Of a stretch of DNA of 64,000 nt, positions 1-64,000 are shown in pieces (within the stretch, counting starts at the first letter, position 1; the number at the start of each line of letters is the position of its first letter). The translations under genes were made by a program, and so were the position numbers. The stretch covers positions 1 through 64,000 of the forward strand of contig JADNRY010000339.1 in NCBI GenBank assembly GCA_015501585.1, given 5' to 3'. The DNA comes from Rhodocollybia butyracea. Taxonomy: Eukaryota > Basidiomycota > Agaricomycetes > Agaricales > Omphalotaceae. A model generated the notes under the pieces. That model was given only the letters and a program-made list of their open reading frames with translations, did no database searches and was not told where the DNA came from.

Positions 1-704
1 TACTCCGTCCAACATCATGCCGATCATTCAGGACGAGTACCGCCGCCGCCAATCCAACGCTACCTCCTTGCGGCCCGCATCTCCGGCGTCAAACGTCAAT
101 CTGACTCCAAGTCTTCTTGGAATGATCAGAAGAAGAAGAAGGACACCAAGAAGCGAGCGCCTTACCCGGCAAGCAAACCTTCCAACGACTCGTCCTCTTC
201 TTCCGACAAAGACAAAAAGACACGCCGCGGAAAGAAAGGAGGAAAAGGCAAAGAAAAGGCTCATGAATCGGCTGAAGTAGAGACTTCCAATGTCTCTAAT
301 TTCGCCACCTGCCTTGCCTCGCGCATTAACGACAGCTTCCTCCGTGAAGCCCTCCCACGACTCCGTCCTTGACAGGATGAAGATTGAAGAAGTAGAGGTC
401 GATCTCTCTGATCACCTTTGGCCTCAGACCAAACTCGAAAATGGACATTGACGAGGAAATGTATGGCTCTGGAGACGAGCGCCTTATTTTCTGGCAAGCT
501 TCCCTTAATAGTCTTAAGGAAAAATTCACTGACCAATTGCACTCATTACAACAGATGTTCAATAATATGGCTGGAATATCGAACGGTCCAAATGGACCTT
601 ATGTATCACATTCTCCACGCTTCTTGAACTCTGTACCTCCTAGCGAGGGTAAATTAAATAAAATGGTTTCTAATGATGTGCATGGTGCGAATAAGAAACC
701 TTAG
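1..704 (+). pseudogene. copia gag, C-terminal remnant
   Basis: A Lys/Ser-rich stretch (KKKKDTKKRAPYPASKPSND, about 130-190) continues through KKTRRGKKGGKGKEKAHESA into the protease region, as in copia gag tails. The frame changes several times before 704, so no single ORF spans it. No zinc knuckle is visible; it would lie further left if present. Identity rests mainly on position next to the protease. Confidence 0.6.
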
Positions 705-714
705 TCAGATATTT

Positions 715-905
715 AACACATGGCTGCTTGATTCTGGTGCATCTGGATATTTTACCCTTATCGGCAAGACTTTGTGTCTTATAAAAAAATTCACACATCC
801 GATACCTGTCCAGACTGCTGACGAACGTACGTCAACCTTTATTGAAGGTGCCGGAACAGTCTATATAAAGCATGACAATGGCGAAGGAAAAAATCCTCAT
901 GACTA
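715..905 (+). pseudogene. copia aspartic protease fragment
   Basis: TWLLDSGASGYFT is the catalytic D-S/T-G motif of retroviral-type aspartic proteases, here in the usual copia context (W-L-D-S-G-A). The reading frame leaves the integrase frame at an A-run near 886-893 (GGAAAAAATC), where a one-base change separates it from the downstream ORF. Confidence 0.8.
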
Positions 906-2860
906 AGTTACACCCAGTGTTTTACCAACCGCATTGCACACACCGACTTCTATCTGTTGGTTTATTAAATCGACAGGGTTGTTACACAACTATTAACGTT
1001 GAAAAATCAGTTATTTGTAAGACGGATGATGACTCAACAATCATGACCTTATATCCCAATAACGACAGGGATAATATTCACTGGCTAAAGGCCGATGTAG
1101 TGAAATCTGAGATAGGCATGATATCATCTCCTAATGATTTTAACACCTGGCATAACCGTTTTGCACATCCCGGTGATGTCGTATTACGCAATGCTCCTGG
1201 AAATGTCAATGGACTACCTAAGTTGTCGATACCAGATAAAGAATCTCCATGCAAAGGTTGCGCGCTTGGAAAGGCTGCCTCCAAAGCATATCCTAAGTCC
1301 GAGAAACGAGCATCCAACCCTATGGATTTAATTCACGCAGATTTGGTTGAAATTCCAACCGTCTCTTATCATAAATTTAAATTTGTGATCACTCTGCTGG
1401 ATGACTGCTCTTCTCATGCTACTTCGATCATGCTGCGACAAAAATCAGAAGCGTTTCAAGCCTTCAAGGATTTCAAATCTTGGGCTGAAAAACAAACTGG
1501 ACGCAAACTTGTGCGTTTCCGCATTGATCGAGGGGGAGAACTCATCTCAAAGGAATTTACTTCCTTTCTCAAGTCTGAGGGTATTGATATTCAAATGTCC
1601 GAACCTTATGTTCATCAACAGAATGGTAGAGCGGAACGTATCAACCGTACACTCATGGAAAAATCCGAAGCCATGCGACACCATGCATGCTGCCCGGAGT
1701 CCTGGTGGCAATTCTCATATTCCACAGGAGTACATGTGTATAACCGCACACCGATCCGTCAATTGAACTGGAAGACACCAATTGAAGGTTTTCTCAAAAA
1801 GAAACCTGATGTCTCGTACTTCAGAACCTTTGGCTGTGGCGCTTATGTCTTTATTCCTATTGACAAGCGAAAAAATAAACAATCCCCACACTCTGAGGCG
1901 ATGACTTTCATTGGATATGACCAAGGAAGCAAAGGATATCTATTCATGCGTAGCGATAATTCCGTAGTACATGCTGCACAAGCAACTTTCTATGAGAAAT
2001 GGTTTCCACGGTGCAAATCCGAATCTGATTCTGGAGTAAAACCCGCTATACCTGTTGCCCCCACACCTGTGAAACCTTCGCAACCTTCAAATGGTAATGG
2101 TGCAGACATTCCATTTGATCCGGAATTCCCGGAAGATCAACCACAACCGTTTACTGAACCGGAAAATGGACCGCACAGTCCACCAGCTGGCCCAGATCCA
2201 GATCTGCCTGGTGATGATGATGCTCCAAATCCCAATCCTCCGGTACCATCTCGATCACCCACCCCTCCACCTCAAGCAAGAGACCCTTCACCACCTGCTC
2301 CCGATCCTAATCCATTCAGCTACCATCCCGAAGACGTTGAAGCATGGAAACGTGTGAACCCCACTAGAGAACGTCGTGCACCCTTGCGCCCTGGCATGAT
2401 ACCCACGCCTGGCACTTGGAGCCGACAAGCTGATTGTGAAGAACGTGCTGAGCGCTTTGGACACGCTAGACGTGGACTTGTGCCTGCTCGCAATATAGTT
2501 CCTGATCAAGTTCCGCCACCGGTTCCACCACCACGTCCATTGAATCCTGATGACCGTATGGTCACACCGCCACCTCCAGGCGCTAATCCGGATTCTGATA
2601 TAGAAGAGGAAGCACTTCTGACTAAACTAGCTCAGGAAGGGGGAGTTGAATTACAAAAATACCTTCTTTCGCAAGCAATCTCCGATTCTCTAGAAGAATC
2701 ATCTTTTATCACAGATCTTGACAGTGAAATGATACCGGCTAAACACGAAGCCGCTAGGAATAATCCTGATAATTGGATTTCTCCAACATCATATCGTCAT
2801 TTACCATCTGCTGAAAGAAAGAAATGGATCAAGCATGCAAAGATGAGATCGATGGTTTGA
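872..2860 (+). pseudogene. copia integrase and pol linker ORF (662 codons)
   Basis: The N-terminal HHCC zinc region (WHNRFAHPGD ... CKGCALGKA, about residues 90-140) is followed by the catalytic core: D in LLDDCSS, D in RIDRGGE and E in QQNGRAERINRT. A GKxAF-like cargo region and a long Pro-rich linker (about residues 390-590) lead toward RT. The frame is lost near 2838, one base before the expected copia RT entry, so the RT part is read in another frame. The protein would have joined cDNA to chromosomal DNA in the nucleus. Confidence 0.88.
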
Positions 2861-4301
2861 AGAAACGAAATGTCTTTGAAGTAGTTGATCTACCAAAAGG
2901 TCGCAAACCTATCCGTTGTCGATGGGTTTTTACTAAAAAAATCTGACGGTCGCTATAAAGCCCAACTCGTAGCAAAAGGTTTTTTCACAAGTAGAAGGTG
3001 TGGATTATAATGAGTTGTTCTCACCGGTCGCCCGGTTTGAAACTGTACGAACTCTCCTAGCTTTAGCCGCATTAGAGGACTGGGAAATCCAGGCTCTTGA
3101 CGTCAAACAGGCTTTTCTTTATGGCAAGCTAGATGAAGAGATCTACATGGAACAACCTAAAGACTTCATTAAAGAAGGCACACCAAAAGTATGGCAGTTA
3201 CATCGTGCATTATACGGACTGAAACAAGCTAGCTTATCCTGGTGGAAGGAATGTAACGCCTCCATGGGAAAATTGGGATTTAAGCGCTGCTCTTCAGATG
3301 CTGGTGTATACGTCTTTAAATCAAATGGCAAAACCGTAACTGCCATCATCTATGTTGATGACGCACTCTTTCTTGGCAAGGACAAAGATCTTGTTCTTAA
3401 AAAGAAAAACGAGTTTATGAAATTATGGGAATGTCGTGATCTAGGAGAACCAACTGAGTTCCTTGGAATGCGGATTACACGGGATCGTTCCAAACGTGTC
3501 TTAACACTTGACCAACAACCTTATCTTCGAAAGGTCATAGAACATTTTGGACTGACTAATGCCAAAGCCACCCCAACCCCATTACCTTCATCCTGGGTTC
3601 CTCGTGCAAACACTGGTCGTGTAGATGCCAAACTTAGACAACGCTTCCAAAGTGTAATTGGATCTTTATTGTATCTGATGCTAGGCACCCGACCCGACAT
3701 TGCTTATGCCGTTATAAAACTCTCACAGTATTTGGCAAATCCAAACCCAGACCACCTGGCCAAAGCACTTTACATTGTGCGCTACTTAATTGGGACTTCT
3801 ACTTATGTACTTGTCTTTGATGGTAGATCTGACCATGGCTTCTTAGCCTATTGTGATTCTGACTGGGCGTCAGATCCAGATGATCGAAAATCCCATACTG
3901 GGATGATTATCAAACTTGCCACAGGTCCAATCTGCTGGACTTCTCATAAACAGAAAACAGTTGCTCTTTCATCGACTGAAGCTGAATACATGGCTTTATC
4001 TGATTCATGTAGACAACTTATGTGGCTCAAGTCTCTCTTTTCTGAGATTGGAATTACTATCGCTGTATTGCCCTTATGTGGTGATAATCAAGGATCAATC
4101 TTTCTGGGATCTAATCCTGTACAAGAAAGAAGAACCAAGCATATTGATATACGATATCATTATATCAGAGAACGCATTGAATCAAAAGAAATAGAACTCT
4201 TCTATGTTCCTACTGATGATAATGTTGCAGATCTTCTCACGAAGAACCTTGCACTTGTCAAATTTCAGAAAATTCCGCAACAGTCTTGGAATTCTCTTTA
4301 A
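2836..4301 (+). pseudogene. copia reverse transcriptase and RNase H
   Basis: The RT start (DGLKKRNVFEVVDLPKGRKP then CRWVFTKK) is readable from about 2845 but shifts frame at an A-run (2935-2942) and a T-run (2975-2982). From 3000 one 433-codon ORF holds the rest: FSPVARFETVRTLLALAA, LDVKQAFLYG, IIYVDDALF (catalytic YVDD) and copia RNase H (YCDSDWASDPDDRKSHTG, SSTEAEYMAL, DNQGSIFL, KHIDIRYHYIRE, TDDNVADLLTK). These are textbook copia blocks. The single-base frame breaks make it a pseudogene as assembled. Confidence 0.92.
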
Positions 4302-4334
4302 TTGATTCGCTATAGACTGTGCAATATGTCTATA

Positions 4335-4488
4335 TGTTGGTATGAGTCTCACCGTATTGATTAGATAGTTACATCAGATCACATGTATCTTGACAGGCGC
4401 TTAATAAATTGTTGTTTTGTCTCTTGCCACATCATTGTTGCTTGCTTGTCTTCTTTTGTGGAGCCGTCCGGGGTTGTAAAGTTTAACA
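4335..4488 (+). repeat. 5' LTR of the TRIM-like element
   Basis: TG...CA termini, 154 bp, same as 5288-5441; preceded by the target duplication CTATA. Confidence 0.88.
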
Positions 4489-5287
4489 GGTTATGGGCAA
4501 GTGTTAGCCACTGCCTTGCTGCTTAACTGCCACCACCTAGGTCTATTCCTATTGTCTGCTGTCACAATCAGCCACCTAAACCCTTCCTCCCATCACCATC
4601 CACTGTCTCTTCTGTTCATTGGTGCCCTATCGGCTCTTTCAGCATTTGTGGATCTACTACTTGTTCTGGACCATCTGTTATTGATACCATTTTCTTGCAT
4701 TGCTTGCAGCATTCCAGTTTGTTCAAACTGTCTCGCCTTGCAGCTTTGTGCCAACCCTCCCAGGACCTTCCATCCAATCCTTTCATCGCTTCCAACTCAG
4801 TTTGTGGGGGATCTTTTGAGTTGTTGAATGTGGAACTTGCATTCAGGTGTACTACGTTGTGACGTTGTTGGCAGGAAACTTTCCGCTTGTGTTGATGAAT
4901 CATCCAATCTGGCTTGTACCACCACAAACCGACTTCTTCCATGAATCCTTTTTCCTTAATCTCGACTCACTCAAATTGATGTGCTCACTGCTGAGCTGTC
5001 ATGTTTCTTGATTGTATCTCTTCCTTTGGGTATTGGAGTCAAGGGGGAATTGATTCTCATTTGTGACTCCAATTCAGTTGTCTATTGTGGTTGGGCTGTA
5101 TTTGAGGTTTGAGGACCCATTTTGCACAACCAACACTTCACATCTTGGAACTGCTACTGCCTTTTTTATGACAGGGGACCATGAACATTGCGTTGTCCTT
5201 GTTGGCTTTTATTTATCTTCATCCTTATGCGTATGTCATTCTATCTGTTATGTTTTTGTCATTTTCGGGGGTGAGCCTCAGGGGGTG

Positions 5288-5441
5288 TGTTGGTATGAGT
5301 CTCACCGTATTGATTAGATAGTTACATCAGATCACATGTATCTTGACAGGCGCTTAATAAATTGTTGTTTTGTCTCTTGCCACATCATTGTTGCTTGCTT
5401 GTCTTCTTTTGTGGAGCCGTCCGGGGTTGTAAAGTTTAACA
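5288..5441 (+). repeat. 3' LTR of the TRIM-like element
   Basis: Copy of 4335-4488, followed by CTATA; preceded by a G-rich polypurine tract. Confidence 0.88.
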
Positions 5442-5512
5442 CTATAAACTATAATGCCGTTTAAAGTCGATAAAAATTATACTTCTTAGCTACAATTCTT
5501 AGCAAGGGGGAG

Positions 5513-6030
5513 TGTTGAAACTAGATTACCGCTTATGAGTCGTATCTAATCAGTAATGTGAGTCGACTAGACGCACTTGCTATACGATCAATGAACTGTC
5601 GATATATGCTATGTTGAAACTCACCCTCAAACACTAGACACAGCCTCTACGCAGGATCGTATAGATGTAGTCAATTATGCCATTCGCTATTAGTCTTATG
5701 ATACATAGCTTGTACGCTGCCTTGCAGTACCTATGAACAATACCTATAGAATTACCATACGGACTCCATCTTCTAGGGTACATTATGCACATGTATATGC
5801 ACTATGTTTAGCAGTACAACTCAAGTAGACTCATACATTGTTATTGGGTTTATTATATTCTGTAGTATAAATACTGTAGATATTTTCCTGTAACAATAAC
5901 CAAGAATCCTACTATTCATCTGGACACTTGTTCTGCTCTCTACAAGCAAATCTTACAACTCCTGTAAACACCCTTACACTCTAAGGTGAGTATGCTGTCG
6001 ACCTTGTGTTGACTGACCGCTGTTTCTACA
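5513..6030 (+). repeat. 3' LTR of the copia element
   Basis: It begins TGTTGAAAC directly after the polypurine tract AAGGGGGAG and ends GTTTCTACA, the inverted complement of the start with one mismatch. A TATA-like AGTATAAATACTG lies at about 5871-5883. The 3' boundary is supported because tRNA-Gln sequence resumes exactly at 6031. The partner LTR is outside the window, so the target duplication (predicted ATCAC) cannot be checked. Confidence 0.75.
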
Positions 6031-6119
6031 ATCACCTGGGATTCTGATGAGTTCACTGTGGCTCAGCCGTGGCCTTTTCATTAATTCCCGTGAGCCAGGT
6101 TCGAGTCCTGGTTGGACCT
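6031..6119 (+). tRNA. tRNA-Gln(CTG), 3' fragment cut by the copia insertion
   Basis: From ATCACCTGGGATTCTGAT onward this matches the D-arm end, the anticodon arm (loop TTCTGAT, anticodon CTG), an intron of about 35 nt, the T-arm GGTTCGAGTCC and the acceptor TTGGACC of the fuller copies downstream. The acceptor 5' strand and D-arm start are missing; the copia LTR occupies that place. The B box matches consensus better than in the other copies. A T-run follows at about 6146. Confidence 0.6.
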
Positions 6120-6378
6120 CTAATCAGGCTATCAATATAATCTCTTTTTTTTTGTCCTTTGGCTTTTCCGCCTTGGATCAACCTTGGGTATGCCTTGAAT
6201 AAAACTCAATATTCTGATACTCTGATACCTGGGTTGCAGAATCCAAGATTCTGAGCCAAGCCCTTTGTCCTGTTCCTCAACAATAAGTTTGGAAGTTTGA
6301 AGTCATATATCATGCATGTACAATAGAAGTTTGGAAGTTTGAAGTGGTATCATGCATGTACAATGCCTTGCAGCTACT

Positions 6379-6484
6379 GGTCCAATAGTGTAGAGGTTAT
6401 CACCCGGGGTTCTGATAATCTGTATCCACAACAAAGGTGGTGTTATCAATTCCCGTGACCCAGGTTCAAGTCCTGGTTGGACCT
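6379..6484 (+). tRNA. tRNA-Gln(CTG)-like gene with intron
   Basis: The acceptor strands GGTCCAA (6379-6385) and TTGGACC (6477-6483) pair fully. The D-arm is GTGTAGAGGTTATCAC, the anticodon loop TTCTGAT with anticodon CTG, and the T-arm CAGGTTCAAGTCCTG pairs perfectly. An intron of about 30-35 nt sits after the anticodon, the usual eukaryotic place. T-runs (6502 and 6514-6522) could end Pol III transcription. It may be functional or one unit of a tandemly duplicated pseudogene set; the GG/TC pair at the anticodon-stem top is imperfect. Confidence 0.62.
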
Positions 6485-6779
6485 CTGATCCAGGAATGCA
6501 AATTTTCACATATTTTTTTTTGTCTTTCATTTTCTCTGCCTTGGGTAAACATTGTCCAATGCGACATCAGCGCCGCTCAACCCTGAAGATGTAGACATCT
6601 GAACACTCAAACCAGGTACACACCCTCAACACACCCTCCAACAATACTGTCCCAACACTCTGGAACCTGGTTTGCAGATGGGTTGCAGAATCCAAGATTC
6701 TGAGCAAGCCATTGTCCTATTCCTCAGTTTGAGGTAATAACTGAGGAATATCATGCATGTACAATGCCTTGTAGCTACA

Positions 6780-6883
6780 GGTCCCATAGTGTAGAGGTTC
6801 AATTATCACACAGGATTCTGATATGGGCAGCAAAATCAGTTTCATTAGTTCCCGTGACCCAGGTTTAAGTCCTGGTTGGACCT
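6780..6883 (+). tRNA. tRNA-Gln(CTG)-like copy, probably a pseudogene
   Basis: It starts GGTCCCATAGTGTAGAGG and ends CCTGGTTGGACC with anticodon loop TTCTGAT. It has a 4-nt insertion in the D-loop (TTCAATTATCAC), a B-box change (GGTTTAAGTCC) and an acceptor mismatch. It shares upstream flank (CATGCATGTACAATGCCTTG) with the 6379 copy, so the unit was duplicated in tandem at about 400 bp spacing. Confidence 0.5.
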
Positions 6884-7997
6884 CTTTCTGGTTATCGGGG
6901 CAGTGGGAACTTCATCCATTTTTTTACTTTGGACAATCTTTGGGTAAAAGCAAACATTGTCGATGCGGTGGCACTAAGCACTCAGCCTTTTTTTTAATAC
7001 CCATAGAGGTTTCCCCACTGCTTGTTTTCTCAACAGACCCTTGGCCCTCTCCACAGTGCAGCCTTTGTCTGCTTTTGTCCCATTCCTTAATGATCCCAGG
7101 TTAATTCCAGGTTGATTCCAGATTAAAATCTGTTATTACTAATTAGTTCAGTATCAACCAAGGTCATCTGCCACAGATAATATATGATATGATATCTTTT
7201 TCCAGTCTTTTTCAAATTCATAACTTTTGTCATAAGTACATCAGGAAATGACCCCCTCTGGGCTTAGGCTAGCATAGCTTCAGTGGCTGAAGTCTCTTGA
7301 AGGCAGATAGGTCAAGCAGGTGGCTCAAATGAATTAAATCAAAGTAATGAATTTTATTTTACTTGAAGCTCACTTGAGTTGCTGTTGTTGGAATAATACA
7401 AAGAACGGCCGAGATGCCAAGAATGCTAGTGTCAATTGGACTGTGAATTTGATGATGGGTCGTGGTTTGGTCGGGCTGTGAACCCGAAATAAGCCAGATC
7501 TGCACTGTAAGTTGAAACTATATCAATGTGCCATATAGTAACTAGTTACGGTGCATATGATCATCATACATGGCCAGAATGACAGGTAAGTGATACTGTA
7601 ATGGGCAGTAGGGCCGGAGGACCGTTACATACCTTGTTACATACTCTAAGTGATTGGATTCCAGAGGCTGGAGCACTCTTTAACATATCATTGAAGGCCT
7701 GACAGTGAGTAGGTACTGGCTGTGTTCATTTTCCATATAGTTTTAAGCCAAAAAAGGACCATCTAAAAGATTTTTAAGACTCCCAACCAGTACACCGACC
7801 AACCAACCCGATATCACGGGTTCACGGCCCGACCACCCCTTGCCAGAAAGAGGAAAAAATCTGCTGAATCTGACCACTAAATGGAAAAAGTACATCAAAG
7901 TACATGCACAAACTAGTAGCTACTTTGCGCACACTCTTGGAAAAGTACTTCATATAGGGTCAAAGATGAATTTAAAATGTACTCTAACTTCAACAAA
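6884..7997. other. non-coding stretch between tRNA copies and P450 3' end
   Basis: No convincing coding sequence, inverted repeat or RNA gene was recognised. Short ORFs (e.g. 7840-8193 +) are frame shadows of the P450 tail or random. The part next to 7997 is presumably P450 3'UTR. Confidence 0.4.
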
Positions 7998-9051
7998 TCA
8001 ACCTGGATATGACCTCACCTTCATCTCAACCATCAACCTATCCTTCACAAGAACCAGCCGATCCTTCAACCCCATCTCCCACTCCCCCTGGTCCCATTCC
8101 GGCGCAAACGAGATCTCATATCGACTAAAAAGCAAAACAAGTACATACTGCAATTCAAAGATAGCCAAACGCTTGCCGACGCAGTTGGCTTGACCTAGCG
8201 AAAAGGGAATGAACGCAGTTGTCTCCAAAGCAGTGACATTATTTGCTCTTTTGTCGTTCAGCCATCGCGTAGGCCAGAATTTATCGGGGTTAGGAGAGAA
8301 GTATCGAGGGTCTCTGTGGATAACATAGGTGGACACAACGACGGAGGTGCCTTCTTTAATAAAACTATGGTAATTGTGTCAATGTACAGCTAAGTTGCAA
8401 ATAAATGAGTCAAAGAATCATCGGACGTGACTTACTGAGGCCCCATCATCTTTCCCCCACTTCCAGAAGCTGGTGCCCTTTGGATTGAACTCGGAACAGG
8501 AGGTTGAAGCCGTAGTGTTTCGTTGCTTTGCAATAAATGAATGTCAACGACGAGAGAACTGATAAAACGTATCTGCTCACATTACTGCATTGAGCCAGGT
8601 CATATCAGCAAGCTTTGCCGTATCAATATTTGTCACAGTAGAGTTCCGTGTGCCCGGGAAAAACTCTTCAATCTCGGCTATAAGCCTCCGCAAGTCGTTG
8701 GAATTTGATAGGAGATAATAAATTGCATTACACAAAACCGAAGCTGTCGTGTCGGACCCAGCTACTATAGCCATGACTGAATTTGAAACAAGGAAGGGAA
8801 AAACAGCATCTGGAGGAATTTGCTCTGTGTTGGACATCTTGACAAAAACTGCCACATGAGTTCCACAAATTCAGAAGGAAGCAAAGTGATCTACCAGATA
8901 GTAGAAGAGATCCTTTCGTGACTCGCTTGAAGCCCTTGATTTGGCACACTCTGCCGCAAAAGCCACAAAATCACGCATTGCTTCACTGAGGCTCGGAAAT
9001 GCTCGGAAAATTGGAGCAGACCAAGGTACCTGCATTGTCAAGGCGGGAACG
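7998..9051 (-). CDS. cytochrome P450 monooxygenase, 3' half (exons after the giant intron)
   Basis: Reading leftward from 9051: an exon with MQVPWSAPIFRAFP and SRKDLFYYL; an I-helix exon with AGSDTTA; a short exon with the ExxR motif (ETLRLQPPVP); and the last exon (8336-7998 plus a few codons) with PDKFWPTRWL and the heme loop FSLGQANCVGKRLA. Introns lie at about 8523-8577 and 8343-8435 with clean GT/AG ends. These are all the C-terminal P450 signatures, with the heme-thiolate Cys present. The 5' half is at 30415-31521; the two are separated only by an intron carrying the 21-kb transposon. Membrane-bound oxidation of an unknown substrate is expected. Confidence 0.9.
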
Positions 9052-9105
9052 CTAGAAAGAGAAAGCTTAGTTGAAGCTGATTGCTAGATCATAAATGTGT
9101 TAATG

Positions 9106-9139
9106 TTTTAGTGTCCTTGTTGGACACAAATGGATTATC
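9106..9139 (+). repeat. left terminal inverted repeat of the giant transposon
   Basis: It contains GTGTCCTTGTTGGACACAAA at 9111-9130 and matches the reverse complement of 30359-30392 at 28 of 34 positions. The 16-bp core is itself nearly palindromic (TGTCC...GGACA). Confidence 0.9.
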
Positions 9140-9266
9140 CCGACTACCACCTTGAATGAGATTATCTGGTCATGATTGCTCAAAAACTAAGATTTTCAAG
9201 ACCAAGCTGTGTCATGATATTAAGGAATACTGTGCCAAAAATAAGCCAGCGGGCTGCACAAAAATC

Positions 9267-9520
9267 AACCATGATCATGATCATGATCGATGTATTTTCA
9301 TGACCATGATTGTCAAAGAATTTCATGACTCACATGACCGTGATTGGGATTATTGAGACCGTGATTGGAATTCTTGAGACTATAATTGGGATTATTGAGA
9401 CCGTGATTAGGATTATTGAGACCATGATTGGGATTACTGAGACCGTGATTGGGATTATTGAGACTAAGATGGAGATTATTAAGACTGTGATTAGGGTTGT
9501 CATGACCATGATTGGAATCA
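9267..9520. repeat. left subterminal repeats: GATCATGATC cluster and 21-bp tandem array
   Basis: An ATGATCATGATCATGATCG cluster (about 9271-9289) is followed by about eight 21-bp units of GTGATTGGGATTATTGAGACC type from 9340 to 9507, plus a partial unit. Units differ at 1-5 positions. Similar ATGATCATGATC sequence recurs in the right subterminal zone. Such repeats inside TIRs are common transposase-binding or replication sites; that role is inferred. The 73-codon ORF across it is a by-product of the 21-bp period. Confidence 0.75.
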
Positions 9521-9593
9521 AAGTGATTTGAAATTCACTATCATTACAACATTACTGAAAAATTTATTGCCTAGAGTGTCCTTCTCAACCATC

Positions 9594-11477
9594 ATGAGGA
9601 TCTTTAATCTCTTATGGCTTTTTGTATCTGTTGTACAAGCACCACCCCCGGCAGATCTCTCACTTCAAACTCAAACTATTCGCAACTCATACCATGAGTT
9701 GGGTCTTCGTGTCACCCAGGCATTGCGTATCCAGGCTGGTGATATCTCTCAGATCCAAAGATATCAACAGTCAGTACAGGTCTTTTTAACTACAGTCACT
9801 GCAGTGTGTATTGCCATTGTATTCATAAAAAAACCCCATAACTTACTCTCTCAAAGCATCAACATTTGTTTGACCCATTGGAATACAACACTATCAATAC
9901 CGGTGTTCAAAACATGGCAACTGCTCTGGAAGAAGCCTCTGCAAAGTCAGAAGACATTGCAGAGCATACACCTCTGGCACCCGTTGAAGTAATCCATACT
10001 GGCCAGAGAGGCCGGCCAAGGAAGAACATTGACCGGGAACTCCTTGAAACTAGTCTACGGCTCCGAGGCCCCACTCACATTGCTCCAGTTTTTGACTGTT
10101 CATCCCGTACCATCCGCCGAAGAGCATTGGAACATGGGTTGGTTGAGGCTTGTCCTCCTGTCTATGTTACCTATGAAGATCCAAATACTGGGGAAGTCTT
10201 GCGAATATACCGGTCCTCCACAGCCCCCATGTCCACCCTCTCTGATGATGAGCTTGATGCTGTCATTGGACATATTCTTGAAGTGTTTCCTGCCTTTGGG
10301 CGAAGAATGATTGCAGGCCATTTGCGCCACTTAGGTCATAGTGTTCCTCGGGCTCGTATCCGGCTGTCTTATGAGCGAGTTACTGGATCTCCAGCATTTT
10401 TAACTGCTCGACCCATTGAGCGCCGGCGCTACCATGTTGCAGGACCTAACTCTCTTTGGCACCATGATGGACAACATGGTATGATCTTAAGATTTTTATT
10501 CTCTGTCTTTACTAATTGGGGAGACAAATTTAGCGCTCATCCGGTGGAGAGTAGTCATTCATGCCTTTGTGGATGGTTTCTCGCGCCTTGTGACTGCTAT
10601 TCAAGCAAATGACAATAACCGCGCGGATACTGTTCTTGCTTTGTTCCTTGAAGCAATCCAAGAGCATGATACACCCAGTCGCGTCCGTGGTGACCATGGG
10701 GTAGAGAACCTTGGAGTTGCAAGATATATGGAAGAGCACTATGGGGTGGAAAGAGGCTCATACATCTGGGGCAGGTAGATCCATTACATTTATCTATGAC
10801 TTACTTTGTTGCTAATTCCCTCTTTCTATTCCAGGAGTGTTCACAATGTCCGTATTGAGCGCTTATGGAGGGATGTCACACAAGGATTTGGAATAAAGTG
10901 GTACAACTTTTTCTATGATCTTGAAGCATGTGCTGGCCTTTGTCCTGACTTTGACTCTCATATATGGCTTCTACACTATCTCTTTTTATCCTCCATCAAC
11001 CAGGATGCAATGGAGTGGGCAGAAACTTGGAACCATCACAAACTATCTTTGGATGGTGAACGTGATCGCTCACCTAGGGACATGTATTTCTTTGGAGTTA
11101 TACAGGAGGGACTTCGGGGCCCTGAAGGCGTTGTAGATGCCAGTGGAACACTCCAGCGCTTGGAAGAAGACATTGAAAATATCATGACCTATGGAGTCGA
11201 TTGGAGGGATATGGCTAATCCTGCTCTTTTACACCATCATAACCTATACAACCCAGAGGAGGTTGATCAACTTGGTCACCACAGCAGTCATTGCCCTCCT
11301 CATTTGTCTTTGGTGGAAGTTCCGGCATTTGAATGTCCATTTGAGACAGATGAGCAACAGACCAGGTTTGTTGAAGCTCTGTCTTTGATGCCAGAGTATC
11401 ACTCAAGGGAGATGGAAGATAGGAGGTCACTGTGGATTCAAGGTCTAGATATAATGAGTCAGATTCTTTCTATGTAG
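9594..11477 (+). CDS. DDE integrase/transposase of the giant transposon (IS3EU-like)
   Basis: Exons 9594-9779, 9857-10478, 10534-10774 and 10835-11477 join in frame across introns of 77, 55 and 60 nt. The N-terminal helical region is followed by GQRGRPRKNI and a helix-turn-helix-like segment (CSSRTIRRRALEHGL). The rve-type core has first Asp in LWHHDGQH, second in PSRVRGDHGVEN and the Glu in SVHNVRIERLWRDV. All three catalytic residues are present. The C-terminus is long (GVIQEGLRG, about residues 380-560). This integrase type is found in basidiomycete and animal elements. The start is uncertain: 9594 is the nearest in-frame Met without obvious upstream coding. It should cut and join the TIR ends in the nucleus. 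Confidence 0.8.
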
Positions 11478-12714
11478 TCTTCTTACTCTGTATTTTTCCA
11501 CAAATAACTGTAATCCATTTACAATGCACTGGAATAATGTGTAACAAGCTCTCAATTAGGCCGTATGGGCAGAAGGAGCAGAAGAGATACAGTGCCTATG
11601 TCTTTAAGACTCAGAACATTTATTTCTGCTGTACAGTGTTGCTGTATAAGTATGGTAAAGGAAGTGATTCCATAAAGGGAGCAGCCTGTCCCCATGGCAG
11701 CATAGGCAGTAAGCTTGACTCCCAAGGATCCAAAGCAAGGGTCAACTGCCAAGCTGATGTAGAGCTTACCACCGTACCGTATATGGTCACGGCCGTGTGT
11801 TTCACGGACCGTTCTAGCAACAGAAGTCCGCATGCCTTACCGTAGTTAAGATTTCTAAAGGGCTTTCACGGTATGGTTACTGTTTATTATGGCCGTTAAC
11901 GGTCATGACGGTCCGTAATAATCTGTACTGCCTATAAAGTCAATAAATGCTAATTTAATCACAAACAGTGGTAGTGAAATAATATACAGGAAATTGACAG
12001 GGCAGTGGGAAATTTGAGGTGATAGGAAAGGAATTTAAGGAAAACCCACTTAGATCCCACTAACATGTTAACTGAGTGGGCACTTCAAGGGCACTTACGG
12101 TCCGTATTGGTACATACGGTATGGTCAGATACGGTGGTAACCGTACCATTGACCGTCCCGTGGAAGATTGAGGCAGGAGGAGGTATGGGACAGGTACCGT
12201 GACCATCACGGTGGTAAGCCCTAAGCTGATGTAGGGATGGAAGTATGGGCAAAAATATCAGGCTGCTGGTTATAACTAAATAGAGCAGTCTGATGATTGA
12301 TATTTCACGCCTCTTCATCTAATGAAAAATTGTCAGGGAGGGTATGCTGGCTTGAGATGTGGTAGTTGTTATTCATTGCCGAACCTTTAGGTTTGGCTTC
12401 TTAGATGAAAGTATTTCTCGTACCATTACCATATTGGGCCAGTTAGGCAACCCTAACCTTAGTTTGATTCTGCATCTGACAGCTCATTCTTTTCGTACTG
12501 CCTCATGTTGTTGTTCCGGTCCCGGGATCCCCAGTAAGAACATGCCCCAGCCCGAGCTGGCCCAAACGACCTGGCCAGTTCACACATAATCTTTTAGGAT
12601 TTTTCACAACCTTCAACTGTCCTCAAAGCTTGCTTCTTCGAAAACGGACAAGGTAAAACCTGCTTGAATAGACCACACGAAGTCAAAGGCATTAAGATAA
12701 GCGCCGTAAATTAT
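11478..12714. other. intergenic region with clustered TACGGT/ACCGTA motifs
   Basis: No gene recognised. From about 11740 to 12290 the hexamer TACGGT or its complement ACCGTA and close variants recur many times, often in inverted pairs. A similar cluster sits at 19890-20010 on the far side of the satellite. It could be a decayed non-autonomous element or a protein-binding array. Confidence 0.45.
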
Positions 12715-12770
12715 GTAAGCGACGAGGCGCATTGCTGCTTATATAAGTCGTGAGGCGCACTGCTGCTTAT
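12715..12770 (+). promoter_or_regulatory. tandem 28-bp promoter repeat with TATA box, upstream of the JmjC-like gene
   Basis: Two adjacent 28-bp units (12715-12742 and 12743-12770), each ending GGCGCA(T/C)TGCTGCTTAT, with TTATATAAG spanning their junction at 12739-12747. The array lies 40-90 bp upstream of the ATG at 12809, a normal fungal core-promoter distance. Confidence 0.55.
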
Positions 12771-12808
12771 GTTATAACACAGCCTCCTTTTTCCTCTCTG
12801 CTTTAAAA

Positions 12809-15800
12809 ATGTCTGATTCCAGCACTCAACTTCACTCTGATTATGGGGACCTCACTAGTCTTATTAATGCTCAGAAAAAACTTATCAAACAAACGAAACA
12901 CGGTGATCCTGGTATTCAGGTTGGTTGACAATCTCGCTTGAATCTTACATCAATCAACCTTATCTTGACAGCGTTTTGCCGAATGCCTCACATCTGAATT
13001 AAATTCGCCAAACCGCCTCTGGCTTGCATTAACGGATCCAACGTCAGCTGTTCCTTTGATTGGAACTCCACGAGAATGGGCAGTGGTGACACTTAGGATT
13101 TTGTGGATCCGATTATTTAATCTCCTCTCTTCTCCCACAACAAACATGATCTCTTTCAACAATGATTCCCACAGTACCTTCATTTTATCCTCATTACCCA
13201 CAAAGCTTCAAAACTATGTATGCATTGCTCATTGCCTTGTCCTTTTGGCTGAAATAAAGATTCTCTAGTTTAAACCATTTGCGGTCAAACAAGGCTGGGT
13301 TGATGTTTTAACCACCGCATTGACTGAGTTCAAAAGCCAACAGCCATATCTTGACTCTGAACTCAATTTCCATCCCAATACTGGCGAAGACAATGTACCT
13401 TTCCTCAGGCTTTTATCGCACACCAAAGAGCTATCTAATCTTGCCAATATCGTCAAGATTGTCACCAATATCAATTATGTTGCGATGCACCTGGCATTGA
13501 TTCAAGTGGTGCCATCATCTTTCATTTGTATGATAATAATAATACTCAAGTACCATTTTTTCTAGGGAATACTGGAGTTTCCAGACAAATATGAGAAACT
13601 TGTCGCCATAATTACGGAGAAATTTGCACCGTGGGTCTCTTCCTCTTGACATTGTTTTCAGAGTCTTACTTTCAATATAGTGACTCCTATATAAGGCACG
13701 ATATACTACCAGCTTTTGCTAACCATTACAAAAAGCATGAATGGGATTATCCTTTGTTATCCATATGTGCTACCACTGTGTTGGGTGTCTTTAGGACAGT
13801 CCTGCTGCATAAGACACAAAGCTCATCGGAAGCACTTCTTGAAGTATAGTTATCTAACTTTTTCCTGGACACTTTTCAATCTAAATTATATCACTAGCTT
13901 GCTCATGGTCTTGGCATGACACGCCCTCCTTCTCTTGCCTCAATTGAGACAGCAGTGTGGTCCAATCTCCTTGATGTCTCAAAAGGTAAAATGACTGCTT
14001 ATGAGATGCTGAACCATCTCTTTGGCAGTGATGGCATTGTTGAATCATCACTTTCCTCAATCCCATCCAGAGATGCCAGGTTCTTTTTCCCAGGTATGTT
14101 ACAGGTTCTTTGTTAATATTTCAATACTCAATAATGTACTGATTCAGCGGATTCTCCTCCACTAACTGCTTTCATCACTGAAGCTTCTGGTAAGCAGTCA
14201 TTTGAGCAACTTTCTATTGCTGTCAATCAATGCTCACTAATCGATACTTTCCACAGGAGATATCCAGCTCATTTCGGCCAGCCAGCATGAACCTGACCAA
14301 CATGACCTTGACACACTTGATTTTCACAATGGACTTGTCTCTGCTCTGAACCACGTGAGGGAAACCGCAGAAACTTATAGCACAGAGGATCTGGTATGCA
14401 ATATTATTGATTGCAATGTTTTCCCACCATTGACAGTTTATGTAGCAAGCAGGCTCAGCCGCTGCAGTGAAAACTTCTCAAGTAGATCTTACTGGTGGCT
14501 TTGTTGAAGATGTAGGAGATGTAGGCACAGATGGATCTCTGGTATGCATTCTGTCAGGCTTTATATACTTATCAAACCCTTATTATCTCTACAGAGTCCT
14601 TTAACTCCGGTACCTGGGAGTCCTGTCCTCAAGAGTTCTGTCCCTAAAAGGCCTCAGAGTCCCATTGCTGAGGGCTTGATTCCTGAGTTTCAAGTTGTTG
14701 AAAATTCTCTCAGCACAACTACTCAAAATGCAAACAGGGGTAATGATATACGCTTTGTTACTCGTATGCTCCAAGATAGTGTGACTTGTTCTGCTTCTCT
14801 CACACATCCCTCATCTCCGACTCCTCCAAATGTCTCCACGGCTCCAGCAATCTCTAGGAGCCTAGCAGTCACTGCAACTCCGGTGCTTGCTGTAACTCCC
14901 GCAGTTAACATATCCCCAGCAGTCCCTGCTGTGCCAGCGGTGGTTAACTCGACTCCACCAGTCTCTGCGACTCTGGCTATCCCTGCAAATCCTGCTGTCC
15001 CTGTAGGCACTCCAAAAGTCTCTCTCCCTCCAGGTCTGGAAGTCCCTGAGACTCCAGTAAATCCGGCAGTTATTACAGCTCCTGTAGTCCCAGCAGGGAC
15101 TCCAAAATTCTCTGTTCCTCGAAGTCCCAAAGTCACTGAGAGTCCTGCGACTCTGGCTATCCCTGGAAATTTAGCTGTTCCTGTAACTCCAAAAGTCTCT
15201 CTCCCTCCAGCTCCAGCAGTCACTGAAACTCCAGTTGCAGCAGACACAGGTACTTTATCTATCTCTCAATATTACTGGTTTTTTTCACTGATAGCATATC
15301 AGAAATGGACATGATTGACAATATATTGCCTTTGAGTACTAATTTATCAAAGCGGAAGCGCAGCATATCTCCAGTCGCCTCAATATTGGACCATCCTTCT
15401 GAACCGCCTCGTCGTTCAGCTAGACTTACTGAACAGGTTAGAAAGCCCTTAGCCAGTGCCAGTGCCTCAGCAACAAAGAGGCGTAAAAAGCGAGCTCATA
15501 TCAAGCCAGCATACTCAGCCCTTCAGGAGTCTAATTCTGAAGAGATTAAACCTGCTCCTGATTTTCCTGTTGAACTTATTTATGAACGCCATCTCACTCC
15601 ACCTGTAAGCTTATTTTATTTTATCTGTTGCTGTTGCTAGATTGGTTGAAAACAATTATGATAGCTTCTCTCGACTCCTCCAGTTAAACTGTTCCATCAC
15701 GATTTTTCTTCCTCGTATGATGGGTATTCACATCATGCCTATGTAAGTTTCTTTTTGGAGTAGATGAGATATTCTGATATCTGAACCAAATCTGCTCATA

Positions 15801-17589
15801 AGGAACAAGATGCACTTGACTCGTTCAGAACTGTACAAGCTAAAGTACAGGCTCAGGCTGTAGCTGATGGCCGATGGGATACAGAAAACAACTGCTTCAA
15901 TCTATCCTGGTCCCATCCGGTCGGGTATCCAATCTATGATGTCCAGAATTCTGAGTGGAACTCCAAACAATATCCTGCCAGCCGTAAACAGGCCATATTT
16001 GGAGCAGTCAGCGCAGTTGTTGTTCATGGTGTGCCCGATGGTGAGTACAACTTCAAGGATGAAGGTGATATGGCGCATCTGCTTGGGAATACCAATGACC
16101 TACACACCTTACATGGTATGTCTATAATTCTTTTCAATTCAATGACTTTTAAATTTGGACTTTTCACCTATATTGCTATAGATCTATCCTACTCTCAAGA
16201 AAATGATGCAAATGCAGTTCACCGACAAGGCACACTTCAAGATGTTATCTGGGCTGCAGAAAACAAGAGACCAACAAACTGTCTAGATATTCTCATTGCT
16301 CTTTCCAAAGCACCTCCTCCTGATGGACTGGCAACAAACTTTGAGGCAGAAATGATCATTGGGGACACTGTTTATACTAAAGGGAGAACATTTGGCTTGG
16401 CTGGAACCACCTATACACAACATTACTGCCATGTCGATTGCCAAGGCCAGGTCACGTTTGTATACGATAAGGCCGGAGTCAAGCTCTGGACCATTGCTGT
16501 TCCAATTAAGGAAACTGATATGGGGTCGACATATGCTTTTTCGGGATCATACAGCCGTTATGACTTCAGTAATGATCAGAAATGGAGAATATATAATATT
16601 CTTCTTCGACCTGGAGATCTTCTGTTTGTTCTTTTTCCCCCTGTAGTTCACTCTATCTTTACTGATTAAAATCCTATTTAGTATCATGAATCCTGGTGTG
16701 CTCCACTATGTATTGACTCTTGAGGACGCTATCTGTCTGGGCGGTCATGCCTACTCCTCCCAAACGTTACAGGCCACAGCATTTGCGATTTTTCATTCTT
16801 TTGTTGCCTCAGACATCCTAACAAACACAACTCACTTTCATGCAGTAGAAGGTCTTCAAAGTATAACCTCATACTGGAAGACCAATATTGTTGATAATGC
16901 CACCCACTTTAAGAACCTGGTTAAGCGGAGTGGTTCAAAGGTCAAGGATGATGGTACGTGTTGGTAACTACATTATTTTTGGGATCTAACTGTGTCTGTG
17001 CTATCCAGGCTCTCATATCATTCCTCATCTGCCTAATCTCCTTATTCTGCGAGACTTGGTCGGATGTTTTTCTCTGTTGAACCTGATGATGCTCGGATCT
17101 ATTCTTGATGTACGGCGATACTTTGAAGAAGACAGAGAGATGGATCTTTGGGACCATGATAGTCTCATGTCTGATGCCACCAAAACTCGCTATAATGACA
17201 CTAAACAGGCAGCGAAAGACCTTTGGGGGTGGCTCATAGATAACATCAGACTGGAGCTTGATGGGTCATCCGACACCCTGGAAACAAGTGAACGTCTACG
17301 GATTATATCCCTCAGATACCTTGTCCAACAGTGCAAGGCCCTGATTAGCCATAAACTACGGGCTGAGCAAGCAGAGATCTATGGCGAGGATGCATGTGTT
17401 ACAGCCAAAGCGATCCGGGAAGCCATTGAAAAGGATTTTGAAGGTGACCAGGATTTTATAGCGCTTTGGCCAGAGTCAAGGCCAAGGCAAACTCTAGAGG
17501 GTTGGGTGGAAACATTTCAGGCAGAGGATTTGGACTACAACTGGCCATCTGCACCTGAGGGAGGAAGATACCGAGTTGTATTAATATAG
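12809..17589 (+). CDS. large multi-exon cargo protein with a JmjC-like dioxygenase domain
   Basis: ATG at 12809; exon 1 (37 codons) splices at 12920/12971 in frame into an unknown helical region. The middle (about 14540-15250) is a Pro/Val/Thr-rich low-complexity tract with repeated LAVPVTPKVSLPPA-like units. A basic nuclear-localisation stretch follows (RRSARL, TKRRKKRAHIK, about 15410-15500). At 16030-16960 lies a cupin: TYTQHYCHVDCQGQ (HxD metal site), GVKLWTIAVP (the G-K-W region that binds 2-oxoglutarate) and, after an intron, RPGDLL.MNPGVLHYVLTLE (distal His). This order is that of JmjC hydroxylase/demethylases. The last exon (17056-17589) is unknown. Exon limits other than the first are approximate. 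A nuclear role on histones or other proteins is inferred. Confidence 0.62.
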
Positions 17590-17639
17590 GTTTATTTATC
17601 TTGTATATATAAGTGTAGCAGATCTATTGATTGGAACAA

Positions 17640-19640
17640 TGATCTCTGCATCCTCCTCCACCTTATCTCAAGGAAAATTACTTCAAGGAAAACACGTTAG
17701 AATTGATGGAGTTTCAGGCAAAATTGTATAACTCACTCAGAGGAAGGTCTGGGTGACGATGAGCCAGTGATAACATTTTGGACCAGCATGCGGACATTGG
17801 GCGTGCTTGGAACAACAGGAGGGGTGGCCGTATACTATCTTACCTCATAGGAAACGCATTAGAGTTGCTGAATTTACGGGCAAAATTGTTTAACTCACCC
17901 AAAGGCTGCAGGTGACGAGAAGACAGTGACAAAATTTTGGAGAAGCATCCAGACAGCGAATGTGTACGGAACGAGACTCTCAATTGATCAAATACCACCT
18001 TACAGCAAGGAAAACGGGTTAGAATTGAGAAAGTTATGAACAAAATTACAAAACTCACCCCAAGAAGGCAGGTGACGAGGAGAGAACAACAAGATTTCAG
18101 AGGAGGTTCCGGACAGTGGGGGTGCATAGAATAAGACTCTCGGTGATCACATACCGCCTTATGGCAAGGAAAATGGGTTAGAATTGAGAAAGATATGAAC
18201 AAAATTACAAAACTAACCCCAAGAAGGCAGGTGACGAGGAGATAAGAAAAAAAAATTCGGAGGAGGTTCCGGACAGTGGGGTGCATAGGATAGGACTCTC
18301 GGCGATCACATACTGCCTTATGGCAAGGAAAACGGGTTAGAATTGACAAAGATATGAACAAAATAATAAAACTCACCCGAAGATGGCTGGTGACGAGGAG
18401 CCAAGAAAAAAAAATTGGGAGGAGGTTCCGGACAGTGGGGGTGCACAGAACGAGACTCTTGAAGATCACATACTATTCTATGGCCAGGAAAACGGGTTAG
18501 AATTGAGAAAGTTATGAACAAAATTACAAAACTCACCCCAATAAGGCAGGGTACGAGGAGACAAGAACAAAATTTCGGAAGAGGTTTCGGACAGTGGGGG
18601 TGCACAGAACGAGTGTTTCCCTAGTCATATATCACCCTACAGCGAGGAAAACGGGTTAGAATTGACAAAGTTATGAATAAAATGACAAAACTCACCCCAA
18701 GAAAGCAGGTGACGAGGAGACAGCAACAGAATTTTGGAGGAGCATTGGCACAGTGAACGTGCACTGAACGAGTGCCTCTATAGTTATATACCACTTTACG
18801 GCAAGAAAAATGGGTTAGAATTGACGAAGTTATCAGCAAAAGTACAAAACTCACCCCAAGAAAGCAGGTGACGAGGAGACAGCAACGGAATTTCGGAGGA
18901 GGATCCGGACAGCAGAGGTGCATGGAATAGCACTCTCGGTGATCATATACCGCCTTATGGCAAGGAAAACGGGTCAGAATTGGCAAAGTTATTAGCAAAA
19001 TGACAAAACTCACCCCAAGAAAGCAGGTGACGAGGAGACAGCAACAGAATTTCGGAGGAGCATTGGCACAGTGAACGTGCACAGAACGAGTGACTCTATA
19101 GTGATATACCACTTTTACGGCAAGAAAAACGGGTTAGAATTGACAAAGATATGAACAAAATTACCAAACTCACCCCAAGAAAGCAGGTGACGAGGAGGCA
19201 ACAACATAATTTTGGAGGAGGATCCGGACAGCAGAGGTGCATGGAATAGCACTCTCGGTGATCATATACCGCCTTATGGCAAGGAAAACGGGTCAGAATT
19301 GGCAAAGTTATTAGCAAAATTACAAAACTCACTCCAAGGCACCAGGTTGGTGGAGCGGCAAAGGCAAAATTTCCAAGAGGCATTGGCGTGATATGGTACG
19401 CATAGAGCAAGTAATCCGACGTCAATATACCACTTTACCGCACGGAAAACACGTCAGAATTGGCAAAGTTATTAGCAAAATTACAAAACTCACTCCAAGG
19501 CGCCAGGTTGGTGGAGCGGCAAAGGCAAAATTTCCAAGAGGCATTGGCGTGATATGGTACGCATGGAGCAAGTAATTCGACGTCAATATACCACTTTACC
19601 GCACGGAAAACACGTCAGATTTGAAGGAGTTATCCCCAAT
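17640..19640. repeat. satellite array, about 13 copies of a 159-160-bp unit
   Basis: The motif AACGGGTTAGAATTG recurs at 18016, 18175, 18334, 18494, 18653, 18812, 18971, 19131 and 19290 (steps 159-160), with more diverged copies on both sides. From about 18735 copies alternate between two variants (GCATTGGCACAGTG type and GATCCGGACAGCAG type), a dimeric higher-order period of about 319 bp. The last two copies are nearly identical. Period near nucleosome-repeat length. The minus-strand ORFs here come from the periodicity, not from genes. Confidence 0.92.
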
Positions 19641-22600
19641 ACTGTATAAATCACCCTGAACTTTGAGTTTGTCTGAGACATAGGCAACAGAAAGACAAGA
19701 GTAAAGAGGGAAAGAGGGAAGCAGAACCGAATATAGCCAATGCTATACGCGGCGTACAAAGTACAGAAGGAAGTCTAACCAACTCTGCTGGAAGGGTCAT
19801 GGTGGTCAAGCATCAAGCTTTATATGCCGCTCAATCAACAAGCGCCATAAGCGTGACTTGTAAGTCACGTGAACCTCATTTTCGATGCACTCTGCACCGG
19901 AGCCGTATGTACGGTTTATACGGACGGTTTATACGGTTACGACACTGTAACCATTGGGACCCAAGTCAGGACATGTACGGTATGGGAGGCGGTACGGGAT
20001 ATAGCCGTATACGAATTATGGACGTGGTTCCATTTCATTATCCTCAATGTACACTACTTTATTTGTCCTCAATCAGTGATAGAACTGTTCACACCTTTGA
20101 TCATTTCACAAATCTACGATCGATTCACAATTGTTGAATTTCCGTCGCCTTTATCCCGTCCTTTCAGTCTGCTCAGTTACTAGTACTCCAGGTTAAAACT
20201 AACACTCTCTATACCCTTGCTCTCTGCACAAGTTATACCAGCTTGTGTACTCCCTCGGTTCATATCCTGGACCCACTACGAGGCACTCGGGTGGCTGCAT
20301 CATGGGCGCTCAATGAGCGCCTAAATCTCGAATTCTTCTCCTCCTTCTCCCTCCACCGTTATCGCCTCTGAATCCTTCTACTTGCCTGCTATTCACCGCA
20401 CCGCACCTCTAGCTTGCTAGCTCAACTTGAAGATTAGGTACAGGTTGTAACGTCGCCGAGCAAGGAATCCCGAAGCTTGATTCTGGGGGATGCTCATTGT
20501 CCTCGCACTTCCGAATCTCACGTCAAATACATCGCCTTCCAACAACTTGACTGTCATCCACCTCAAAACCTCGGCATTGCTCACTCCACAGCACATTCTA
20601 TTTCCATTCCTCGTCTTATCAGCTCCAGTCTCTCCCTCTGTTCCTTTGCTAATGACGCACACGTCTCGCGGCGTGCCATTCACACACCTTTCTCTCTTAC
20701 GGATATCCATCTGATCTCTTTTTCTCGATCATTCAGATTTATTGTCGTTGGTTGGAGTTAGTTTGGAGTTGTAGATAGTGCTTCTCCAGCACATTCTCTA
20801 GCGGAAGCTAATCTCTGTGTTATAAGTATAGTTCATTGGTTTTGCAATGTTTTGACTCGGCGGCGCACTGGATTTTTTGGCGACGCTCTCTTTCTGTGCT
20901 TCTTCTCTTGGCTAACTATTTGCTGTGGCTACAAAGTGACGAATGCTTGAAAACTCAGAAACCTCTCCCTACTTCCATCATCCGGACATGGTTCAACTGA
21001 GCTTTTTGAATTTGCGTGTACCTGAAGTTAGACTAGATAGTGCTTCTCCAGCACATTCTCTTGTGTAAGATGACTTCTGTGTGACAAGTATAGTGCTTTT
21101 CCAGCACATACCAATCACTTTTCCCCGTGTTATTGTCCCGCCCACCTTGCCCTTCAATTTTATGCTGTCTTTGGATTCATTAGTCAGGTAATTGACAACT
21201 AGGGGGCAGGATAGGATAGGAATGAGTTGGAATTGTCAATGTCCCGCCTCTCCGAATACTCAGCTCACTTCCTTGGCGTTTTACTCAATCTTTGACACGC
21301 TCCCTTCTTACGGATTACTCAAAGTCGCTGCCTCATTAGTGGATACGCCAGCGTTGATCCGCTCAGAGACTGGTGGTACCTTGTGGTCACAGCCCATGCT
21401 CGCTGGCACTTTGAATGTTTCTCTTGATGTTCACTAGTGCTTTTGCCATCTCTTAAACCTCTCTCGCCCTGCACCGGGCAAATTGGTCCTGCTCCATATT
21501 ATCCCCGAATCGAAACACTTCTGCTATGGACGTCCGTCCATTCATCGACTCTCTCTTTGCTCCTCCCATCTATCCGCCACGGTCATCATCCCATTCAAAT
21601 CCTCAGCGCTGCTCACTCGCTACATGCTTCACTCCTAATTCCCATCTTCCCAGCTAAGCCATCAAAGAATAATGGGGAAAGTGCTCGAGACAGTCATGTA
21701 ACCCTGCGCCTATTGTACCTCAAAACTGCGGCGTCACTGTCTCGTTCTGACTTCACGACAGAAGGGGATGTAGAGCCATGCTAACACTTGTCAGGTCATC
21801 TAACTGTAGCGTCACAGTCTCGCCTCACTTTGATTTATCTCGAAACTGCATCTGTTCCAAAACTCAACAAACACTTGTTTCTGGTTCTCATACTGTCATG
21901 CATGGTTTTTAGGAGGAACAAATGCATTGGACCCGTATCTTTGGTTAGATTTTTGAATTCGGGTTCCATTTTTTTATGCGCAGTCAAGCATTTGTCAGTT
22001 TTCTCATTCAAATTACTCGGATGTTCACTAGTATACCTTGAATGAGAAAGGAGTTATCAGCGGGTTGAGTGATTGAAATTGCAGAAGATATCAGTGATCA
22101 AATCATCCGTAATTGAAGTAGCATCGTAGCCAGATGTATCAAATGGGCTTGAATGGAGTATTCCCTCGTGTTTCGTACAATTTTACATAGTCAAGGCGGT
22201 CTTTGTGATATTTGGATAGATGTAATTCTAACACTTGACAATTAAAACTGAGATTTTTGAAGTACATTAAAGACTTACGTCGGATATGCTCGGCCATCCC
22301 TCCAGATGTAATGGATGGGCGAAACTCAATGATGAAATTGTATAGTTCACGCGTCACTGAACAACGCTTGAAAAATTGTGGTATTGTACCTGATTAAACA
22401 ACCATTAGCGGGCAAAGCAAACAAATTGTACCACAGGCTTACGCAGAATCTCAAAATGTTGCCACTTCTCCCAGAAACTGGATTTGTAGTGGAGAAGCAA
22501 CAGCCGAGGCTGGCTTTGTCTTCAGTCTCCTCTGCAGCAACGCCTTCAGTTTCTTCCTTCGATGCTCTTGTACTTGGGTGCGCACGCGATGTCTCGGTTG

Positions 22601-22660
22601 TGTCCCGCCCACGTAGATATAAATAGGTAGTACTGGAACCCCTTTATCAACCGCACCTAG
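19641..22660. other. non-coding block of the giant transposon
   Basis: No gene recognised with confidence. Notable: a TACGGT cluster at 19890-20010; three copies of TAGTGCTTCTCCAGCACA-like sequence (about 20778, 21037 and 21091); GGGCGCTCAATGAGCGCC, a short palindrome at about 20304. A minus-strand ORF at 22139-22357 contains a plausible GTAAGT donor after MAEHIRR and could be a small gene relic; its product is unknown. Confidence 0.4.
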
Positions 22661-22721
22661 CATATATAGGCGCTCAGCTTATTCAGCGTTGAAGGAACTC
22701 GACGCTGAATAAGCTGAGCGC
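22618..22721 (+). promoter_or_regulatory. TATA boxes and perfect 20-bp inverted repeat upstream of the oxygenase gene
   Basis: TATAAATA at 22618-22625 and CATATATAGG at 22661-22670 precede a perfect inverted repeat: GCGCTCAGCTTATTCAGCGT (22670-22689) and its exact complement (22702-22721) around a 12-nt loop. It lies about 90 bp before the ATG at 22808, so it is a candidate operator or a 5'UTR hairpin. Confidence 0.6.
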
Positions 22722-22807
22722 TTAATCTCAATAAATAGCAATAGGATAAGATCTTTGCTTACTCGGAGGTGTAGGTTAATTAGACAGAGGATAGTATCCT
22801 TGTAGCA

Positions 22808-25800
22808 ATGAATGACTTGGATATGGATGCTGGGACCGCTGTCAATCTTCCCTGGGCTGAGGATCAATGGCCATCACTTGGGACGCTGATTCCTGAGAAT
22901 GTCTGTACTCATTAGGCCTTGCTTTGACACAAAATGATGAACAATGGACTGTAATTGTTGATATCTGTACATAGCAAAATTGATCAGATGGATGTGATAT
23001 GTACTTATGGGTGTGAGAACCAACTTCACACCAGTAATAAATAGCCTGGTTGCAAGTTGACTTGCCTTACCCACTCCTCTCCGCCACAACTATCAATGTA
23101 CATCCTGAAGGATGCGCCTATTGTAGAACCACTCCCAGCTGATTTAGAGGAGACAGTGCACAACTGTGTCAAGAGATGGGATGATCTACAAGATCTCCGA
23201 ATGACTTCAAGGCTTGAAAAACAGTGGCGATCTGAATGCATGATCCTTCTGGAAGGGGCGGCCAAGGTCTGCATACGCTATTGTGTAATGGCTTATCATT
23301 GTCATTGTTTTCCCAAGGACAAAGTGGTACAGTGGCTTGACCAGTGCCTACAGATGGGAGGGGAATTGGACCCTCAGGTAGCATTGGCCCATTTTCTCAA
23401 CATTATTCGTCTTCCAGTTTCAAAATGGGATGAGTACCTACAAGCTGCACAGGTTCAGCTTGTGCAAGAGGTTTGCTATTGACAGATTACAGACTGTACT
23501 ACTGAGGCTCAGTAATCCTAGGGAACTCGGTATCAGTGCACTCCACAAAACAGTGAACCTGTTTCGCCACACTCATCCGAACTGCTTCAAGAACTAGATC
23601 TTGAACTAGATTTCAAAGAGGGCAGAAAACCTAAAATATTGAAGGATCTCTCCAATGTGTTAGCTTCTGTCCTAATGAAAAGATGGACGGATACCTTGAC
23701 AAAAGTCTTCTTGGAAGAAGTATGTATTTGCTCATAGTCTCCGCCTGTTACCTGTCACTTTATACTATTGAACTCATTATATAAAGGTACCAAACTGCAT
23801 TGAACAAGATATAGCCAAGGGACTGTGGCTGGAAACCTTAGAAGAAATGAAGGGGATACCAGAGTCAAGATACCAGAGTAGCAAGTGGCAGAATACTTTC
23901 AAGGTCTGTAACATATTATGAACTGCCAATGCTCTATTGCCTAAATAAAATATTAGGGGTCTGAGCTTGCCCAAGCAATAAACAAGATCACTTCTCCAAA
24001 TTATCTAGTAAAGCATGCTTGTCATCGGAAGAAAAATGTGCCACGATACAGGATAGTATGGGTGGGGTATTATGCCCTTGGTGAAGTATTGGGTCTTTTA
24101 CAGGAACGCTGGACACCTAAAGAAACAGTAAAGCAGTGGGAGGCAACAAGCAAGAAAGATAACTTTCAACAAAAAGTGAGAAAATGATGTTCTAAGTGGC
24201 AATTCTAAATTGACTTTTAGAAAATCCCCGGTGTTAATTATACGCTGCTGAAAAATGATCACAATCCTTCCAAGCTGGTACAAACTATATTCTCATTTGA
24301 AAATCTAGTGCCTTTGGAAGCCTTCCCTACCCAAGTATACCTACTGCTCTCAGCTGAGAACTTTACGCAGGCTTGGAACCGGACAATTGCTCCTGGCTTG
24401 GATGAATACCACTTTGATGTGAGAATATTCTGTATCTTTCTTTGGCAACACTTAAATATACCGAGTGAAGCTTGAAGGTATTAGCCCAGAGACCCAATTT
24501 GATCAAATCCGAAGGTGGCTCAGAAGCACGCAAGGCCGTCAGGACCTTGCTCGAATCAAATTGCGCTTAACTGAGCCATTCCAAACTATCTTGGATTGTA
24601 CTGTGGAGTACTTTGAGTTTGTGCAGAAAATTCAAATCAAAGTGTGGGACTTTCGTCTGCACAAGGTTGCCAACCTTATTTATGGACAGCTCAAATGGGT
24701 TAAATAACTATATACAGGATGAGTTTGAGTCCATGTTCCAAGATGGAAAAACATGGACTCCTGGCCTATGCAAACACTGTTTTAATGAACCACCAATTAA
24801 TCAATGTGTCCAGGATAAACTCACCACATTTCTGACATGGGAAGAAGTAAAATGCAAGTACCCAGAGTTTGACTTGGAGGGTGCAGGTATCAGCTGTGCT
24901 CCGAGGGGCCACCGGGTAATGCCAGTTCCGGTAAGGTTTCTCTGTTCTTTGTTCTAAAAGGGAAACATTGAATACATCAGCAGCCTCCTCAAATTCACAA
25001 CAAAGATGGAAGTATCAAGGAACACAAACCTATTACCAATATATACCACCCAATAGATGATCTGCATCTCATGATTATTGAAGCCAACCAAGAAATTATT
25101 AATCGATGCGGTCGGCATATTGTTCGACTCATTGATAGCCAGACAAACCAGCTTGTAAGTAATATGAATACTCTATGTTCCACCATTCTCAATATGAACA
25201 AATTCTACATGGCAGCATGATTTTATCTACTTTAATGCCTTCCCTGTGGACATATTGGACAGTATGGTTACTAACAATGAAAAAGACAGTGGGGTGAAAG
25301 CATTAAACAGGGAGAGGTCAGAAAAAATGCTTTATTGGAGCAGAGGGGATATGGTAAGTATTGGCAGTAGGATACCAAAAGGAGGAGCTAAAGGTACCTC
25401 CTATGATACTTATCGTGGAATGGTGGCCACAAGCAAGGAGACTATCTGCCTCCTTTTTGATCATGCAAGGGATTCCTTGGCAATTCTTGAATCCGCCCGT
25501 TCTGTGGACTCCACACTGGTCTCGAAACTCAAAGAGGTCTCTAAAGAATGCAACCGCCTGGGAATCAGTGGTGCTAATATTTATCGTTGCCAAAATTATC
25601 AAGCTCCAGTTCACAATGAGATTGATGCTTCGCAGGGACTCTGTGCTCAACTTTGGCATAAAGGCAAAGATGAATGGTTGGAGTGGGGATTCTTTAATCT
25701 GCAGTTGGGTTATTTGATCAAAACACAATCAAACACTTTATGGTCAGTTTGCAAAGTTACTGTGTGTCTTGTTGCCATACTCTGATTGCTACCCTTTTAA

Positions 25801-26173
25801 GGTCCTTTGACTCCTCCCATATGCATGGAACAAATCTCCCCAGTCAAGAGTCCCTCATCACCAGTAATCAGTGGCATTGGAATGAATCTTCAGATAATGA
25901 AGAAGATATGGAAATAGTAAATGAGCTGGAGGAAGGTGAAGTTGCTGACAGTACTGAAGGTATCAAATTCTCTCTGGTGAGCCTTGTACTGGGCTAATGT
26001 AAGTTTAAAAAACAGTATACCAATTGCAAGGTGGTAAAGACCCAAGAGATATTACACGTGTCACTGGAAGCATTGGTATTCATGTGACAAGCACTTCTCG
26101 CAATGTGAAGGCTGCCAATAGAAATGCTGGAGTAAGAACTAGAGGAGAGGCGCGCCGGAAATACTATTCCTGA
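22808..26173 (+). CDS. multi-exon cargo protein with C-terminal TET/JBP-like 2OG-Fe(II) oxygenase domain
   Basis: It starts MNDLDMDAGTAVNLPWAEDQ and ends RGEARRKYYS before TGA at 26171. Many short introns. The first two thirds are helical and unrecognised. The C-terminal domain (about 25246-25860) carries YRCQNYQAPVHNEIDAS (HxE/D-type metal site, where relatives have H-T-D-K-D-A-S), EWGFFNLQLGYLIKTQSNTL and WSFDSSHMHGTNLP (distal metal His). This is the layout of the basidiomycete TET/JBP-type oxygenase family that often travels with transposons. An acidic tail (SSDNEEDMEIVNELEEGEV) and basic end follow. Oxidation of modified bases in DNA is the family's known chemistry; activity here is inferred. 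It converges on the next gene with 16 bp between stops. Confidence 0.58.
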
Positions 26174-26189
26174 TGCTACACTGTATGTA

Positions 26190-29100
26190 TTATATAAGAA
26201 ATGATCTGGCAGCATGTATCTTGTTCCTAAGTGTAGGAATGGCTTGAAACATATCTACCATAGTGTAGCGTATAGACATAGGCCATGTCTGGGAATTTCT
26301 GTTTGAAAGCTGCTGAGCAGATAGTCGATAGGGATACCAAAGCCTGTAAGAGGCTTGTAGGTCAGGGGTAGCTAATCCACTGTCAACCAGCTCCTGTAAT
26401 TCCTCGAATATGGTATGGAGTTGATGGAGGCGAGGTCTTTTATTAGAAAACGTCCCAGGGTTGATATCCATCCAGGAATAGATATTGGCAAGGGTGAGGG
26501 TCATTCCATTATGCATGGTAACCACTTTATCCATCTGACTGGTAGATATGTCAAATCCAAACCCCATGCAATGGCTTCTACTCCAGTTGCAAAGAGAAGA
26601 AACTTGCGCACCCGGAAAGCCATGTCTTCAGCTACAGCCACGCGCTCATCTTCAGAGATCAAACAATCAAACTCTGGATGCTGAATGTGGCCCTTGCCTC
26701 TGACCCAGCGAAAAAAAAGTCTCTGCCATTTTGCAGCCAAGTCATGTTCTTCATCAGAAGCAGCAGTAGGGAGGACCCACTTGATGCAGTTGGCGGCTTC
26801 CAAAGCGGCGCCATCTTCAGCCAAGCAGCTGGTCAAGAGTGGGAAAAGTGATTTTGAATGGGATCCAAAGATTTTAAGGAGTGAATAAGAGGAGCCCAGA
26901 CGTATATCAAATCCATGTTGAAAGGCAGTGACAAGGGGATGGTCTTCAAAGGTCGTGACTCCAATAGGAAGCCCCAAAGCAACCCGAGTAATGATCTGGT
27001 AGCGAATCTGCGCACGGTCCTCAGTGGGCAAGCTATTATAATCTTGATAAAATGTGGCATGCTAGAAAACAACCTTTGAGCATGGAAGAACTGAATCACA
27101 GAGGGTGAAGAGAAATGCCTAACCTCCTGGACTAAGTAGACTTCAATGAGCTGTTTTACAGTCTCATTGTCAGGCAATACCCAACCAGTGGCCTCAGTTG
27201 GCCAGATTTCAGCTGCGGATGATGCTGAGGAATGAAACTGAGACAGAAAAGTGACATCATCCACATCACATGATTGACCTGTGCAGGCAACAAAGAAGGA
27301 TGGAGTGATAAAGTCGGGGAGGTATCTCAGATGGATAAGAATCAGGCCAGTCAGTGTACCATATGCTTTGACTGTGGCTGTCATCTTGGCTGATGCCATT
27401 TTGTCAAGTGCCAATGACTTCAAGCCACTTGCAATGTCAGTCCAAATGATACTATCATGTTTCATGATATGCATGGCTGCGGATAAAAATGCTCGGGTAA
27501 TTCCAACCCTTCCCCCACACCACTGGAAGGTTATAGTTAGGGCAAGACAGCCAGCAAGAAAATACTGCGTACAGTTTAACCTTGATCTTGCAGCCAAAAT
27601 ACTGAAGCCCTACAGGGAGGTCTACTTGAACAGCTCGGTTTGAAGCAAGAGGGTACCCGTGAAAACTAATGAGCTCTTTAATAAAAGAAGCAGCGGCAAC
27701 ATCTGCAGAGGGAAGATCTGAGACCACAGAGATAGTATGGCCAGGTGTTAATGGGAGTAGAAGGCTCCTTAACTCGGCAGTAGTGGTAGGATTGTTGGTA
27801 GGCCTGCAGTCACTCATGATGTTGTCCAAGAGATCCAAACGGCGTCGAGCCTGAGGGCGCGGATTAGGCTAAGAGATATGTAAAAAAAAAAACAAATCAA
27901 AAAATCCAAAAGAGATGTCATACCAAAGGGCTGACTGAGCGAACGGGTCTAGTATTCCTAGGAGGAATAGGAGGTGCATTACCAGGAGCAGTGGAAGGTC
28001 CAGCCTCGGAAGATGAATGTTGCTGGGCGGAAGCTTGAGCTTGGTCCTGTACACATAAAATTTGAGAGAAAGACTTGGTATAAATAGAAAAACACACACC
28101 ATAAGAGACAGGTCAATTGCCCTTTGGATATTTTCTGCCTCTTCACTGTCTCCATCATCAATGTCTAGAGCGCCAGGCTGTGTAAAGCTGACTGAAGTGG
28201 AAGGAAGCAAAAAACCACTGGAAAGCGGAAGGTCACTAGCGCCTAAGACAGGAATGGCACTTTGCCTTGAGGACAATGATTCAACATCCATAGTACTAGG
28301 AGCTGTGGTACTTCCATTGACTCGTGGAATAGGATAATGCAATGGATGAGAAGGTACCACCGGACACTCTCGGAAACATGTAAAATTATCTGTATCTTTT
28401 TCTGTATCAGAGTCTTCATCTTCTTGAGGGAGCTCAGCCCATTTAGGGTCATGAAGAAAAGGCGTTACAAGCTTGAAGCCAGCACAAAAGTGCCGCTGCC
28501 AGTTGATTGGTCCAGAAGCGGGAGCTTATTAGATTTTGTGAGATAAATGGGAAAAGGAAAGAGAAAGAATGACACACTGATAAAAATTGTCCTCTCCTCA
28601 AATCCATGTTCAGATTTAGTCTTATCGAGGTAAGGAAGGAGAGTTGGAGCCTCCCACCAGTCAGTGGCAAAGGCTTGGCGCAAGAGAGGATAAGCACGTG
28701 GGTGTCTCTTTTCTGAACCCTTGATCTTGCTAGGCTTTATGTTGGACTGAGCTACCACCCATAATAGAGTAGTTTGTGAAGTAGGTAAACGTGGAGGGAG
28801 AGTGATTTCCATGGCAGCAAGCTGCGATGTAATGGAATGGTCAACAGTATCACGTGTCTCCATACCAGTTGAGCCAGCCGGCACAAGGACTGTCCATACC
28901 AGTCCCTGAGCCTCAAGAGCCTCCACAAGCAGGTGGACATTGGGAATGCGGATTCGTATGCCACTTGCAAGTGGGCGCCATTCAAGTGTGGGATCAGGTA
29001 CAAGGTCTGTCTAGTATGAGTTGAACGCTGATAAGAATTATTGAGATACAATGAATATTCAATGAACATACATCACATGGTTCAGGGATAAAAACAATAC

Positions 29101-29788
29101 GGAGATTGAGCGGGACTGCACCACGCCTGTTACTGCCGGCAGTACTGGGGTAGGCAGACCTTGCAACGTTGTGGTTGCTTGCTTTGCCCTTTTTTGGAAG
29201 TGCACTCATGGTATGAGCAACACGGCGAGAGTTGGTACTGGGGAGAGCAGCCCGGGTGGCATTTATGGCGCCAGGGCCTTGCCAGACCACAGCGGAAGCT
29301 CCTCGCTGGGTTGAAGCAGAGTTCAGGAAAAGAGGAGATGGACTGGGGGACCTGTACAAGATATGAGACATATGTAGTGTACTTGAAGTTCAAAAAAGTA
29401 ATTGACTCAATGTTGTAATGAGCTTGGTATATGGCTCCACACCGGGTTCCTCCTGCAATGGTCCTGTAGCAAGCAGTGTGCCGCGTGACAGCACTCCAGT
29501 CACACTACCACACAAAGTTAGAGGTTTAGAAATTAATAGAGATATTTCATCATTTACCAGAGCTAAAAATCCACTACAACCAGTGGCAGGGCAAGAGCCC
29601 TTGGCAGGCAAAGTCCTGGGAGCTGGATCTTCAGTGTGGTGCTCCTTGGCATGGTCACAGACACAGAGATCAGTCTTCACAGAGAAAATTAGTACACAGG
29701 AGATGGTCAAAGGATTGCCACTGACATTAGGCCCTTGAACCAAGTACTCTGCACAGGGAAGTGAGTTGGAACATTGTGTGCAAGGCAT
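26190..29788 (-). CDS. zinc-binding, UIM and HECT-like ubiquitin-system protein
   Basis: ATG at 29788. The N-terminus is Cys/His-rich (MPCTQCSNSLPCAEY, LCVCDHAKEHHTED, GSCPATGCSGF), then a Ser/Ala-rich linker (SALPKKGKASNHNVA). A central globular part follows, then a ubiquitin-interacting motif (SEEAENIQRAIDLSL, about 28120). The C-terminal ~600 residues contain GVGGRVGITRAFLSAAMHIM and RKFLLFATGVEAI, resembling the D-x-G-G-x-x-x-E-F and F-L-x-F-x-T-G segments of HECT ligases. I do not find a clear catalytic Cys of LPTAxTC type, so it may be inactive or divergent. Several short introns; exon limits approximate. HECT-like genes also sit beside this integrase type in animal elements, as I recall. 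Confidence 0.55.
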
Positions 29789-30358
29789 TTTTGATAAATG
29801 GTGAAAGAGCAAAAGAGCGGGATTTGGAATTGAAAAAAAGAGTATCAAGGAAAAAGGCGCTTGTGGATCAAGTGATCAGGCCAAATATATGACATCACTG
29901 ATAAGTGAGCGGTTCCTAGTACCGGATATTGAGCGCTAAGTAACAGTTTGGTTCTTATTGACAGAACTTGAAAATGTAGGAATCCTGGAAATCCAAAAAT
30001 CCAGAGTGAAGCGCAGAAATCTTAAGAATGGTGCGCAAAAGAATTCAGATCATGCGTGAAAATTGGAGACCTGGGAAAATCATGAAATTGTTGGCATGAC
30101 AGAATGATATGCCTACCGTGATCATGATCATGATTGAGAAATCAAATTATTGGGCTACCCAATGGAATTTTCGGGACTGATCACAGAATTATCATGCATC
30201 AGTACTGGATCATGGTCACATAATCTGCCTTTTTGTGGATACCTGAGAATGGATCGTGATCATGGTGCAAAACTCAAAATTTGACAGTGATCATGCTACA
30301 AAAATGATAATGCATGCCCAATCATGGTCCAAGAATGTCTATCAAGGACCACCAGCTT
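29789..30358. repeat. right subterminal zone with GATCATGATC motifs
   Basis: Upstream of the HECT-like gene and inside the right TIR. CGTGATCATGATCATGATTG lies at about 30117-30136, with several further ATCATGATC/GATCATGGT copies to 30340. It probably combines the gene promoter with transposase-binding sites. No ORF of note. Confidence 0.6.
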
Positions 30359-30392
30359 GATAATTTATTTTTGTCCAACAAGGACACCCATA
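30359..30392 (-). repeat. right terminal inverted repeat of the giant transposon
   Basis: Read on the minus strand it starts TATGGGTGTCCTTGTTGGAC. It is followed on the plus strand by the duplicated target TTAATG. Confidence 0.9.
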
Positions 30393-30414
30393 TTAATGAT
30401 GCATCGATACATAC

Positions 30415-31521
30415 AATAAAGCCTTCTCCATATTTGCCTGCAAGCCCAGTTTATCATTACTATGTTGAACGTCAAAGTCGGCTCCAAATCTAAAATGACA
30501 CAACATGAGCACCAGTGATAGTTTGTAAGAAAGCACTTGTTCATACGCCAAATCACCCATAAAATCGAACCTTGCATTCTGAATTAGTATTTCTCTCCGA
30601 CCTGTCTGCTGCATACAAGATATTCACTTACAGGAACAGGTTGATACTTCGAGCAACATCCAATACTCCGTAACCTCCACCGGCAGCACACTGTTTTTCT
30701 AGCTCACCCATGAAAACCTCAACGTTACGAATCCAAATCTCCCTATAATCACTCAAAGGTTCATCGGCAAATGCTCTGTTCCAAGTTTTTCGTAGTTGAG
30801 CGTGGTGTGATAGATCCCGGGTATTTATTAGATTGAAGCTGCCGGGGTTTTTCTTGGGAGTGATCCTACCTTCCCAGACTGGTTCAATGAGAACGCTGCA
30901 TTGTGAGTTGCATTTTATACGCATCTCCGTTAATCCAACTTACGGGGACCCTTAGGCATGCCTTGCGCACCGATGATGAAGGGTAAAAGATCTTTGTCCC
31001 CAACTGATATTTCATTCGGCCTGCAACACGACATCTGTCAGTTCCGTGGGACAGCTTGACTCGGAGTATTCTTAACTCACCGACTCGAACAATTGAACCG
31101 TACTGTTCATGTAACTTCTTATAATATTGCGGCAGCTTCCCATCCAATGACATCCAAACCGTCCACAATTTTGAAACTTTAGCAATAGTAGGTCCAGGGT
31201 ATCGAGCAAGTGGGTGAAAAGGCGACAGCCGATACAGAGTAATTGAAAGTAGAACAAGAGCATAGAAACTGGGATATGCTATGAGGACTGCATAAACGGG
31301 CGAAGCGACGTGATGGCTTAGGATGAAAGTCGGCAAGGCTGGGATCCCCAAAACCGCAAGATAGATGGGTGCAAAAGACGCCGGTTCGTGAGTCTTGAAC
31401 CAAAGATGAGTGGCCTGTGTTTGGTTTTTAGTTGTTGTATATATATGGTATTCAGGAATTTGAAGCTCACAATTGCAGCCGTCGCAAGCAAAAGAAATGA
31501 GTCTGCTGGTGCTCCGAGCAT
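30415..31521 (-). CDS. cytochrome P450 monooxygenase, 5' half
   Basis: ATG at 31521 (MLGAPADSFLLLATAAI) is chosen because, after a 56-nt intron (31415-31470), it gives a hydrophobic N-terminal anchor followed by RYPGPTIAKVSKLWTVWMS and EQYGSIVRVG, the usual P450 start. Later exons give GAQGMPKGP joined to LWEGRI (acceptor inside ACCAG), TRDLSHHAQLRKTWNRAF and FDFMGDLAYE. The last exon ends at 30415 and a GTATGT donor follows at 30414. Joining to 9051 keeps the frame. Two oddities: the junction after RVG reads one base short of the expected P-N-E frame, and the exon after GDLAYE is unclear. The gene may be decaying. Confidence 0.85.
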
Positions 31522-31779
31522 GTGGAAGTTTGAACAACGGATTCATTGCATAGTAGGCGCGAGAAGTATGCAAGGGCGCTTGATAATTTCTATTCGCCCA
31601 TGACAAGGCCCGTGACAGTATTTTCCGACTGCGTTTCCTCGGAGTTCTTCGGTGAACTTTAACTTTATGATGCCAACTTACTCCGAGTCTGGAACGATGT
31701 TCGATGTCCGTGTGACTTGATAAGTAAGTAATCTAACCTCAGCGTACCCGAGTGTACACAATTTTTATCACTACTTATG

Positions 31780-32960
31780 CTGAAAATTTATCTTCCAAAA
31801 CGTATACATGGGAGTCGCTCAATCTTCCCATATTGGATACACTAATTCTCGAAAGCTTAGCTGAGTGTTCACTCAAAATGTTCGAGCCTGAAAGTCCTAT
31901 GCTCCGTATTTTCCATGCACGAGACATGTACTGTTAGTGGGACCAAGGCTTAAACTTTCCCTTACCCTCGCCCAGAACAATATTGCACGACTTGGAGTAT
32001 TGTCCCAACCTTCGTCGACTCTCTATCATGATGATCAGCTGGCTTACGAAAGGGCAGAATACACCCTCCCTGACTTCTGTCGGAGCTAGCACACTGTGAC
32101 ACGCTTTCTGTAACACTAAAGAGTGAAGGGACCGAGCTCTCGACCGAAAATAACTTCCTTACATCTGTCCTTCCTTCCCTTACAACAACGCACTTGACAA
32201 ATCTGGCGCTTGAACAATGCTTTCAGTAGGACAAAATGCCACCGTTCTAATGCCACCGTTCTACAGCATACACCCTTTCCTCACACGTTTGGGCTGTGTT
32301 AAAAATTGACTACCTCATACGGACTTATACAGATTATGGACTTATGGACTACTTAATATAGCTAAATCAGTTTTCATTACTTACTATAGCATCCTGGGCC
32401 GAAGTAAAACTCTATCGCTGTTCCCTTCGTTCCAGGTATGTACAAAAAGGACTTGTACTATTGAATACTGAATAAATCGCTGTTCCTTTCGTTCCAGACT
32501 TGCTCAAGATTTAATAGGCTGCTCGCCATATGTCCTCTCTCCGAAAACCAAAGCCCAGTCCGATGTAGAACTAGTGGCCATCTTGAAGCAATATGTTGCC
32601 CTTGAAGCACTTCACATTGATGATTTTCATCCCCATGAACCATCCATCACGAACGCTTTCATCGAAAGCCTCCACACCTGGAAACAAAGCTCAATTCAAA
32701 TATCTCTACATCCTATCGCCAGGTCTCTTCGTTCCTTGACGCTGGCTGTCAAATCTATCGACCTTGATCCAGCTGTCTTCATAGACAGGATATTGTCGCA
32801 TTAGATTCCAAATCTTGATATGGCAAAAAGTCTTGGGATTTGAGTCGATGGTGTTGTTTCTGCCTCAGGAGATAACAGAATGTGTATCGACCTCTTTTGC
32901 CTTACGAAAAGGCTGGGATGATGATCGTGGTAATGCCACAGAATATATACTCTGAAAGTC
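31780..32960 (+). pseudogene. F-box/LRR gene relic
   Basis: Two blocks match the intact F-box gene at 33821 in order: TYTWESLNLPILDTLILESL and MFEPESPMLRIFHARDM (31785-31935), then VAILKQYVALEALHIDDFHP to LHPIARSLRSLTLAVKS (32570-32800) and YRPLLPYEKAGMMIVV (32882-32930). The N-terminal F-box is missing and stops and frame changes interrupt it, so it is a truncated, decayed paralog. Confidence 0.8.
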
Positions 32961-33458
32961 TGCGTTTAACCTGCTTGGTGTACTTATATACAATCCAACC
33001 GCATTTTGGGCTCATGCTGCTGAAACCGCATGCAGCTTGGTTGCTACCCACTCAAGACTCCACTGCTGTCTTTCTCCCTTGTTAGATCTCATCCGGGTTC
33101 CCTGAGAAACGGGGGAGGCTGGGCCCAAGATTTCGAGGTACTTACTTCAAACCAGGCCGCAGGACTATGATTAATATACCTAAGCCTTTGTACGCTGATT
33201 CCAAAAGCAAGTCCACCCAGAGTATAGCTAGTAAGTAGCCAATGCCGAGAATGTGCGAGACCTCGAATCCGAAGTGATTGGCTTCATATGTTGTAAAAAG
33301 TAACAGTGGAATATCACTTGGAAATTCAACAAATTCGGTGAAAGCCCTCGGAATGTTAATGATAACTTATAGTCAACGTTCCGAGCTGAAGCTTCAAGTT
33401 GACAATAAACGCCACACTGCATTGGTGTACTTAGATGCTTAAATGGGTTCGCGGCCAG

Positions 33459-33646
33459 TGGCGGTGTACACTGCCAGACTGTCCTTTAAAATAGAACAAT
33501 AACCCGTACTAGGCTAAAGCAGTCCACTCTGGGAGTTATCGCTGAAGTTAAACAAGAAACTACTTAACGAGGTTTCTTGTTTAGCAACGACAGCCTCTTA
33601 AGGGCTTGGTTACGAGGTTACAGTAACCGCTATATGTACACCGCCA
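33459..33646. mobile_element. small inverted-repeat (MITE/foldback-like) element
   Basis: The ends TGGCGGTGTACA (33459-33470) and TGTACACCGCCA (33635-33646) are exact 12-bp inverted repeats. Inside is a second perfect 12-bp inverted pair, TAAACAAGAAAC (33549-33560) and GTTTCTTGTTTA (33572-33583). No coding capacity. No clear target duplication. hAT-like ends (CAGTGGCGG) are possible. Confidence 0.6.
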
Positions 33647-33738
33647 GGCTAAAAGCTAAAAACAATAAACACAAGAGTATTTAACGCTTTCGCTGCAGTG
33701 ACAATGGCTTATCCTGGACCCAAAAACAAACCTTTAAG

Positions 33739-33800
33739 GTAAGTGGCGAGTAGTCCTTAATATTCAGCGTGTAGTCAAGGCGTTAACTGTTACACTCCAG
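33739..33800 (+). other. 5'UTR intron of the F-box gene
   Basis: CTTTAAG|GTAAGTGG ... TTACACTCCAG|ATAAGG lies just upstream of the ATG at 33821. The minus-strand paralog has the matching intron at 41867-41921 (GTGAGTG ... CACTCCAAACAG) with shared interior (ATTCAGCG). Confidence 0.65.
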
Positions 33801-33820
33801 ATAAGGGCCTGAAAACCATC

Positions 33821-35461
33821 ATGCCTCTCGAAATCTGCTCGCAGTGCGACTCTACCGTGTTTAAATCACGAGTAAACATTACAGACGATGTGTACGAACG
33901 TTTACGATCAACAAACTCTCTTCGAGGAAGTCTTCTCTCAGATACTTCGGCTCTCTTACTATCTATGGCTGAAGACCTTGATGGCTACGAATCCGAGATT
34001 CATCGCCTCCAGATACGCATTGCAGACATACAAAACAGACGCGAAAGGGTAAAAACCTACACAAAGCACCTCCGCTCGCTACTGTCTCCCATTCACAAGC
34101 TGCCTAATGAGCTTCTGACCATCATTTTTGGCTACATTTGTGTCGAGAATGAGCTGCAAGATCGCGGTGGTGGTGCGGCTTTGACGCTCAGCCATGTTTG
34201 CATGCGATGGCGACAGCTGACCATTGCATGTCCAGTGCTGTGGTCGGCCATGTCAATGGATTTTGTGAAACAGCATGACGATGATATAGCGGCTGATGGA
34301 AAGCTTTCTACCATTGTCCGCCTCTACCTTGATCGCTCAAAATCTGTCCCGCTTCGTTTGACCTATGCTGGCTTCCCCTGGCGCTACGTCACCGACGACG
34401 AAGACGACGAACTCGATAATCATTTTCTCAAAGAATTATCACGACAATCTTTCCGTTGGAAGCATCTCACTATTCGCTCTGATAGACTCTCTGACCAAGT
34501 ATACACATGGGAATCACTCAATCGTCCCATGCTGTCCTCACTCCATCTCTCACCACTCCGCAGTGATCAACCTGAATGCCCACTCGAAATGTTCAAGAAA
34601 ATACCTATGCTCCGCACTTTCCATGCGCGGAGCGTGGACTGTTCATGGGAAGGCTCGGCTTTTCCTCTCCCTACAACATTGCACGACTTGGAGTATGACT
34701 TTGATATTGAGAATTTCTATGAGATTCTTGATACTTTTCCATGCCTTCGTCGACTTTCTGTGGTCAAGGGTCTTCCGGAAGGGGGCAGCATTTCTAGAGC
34801 GGATCGCCGCCGCCGACTTCTGCCGGAGCTAGACATGCTTTCTGTAACAACCGAGAAGAAGAATGATCCCCTTATATGTGTCCTTTATACCCTTACAGCA
34901 CCACGCTTGACAAAGCTAGTACTCTCCAGGCCCGATGACTCGACGCCGTCCAGATACCAAACGTTCTTGGACATACACTCTTTCCTCACTCGTTCAAGCT
35001 GCTCATTGAAGGTCCTCTCCCTGAAAAACTTGAGTTTGACCGACATGGAACTGGTAGCCATCCTGAAACAATGCGTTGAACTCGAAACCCTTGACATTAA
35101 TGATTCTCGCCATCTTGAATCGGCTATCACATACGCTTTCCTTGAAAGCCTCCACACCTCGAAACGAAGTTCAATCACCTCCACATCTCTGCATCCTATT
35201 GCCAGGTCTCTGCGTTCGTTGAAGCTGACTGTTGATGATGATACGTTTCATGCTTCCGTCTTCATAGACATGATATCTTCGCGTTGGATTCCAGATTCTG
35301 ATATGGCAAAGAGCCTTGGGATTTCCTGCTTGAGGTCGGTAGAGTTGTTTGTGAAATCAAGGTTGGGGGTGGTACTGAAGGGGCCGTATCAACCTCTTTT
35401 GCCTTTCGAAAAGGCCGGGATGATGATTGTGGTAAAGCATGGTACGGAATATGTATTTTGA
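33821..35461 (+). CDS. F-box/LRR-like protein (546 aa)
   Basis: Single coding exon. The N-terminus has two Cys (ICSQCDSTVF), then a coiled-coil-like segment (YESEIHRLQIRIADIQNRRE, residues 55-75), then the F-box: KLPNELLTIIFGYI with SHVCMRWRQLTIACPVLWS (about residues 93-145). The rest is irregular leucine-rich sequence (LRRLSVVKGL, LKVLSLKNLSL, VAILKQCVELETLDI) ending LLPFEKAGMMIVVKHGTEYVF. Agaricomycetes have large families of such proteins; they are expected to act as SCF ubiquitin-ligase substrate adaptors. A paralog is at 40236-41852 in opposite orientation. Confidence 0.88.
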   Translation: MPLEICSQCDSTVFKSRVNITDDVYERLRSTNSLRGSLLSDTSALLLSMAEDLDGYESEIHRLQIRIADIQNRRERVKTYTKHLRSLLSPIHKLPNELLTIIFGYICVENELQDRGGGAALTLSHVCMRWRQLTIACPVLWSAMSMDFVKQHDDDIAADGKLSTIVRLYLDRSKSVPLRLTYAGFPWRYVTDDEDDELDNHFLKELSRQSFRWKHLTIRSDRLSDQVYTWESLNRPMLSSLHLSPLRSDQPECPLEMFKKIPMLRTFHARSVDCSWEGSAFPLPTTLHDLEYDFDIENFYEILDTFPCLRRLSVVKGLPEGGSISRADRRRRLLPELDMLSVTTEKKNDPLICVLYTLTAPRLTKLVLSRPDDSTPSRYQTFLDIHSFLTRSSCSLKVLSLKNLSLTDMELVAILKQCVELETLDINDSRHLESAITYAFLESLHTSKRSSITSTSLHPIARSLRSLKLTVDDDTFHASVFIDMISSRWIPDSDMAKSLGISCLRSVELFVKSRLGVVLKGPYQPLLPFEKAGMMIVVKHGTEYVF

Positions 35462-35559
35462 AACCGTTCGTGCCCTTGATATTTGGTTTACATACTTCAC
35501 TTAATGATGCTCTCGTACATGCTCATATGCATATGTTCTACTGTTCTACTGTTTTGTCC

Positions 35560-35820
35560 CTCCGTTATGGCATCTCCGCCTTGCGTCCTAAAGTCTCTTC
35601 GTTCCTTGACGTTGGGCGTCAACTCCGCCGTCTTCGTAAACCCACCAGATTCCACTCAGGCTGCCATGGCGGAAGCTTTCCCTCTTGAGATTAGTGGAGT
35701 TTGTTGAGACAGGAAAGCGTACCAACCTATGTTGCCTTTTGAAAACTTTGAGATGCTGGATCACGATTGTGGTAAAGCAAGAGCACACCACGGAATATAT
35801 CCTGGAAGCCGTGTTATAAT
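35560..35820 (+). pseudogene. F-box gene C-terminal relic
   Basis: SLRSLTLGVNSAVFV and, in another frame, YQPMLPFENFEM resemble the intact gene's SLRSLKLTVD and YQPLLPFEKAGM. It lies directly after the intact copy, suggesting an old tandem duplicate. Confidence 0.55.
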
Positions 35821-35876
35821 AGTGTACATGCAGTAAAACCGTATCTTGGATCATGTAGAAGCCGCACACAACTTGG

Positions 35877-36439
35877 TTACCCACTCGATGTTCCACTACC
35901 GTCTTCCCTCCATTCTACTGGTTTGTTAAGTTTCATCCAGTTGCGCCAATGATCGCCGAGAAACGGGGGAGGCTGGATCCCGTTTGTATTCCAGTATTCG
36001 CGCTGGAAACCGAGATGGCGGACGGGTCAGTTTCACCACAAGAATCTTACACGATTGGACTCACATCGGCGTTGGTTATCTGCAACTCCCAGTTAATCCC
36101 TTTGCCTTTCGTGAATGGCTCTATAGCCTTCTCATATCCATCCATCCAATCACGCTTTTCCTTTGTGCTGCAAAGACAAAATGGGTTGAAAGATTCGAAA
36201 TTGATGAGGTATTGTACATACTCTTGGGCGTTATGAGCCGAATGCTGCACATTAATCCTCAGAAATCGGTCAGTTGACTCTCCTCCGACGTAGAAATTGT
36301 CCTTTTCCACTTCGATGAAGTTGACGATAACGAGGAATGGTGGAAGGTTGGCATAGAACTTGACTATCGCTTGGGCGATGGCTTGTTTTTCTTCTTTCGT
36401 ATAAAGATTTGGAGAGCAATAGAAGCGATGGAAAGGCAT
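35877..36439 (-). CDS. cis-CaaD-like tautomerase superfamily protein
   Basis: Start at 36439 gives MPFHRFYCSPNLYTKEEKQA; the second residue Pro becomes the catalytic N-terminal proline after Met removal, which decides this start over 36484. Then AQAIVKFYANLPPFLVIVNF and RFLRINVQHSAH. A 50-nt intron (36003-36052) joins DVSPI to REYWNTNGIQPPPFLGDHW, RNWMKLNKPV, the conserved family tail; stop at 35877-35879. About 170 aa, typical for the fungal Tautomerase_3 group. The substrate is unknown; these are small cytosolic enzymes or dehalogenase-like tautomerases. Confidence 0.85.
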
Positions 36440-36936
36440 AATGAGTTTGGCTCGTGGAGGCAGGAAGGAAAAGACGGTAGGCAAACCATGTTGACTCTAT
36501 TTATCTGTCCGGAGTGCCGCCACCGTTAGTAAGATTCTTGAATATTTACATTCAGTACTCATGTACGTACCGCTGAAGTATAGAATATGAATCTATGATA
36601 TCTGCCAGATACTCGATATTGTTGTATCTGAAGCCTAGGGGTCTCATTAAAGACTACAACCTGCAAAGAGGTGAACAATCTCCATTAGAAACGGGAACAT
36701 CCGAATCGATAAGTGAAATACGGAGCTCGGTCGGAGTCCGAGGTATAAAAATCGCGATCACGTGCATTGCTTTCTCATCGATGTTGCTAAATGCCACGTG
36801 AATTCTTCTTATGACAGCCGCGTAGCATTCTCTTTTCTTTACCTTCCACCATCACTGCCAGCTTACAGCTTAGCCCTTCGATTCGGATCGAGCCGTTTGT
36901 TAAATTCTTTCGATTTTTCCTAGTCTACATGCCTCC

Positions 36937-39855
36937 ATGGCTGTTGACACTTATACGGCTACTCTGAACAACCAAGGACGTATCGAATCTCGTCTGGCAT
37001 TTTCGCTGGCTGGCAATGGCTTGAGGGGAAATAGTTCTGGTTTTACTCCGAATTTTGCTTTTCCCAAATCGCTATCTCCGTCTTCTTTTCATAAACGGAC
37101 TTTTCCGGAAGCCTTTGCCGCTGCACCTCGAGACGAATCGCCTACCGCACCCAAGGAAGACGTCGAGCATCAAATAACACCGATGGAACCGAAGGATGTT
37201 CGTTCTCTTGACTCTCATATCATCGAGGGCGGGTACGGAAGTCCTTCATCTGGCGGGAATGGGAATTTAACAACTAGTAAAGCTGGAAGGTATGTTATTC
37301 GACTTGTAATGTACGGACTCATATTGACTTTGAACGCTTAGTACCGGCCTCAAGTTCTCGCTAAAGCCTGCCATTTTTAATCCAGAACATCCGTCTAGTG
37401 AGACCGAATCTGATACGGACGTTGAGCTACAAGCCATTGGCCTTCCTGAAAAAAGTCCTTCAATGCGTAGGCCTTCAGAATCACTTATGGATCTTTGTCT
37501 TCGTAACGCAAATCCGCGCTCAAACTCGCCAGACTCGAATTCCGAGTCCGATTCTCCTCCTCTTCGTCCGCCTGATGCCGCATATCGATCCAGCTCGAGA
37601 TTTCCGGCTATCGATCAACGTTTGTCGCATTCTACAGCCTCGTTATCCTTTTGATCTGAATCTAGTCCAGGTCCTAAAATATCAACGATACCCCAGGTTA
37701 TGATAGACGAAGACGAGATAACTAATACGGAGGCTAGCCGTAATATGGCACTTCAGACTTCGGTCAGATCAACTTTTTCTACCACGAAGAGTCCCAGCTC
37801 TAGCGGTACCACAAGCGACGACAAAGCTCTTCTTTCCTGTGAATTCGATTTCCTCTCGACATTTATGTGGACACTAACAAATTGTATCCACCAGCATCGA
37901 TAATCCCGCAAGACCTACCCCCGCATAATCCCTCGAATCGTGTCCTTTATGCGTCCTCTACTGATGGAACCAGCACTCTCCTACCCTTTCCTTCTCCTTC
38001 TCCAGTCCCTCCGCTCAATGCCGTCGACTCACCCATTTCTATGCGTCCGACAGTTTCCCGTCCCAGAGCGTCCTGCTCCTCACCCCGACCCTCTTTCACT
38101 CCGAACGACCTGTATTCCGTTGACAGGCGTACTCCACTATCCTCAGCGGTATCTGTGACAGAAGCACAGCTGGATCAGGTAGCAACACCACACACCGCTA
38201 CTGAACAGGTTGAAGAGATGCCAGGAGTCGAGGTGGATAGCTTCGATGTGGATGAATTCGGCTATCCTGAGGACCATTGGGTGGACTATAATGGCGGTTC
38301 CGGTGCTGACCCTCCGTCAGCCCCGATATTTTCGACGGTGGCTTCCTTATCTCGTCCCTCGAGTTCACCGTCTCCCGTGCCGTATAGCTCTACGCTCCCT
38401 CGGTCTGAGAGCCTCTCGCTATCTCATACTGCTCCTACAACAGATGATGCCTCTCCCAATCCGACTTCCGAGCCTCTTCCGCCATCTACTTCATCTTCAT
38501 CTCCGTCTCATGGACCGCTGCCTCTTCCGCCGTGGACGAATCTTCTCCCACAACCCTTCTCCAAGAGCTCGAAGAAGCGGAAGCGGAAAACAACCGAAAC
38601 CTCGCTTCTCTCTTCCGCTATCCTTGCTTCTGGTTCCACACCGACTATCGCACACGTCAGCGCTGAAGAATCCGATGCCCATTCGTCTGGGTATCCCGTC
38701 ATCACCTATCGTCTCCGGGGCGAGTCTGGCGATATCGTGATGAAGGAGGATTATATGGCGAATTTTATACAGGTATCGGCAGACACGAAGCAATGGGAGA
38801 AGGAAAGGTCGAATAGGAAGAAGGTGAAGGGCAAGAAGGTAGCGTGGGCGCCAGATGTGGGCTTTATGCACGACGACGATTCTGTGCATATCAAGGACGA
38901 GGACTTTGACGTGGGCTTACCCGGTGAGCGATCAGAGACGCAGTCGAGATCTGGCGGGCACATTCGGAATGAGGAGTCTCATACGTGAGTCGTTTGTCAT
39001 CGTTTGGAGAAATTTTCGCTAATTATTCGTCTTGAATCTAGGCGTAGACGGAACCCGACAGCCTCCACCTCCACCGCTACTTCCTCCAAGCGTATCGATA
39101 ATCCACGTATCATCAGTTCTCCCACTGACGCGCTCGCCCTGTCGACTTCTGACTACCTAGCGGGTCCCTATCATTCTCTCAAAGCTGATCGGAAGAAACA
39201 ATCGAAAAAGGCTGGAAAGTCGGCGAACCCGAAGAAAACCAGGGAAAAGAAAGTCAAGGAGAAGAAAGTCAAGGAGGAGAAGAAACCGTTGAAGAAGAGG
39301 CAAATGTCGGAGACCGAGATAGAGGCGAGGAAGATTAAAGAGGAGAATGACCGACAATGGAGAGCGGCTCAGGAGGCGGAGAGGATGCAGCGTGAGAAGG
39401 AGATGAACGAGTTGGTTATGCTGAGAGAGATTTATCGCCAGTTCAAAGAGACGCAGGTCAATACTGAGGCTGGTAGCACAGCCTCTTCGGTCGTTTCACC
39501 GCCTCTGCCGAAGAACCTGGATTTGGAAACGCAACGAGAGGATGCACCCGTTCCGGCAGCTCACGTCCCATCTCAGACTGGCACGGTGGATGTGGTGACC
39601 TCAAGTTCCGGTCCAAGTCGTATGTCGCAGGAAGCGTTGACCAAGGTGGGTTGTCCAGACTTGAACTGCGTCTAACTATGTTACTAATTCGGCGATTGTT
39701 TTTTTTTTCATTCGTAGCGATATAACCTTCTCGCGGACATAGGCATGTATTCTGCTGATGCGACTTGGGAGTTTAAAGAACTCGGAGGAGATCTGAGCAC
39801 GTTTCAGACACCTTCTCCTCAGTCTGCGTCATCGATACCTCAAGGGATTACTTAG
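36937..39855 (+). CDS. nuclear low-complexity protein, unknown function
   Basis: Exon 1 36937-37289 joins at 37342 in phase (AG|T ACC GGC) to SLKPAIFNPEHPS. An in-frame TGA at 37652 is probably inside a short intron (e.g. GTCGCATTC ... TCTAG, about 42 nt). A clear 56-nt intron at 37839-37894 (GTGAAT ... ACTAAC ... CCACCAG) repairs the next frame change. Further introns lie at about 38985-39041 and 39645-39718. The protein is Ser/Pro-rich, with basic stretches (SSKKRKRKTTE, KKQSKKAGKSANPKKTREKK), a Lys/Glu coiled coil (about 39300-39450) and the C-terminus YNLLADIGMYSADATWEFKE. No domain recognised; a chromatin or transcription role is only a guess. Confidence 0.72.
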
Positions 39856-40235
39856 TTCACAATGTTGTACATATTCTGACAGATATCCAGTGTTTATAAC
39901 ATCGATGGAACTTGTTCAGCTTCTGCTCACCGGCAACGTTCAATCAATAAACATGCAGGGAGTGTACCCCCCAACCCATGCGATGAGGGTCGTTTCATGT
40001 TTGGCCAAAGAATAGGCCCAGTATTGAAACGTTCAGCGCTGAGTACTGGACTCCATGAGTCACCGCGTCCTCGAGAAGCCCCTGTTCGGGTTCAATTCAC
40101 TCTTCTCGCACAAGTCAACCGGGCAGGCAAACTATCTTGCAATTTAGCCCCAGTCTGAAATTCAACAAGATAGTAGATTGGAGGGAAGACGTAGCGAGTT
40201 TAAAATACGATTGATTGTATGTACACTAAACACGT
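39856..40235. other. intergenic between convergent genes
   Basis: 3'UTRs of the nuclear protein (+) and the F-box gene (-). A tRNA-like B-box sequence near 40085 does not fold convincingly. Otherwise nothing seen. Confidence 0.4.
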
Positions 40236-41852
40236 TCAAAACACAAATCCTGTGCGATGTTTTACCACAATCATCATGCCGGCCTTTTCGAAAGGCAAAA
40301 GAGGTTGATACGCATCCCGATCGACTATCGTCTCGGGAGGGAGATACAACACCACCGACCTCAAGCAGGATACCCCAACAGTTTTTGCCATATTGGCATT
40401 TGGAATCCAACGTGAGGAAACCGTGTCTATGAACGCAGCCGTATCAAACCCGTCAGAATTAACAGTCAGCTTCAATGAACGAAGAGACCTGGCGATAGGA
40501 CGTAGCGATGTTTGGATCGAGCTCTGTTTCGAGCTGTGGAGGCTTTCAATGAAAGGTTTTGTGATGGATGGCCGAAGTTTATGATCGGCGATGTCAAGGG
40601 CTTCGAGAGCAATACACTGCTTCAAGATGGCCACTAATTCCACGTCGGACGAAAGTATGTTTCGCAGGGAGAGGACCTTCAATGAGGAACTCGAACGAGT
40701 GAGGAAAGACTGTATGCTACGGAACCATGAGACTTTGCGAGGCTTGTCGAGTTGGGAAAGTGTTAGCTTGCTCAAGTGCGGTGCTGTAAGGGAAGAAAGG
40801 GTATATGCAAGGGGGTCAAACCCACCCCCGTGCCCGAGAATTACAGAGAGCGTGTCTAGCTCTGACAGAAGTCGGGGTGGGTCATCCACTATATCTCCAT
40901 TCGCAGTGCCACTGACAACGCAAAGTCGACGAAGACGCGGGCAATTATCAAGAATTGTAAAGAAATCGCCAACATTGAAATTATACTCCAAGTCGTGCAA
41001 TGTTGTCCCAGCCGAAGGGAAGGGAAAGGCCGAGCCTTCTTCCCACCAACAGCTCACGCCCTGCGCATGGAAAGCACGGAGCATAGGACTTTGCTTGAAC
41101 ATTTCGAGTGGACAATCAGCGGTTCCACCAAGTGACGAGAGATGGAGTGTGCACAGTATGGGAAGATTGAGTGAGTCCCACGTGTATACATCGGGAGAGA
41201 TTTCATCAGAGCGGATAGTGAGATGCTGCCAACGGAAAGATTGTCGCTCAATCTCTTTGAGAAAATGATTATCGGGGTCACTATCGTCAGAAAGCCAAGG
41301 GACACCAACATAAGTTAAACGAAGTGGAAGAGATTTTGAACGATCGAGGTACAGGCTGACGACGTTAGCGAGCTGTCCATCAGCCGCTACATCCTCTTCA
41401 GCTTCGTTACAAAGATTTACTGTCATATTTGACCACAGCTCTGGATACCCAACAGTCAGTTGTCGCCATCGCGTGCAAACATAGCTGAGTGTCAAAGCCG
41501 CGCCTCCATAATCCTGCAGCTTATTCTCGGCACAAACGTAGCCAAAAACGCTCGTCAACAGCTCATTGGGGAGCTTGCGAACGGGAGAAAGTAGCGAGCG
41601 AAGGCACTTTGCGTGAGTTTTCAGCCTTTCTCGTCTATTTTGTATATCCGTAAGGCGAATCTGGAGGCGATGAATCTCGGATTCGTAGCCATCGAGGTCT
41701 TCGCCTATAGATAGTAGCAGTGCTGAAGTATTCAAGAGAATATTTTCTGGAAGAGAATTTGTGGACCGTAAATATTCGTACACGTCATTTGTAACGTTTA
41801 CTCGTGGGTTAAACACGGTAGAGTCGCACTGTGAGCAGATTTGAAGGACCAT
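40236..41852 (-). CDS. F-box/LRR-like protein (538 aa), paralog of 33821-35461
   Basis: Start MVLQICSQCDSTVFNPRVN; F-box KLPNELLTSVFGYVCAENKL with SYVCTRWRQLTVGYPELWS at about residues 90-142. Leucine-rich body and the same C-terminus (YQPLLPFEKAGMMIVVKH). Uninterrupted coding exon with a 5'UTR intron at 41867-41921. It is in inverted orientation relative to the first copy, with the tautomerase and nuclear-protein genes between them. Confidence 0.88.
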   Translation of the reverse strand: MVLQICSQCDSTVFNPRVNVTNDVYEYLRSTNSLPENILLNTSALLLSIGEDLDGYESEIHRLQIRLTDIQNRRERLKTHAKCLRSLLSPVRKLPNELLTSVFGYVCAENKLQDYGGAALTLSYVCTRWRQLTVGYPELWSNMTVNLCNEAEEDVAADGQLANVVSLYLDRSKSLPLRLTYVGVPWLSDDSDPDNHFLKEIERQSFRWQHLTIRSDEISPDVYTWDSLNLPILCTLHLSSLGGTADCPLEMFKQSPMLRAFHAQGVSCWWEEGSAFPFPSAGTTLHDLEYNFNVGDFFTILDNCPRLRRLCVVSGTANGDIVDDPPRLLSELDTLSVILGHGGGFDPLAYTLSSLTAPHLSKLTLSQLDKPRKVSWFRSIQSFLTRSSSSLKVLSLRNILSSDVELVAILKQCIALEALDIADHKLRPSITKPFIESLHSSKQSSIQTSLRPIARSLRSLKLTVNSDGFDTAAFIDTVSSRWIPNANMAKTVGVSCLRSVVLYLPPETIVDRDAYQPLLPFEKAGMMIVVKHRTGFVF

Positions 41853-42004
41853 AAGAGTTTTTTAACCTGTTTGGAGTGCAACTTGTTGACTCGCTGAATA
41901 TCAAGAATCGTTGACACTCACCTTTTAGGTTTATTTTTAGTCCAGAATAGACTGTCTTTGTTGCAGTAAAATCGTTAATATTTACTATCTTGTGGCCTAG
42001 TGGT

Positions 42005-42150
42005 GTAGACTCGATTCTGGGGTAGCCTGGCTTGTGGTTAACGAAGAAAAATGGTGCGCAGTGGTGCGCTAGTGACTAGCTCAGGGTTTTCAAACTCCGG
42101 GTTGATGCCGGATGAATTCTAGGAGAATACTGAACTGGGATAGATAAGAT
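42005..42150. repeat. diverged direct repeat, copy 1 (copy 2 at 63485-63625)
   Basis: Shared blocks include TTTTCAAACTCCG, GATGCCGG.TGAATTCT and GAGAATACTG.ACTG in the same order and spacing. Both copies lie 100-250 bp upstream of a minus-strand gene. It may be an old duplicated promoter or a decayed repeat. Confidence 0.5.
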
Positions 42151-42589
42151 CGGGACTAGCAATCACGGCGGGCGACAATGACCTTCTGACGCTGGAGCAG
42201 CTGATGGATGAGGGGAGGGGGGGGGAGGGGGGGAGGTGTCGTGAAGTGGATGGGATGGGATTAAATATTGATGATTGGGGCTTGGATGAAAAGTTAAAGA
42301 TAGCCCTCACCACTGGCATATGCTCGACATATGCTTGAAAGCCTCTCAGACATCCGCTCCATCGAGTACGGATCAGACTATACCACTGCTTACAACTCCA
42401 CAGCCAAGGGCAGAGGGCCTTTTTAGTTATCACTCAAATAGTCCTTCACACTTCTACATAACCACTTGGATCAAATTCCTACTGTTGTTCAACCGAATTC
42501 CCCCGTTCCTTAGGGAACATTCAATGCTATAGTAACTGGATGCAATTTAACAAGGGAGGAAGACAGTAATGGCCCAGTACTAACCAAGC

Positions 42590-42859
42590 TGTGTGTGGTT
42601 TCAGCAATGTGAGTTTGAAATACAACTAATTGTATGCAAACAAAACAAAACGCAGACTTTGAGAATATTGTGAAGGTCAAGCCAGAGAGATGGCGAGAAC
42701 TTACTCATGAAACTCTAGTTGAAACATGTAATGAAAAGATATGTTAAGTACAAGTAAAACATGTAAGAACTCAAGTGAAACTTGTAAGAAGAATAACAAA
42801 TACATGATACATGTGAGAGGGTGCTGTGCTTATACCTACAAGGGTGTAGTATTGTGACA
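42590..42859 (-). repeat. gypsy-type LTR fragment (putative)
   Basis: On the minus strand a polypurine tract AGGGGGGATAA (42860-42870) is directly followed by TGTCACAATACTACACC, the usual gypsy layout of tract plus LTR start. Coding upstream of the tract is absent (the foldback element starts at 43035). The far LTR end is not certain. Confidence 0.42.
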
Positions 42860-43547
42860 TTATCCCCCCTCGAGGTCAAAGCAAAAGGAGTGTAGCGAGG
42901 CCAAAAACTGACCACTGAGTAGTCAGTAATAGTAAGTGGGGGTGGGATATGGGGAGGGGCATGGAGTATGAGGTAGGTCTGGGGAACAAACCCATGTTTA
43001 CAGCAACTGTAAGTTGATCTGTATTGCCTCCCGATTGAGTGCAAAAAAAATTGAAAAGACAAAAAATTACAACCCCACGCCAGATACTCCTCTACACCCA
43101 CTAGCACTTATGCACCACAAAACATGCTTGTTTTCAACATTTCCGATGCCAAACTGTCCATATCCATTGTTATCCTGCCCCCTTGCCCTTTTCCATTTGC
43201 CAACTGCAGATGCTCATGCCATCAACTGTTACATATATCCATGCCCAGGATATGCTCCTTGCATACACCAAGATGGAGGTATATATTGTGGAACGTGACA
43301 GGTATTCTATGGACACCAATGCCTTGGGACTATTTGAGATCCCCGCTATACAAATTCCTTGGGCATCAGGAGTGCCCAGGAGTTGTGCAGGCAACTGGTG
43401 TAAACATAACCATCAATAAAGTTGCACAACTCCTAGGCACTCCCAACGTCCTAAGAATTTGGATAGTGGGGATCTCAAATAGTCCCAAGGCATTGATGTC
43501 CATAGAATACCTGTCACATTCCGCAATATATACCTCCATCTTGGTGT

Positions 43548-43698
43548 TGGGAAGCTACTGAGCGTGCGAATGAAGCTGGGTTTTCGGTCTAGTCTTCGGA
43601 ACGTTCACCGGATTAGACGCGCGTTCCTTTCTTTGTACTTCCATCTCTTCCATAGCGTAGCTAGCCTTGAAGTAGCACTTCGAGTATAGTTTTTTTGA
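43548..43698 (+). repeat. DIRS split direct repeat A1
   Basis: Starts TGGGAAGCTACTGAGCGTGC and ends AGTATAGTTTTTTTGA; about 95% like A2 by eye. It probably holds the promoter for gag transcription. Confidence 0.88.
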
Positions 43699-43788
43699 TT
43701 TTCTCACTCGTGATACACTAGTTTCTCTCGTCTCTCTCTTAGAATCAAATCGCCTTTTTCAATCGCAAGGAAACACGCTCTGGACACT

Positions 43789-44966
43789 ATGGCAGAAAGG
43801 CAGACACGCGACACTTGGGCTCGACGCAAGCTAGCAGTGGCCGAAGAGGCAAGGATCGAGGAGCAGCGTCGTATGGACAACCTCCGGGCACTGAATCCTC
43901 CACCAGACACGTCAGTTTCGGCGAACGGTGAGCATGCAGCAGCGGCTCGCCAGGCTCGTCGCGCTCAGCTTCTACGCACGGCGGAGCTCAAGGCTTCGAT
44001 AATCGTTGGAAATCTCCCGTCCGAGGTGGGCGGGGTCACAGGCTCTCCCCTGTCCTCACTCCCCTACTCTCCGGAGGCCATCAATGCACAACCGGCTGAG
44101 GTCGATTGGGATGCAGGTGGTCTTTCTATCCTGGACATGGATTTAGATGATCACGCTGGACTGCAGCAATACGATGATGCACAGGACGAAGGAAAATCGC
44201 GCTCTTCTGACATCGCTCACGACGAGTCTGCCATGTTTCCCTCCCAGGTGGACCAGCGGGCACACCAGGCTCACGGGCACGGCAGTGTCTTCGGTGGCCA
44301 ACGGCACAGCAGTGCTGCACCTTCCAGGCATGGAAGTCAAGGTGAGAGGCTCTCCTCCTTTTTCAACTATGGGTCAGGCTGGCCCATTTGGCAGTCATAT
44401 AGCATATATGCGTTTTCTTTGTCATTACCCTCCTTTGCCCGGAAACCCTGCTGATAAGCTTTCTCTTATCAGATCGTACACTCAGTCAGGCGGACATGTT
44501 TGACAATGTCATTGACTGGTTGGGCATTGGTGCACAATCCTCCTTACCCATGGCCTCGAAGCCTCGACGCGTCACACCTCTCGCTGCCCCAGCGGTAATT
44601 CACACCAATGCTCAGCAGGGCCTTTGCCGGCGTTCCCACTCCACGACTCGTTACGGGTCCATTGCCAAACCTCACTCTCGCCAGGCGCGGGATCTGACTC
44701 CTAAGCCTCTGCTCAGGAGAGTTGCCAACCATCGTGGTGACCGTCGTCATGCCTCGCCGTTGCAGGAAAACCCCTTTTCCAGGGGCCGTCATCAGCGGTA
44801 TTCACCTTCCTCCCATAGTCATCATGATGCGGGTGGGCACGACAGGAGGAGTCGCTCCCCTTCTCTGGTCAGTCATGGCAGGAGACACCACTCCCCCTCT
44901 TCTGAGGCTCATCGCAGGAGAAAACACTTTCCCTCTCTCTCCAGTCCTGAGGAGTACCGTCAGCAT
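43789..44966 (+). pseudogene. DIRS gag-like ORF, 5' part, cut by the gypsy element
   Basis: Starts MAERQTRDTWARRKLAVAEE. Exon 1 43789-44341 splices over an intron (44342-44472, GTGAGA ... CTTATCAG) to DRTLSQADMFDNVIDW. The end is Arg/Ser/His-rich (RRHHSPSSEAHRRRKHF). The reading frame stops at CGTCAGCAT, where the gypsy insertion starts, and resumes at 56749 in frame after removing one 4-bp duplication. Confidence 0.82.
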
Positions 44967-45984
44967 TGATACGACCCATAATTATTTGGGCATAAACGCG
45001 CAATGTATGCGCGTTTTCGGCATCAAATCAGACTGCATTGAGCTCATGTGCTATACAAAGTATTCTAGAAATCCGCCGTTACCGCGCGGTATCACTAAAA
45101 CACACGGATGTTAATTGCTGATGACATCAAAACTGAGTCTCGGCAACAGAACACAGTTGTAATCAATGATAGTACAAGAATACTGAAACCCACCACAAAT
45201 AAAGACTATTACTCAGACTGTTGAAGCGATCCTAAGATATCTTATTGCAACTAGAAGACTTACAAATAGATTTATAGAAGAAAGAACAAGTATCAACGTT
45301 AAACGGTCCAAGCGGGACTTCCCATCAGAAATTGATGTGAGGAGATTAATGTATCGCCGACCCCGAGGAGATTGATGTGAGGAGATTGATGTGCCGAGGT
45401 TCCGGGACCATTCCGAGATCATGCCGCGGCGTCCCGCAGATTTAAGACAGCGCGTGAAATAAATATTTCATGAGCTATTTATTGAATAACAAGAGCATAT
45501 GTACTCCCGCACAGCTCGTATGGAGTATTTATGCTGTGATAATTGTACATGATCAGATTTAGAATATAAGGAGTGTCCCTACACGAAATGGAGGAAGCAT
45601 TCTTACCCCCCACTTCTGGCTTTGGCTCACAGTCTCAGCTAGTAGCGCTCAGGGTGCTTCTAGTGTTTTTGTTTTGAAGTCAGATTTAGTAACAGAAAAA
45701 GAAAGACAGTATTAGGCAATTAGACTTGTATTAAAGAAAGAAGTAATATAAGTAAAGCTATTAGGAGTCTTTCAAAGTAAAGTTATTAGGTCCAAAGAAC
45801 AGAACACGCCCAAGTTCAATAGAACTTGTGAAAGAAAATCTATTACCTTTGATTGTACTTTGAATTTGACATCTTTTTGTGCACCCCTCCGAACTTGTGT
45901 TGATTCTTAGTGTGTGTGTGTGTTGGTGTTTGTTGGACTTAGTCTTTCACTCACTTTCGTGTGCAGTCCCGAGTTAGCATATCA
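44967..45984 (+). repeat. gypsy 5' LTR
   Basis: TGATACGACCCATAATTATT ... AGTTAGCATATCA; same as 55727-56744. Confidence 0.96.
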
Positions 45985-46196
45985 TCTGGAGCCCACCGCG
46001 AGGGGGTCAAAAGATTAAAATTCATTGAACGTCTGCCAGGCCTTGTGCCAAAACTATAAAAACTATTGCTCCCAAAAGAAGCAAAAGAACATTTGAACCT
46101 GCTGTAGCAATTGAATCTGAAGAAGACAAGACAGCTAGACTATTAGTTCAGAGACAAGCCAGAGATACAAGAGCATCTAGGAGAGCTCAAGAATCT

Positions 46197-48428
46197 GTGT
46201 CTCAAAGTAGTCTACATTCAGGCTCACTTACTCCATCATCGAGAAATCCAAGTCCAGATAAGAAGTCTTTAACACCAATCCGAGACAGAGCTGTCTTAGA
46301 ATTACAAGGTGTTACCCAAGAAAGAATAAAATCGAACTTGGAACTTCAGAGAAGACACACAGTTCCTGTGACTTCACCTGGTTCATTAATAACCCCACTA
46401 CCGCCTTCACCTGGACTTACATCCAGACAGTTTGAAAAACTACCAGAATCTCGTACACTCCCTGGGAGTTTTGATAGTTATTACTCTGAAGAGGAAGAAC
46501 AACCTTTTGAGGAATTACCATCCTTTGAAGAATTTGAGAACTTTGCCTCTACTCAACTCATCCCTGCTGATTCAGAGTCTGAGGAAGACAGAGATCTACA
46601 GACAGTACTACAGACAGTACAACAAGTTGAAGAAGAGTCTGAAACACTCTTTGAACTTGGATTGAAGGAAGGAAATAAAACACCTCCTCCATTTGCATTC
46701 AGTTTTGGCCAAGCACTATCGCCAGGACTTTTGAATTTACCTTTGAACTCCCAGCAAACACTCCCCCCACCTCCTGCAACTTCATTTCCCATCATGTCTA
46801 CTACCATGCCTAGACCTGGTTCGAGGGACGCTCCAAGGCTTACCTCTGAAGGAACTGATGACCCAATGAAAGTGCGGAGATATTTTGATGACTTAGATAA
46901 TTTATTCAGTGATTGTAGTATCACTAATGAAGCAGACAAGAAGAAATGGTCAGTAAGGTACCCGGATGAGCAAGTGTCTTGGGAATGGAAAGCCATGACT
47001 GAGTTTACTACTCCGGGTACATCATTTAGTGACTTCAAGAGAGCAGTTTTAAGTAGCTACCCAGGAGCTACTGATGAAGAAAGAGGCACTATCCGAGAAT
47101 TGAACCGCTTATTCAAGAAGTACAAGAATATTGATAGTACAGAATTAGATGAATACATGGCTTTGGTTAGGAGATTTCGAGCCATAAAACTTGAGCTCAA
47201 CCCTCCTCCTGTAGCTGGTGCAGCAGTACAAACAGAACCGTTGGTAACAAACCGTGAACTTGTAGATAAATTCTCAGCGGCGTTGGATCCAAGTTTCCGA
47301 AGTGCTATTTTTGCATCACTACACATCAAAGGCAAAACGAGACAAGTACCAGCAGGTCAGAAAGTACGTCCTGAAGATATGTATGACATTGATGATGTCA
47401 TTTCACAAGGAGAATCTATTGTAAGAGGTACAATGCCGGGAACAGATCCCATGGCATCTGTAGCAACTCGAACAAATGCTAGTTACTCTGCTCCTGTACA
47501 AGTCAAGCAAGAGCAACTTCAGCAACAGATCAATGATATGATTTCCGAGAAATTGGCAGTGTTGATGGACACTATCAAAATTTCTCAGGATCAACTTAGA
47601 CAAGAAAATTCTAAGTACATGAATGATCTCATGAGGACATTCCAGCAGAACAATGTTAGTAGAAATGTACCTCAGGGATATGCATCTCATCACGTTCCTG
47701 AAGTCAATCATGCAAAGTCCAATAATATGGATAATAGGACTCCTTATGAGTGGCAAGGCAATAACAGCAAGGTAGTATGTTACTTCTGCAGTGAAGAAGG
47801 ACATGTTGCTGGTGATTGTCAGCACAGACAAGACTTACTAGAACTAGGAAGAATTGTACTTGTGAATGGAAGAGCTAGATTACCTGGCAACTATCCTATT
47901 CCAAGGCAACCAGTTGGAGCAATCTCAGAAAAGGACAGAATAGACTATTATTATGCCGAGAAAGAGAAGAGAGAGAAAGAAGGTATGAGAAATGTGCATT
48001 TAGTACAGAGTACTCCAGGGAATATTCCTGGAATGATCAACACTGCTACTATGTCCACATACTTGAGTAATCAGTTGAGCGAGAAAGATTTAAGAATTGC
48101 CAACTTAGAAAGAGAGTTGCAGTCTGCAGGTAGTGCACCATCACAGATGATGTACCAAATGCCTGGACACATGAACCAGTTCATGCAACAACCTTTCTCA
48201 GTACCGCAAATGCAGAGTTCATTTTCGCAAGTTGGATGGAATCCAACTGGTCACGTGAATATGACTTCTACACCAATTCCAGCTCCTCAGATGATGAACT
48301 CAATGTATCAAAATCAGGGGTATAATAATAATATGAGTATGCCTATGCAACAGCAAGTTGCGCCTACATTGGCTGAGCTAGAAGCATTTGTGCAGACTCG
48401 AAGACAGAAAGAAGAGGCGGAAAAATGA
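46197..48428 (+). CDS. gypsy gag (743 aa)
   Basis: Ser/Pro-rich acidic N-terminus, then a capsid-like domain (about residues 215-330: RYFDDLDNLFSDCSITNEAD to LNRLFKKYKNIDSTELDEYM), and a CCHC zinc knuckle VCYFCSEEGHVAGDC near residue 530. Gln/Met-rich end. The stop overlaps the next start in ATGA. The first Met is used as start; in-frame sequence upstream is open for a short distance, so initiation could be earlier. Forms the virus-like particle that packages element RNA. Confidence 0.9.
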   Translation: MSQSSLHSGSLTPSSRNPSPDKKSLTPIRDRAVLELQGVTQERIKSNLELQRRHTVPVTSPGSLITPLPPSPGLTSRQFEKLPESRTLPGSFDSYYSEEEEQPFEELPSFEEFENFASTQLIPADSESEEDRDLQTVLQTVQQVEEESETLFELGLKEGNKTPPPFAFSFGQALSPGLLNLPLNSQQTLPPPPATSFPIMSTTMPRPGSRDAPRLTSEGTDDPMKVRRYFDDLDNLFSDCSITNEADKKKWSVRYPDEQVSWEWKAMTEFTTPGTSFSDFKRAVLSSYPGATDEERGTIRELNRLFKKYKNIDSTELDEYMALVRRFRAIKLELNPPPVAGAAVQTEPLVTNRELVDKFSAALDPSFRSAIFASLHIKGKTRQVPAGQKVRPEDMYDIDDVISQGESIVRGTMPGTDPMASVATRTNASYSAPVQVKQEQLQQQINDMISEKLAVLMDTIKISQDQLRQENSKYMNDLMRTFQQNNVSRNVPQGYASHHVPEVNHAKSNNMDNRTPYEWQGNNSKVVCYFCSEEGHVAGDCQHRQDLLELGRIVLVNGRARLPGNYPIPRQPVGAISEKDRIDYYYAEKEKREKEGMRNVHLVQSTPGNIPGMINTATMSTYLSNQLSEKDLRIANLERELQSAGSAPSQMMYQMPGHMNQFMQQPFSVPQMQSSFSQVGWNPTGHVNMTSTPIPAPQMMNSMYQNQGYNNNMSMPMQQQVAPTLAELEAFVQTRRQKEEAEK

Positions 48429-49603
48429 GGCGTTCAATGATTGGGACTCCTACTAATGTAAGTAGGAAGGCTGCACCAATGTCCCCTGAGAACAGACCTA
48501 ATCAAGCAGCTAAGGTGAATAATGAAATGAATTGGAGAACAAGAGAAAAAGTGAAATTCAAAGATATTGGATTTGATGAAGGAGTTGTACCTGAAAATCC
48601 ATTTCTTAATGTTAGAGATGTATCAGAACTACCAATAAAAGGTGTATCAAGTAAAGAAAATCTAAGAAAAGAGGGACCAGCAGACTTGGATAAGTCAGAA
48701 AATGGTCCATTGTATAGCTTTGTTGCGCCAGTACAGAAACTGGGCACAGTCAATGAGTTAGTGAACAAAATACTTGATAGTGATATCTCTGTCAAGGCCA
48801 GTGACTTGTTGTCTGCAGCCAAACCTGTGAGAGAAGAATTGAAATTTAGAGTCACGCAACAAAGAGTGAACTCAGGAAATCAAGCAAAGTCAACACAAGT
48901 CAGAGCTCAACTGGAAACAGTGGAACTCAAGAGTGATGCTATAGATGTGCATTCACTTCCTAATGTGACTTGGCAGAAGAAAACTGAAATGACAAATAGT
49001 GGTGAACAAGTCTCAGCATTTGTAGTTGGAGATGTTGTACTACAATACCTAGAGACATTGGCCCCTGATGAAACACCTAAACAAGTTGTGGTAGCCAAAG
49101 ACTCACAAAGTTTGAGATCAATCTATCCCCTCTTGAATGGAAGAATACATGTTGAGTGTTTAATAGATTCAGGATCACAGATTGTCTCTGTATCGCAGGA
49201 CAAAGCTGAAAAGTCAGGTTTGATCTGGAATCCAGATATAGTAATTTACATGCAAAGTGCAAATAAAGCCTTAGAAAAATCATTGGGACTTGCAAGAAAT
49301 GTACCGTTCATATTTGGAGACATGACAGTGCTACTACAAGTGCACGTGATCAAAGAACCTGCCTATGACTTGTTATTAGGAAGACCATTTGACACACTGT
49401 TACAGACTCAAATACAGAACTTTACAGATGGTAGACAGACCATCACTCTGACTGAACCAATGACAAACAGAAGGTTGACTATACCAACTTTTGCTAGAGG
49501 AACTGCAGCCATTTTGGCAAACTCATCTAAGTTGGAACAACCCACAGAAAATGTAACTTCTAAACCAGTAGCACAGGGTTTTCTAATAACCTCGAGGAAT
49601 TGA
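48425..49603 (+). CDS. gypsy aspartic protease ORF (392 aa)
   Basis: RIHVECLIDSGSQIVSVSQD (residues about 240-260) holds the catalytic D-S-G, followed by the flap and YDLLLGRPFDTL, the conserved I/L-L-G-R-P block of retropepsins. The first 200 residues are linker. The start overlaps the gag stop (ATGA), allowing -1 frameshift or termination-reinitiation. Confidence 0.88.
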   Translation: MRRSMIGTPTNVSRKAAPMSPENRPNQAAKVNNEMNWRTREKVKFKDIGFDEGVVPENPFLNVRDVSELPIKGVSSKENLRKEGPADLDKSENGPLYSFVAPVQKLGTVNELVNKILDSDISVKASDLLSAAKPVREELKFRVTQQRVNSGNQAKSTQVRAQLETVELKSDAIDVHSLPNVTWQKKTEMTNSGEQVSAFVVGDVVLQYLETLAPDETPKQVVVAKDSQSLRSIYPLLNGRIHVECLIDSGSQIVSVSQDKAEKSGLIWNPDIVIYMQSANKALEKSLGLARNVPFIFGDMTVLLQVHVIKEPAYDLLLGRPFDTLLQTQIQNFTDGRQTITLTEPMTNRRLTIPTFARGTAAILANSSKLEQPTENVTSKPVAQGFLITSRN

Positions 49604-49890
49604 TTAGAAAAGATCAAGGAGAGGTTGCAGTGCTACTTCAGGTAGACAAAGAAGGAGAAGTCGTGATAGATAGTTACTGTCTACCTGACAAAAAGAAAAA
49701 GTTTACCAAAGATGGACTTAGAAATGCATATCTACTGGCATCCTTGAATGCTTCTGCACATGATAAGGGGGCTCATTATTCACTGTCTTCTTACCTCTCT
49801 GATATTTATTCTGTGAAAGCAAAAATTCCAGAACCTAATTTAAGTGCTAGCACAGTGGAAGTTGTGCATGCAGAATTTGAAATTGGCTAA
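49600..49890 (+). CDS. small gypsy ORF between protease and pol
   Basis: A 96-codon open frame overlaps the protease stop (TTGA) and pol start. No ATG near its beginning, so it would need frameshifting. KDGLRNAYLLASLNASAHDK has no recognised motif. Probably part of a frameshifted polyprotein. Confidence 0.5.
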   Translation: MIRKDQGEVAVLLQVDKEGEVVIDSYCLPDKKKKFTKDGLRNAYLLASLNASAHDKGAHYSLSSYLSDIYSVKAKIPEPNLSASTVEVVHAEFEIG

Positions 49891-52800
49891 ATTATTTGAT
49901 GTGAAAAGAACGAAAAATCCCATAGGGATACCAAAAACATTCAATAACTTTGAAAATGGAAAAACAATAGAAAATCGAGAAAATTCAAAAATATTACCTA
50001 ATATGTATTACATCAGTTATACCCCACTCTGCTCTTTCATTTCTAAGTTATCTCAGTCTGAGATAGGAGACTTGAAACCTACCAGATCTGATATTTATTA
50101 TGAGCCTATGGCAGTGCTTGCATCCAGAAAGTATAAACCAGTAGCAAAGAAGATCAGACCAGTGCTTGGTGAACTTGACCAGAAATTCAGAATAGTGAGA
50201 GATATCAAGGGTGATCCACTGAAGGATATGCCTAAGTTATCTCCGCAACCTCCAGAGTTTACATCTACTGGTAGGTACACTGGAGAAAGAAAGGAAATCA
50301 TAGACAAGTTACATGAAGAAGACTTCCTATGGCCAGAAGAAAGAAAACTCATGCACCATTTCATGATGGTACAGGAGAAAGGTTTTGCATGGAATGATCA
50401 AGAAAGAGGAAAATTTCGGGAGGATTTCTTTCCCCCTATTGACATACCTGTAATTCCACATACTCCATGGGTACAGAAAAATATTCCCATACCACCTGGA
50501 ACATATGATGAGGTCTGTAAGGCTGTCAGAATTAAAATGGATGCTGGAGTATTTGAACCTTCAAATTCCTCCTATAGATCAAGATGGTTTGGAGTACTTA
50601 AGAAAGACGGAAAGACTATTAGATTGGTTCAAAGTCTTGAACCACTCAATCAAGTAACAATACAACATTCAGGTTTACCCCCTGCTACTGATGAATTAGC
50701 TGATCAATTTGCCGGCTATTCATGTGGTGCAATATTAGACATGTATGTTGGATATGATGAAAGAACTTTGGCAGAGTCATCAAGGGACTTGACCACTTTC
50801 CAAACCCCCTTTGGTGCACTTAGACTAACAACACTGCCCATGGGTTGGACAAATTCAGTACCAATATTTCATGATGATGTCACTTACATGCTCAGAGATG
50901 AAATTCCACATGTAACAAGACCATATATTGATGATGTACCTATCAAGGGTCCACCAACACGATATGAACTACCAGATGGCGGATATGAAGTAATTCCCGA
51001 AAATCCCGGAATTCGCCGCTTTGTGTGGGAACATTTCCAGAATGTGAACAGAATTGTACAAAGAGTAAAATATTGTGGTGGCACATTCTCTGGCTATAAG
51101 GCAATTTTGTGTGCTTCAGAATTCAAAGTAGTTGGATATAGATGTACTTATGAAGGCAGGGTAGTAGATCCAGACTTAATGGGTGTCATTGATAGATGGG
51201 GACCCTGCAAGAATATTTCAGATGTACGGAGCTTTTTAGGGACAGCCGGTCTCTGTCGGATGTTTGTAAAGAACTATGCAAAAATTGCGGAACCCATTAA
51301 TAACCTTAGAAAGGACAATGTACCATTCTTTTGGGGACCAAGAGAACAGAAAGCCATGGATGACTTGAAGCAAGCAATCAAAGAGTCACCCGCACTTAGA
51401 AAATTACAGTATGACAATAACATGCCAGTGATTTTGTCTGTAGACAGCTCATTCAAAGGCGTGGGATTTTATATCTGTCAGCAAGATGAGGAGAATGCAA
51501 GAAAGAGACATTATGCACGATTTGGGTCAATTACTTACAATGACCGAGAGGCGAGATTCTCACAGCCCAAAAGAGAGTTATATGGCTTATACAGAGCTTT
51601 ACAAGCCTGTAAGTATTGGCTATTTGGGATAAGGAATTTGATTATTGAAGTTGATGCAAAGTACATTAAGGGCATGCTTCAACACCCTGATGAAGTCCCA
51701 AATGCAGCTATAAATAGATGGATTGAACAGATTTTGATGTTCCATTTTGAACTTAAGCATATACCGGGAAAGAAGCATGGATCGGATGGATTATCAAGAA
51801 GAGATGAGCAACCAGGAGATGAAGTGTACTTCAATCCAGAAGCAGAATTCCAGGAGGAAGGACACTCATTTTCAGTTACTTTTGAGAATGGTATAGACAC
51901 TACCATACCATTTGAAGAATTCAAAGACAAGATAGACACTAGGACAGGCTATAGTCAGGAAGTTGCAGAGTCTGTACAAGACTTTGTGCAAACTGTACAG
52001 CAAGCCAGTGCTCAAGAGGAAATTTTACGGGCAAAATTAGTTCAAGAATTTCCAGCTAATGCACCATTCTTGGCTAGTCTGCCTCAGATTATAAAGCCTC
52101 AGCACTTTGTAAGTGAGGAGAGATATGAAGAAGTACATAGAACAGTGAAGGGAAAAGAACAAGACAATAGACTTCTACTAGTGCGGAAGTGGCTGAAGAA
52201 TCCAAAATGGAGACCAGAACACATGACTGATGGTCAATATTTGAACTTCAAACAATTTGCACGGCAGTTTCATGTCCAAAATGACAAGTTGTATAGAAGA
52301 GACATTGAAGGCAAACATAAACTAGTAGTTGGTAAGGAGCACCGAATGTCTATGATGAAGGCCGCACATGATGGCCTTGGTCACAAAGGTGTTTATGCAA
52401 CTAAAACCTTACTTACTGAGCGTTTTTGGTGGCCAGAAATAGATAGAGATGCAAACTGGTATGTGAAGACATGTCACTTGTGTCAACAACGCTTGAAGGA
52501 CCACATTAGAACTCCCCCAAAGCTAACAGCTACACCTTCTATTTTTCAAGTACTTCATGCTGATACCATGCACATGCCAATGTCAAATCGGAGGAAGTAT
52601 TTTGTACATGGACGGTGCCATGTAACAAGTTGGATGGAAGGGAGGGCATTGCAGAAAGAAACAGCAAAAGCTATTGGTGAATGGATTTTTGAAGAGATTA
52701 TATGCAGATGGGGATGCCTTGCTGTGATCTACACAGACAATGGAACTCCATTCCTGAAAGCTATTAAGTACATTGAGGAACGGTATGGAATTAAAGGCAT

Positions 52801-53671
52801 TCAGATTGCTCCATACCGCTCACAAGCAAATGGAAAGATTGAAAGGCCACATTGGGATGTACGCCAAGCTCTATTCAAGGCCGCAAATGGAGTACAGTCT
52901 CGATGGTCATATTATGTCCCCGAAGTAATGTGGGCTGACAGAATAACAGTCAGAAAAAGACTTGGATGCTCTCCATTCTTTGCTCTAACAGGTGCACATC
53001 CTGTCCTACCATTTGATATAATGCAAGCTACTTGGTTAATGCAAATACCAGGTCATGTCCTGAGTACAACAGAATTGATTGGACTTAGAGCAAGAGCACT
53101 TGCATTACACTCAGATAGAGTCAAGGAAATAATGGAACTCATAGATGAGAAGAAGCGCAAGGATACACTGAGGTATGAGCACATGCACAGACATACAATC
53201 AGGAATTTTGACTTCAAGCCTGGAGAACTTGTATTGATCCGTAATACACGAGTAGAGAATTCCTTGAATGCAAAAATGCTTCCCAGATGGATGGGACCTT
53301 GTATTATCATAAGAAGAACTGAAGGAGGGTCATATGTAATAGCTGAAATGGATGGTGCAGTATTTCAGAACAAGATATCACCATTTCGAGTTAGGCCATA
53401 CAATGCCCGCCATAGAATAAGACTTCCACAACAACTACCGCTACTTACAGGAATATCAATGGAGGCCTTAGAGAAAATTGCTAATGGGCCAGAGCCCAAT
53501 GATAATGAACCTATTGATATGGAAATTGCACACATTGAAGAATTACCTGAAATTGAATATGAAAATGACAACTCTGTCACAGAACCCAGAATCCGAGGTG
53601 AACTCAGTGAAGATTTGGACTTGAACTGGGAAGAACAATTCAGTGATGACGACGATTCTGGTGCCCCATAA
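49844..53671 (+). CDS. gypsy pol: RT, RNase H, integrase (1275 aa)
   Basis: RT: RWFGVLKKDGKTIRLVQSLE, ILDMYVGYDE, TTLPMGWTNSVPIFHDDV and the catalytic RPYIDDVPIKGP. RNase H: VILSVDSSFKGVGFYICQQ, KRELYGLYRALQACKYWLFG, IIEVDAKYIKGML, KHIPGKKHGSDGLSRR. Integrase: H-H-C-C (HDGLGHKG ... CHLCQQ), then core D in LHADTMHMP, D in IYTDNGTPF and E in ANGKIERPHWD; a C-terminal SH3-like tail (FKPGELVLIRNTR, RWMGPCIIIRR). No chromodomain seen. All catalytic residues are present and no stops occur, so it may be active. Confidence 0.95.
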   Translation: MLAQWKLCMQNLKLAKLFDVKRTKNPIGIPKTFNNFENGKTIENRENSKILPNMYYISYTPLCSFISKLSQSEIGDLKPTRSDIYYEPMAVLASRKYKPVAKKIRPVLGELDQKFRIVRDIKGDPLKDMPKLSPQPPEFTSTGRYTGERKEIIDKLHEEDFLWPEERKLMHHFMMVQEKGFAWNDQERGKFREDFFPPIDIPVIPHTPWVQKNIPIPPGTYDEVCKAVRIKMDAGVFEPSNSSYRSRWFGVLKKDGKTIRLVQSLEPLNQVTIQHSGLPPATDELADQFAGYSCGAILDMYVGYDERTLAESSRDLTTFQTPFGALRLTTLPMGWTNSVPIFHDDVTYMLRDEIPHVTRPYIDDVPIKGPPTRYELPDGGYEVIPENPGIRRFVWEHFQNVNRIVQRVKYCGGTFSGYKAILCASEFKVVGYRCTYEGRVVDPDLMGVIDRWGPCKNISDVRSFLGTAGLCRMFVKNYAKIAEPINNLRKDNVPFFWGPREQKAMDDLKQAIKESPALRKLQYDNNMPVILSVDSSFKGVGFYICQQDEENARKRHYARFGSITYNDREARFSQPKRELYGLYRALQACKYWLFGIRNLIIEVDAKYIKGMLQHPDEVPNAAINRWIEQILMFHFELKHIPGKKHGSDGLSRRDEQPGDEVYFNPEAEFQEEGHSFSVTFENGIDTTIPFEEFKDKIDTRTGYSQEVAESVQDFVQTVQQASAQEEILRAKLVQEFPANAPFLASLPQIIKPQHFVSEERYEEVHRTVKGKEQDNRLLLVRKWLKNPKWRPEHMTDGQYLNFKQFARQFHVQNDKLYRRDIEGKHKLVVGKEHRMSMMKAAHDGLGHKGVYATKTLLTERFWWPEIDRDANWYVKTCHLCQQRLKDHIRTPPKLTATPSIFQVLHADTMHMPMSNRRKYFVHGRCHVTSWMEGRALQKETAKAIGEWIFEEIICRWGCLAVIYTDNGTPFLKAIKYIEERYGIKGIQIAPYRSQANGKIERPHWDVRQALFKAANGVQSRWSYYVPEVMWADRITVRKRLGCSPFFALTGAHPVLPFDIMQATWLMQIPGHVLSTTELIGLRARALALHSDRVKEIMELIDEKKRKDTLRYEHMHRHTIRNFDFKPGELVLIRNTRVENSLNAKMLPRWMGPCIIIRRTEGGSYVIAEMDGAVFQNKISPFRVRPYNARHRIRLPQQLPLLTGISMEALEKIANGPEPNDNEPIDMEIAHIEELPEIEYENDNSVTEPRIRGELSEDLDLNWEEQFSDDDDSGAP

Positions 53672-53780
53672 CGTCACAGACAATTGTTGAGACAGAGTAC
53701 AAACATACAACCATATATATGAAAAGAAGGTCACAGTAGTTGGCACAAAGAATGACATAACATGTAAATAGATAGAACAT

Positions 53781-55248
53781 CTACTCAGAAGGATTTTCAG
53801 CTAAGTGCAAGTCCTTCAAGACCTGGACATGCTGGCACTGAATGATATCAAAATACTGTAGGAGATAATTGATACGGCTCATGGTAACATCCAACTCTGA
53901 TCTAAGGTCAGCCTCCTGCTTCACAAGAGCACGCTCAGACTTGGGAGAGATGGATATGTTGGAAACCAAACCATTAGCCTTCTCCAGAATAGTGGTGGAG
54001 ATATGACTAGAAGAAGAAGAAGCAGCCGCTATGAACAAATTTAGAATTCAGTACAATGGAATAAAGAGATTATGGATGACATACCGGCAATCTGAGCAGA
54101 AGAATTGGGGAATGCCAAGGTAGTACCCTCTGCAACCTTGATGTAGTCAGACCCAGTACCAGAGCGTTGGCGCTTCCTCTGAATTTCTTCAAATCCAGCT
54201 TTAGCATAGGCAACGGCCTTGACATAGGAAGAAGAATGAAGGTCAAGGCCAGGTACTTCATGAAAGAAAAGATAGCGTACCTGTGCCTTGGTTGAATCAG
54301 TGCTCTAATAAAGACAAAGAAGGTTATTGAACTGAACAACTCAGAAAGAATAGCACTTACAGTAATAGCAGGTTCCTTGCCCTTGGACTTAGAGAACTTA
54401 ATTCCAGTAGGAACGGCACCAGAGCCAACAGCAGGAGGAGCGGCCGGAGTCTCGAGAGACAATGTGGCACCAGGCATGGCCAAGTCCACAGACATCTGAG
54501 CAAATAGAAATAAAATGCCATGAAGCGCATCCACAAAATATGAAGCTATGACATACCATGTCAGTACCAGTCCCAAGATCTCCAAGTGCAGTAGAATCAC
54601 CCATGGGAACATCATCATCGAGGAGAATAATATCCTCCTCCTCATCAGAAGATTCAACTACAGAAGGGGACTTCACTGCTTTTCCCTTACGAGCAGAGCG
54701 GCGGGGCTAGTATAAATAATGAACATATAGAAAGAATAATTGAACAGAATAAACAGACTTTAGGGCCTGGGGCTGGAGTATTGGCAATGGCCGCAGTATT
54801 GACAGCAGTCACCAAGGGAGTGACAGGTTGAGCAGCAGATTGAGAGGCACGTTGTTCGTGTATCCACTTAGTAACCGACTTAATAGAGACATGGCAGGGA
54901 GGCATAATGAAAGAGTCCCCACGCGTCTCTGCACCCCTTGACAAGGCCTCCAACGCTTGCTTGGATTTAAAAATGGTGTTATGAAAGACAGAATCAGCAA
55001 GAAGCTGTGGTTTGAAGGCAAGGAGACGAGCCTAGAACAGAAACATATATGAATAATAGCAATAATAAAGACAAGATGCAAGACTTAACAGTAGCATCTC
55101 CCAAAGCAGTAGCCATGCTCAGAAGAGCGCCCCACTGGCCAGCTTTGCTGAGAGCAGGATACATAGTAGCAAAATAAAGAGAAGACTGATTAATGATGTC
55201 CTCCTTGACAGAGGTGTAATCAGCAGCAATAGTAGTAGTGGAGGACAT
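53781..55248 (-). CDS. spliced antisense gene inside the gypsy element, unknown function
   Basis: Exon 1 55248-55090 (MSSTTTIAADYTSVKEDIIN, 53 codons) ends in phase 0 at a GTTAAG donor; the acceptor TTCTAG gives exon 2 from 55031 (ARLLAFKPQLLADSVFHNTI). Further exons give PRRSARKGKAVKSPSVVESS with an acidic run DEEEDIILLDDD, then SLETPAAPPAVGSGAVPTGI, QVRYLFFHEVPGLD with RKRQRSGTGSDYIKV, and a C-terminal coiled-coil-like part (EADLRSELDVTMSRINYLLQ) ending NPSE at 53784. At least four GT-AG introns, all on the minus strand, argue for a real antisense transcript. Basic plus acidic character suggests a nuclear protein. Stop lies 110 bp past the pol stop. Confidence 0.78.
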
Positions 55249-55350
55249 GTTTAAGATGGAGTCAAGACAAAGATTGAAAGAGATAGAGAAAGCTTGAAAG
55301 ATGAGCTAGAACCGAAAATCGGATGAGAGAGAGTCGAAAATTTACTGCAG

Positions 55351-55360
55351 CTTTTATACC
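55351..55360 (-). promoter_or_regulatory. TATA box of the antisense gypsy gene
   Basis: GGTATAAAAG on the minus strand, about 105 bp upstream of the ATG at 55248 and well outside the 3' LTR. It matches the eukaryotic TATA consensus. Confidence 0.6.
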
Positions 55361-55726
55361 AGCAAGAGTAAGAAGTGACGAAGTTGGTAAATGTTGCTAA
55401 GACCAAAATTGAAGTATGGTGAGAAGACAAAATATATTGTGCGCGCCACTGTGCATATGTACCGCAGACAAAATTGCATGACTTAGTAATGCAATTATCA
55501 TTGATAAGACTTGATGTGTGAACGGAAAGACTTGAAAAGGTTTGATCCATATGGACAAGAAAGAATGTGAAAGTTGTTGATAAGAATTTCCATGTGATGC
55601 GGCAACAAGAATAAGAAATCTGATGAAGTCGATGTTGTGTATCCATTGTATAGTATCAGTTCCGTGCAGCCCCAAAACTATCAAGTTCAATGAACTGAGG
55701 ACAGTTCATATTAAGAAAAGGGGGGA

Positions 55727-56744
55727 TGATACGACCCATAATTATTTGGGCATAAACGCGCAATGTATGCGCGTTTTCGGCATCAAATCAGACTGCATTG
55801 AGCTCATGTGCTATACAAAGTATTCTAGAAATCCGCCGTTACCGCGCGGTATCACTAAAACACACGGATGTTAATTGCTGATGACATCAAAACTGAGTCT
55901 CGGCAACAGAACACAGTTGTAATCAATGATAGTACAAGAATACTGAAACCCACCACAAATAAAGACTATTACTCAGACTGTTGAAGCGATCCTAAGATAT
56001 CTTATTGCAACTAGAAGACTTACAAATAGATTTATAGAAGAAAGAACAAGTATCAACGTTAAACGGTCCAAGCGGGACTTCCCATCAGAAATTGATGTGA
56101 GGAGATTAATGTATCGCCGACCCCGAGGAGATTGATGTGAGGAGATTGATGTGCCGAGGTTCCGGGACCATTCCGAGATCATGCCGCGGCGTCCCGCAGA
56201 TTTAAGACAGCGCGTGAAATAAATATTTCATGAGCTATTTATTGAATAACAAGAGCATATGTACTCCCGCACAGCTCGTATGGAGTATTTATGCTGTGAT
56301 AATTGTACATGATCAGATTTAGAATATAAGGAGTGTCCCTACACGAAATGGAGGAAGCATTCTTACCCCCCACTTCTGGCTTTGGCTCACAGTCTCAGCT
56401 AGTAGCGCTCAGGGTGCTTCTAGTGTTTTTGTTTTGAAGTCAGATTTAGTAACAGAAAAAGAAAGACAGTATTAGGCAATTAGACTTGTATTAAAGAAAG
56501 AAGTAATATAAGTAAAGCTATTAGGAGTCTTTCAAAGTAAAGTTATTAGGTCCAAAGAACAGAACACGCCCAAGTTCAATAGAACTTGTGAAAGAAAATC
56601 TATTACCTTTGATTGTACTTTGAATTTGACATCTTTTTGTGCACCCCTCCGAACTTGTGTTGATTCTTAGTGTGTGTGTGTGTTGGTGTTTGTTGGACTT
56701 AGTCTTTCACTCACTTTCGTGTGCAGTCCCGAGTTAGCATATCA
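55727..56744 (+). repeat. gypsy 3' LTR
   Basis: Same sequence as the 5' LTR, preceded by the polypurine tract and followed by GCAT. Confidence 0.96.
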
Positions 56745-57759
56745 GCATCGCCACAGGCTACGTTCGCACTCCAAGGGGCGTAGGGACTTTAGCCCATACG
56801 GCAGAAGATCCAGACATCGCTCGCGTAGTTCCAGCGTCTCCTCCGTCAAAGCTCGCGGAAAGGGGAAAGACCTTCCTGACCCTCGCAACGCTGAGGTCCC
56901 AGACCAGGAGCCTATGGGTATCATCAGTTGTGTCCCTGCTGAGGTTACCTCTGCACTCAGGGCGGGCTGGACCGAGTACATCTCTCTAGGCTGGTTCGCG
57001 GATCGACACAACACCTCTCTAGTTGGTTCGAGCATATCTGGTACCGACAGTTGCTTGCAAATGGACAAATCTGGCCGGGTACAGTACAAGAACAAGAAAC
57101 TGGGCCATATTCCACTCTCTCTCCTCACTCTCGATGACTGGTTGACCATCGCTGATAATATGCCTAAGGCTATGCGGGAACACCTCATACCTGCCCGCAG
57201 GGACTGTGTCGGCTTGGGCAAGGCCAATCGCATTGCTGACTCTCTCTTGGAGTTATTTGACATGGTCCGGCATCGTCCTGATTACAGGTCAGATTTTGAG
57301 GCTTACAAGGAATACACAGACAAGGTCCTCCGTAGTTGGCATGCTCAAGCTGACGCCAAATGGAAGCTAGGACACTTCTATCCAGATACTTTCCAAATGA
57401 TTTCCAACGCTCACCAGAACAAGTCGAAGGCCTCGAATGCTTATGCTTCCAGCTCCAAGAACACGAAGTTGTCCTCTTCGTCCTTTCGAGATTCAAAGAC
57501 CAACAGCAGGACACGGGGAGATTGTTGTGAAGCCAGATGTTTACACTGCGGCAGCACTCAACATGGCCATCACGAACATACCTCAAAATCTTCTGACTAT
57601 CTCAGAAGAGTCGATGGCAAGTGGGTCAACGCACAGAATCAGGAGCTCTATCTCTCCTGGAATGGTCTCAAAGGATGCAAAGGCTGCAAATTCGAACATC
57701 GGTGTGGTATCTGTGGATCCACCTCACATTGTTCTCAAACTCATCCCGCCAAGCGATGA
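56745..57759 (+). pseudogene. DIRS gag-like ORF, 3' part
   Basis: Continues the Arg/Ser-rich stretch (RRSRHRSRSSSVSSVKARGK), then a capsid-like helical domain (VTSALRAGWTEYISLGWFAD to WKLGHFYPDTFQMIS). It ends in Cys/His clusters (CCEARCLHCGSTQHGHHEH and CGICGSTSHCSQTHPAKR) typical of DIRS ORF1 zinc motifs. It overlaps the pol ORF from 57437 in another frame. Confidence 0.82.
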
Positions 57760-59566
57760 TTTCCACATTCCGGTGACTACCCGCCTCATCCCTGATGCAT
57801 GGCGGGCGCTTCTGAAGGAGACTAATGCTCCTGAGAAGTTCAACGGGGTTCCGGAAGGCCTCAAATTTGGTTTTTACATTGGCATAGACGAAGAATTTTC
57901 CCTTGACTCCACTTTCATTCCTAAGAACCACTTCCGCACAGACGCTGAAGCACAAATCATTCGCACAAAGTTTAAAGATGAGATAGCACTAGGCCGTCTC
58001 TCTCCGGGTTTCCTTCCAGAGACATTAGAATCCATCATAGGACCTTTTCGCACCGCTCCCATGGCTGTCCTCGAGCAGAAGCCAGGAAAATTCTGCATCA
58101 TCATTGACCACTCATTCCCTAGATTGCGCTACCTCCTCTCCTTTGCATCCTCCTTCAATTTTTGTGCGCCCTCAAAATTCTCTGCAATGAGTACACCATT
58201 GGACCCCAACTCGGTGTCCATAAACTCACTCATTGATGCCGATGACTTCCCATGCGACTGGGGCACCTTCTCCGACTGTTATCTGTTGGTGGCTGACGCT
58301 CCCAAAGGTAATGAAAGCAATATCCATACTGGTTCACCCAGTACTTACACTCTACTTCTTTCAGGTACACAGGTTGCAGTCTTCGATGTCGATGCAGCTT
58401 TCAGGAACATTCCTTTACACCCATCAGTACGCAAGTACGTCGCACTGTTCCTGGACGGGCTTGTATACCTAGATCTCTGCCTTAACTTTGGCATCCGTTC
58501 CGCACCAGGCATATGGGGATTTGTCGCTGATGCCATGGTTTGGATCTTGCTTCATAAAGGAGTCGACGCCCTGCTCAAATGGGTCGACGATTTCATTTTC
58601 TTTTGATATCCTCGTTCACGAAAAAAGGATGGCTCCTACACTTATTCCTATGATGAGTCCTTGATCTGGGGAATAGCCAAAGTACTGGGCTGGCCTTGGG
58701 CCCCAAGCAAGTTCATTCCTTTCGCCTTCCTTTTCCTCTACATAGGATTCCTGTGGAATCTGACCAACAAAACTGTCGAGCTACCAAAAGCCAAGAAGGA
58801 GAAGTACATCAACCGCCTCGCGCCTTGGCTCACACCTAAAGCAAAGATGTCACTTGAACAAACTGAGACAATCATTGGGACTCTGAACCATGCCTCCTTA
58901 GTGATACCCACTGGACGTGCTCACCTCTCCTCCTTCTATGCCTTCCGTGCTACCTTCCAAGGACCACTCGCTCGTATTGTTCCTCACACAGTCACAACAA
59001 CGCTGAAGGACGATGCTCAGTGGTGGTCAGACACCCTCTCTAACGACTTTGTTGGTCTCAGGATTGCAAAACCTCCTCCTCTCACGGAACTCAGCATATT
59101 CGGGGACGCATCAACCTCATGGGGCATGGATCTGTTCATAAACAACCGATGGCTAGCTTGGGAGTTGAAGAAAGGCTGGGAGGGCGATAACAATGAGCAC
59201 CACATTGGTTGGGCAGAGATGGTTATAGTTGAGCTGATCATCCGAACATTGATAGCCGATGGTTATAACAACGCCAAGGTTCTCATTCACTCAGATAACA
59301 AGGGTGTAGTGGGTGCTTTGAGAAAAGGCTATTCCCGAGGTTCTGAACAAAACCGCATTCTCCGCCACATCATCGAGTTGATGCAGGAACACTCGATCTG
59401 GGTAGACTGCGAATACGTCCGCACAGATTTAAATATCGCAGATGCACCTTCTAGGGGAAAGTTCCCAAGCAAACACTTACTACATTCACACCCCCCTGCG
59501 TTACCTAGACACCTACACTCTTATGTACACAACTGTGTAAAGTTTCATGATCCTCGCTTACACTAA
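57437..59566 (+). pseudogene. DIRS pol: reverse transcriptase and RNase H, with one in-frame TGA
   Basis: RT: GPFRTAPMAVLEQKPGKFCI, VFDVDAAFRNIPLHPSVRKY, LNFGIRSAPGIWGFVADAM, LLKWVDDFIFF (catalytic VDD). A 57-nt in-frame GT-AG segment (58308-58364) interrupts ADAPK/GTQVAVFD and is probably an intron. TGA at 58604-58606 directly after FIFF stops an otherwise open frame that continues without frameshift (SYDESLIWGIAKVLGWPWAP). RNase H: LSIFGDASTSWGMDLFI, GWAEMVIVELIIR, VLIHSDNKGVVGAL, LNIADAPSRG. TGA may be a CGA mutation or a recoding site. Confidence 0.9.
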
Positions 59567-59709
59567 ATCACTTATACGTTTTACTCGTTTATCCTAATGT
59601 ACAAATTATGGCTTAGCACAATAGCCTTACATTTCACAAAGTCTGAATTGGATAAAGGATAATTGGCGTGTGAAATTTATCATGAACCATCTTTTTAACT
59701 TGTACCACC

Positions 59710-60816
59710 ATGCCTCCTTATCGTTTCGCACTCTCAAACCAGCCAAACGTCTGCCATAGCAACAATGACATTATCTCTTGTCAGACGCCTCCCGAATCTA
59801 AACATCGCTCTTTGCAGACAACCTCGCTGGACAAAAACACTCGTCGCGTAATGGAAGCAGCTGTCTCTGCAAGCACAAACAAGAAGAAGTGGAATCAGAC
59901 AAACAGATTTCTAGATTGGTGCACCGAGTCCGGCTTGGTACCTGCTGACCTTTCCCCGCCTTCTGAAGAAACCCTCTGCAATTACGTTGCCAACAGGTTC
60001 GCTGGCATCACCGCTGGTGCTACAGCCAAAGCCCACATCGCCGCCATCAAGCAGTGGAACGCTTCTCGTGGTTTCGAGTGGAAAGGAGGAGAAAGGCTTA
60101 GGCGTGTCCTTGCTGGCGTCAAAAGACAAGCTCTCAAATCCTCACAAAGGGAACCAAGGAAACCGGTGAAGAAATCTCACCTACGTTTGCTTTGGGATGA
60201 TGCTCAAGCCAACAACCACAACGGCAAGAAGCTCTGCATCGCCGCCGCTGGAGACACTCTTTTCCACAGCCAGATGCGAGCAGGTGAAGGACTCGCAGAC
60301 AAGGCTGACCCAACTCTCTATGACAGCTCGAAACTTCCCTGTGTAGGAAATCTGGAAGCCCCAAACGACAAAGGCGTCGCTCTACTCAATCTCCCATGCA
60401 CGAAGGTTAGCCAATCTCGTGGCGAGAAAGTCATCGTTCCCGCTGCCACCGGAGCACTCCTTCGAAAGCATATAAAAATCAACAAGCTGCTTCCCACTGA
60501 CCCCCTCTTCTCCTTCTGTAACGATAATGGCGCGCTTACTGTTCTCACAAAGAAAGAATTCCTAGCTCGCTGCAATGAAGTCTGGCAGTTGCAAGGGAAC
60601 CAGAAGATGACAGGCCACTGTTTCAGGATTGGAGGAACCATGTACTACCTGACCTCTGGTATCTCCCCCGAAGTTGTCAAGGCGATGGGTCGTTGGAAGT
60701 CGGATGCTTTCCTGCACTATTGGAGGGACTTAGACACACTTGCTTTGCTTCACTTGCATCGTTTCCAAACTCAGCAGCAACACGGTCACCGCCTCCGCCG
60801 CGCTGCCAGGTTGTAG
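59710..60816 (+). CDS. DIRS tyrosine recombinase (368 aa)
   Basis: N-terminal SAM-like core-binding part (NKKKWNQTNRFLDWCTESGL, VANRFAGITAGATAKAHIAA), then the catalytic domain with R190 in FHSQMRAGEG, H303-x-x-R306 in GHCFRIGG and nucleophile Y337 in AFLHYWRDL. All four catalytic residues are present. It integrates a circular DNA copy by strand exchange, leaving no target duplication. ATG at 59710 is the first in frame. Confidence 0.93.
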   Translation: MPPYRFALSNQPNVCHSNNDIISCQTPPESKHRSLQTTSLDKNTRRVMEAAVSASTNKKKWNQTNRFLDWCTESGLVPADLSPPSEETLCNYVANRFAGITAGATAKAHIAAIKQWNASRGFEWKGGERLRRVLAGVKRQALKSSQREPRKPVKKSHLRLLWDDAQANNHNGKKLCIAAAGDTLFHSQMRAGEGLADKADPTLYDSSKLPCVGNLEAPNDKGVALLNLPCTKVSQSRGEKVIVPAATGALLRKHIKINKLLPTDPLFSFCNDNGALTVLTKKEFLARCNEVWQLQGNQKMTGHCFRIGGTMYYLTSGISPEVVKAMGRWKSDAFLHYWRDLDTLALLHLHRFQTQQQHGHRLRRAARL

Positions 60817-61031
60817 TGCAGACAAGCACACAGCCACCACATCACTATCCTCCCGTTGTCTCTCTCATTTCTTCTCATTCCTCTTCTCATTTCGTTCATC
60901 ACCTAATACACTCTTTTCATTTCTTTCACTTTTTCCCTCTCACCTTACACATCTCAGTACCCTCGGCTAGGCCAGGACCTGGGGGCAGTCAACCTCCTAC
61001 AGACACTCGACGCGCCATTGGCTTCTTTGTA
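60817..61031. other. pyrimidine-rich 3' region of the DIRS element
   Basis: Runs of TTCTCATTTC and similar CT-rich sequence between the recombinase stop and repeat B1. No gene. Confidence 0.5.
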
Positions 61032-61215
61032 TGGGTTATCGACTGTTCTTCATCTGCGCACCCCCAGGACAAAAAAAAAATTATCCTGTGTCGTTACTTA
61101 ACGTCGCGGAATATTTATTCTGGCTCTTCCTAGCCCTCTTCTCGGTACTAGTGGCCTCAGCCACACCTATCTACATCCTAGTCTATGAAGTACAAATGGA
61201 CTACTAGACTCGAAA
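61032..61215 (+). repeat. DIRS split direct repeat B1
   Basis: From TGGGTTATCGACTGTTCTTC to GACTCGAAA; copy of B2 with a longer A-run (10 versus 4-5). Confidence 0.88.
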
Positions 61216-61365
61216 TGGGAAGCTACTGAGCGTGCGAATGAAGCTGGGTTTTTGCTCTAGTCTTCGGAACGTTCGCCGGATTAGATGCGCGTTCCTTTCT
61301 TCGTACTTCCATCTCTTCCATAGCGTAGCTAGCCTTGAAGTAGCACTTCAAGTATAGTTTTTTGA
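61216..61365 (+). repeat. DIRS split direct repeat A2
   Basis: Directly abuts B1; copy of A1 with a few substitutions. Confidence 0.88.
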
Positions 61366-61501
61366 CCCACCCACCTCCCTTATACTTTTACTCACTGATT
61401 CAATCTTCGTACATGTACTACAAGACTCCTTTCTCAAATTCACACCAAACTTACGCTCATATAGAAAGTCACAAAGCACTCAGTATGCCCAATAAAGCGA
61501 G

Positions 61502-61594
61502 CTTCATATGATAAAGTGGCTAGCACGTCAGATGGGCAATGTGCATCTTGAAATATCAGTATCCTCCGAGGACATGGGTTCAACTCCCACCTCG
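61502..61594 (+). pseudogene. tRNA-like (Pol III) relic between A2 and B2 of the DIRS element
   Basis: A-box-like TGATAAAGTGGCTAGCACG (61509-61527) and B-box-like GGTTCAACTCC (61577-61587), spaced as in tRNAs. The T-arm ATGGG/CCCAC mostly pairs, but the acceptor strands do not, so it is a decayed tRNA or SINE head. T-rich sequence follows. Confidence 0.38.
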
Positions 61595-61695
61595 TGAGCC
61601 TGCACGTCGTTCTTTCTCATGAACAATTTCTTTTCATATTCACGCTCAAAGCCTGAGCCCGCTAGTACTCGCGGGGCACGAAGTCTCATCAGTTG

Positions 61696-61876
61696 TGGGT
61701 TATCGACTGTTCTTCGTCTCCGCACCCCCAGGACAGAAAAATTATCCTGTGTCATTACTTAACGTCGCGGAATATTTATTCTGGCTCTTCCTAGCCCTCT
61801 TCTCGGTACTAGTGGCCTCAGCCACACCTATCTACATCCTAGTCTATGAAGTACAAATGGACTACTAGACTCGAAA
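61696..61876 (+). repeat. DIRS split direct repeat B2 (3' end of element)
   Basis: Ends GACTCGAAA; host foldback sequence resumes at 61877. Confidence 0.88.
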
Positions 61877-62279
61877 ATGCAAGGAGCATATCCCAGGCAT
61901 GGATATATGTAGCGGCTGATGGCGTGATCATCTGCAGTTGGCAAATGGAAAAGGGCAAGGGGGCAGGATAACAATGGATATGGATAGTTTTGGCATTGGA
62001 AATGTTGAAAACAAACATATTTTGTGGTGCGTAAGTGCTAGTGGATGTAGAGGAGTATCTGGCATGGGGTTGTAATTTTTTGTCTTTTTGATTTTTTCTT
62101 TGCTTTTTATTTGGTTGAGGCATTAAAATTTTTTAGACCTTTAGATGAAATGGGTGGGGCGTCAGGTTGTCCTTCCAAGTCTTGTTGTTGTTTCAGGCCA
62201 GATATATTCCACATTTAGGTTAGCTCTTGTGCCCAAAGGAGAAGGTGGGCGGAGTGGTGCCGCCTTTGAGACCGTTTCA

Positions 62280-62480
62280 TCATTGATTGCAATTCTGGCG
62301 AGCGATTTGATCTGATCCAATATCTCCAGACAGTGCCTGATTGATGAATTGATCATTCAGTTTGGTAAGATAATTGCGCATTTTATCATTCTGGAACGCA
62401 CACTTGAGTTTGCGGCGTTGATCCAAATACGCATCTATGTGTGAGCAAATCTCCCATTCCAACTCCTCGGTTCTCAGAAG
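62280..62480 (-). other. possible extra C-terminal coding of the APH-like gene
   Basis: An open frame (EWEICSHIDAYLDQRRKLKC to ARQNCNQ) begins just after the APH stop, in the frame reached by skipping a 27-nt GT...AG segment (GTTGGA ... AACTAG). 27 nt is very short for an intron, so it may be a mutated or older C-terminus. Unknown otherwise. Confidence 0.35.
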
Positions 62481-62498
62481 GTACTAGTTGTTATTAAG

Positions 62499-63377
62499 TC
62501 AAGTTCCAACCCATGAATCGGCAGTTCCATAGACATCAGAAAATACTTTACGTTCCCTATTGTAAGTCACCATGATATTGCAAATCATTCTCATCCACCG
62601 ACTGTCTACCAATGGCCGTCGCAGTGCAATGTAGGCATTCCAGAAGTAAGGATACCATCTGGCATATTCCCAGTCAATGATCCCAGAGATATGCCCATCG
62701 TGAATGAGTATGTTTTCTGGTACGAGGTCTCCATGTGAGAAAATGTGAGGCTTTTTGTCATCGAAGATATCACTATCCATCGGCTTGAAAACAGTTATAT
62801 CGGTGGCCGTATTAGTAGCGTCGACAATCCAAGTGACAAAATCAAGAGCGGTGGTGGCTTTCCAAGAACCAAGATGATCCACTGCAAAAGGATGGAAGTC
62901 GAGGTATGAAGAATTTCCTACCATTCCCATGGACCCATGCATGTCTAATGAGGAGAGCTGAGAAAAGATAAGCTGGAGCTCCTTCTCGATGACTTGGAGC
63001 TTTTCATCGTCGAGAGTTGGAAGTAACTTGTCAAGGCGTTCGCCGTGTATTTTATCCTGAACAATGTAAGTGGTAGAGGTCACTTCATCATATAGGGTCG
63101 CGTGAATTTGAGCCACGGGGATCGATGTATGTGCAGCGACAAGTTCAGTTGCTTCGGCTTCTCGTGCTCTGACAACTCTCCCGTATTTTACTATGCACCC
63201 ATCGTCGATATCCACAACATCGACGCCAGAGCGAGCGCTGCTGATTTCTATTCCTCGAGATATCGCTGTTTTTACGTGGTCCAAAGTCCAGGATGTACTC
63301 GGTACTAGCCAACTGCATCAGTGTGGATAATTTTCGAGAGTTTTATGAGCCTTACGTTTGGAGTGACTTGCATCCAT
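62499..63377 (-). CDS. aminoglycoside phosphotransferase/choline kinase-like (APH fold) protein
   Basis: ATG at 63377 encodes a short first exon (MDASHSK) that splices (intron about 63303-63353, GTAAGG ... GGCTAG) in phase to LPSTSWTLDHVKTAISRGIE. Kinase features: glycine-poor N-lobe with IVKYGR (ATP Lys), YIVQDKIHGERLDKLLPTL hinge, catalytic IFSHGDLVPENILI (H-G-D-x-x-x-x-N) and metal site GHISGIIDWEYARWYP. About 274 aa, typical of Agaricomycete APH-family proteins, which phosphorylate small molecules; the substrate is unknown. The ORF's apparent TTG start at 63284 is inside exon 2. Confidence 0.85.
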
Positions 63378-63484
63378 TGCACTTGGAGTGCAGTGCTCAA
63401 TTTCTATGACTTTTGGAGGAGGCAGAGGACCTGGGGATAGACCTTCGATAATCAGTGTGGTGGTCGAGAACAAGAGCTAAGCGC

Positions 63485-63625
63485 CGATGGGCCGTCGACT
63501 CAATTCTGCGGTAGTGGGTAGCTCGGAAGAAAAGTCGTTTGCGAATAAGCCTAATAGCTCAAGATTTTCAAACTCCGATCTGATGCCGGTTGAATTCTGA
63601 GAGAATACTGTACTGATATAGATAT
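63485..63625. repeat. diverged direct repeat, copy 2 (copy 1 at 42005-42150)
   Basis: Same ordered blocks as copy 1 (TTTTCAAACTCCGATCTGAT, GAATTCTGAGAGAATACTGT). Lies upstream of the APH-like gene. Confidence 0.5.
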
Positions 63626-63739
63626 GTAGATAGACTAAATGATAACTTGATGATTTGTGCGTATGGGTGGTGTGCGCGCATTTTGGTATGTGCACTTTGA
63701 CTGTGTACTACTACCACCTTGGACTCTTTGATTTACTCA

Positions 63740-63872
63740 TCAATGAAGCAAGTTTTGGACGTTTGGGCGCTCTCTGTTTCTTCTTGCGCCTTTCTGCCTC
63801 GAGTCATGCTTTCTCCTCTTTGAGATCATACTTCTCTCCGGTGACCCGCGAAGCAATACCAAAACCTTGAAC
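63740..63872 (-). pseudogene. short coding relic at the right edge
   Basis: The minus strand reads QGFGIASRVTGEKYDLKEEK, then A, TGA, LEAERRKKKQRAPKRP, which looks like a charged helical protein segment with CGA changed to TGA. It may belong to a gene duplicated nearby; the family was not identified. Confidence 0.3.
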
Positions 63873-64000
63873 CCACGGAAAAACAACGCATAAAATCAAC
63901 ATCTGAAGGTTTAAAGGCCAGATTTTCATGGGGCGTTGCTTTTCAAGCGTGTAAAGTTTCTAAAGTTCGGGCATATGAGTTTGTGAGTATGGAAGTGCAG

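Follow-up and report, generated by a model that had tools for sequence, protein, structure and literature searches.

The DNA segment at positions 9106 to 30392 (plus strand, 21,287 bp) of Rhodocollybia butyracea is probably a recently inserted, likely autonomous IS3EU-like cut-and-paste DNA transposon equipped with an epigenetic helper kit. It lies in a stretch of 64,000 nucleotides, called the window here. The element is delimited by its ends, its target duplications and an unoccupied site, and together with other copies that bear the same ends these bear out the earlier note, which had described a single large transposon with terminal inverted repeats (TIRs). Within the open-access literature searched, an IS3EU-like element of Agaricomycetes with a JmjC-type gene and an HxE...H oxygenase candidate appears to be new.

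Termini and insertion site

Both TIRs are 34 bp long and identical to each other at 28 of 34 positions. The left one (9106–9139, plus strand) starts with TTTTAGTGTCCTTGTTGGACA, while the right one (30359–30392, minus strand) ends in CCATA, or TATGG when read inward. They are flanked by the two copies of the target site duplication TTAATG (9100–9105 and 30393–30398). TIRs and duplication were thus recovered as the earlier note had read them. A degenerate pattern of 29 bases from the TIR core, scanned against the own genome with up to 3 mismatches allowed, gave 28 matches, and the reversed control gave 0. Five of the 28 (two on C566 and one each on C604, C622 and C768) belong to a related family with 3 mismatches. 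On C566, this relative has a transposase at 74% and TIR matches 6.8 kb apart.

Repeats accumulate inside both termini. The left subterminal region (9336–9518, plus strand) contains a 21-bp unit in 7.5 copies at 9336–9492. The palindrome TGATCATG occurs ten times in the element, with four occurrences in the first kb, five in the last kb and one inside, and it is absent from the 42.7 kb of the window outside the element.

The insertion interrupts a minus-strand P450 gene, whose 3′ part lies at 8600–9105 and whose 5′ part lies at 30399–31732 (P450 as judged by eye from the translation). Joining of the flanks places it, again by eye, within an intron of roughly 70 bp with GT..AG borders. The earlier note had reconstructed a clean empty site in this intron; a real unoccupied sequence is present on contig C646 of the same genome, where the joined flanks are matched with one TTAATG. 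C646 is identical to the left flank at 1447 of 1447 bases and reaches 97.7% over a 1637-column alignment with the right flank (8 mismatches, 3 gaps). The exact query string of the empty site is absent, which puts one difference or more in the right 121 bases. The insertion of the element is recent.

Transposase and class assignment

The transposase gene (9594–11477, plus strand) was modelled with 4 exons and 571 aa. Its product matches the PF24764 integrase core at 2e-65 and retains the triad D274-D331-E366, in agreement with the DDE integrase of the earlier note. Comparison with three copies of a second, diverged lineage gave a dN/dS of 0.077–0.087, and the transposase is under strong constraint. 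The coding capacity for autonomy is present, and the element is probably autonomous.

IS3EU has had a Repbase entry since 2013 (PMC10045372). As in IS3EU/GingerRoot elements, duplications of 6 bp were found, and they are perfect in all four copies whose two ends lie normally arranged on a single contig (TTAATG, CAACCC, CAGTAG and GCTATG). In TIR length, above 30 bp, the element resembles the rust IS3EU families. Termini of the form TA..TA are given as invariant for complete IS3EU families (PMC10045372); here the right end is TA (TATGG/CCATA) but the left end is TT in all 4 tested copies, which is why we use the label ‘IS3EU-like’. The 6-bp duplication and the right end fit IS3EU, and judged from sequence the transposase type probably does too. 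Since multigene IS3EU elements have also been published (PMC12730594, PMC10853768), the undescribed element class proposed in the earlier note is unsupported.

The closest described systems are IS3EU elements with TET/JBP and alpha-kinase genes from rusts and a truffle, Tuber indicum (Kojima 2025, PMC12730594). The window element shares with them the 6-bp duplications, TIRs over 30 bp, the right terminus TAYGG/CCRTA and a candidate TET gene between the transposase and a gene on the opposite strand. In the truffle family the gene is of PE type, in the rust families of PU type (PMC12730594). These elements differ by their alpha-kinase, and JmjC is absent from the main text of that paper. The transposons listed there for Agaricomycotina are Kyakuja, Zisupton, EnSpm, Plavaka and Helitron2, a list without IS3EU. 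Styx of Zymoseptoria, a multigene IS3EU-type element whose TIR measures 36 bp and whose duplications measure 6 bp, is also described with an IS3EU-type transposase, four coding sequences, copies of variable length and, as a further likeness, solo TIRs (PMC10853768). It differs by its ascomycete host, by a length panel limited to copies under 13 kb and by two coding sequences of the four being reported from Zymoseptoria only (PMC10853768).

The earlier note had held the element to be neither KDZ nor Starship, and this can be maintained. KDZ (Kyakuja) elements with AG-type TET are likewise DNA transposons of mushrooms that carry a dioxygenase gene, but they use another transposase, and the described Kyakuja families have 7-bp duplications and no TIRs (PMC12730594). 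Among the modelled proteins, Pfam recognised none with a KDZ domain, and there was no KDZ match on contig C649. Starships are likewise large fungal cargo transposons, but they move by a tyrosine recombinase and belong to Pezizomycotina (PMC12134995). The tyrosine recombinase Pfam domain is absent from the four modelled proteins, and the element combines a DDE transposase with TIRs.

Cargo genes and repeats

The three large spliced cargo genes and the satellite of the earlier note were all located, the genes as multi-exon models without internal stops. Gene 1 (12809–17589, plus strand; 16 modelled exons, 1312 aa) has a JmjC-like domain in its C-terminal part (15803–16953, plus strand). Its HxD...H iron-ligand motif is formed by HVD at residues 965–967 and the distal H1037, a spacing of 72 residues. 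Pfam matched the window protein to JmjC_2 (E 0.0021) and JmjC (E 0.0052), both under the curated cut-offs, and JmjC_2 also matched both relatives from the own genome, with a best E of 9.6e-6. A three-sequence profile searched against the PDB found PHF8 at E 4e-4, gapless across the iron-ligand span, and the top 7 of 17 matches were PHF8 or KDM7-type JmjC demethylases. The protein thus appears to resemble histone-demethylating enzymes. The dN/dS is 0.35–0.36 in the first nine exons, 0.12–0.15 in the JmjC region and 0.17–0.24 at 17009–17589. For this last part, the two copies compared (C893 and C467) contain one stop codon each, which reflects either decay of the copies or an intron missing from the model; when the intron penalty is lowered, the model gains an intron at 17288–17374.

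Gene 3 (26501–29371, minus strand, opposite to the transposase; 7 modelled exons, 840 aa) has no recognised domain. Comparison with the copy on C1283 gave a dN/dS of 0.18; genes 1 and 3 are under purifying selection between lineages, with values well below 1. Its look suggested a ubiquitin-interacting-motif or HECT-like protein, for which Pfam gives no support. An alpha-kinase was also rejected, with 0 Pfam matches at E up to 10 and the alpha-kinase matches of the genome unlinked. In the protein searches with genes 2 and 3, scoring covered the 8000 candidates with the most words in common with the query. Gene 3 returned only a near-identical Rhodocollybia protein; database protein P0002 agrees at 98% over 94% of the model. 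Neither gene found a credible match in the PDB.

Between genes 1 and 2 lies a tandem array with a unit of 159–161 bp (17892–19623), composed of a 159-bp satellite (17892–19338) and a related 161-bp array (19264–19623). Its genome matches, all on element-family contigs (C649, C893, C1283, C668 or C278), number at least 12, a lower bound because only the best candidates were scored. Positions 19700 to 22700 form a non-coding stretch of scattered short dispersed repeats, for which the gene predictor gave short single-exon frames only. No full-length second copy of it was among the matches (40 of 47 candidates scored), and it was probably acquired in part by the window copy.

The candidate oxygenase gene

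Gene 2 (23096–26173, plus strand; 11 modelled exons, 844 aa) encodes a candidate HxE-type 2OG oxygenase, possibly PE-type and TET/JBP-like. HxE in place of HxD is the hallmark of the PE type (PMC12730594). In the model, HxE stands at residue 697 and the distal H at 748. The protein search returned only a near-identical Rhodocollybia protein and, for a part, one Lentinula protein. Database protein P0001 agrees with the model at 97% over 94% of its length, and P0003 is the homologue in Lentinula edodes. HxE reads HNE in P0001 and HIE in P0003, with the distal H in common. The copy on C1094 is identical at 698 compared codons but appears in two overlapping frames and is probably frame-shifted. 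The dN/dS computation passes over gapped codons, so frameshifts are invisible to it.

The strongest rival reading concerns this gene. It could be another 2OG oxygenase, or belong to an unrelated family in which HxE...H is coincidental, and the element would then carry just one epigenetic enzyme; we give this somewhat more than one chance in three. It is favoured by the profile searches, which gave no credible match in Pfam, NCBIfam or the PDB; TET/JBP was not found in Pfam or the PDB, and CMD1, NgTET and CcTET were all absent from the PDB matches. PE-type proteins, however, were themselves recognised only through HHpred (CMD1 at E 1.4) and structure comparison. Against it, H647, E649 and H698 of P0003 recur unchanged in P0001, in a highly conserved block (two sequences only), and the place of the gene between the transposase and an opposite-strand gene is the layout of TET-carrying IS3EU elements (PMC12730594). 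By motif and context, the gene may thus encode a TET-type enzyme.

Context extends beyond the family. Outside it, 11 of 21 places with a relative of the HxE gene have a transposase relative no more than 12 kb away (expected 0.18), although 11 overstates the independent cases because some pairs are likely haplotype copies (C716/C111, C852/C494). For relatives with E below 1e-13 the count is 10 of 14. All 52 transposase matches entered, together with 34 of 37 for the HxE gene (3 of the own family left out) and 13 of 14 for alpha-kinase. Own-family contigs were excluded, and hence a weak match on C268. KDZ was found within 12 kb at 0 of the 21 places (144 KDZ matches), and of 13 places with an alpha-kinase match, 1 has a transposase relative nearby. 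The order varies among these wider relatives: on C694, C716 and C111 the HxE relative precedes the transposase relative, and on C683 and C430 it lies on the other strand.

Other copies in the genome

The closest integrase copies, checked for their ends, carry the same TIRs. Three shorter copies with internal deletions share these ends, and each is flanked by a perfect 6-bp duplication of its own. On C1371 the copy shows a clean internal deletion and is 99.0–99.6% identical to the window; it and the copy on C1094 are long partial copies. No identity was found, as tested, at the breakpoints of four deletion junctions.

A second, diverged long lineage is represented on two contigs. On C893, the left end (16259) is followed by the transposase (13829–14476), the JmjC gene (8004–8870), the satellite (4786–6921) and the HxE gene (414–989), and then the contig ends. 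C1283 continues with the satellite (214719–216383), the HxE gene (210043–210567), gene 3 on the opposite strand (206436–207158) and the right end (203610). The earlier note had asked for a second locus uniting the four genes. The same order does exist elsewhere but is split each time by a contig end; among the matches, only the window has all four genes on one contig.

Interpretation

We regard as unlikely, at about one chance in five, that the cargo genes of a real IS3EU-like transposon are passengers, neutral or taken from the host, that contribute nothing to anti-silencing. In its favour, the JmjC gene and gene 3 occur solely in the element family and the second lineage, and JmjC-type relatives outside the family (C575, C563, C80, C1139, C475) are on contigs without a transposase relative. 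The dN/dS of genes 1 and 3 speaks against it, and so does the HxE gene, which tracks transposase relatives of 36–55% identity.

A composite of two short elements around unrelated nested insertions, moved once jointly or merely adjacent, is hardly credible: the repeats at 19700–22700 have little counterpart in other copies, so part of the element length was acquired, and copies are nested in one another on C1064 and C268/C1094, but the left end differs in sequence from the right end, the second lineage preserves the gene order and there is one exact empty site. Still less credible is an assembly artefact uniting separate contigs, for which the draft state (1381 contigs) might speak and against which stand the exact duplications at both borders; we reject both on the strength of the second lineage, the empty site and the 99% identical partial copies.

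In the preferred reading of a transposon with an epigenetic helper kit, the DDE protein would bind the 34-bp TIRs and the subterminal repeats rich in TGATCATG, excise the element and insert it at 6-bp staggered cuts. The short copies would be born by internal deletion and moved in trans. The JmjC-type protein would strip repressive histone methylation, the HxE-type protein would oxidise methylated bases on the element DNA, and by their joint action the element would escape silencing. Gene 3 could, at a guess, be an accessory or regulatory factor. Of the chromatin manipulation proposed in the earlier note, a probable chromatin-type cargo gene (gene 1) stands; the manipulation itself we infer.

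More tentatively, with about one chance in three, these elements may form an old lineage of large mushroom IS3EU-like transposons in which an HxE-type (TET/JBP-like) DNA oxygenase is a fixed component, and the family described here would have added a JmjC-type histone demethylase, so that a single selfish element could erase the silencing marks on both its DNA and its histones. Should these assignments be right, a single mobile element would supply enzymes that act on two layers of silencing. Since an occupied and an unoccupied site exist in one assembly, next to natural deletion copies from which parts of the gene set are missing, the way in which large fungal transposons evade chromatin silencing could then be tested directly. 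The range of multigene IS3EU-type elements would also widen to take in Agaricales, and the HxE gene has a homologue in Lentinula edodes.

Element ends, copies and mode of transposition

The element (window 9106–30392, 21,287 bp) carries a 34-bp inverted repeat at each end, with 28 of 34 positions identical and TTAATG on either side, as the earlier note had described. The left end has the sequence TTTTAGTGTCC; in the inward direction, the right end is TATGGGTGTCC. We screened the assembly (95.6 Mb, 1381 contigs, the window being C649) and obtained 14 genome matches for the left-end DNA and 11 for the right-end DNA, self counted. The first five bases are constant across all ends located in the examined copies, except for CATGG at the right end on C535. 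In four copies a left and a right end share a contig in the normal arrangement: the window element and copies of 5286 bp (C1371), 3123 bp (C1064) and 1570 bp (C1283), the three short ones having the same sequence minus internal parts. Duplications were scored for these four, the other ends being single, at contig edges or rearranged; all four show perfect 6-bp duplications which differ in sequence from copy to copy.

The insertion also has an unoccupied counterpart. Contig C646 matches the joined flanks as a single stretch with TTAATG once, so that the empty site reconstructed from sequence exists as a real contig. It is identical to the left flank over 1447/1447 bases and 97.7% identical to the right flank over 1637 alignment columns. 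C646 probably represents the other haplotype, though it may instead be a recent duplicate. Read by eye, the insertion point falls within an intron (GT..AG, about 70 bp) of a minus-strand P450 gene, in agreement with the proposed intron insertion. Elsewhere in the window, open frames judged by eye resemble a Copia-type retrotransposon integrase (869–2860) and an F-box protein (33761–35461, 566 aa).

Duplications, insertion relative to an unoccupied counterpart and deletion copies with their own duplications constitute a structure of the cut-and-paste type. Nine of ten TGATCATG palindromes fall in the first or last 1 kb of the element, and none occurs in 42.7 kb of neighbouring window DNA; these subterminal palindromes are suggested as putative transposase sites.

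Some copies are rearranged. C668:38001–48000 and C278:5001–14052 share one arrangement, in which a copy with left and right ends facing the same direction sits within the right end of another copy and TACCGT stands beside both ends in inverted orientation. It looks as if an element had inserted, with an inversion, into a member of its family or into itself. On C268/C1094, the 3.1-kb copy seems to have a long copy nested in it; the latter resembles the window at 99% over the parts it retains and lacks the right-terminal 1.2 kb. Outer flanks are common to C1064 and C268/C1094, apparently two haplotypes of one locus. Matches to KDZ (Kyakuja-type) transposases at C268:6559–7269 lie outside the element, some 6 kb away from the left ends there.

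Transposase and cargo genes

Genes were modelled with a simple splice-aware predictor; the models of genes 2 and 3 agree, except for a few exon choices, with near-identical public proteins. Both of these are filed under Rhodocollybia butyracea, an agaric mushroom that is accordingly taken to be the host. The transposase (571 aa) matches PF24764 at 2e-65 and retains the catalytic triad which had been noted (D274, D331, E366, with 34 residues separating the last two). It is strongly conserved, with dN/dS of 0.077–0.087 against three copies of a diverged second lineage.

Gene 1 (1312 aa) contains a JmjC-like region. The window protein gives weak, sub-threshold JmjC matches in Pfam (0.0021 and 0.0052), and JmjC_2 also matches two own-genome relatives, at best 9.6e-6. 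A profile of these three sequences finds PHF8 in the PDB at 4e-4; among 17 matches, the best seven are PHF8 or KDM7-type JmjC demethylases, and KDM2A and PHF2 are among the weaker ones, with two or three other entries between. The HxD-to-H spacing is 72 residues, as in PHF8. Against the three second-lineage copies, dN/dS is 0.35–0.36 for exons 1–9; it is 0.12–0.15 for the JmjC region and 0.17–0.24 for the C-terminal part, where each of two copies compared has one stop codon. The stop reflects either copy decay or an intron absent from the model; a lower intron penalty yields a predicted intron at 17288–17374. By eye, JmjC-like relatives on C563 and C80 share a C-terminal region with gene 1 beyond the JmjC part.

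Gene 2 (844 aa) gave no match in the domain search. It contains HNE followed 51 residues further by a distal HGT histidine, and both the HxE and this histidine are present in a Lentinula edodes homologue. HxE is a hallmark of PE-type TET/JBP dioxygenases, which were themselves recognised via HHpred (E 1.4) together with structural comparison (PMC12730594). The sole copy at hand, on C1094, is identical across 698 codons compared and probably frame-shifted. Gene 3 (840 aa, on the strand opposite to the transposase) likewise gave no domain match; its dN/dS is 0.18 in the comparison with C1283 and rises to about 0.5 with the copies on C668 and C278.

The JmjC and HxE proteins would relieve silencing of the element. 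CpG observed/expected is lower in the element (0.50) than in the flanks (0.64, 0.73), a weak hint of methylation-linked decay.

Second lineage and element length

Among the matched contigs, none besides the window holds the entire four-gene plan. The gene order nevertheless recurs when two second-lineage contigs are combined: C893 carries the left end, transposase, JmjC gene, satellite and HxE gene before the contig ends, and C1283 carries the satellite, HxE gene, opposite-strand gene 3 and right end. C628 and C467 have only the left end, transposase and JmjC gene; C467 lacks further parts because the contig ends, and a TIR-pattern search found no right end on C628. All 12 satellite matches reported fall on contigs of this family.

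The interval 19700–22700 is mostly without counterpart in other copies and probably includes later insertions, so the basic element is perhaps shorter than the window copy; judging from distances on C893 and C1283, it may be shorter by about 1.5–2 kb. Window 19890–20013, with matches of 43–124 bp on many contigs (75–96% identical), is perhaps a short dispersed repeat.

Relation to known elements

The IS3EU superfamily is well established, its usual features being 6-bp duplications and TA..TA termini (PMC10045372); the left TT of the present element is a departure from such termini. TET-carrying IS3EU families of seven rust species have TAYGG..CCRTA termini; in all TET-carrying IS3EU described there, the TET gene lies between the transposase and an opposite-strand alpha-kinase, and one such family was found in Tuber indicum (PMC12730594). 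The Agaricomycotina section of that paper names no IS3EU (PMC12730594). Styx, an element of IS3EU type, has four coding sequences (PMC10853768). Because these multigene precedents exist, the multigene plan is not a new class, and the proposal of an undescribed giant element class is not supported. Mushroom repeat surveys (Phlebopus, Ganoderma) count IS3EU sequences. By title and abstract, no transposon with a JmjC gene was found in the open-access literature searched. What is new is the gene combination and the host group.

Wider relatives in the genome

Outside the family, we find 35 clusters of transposase relatives and 21 of HxE-gene relatives. Eleven of the latter have a transposase relative no more than 12 kb away (chance expectation 0.18), none of the 21 is near a KDZ match, and 1 of 13 alpha-kinase clusters is near a transposase relative. 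Since some are haplotype pairs, the independent HxE–transposase cases number about nine on our reading. A related family at C566:14699–21498 has matching TIR patterns facing each other 6.8 kb apart and a 74% similar transposase (15907–17209), with no HxE gene match; more of its ends occur on C604, C622 and C768.

Among the wider relatives, the order and orientation of the HxE gene and the transposase are variable, and the JmjC gene and gene 3 stand outside this linkage. We infer that the transposase–oxygenase partnership is old and that this element family added the JmjC gene and gene 3.
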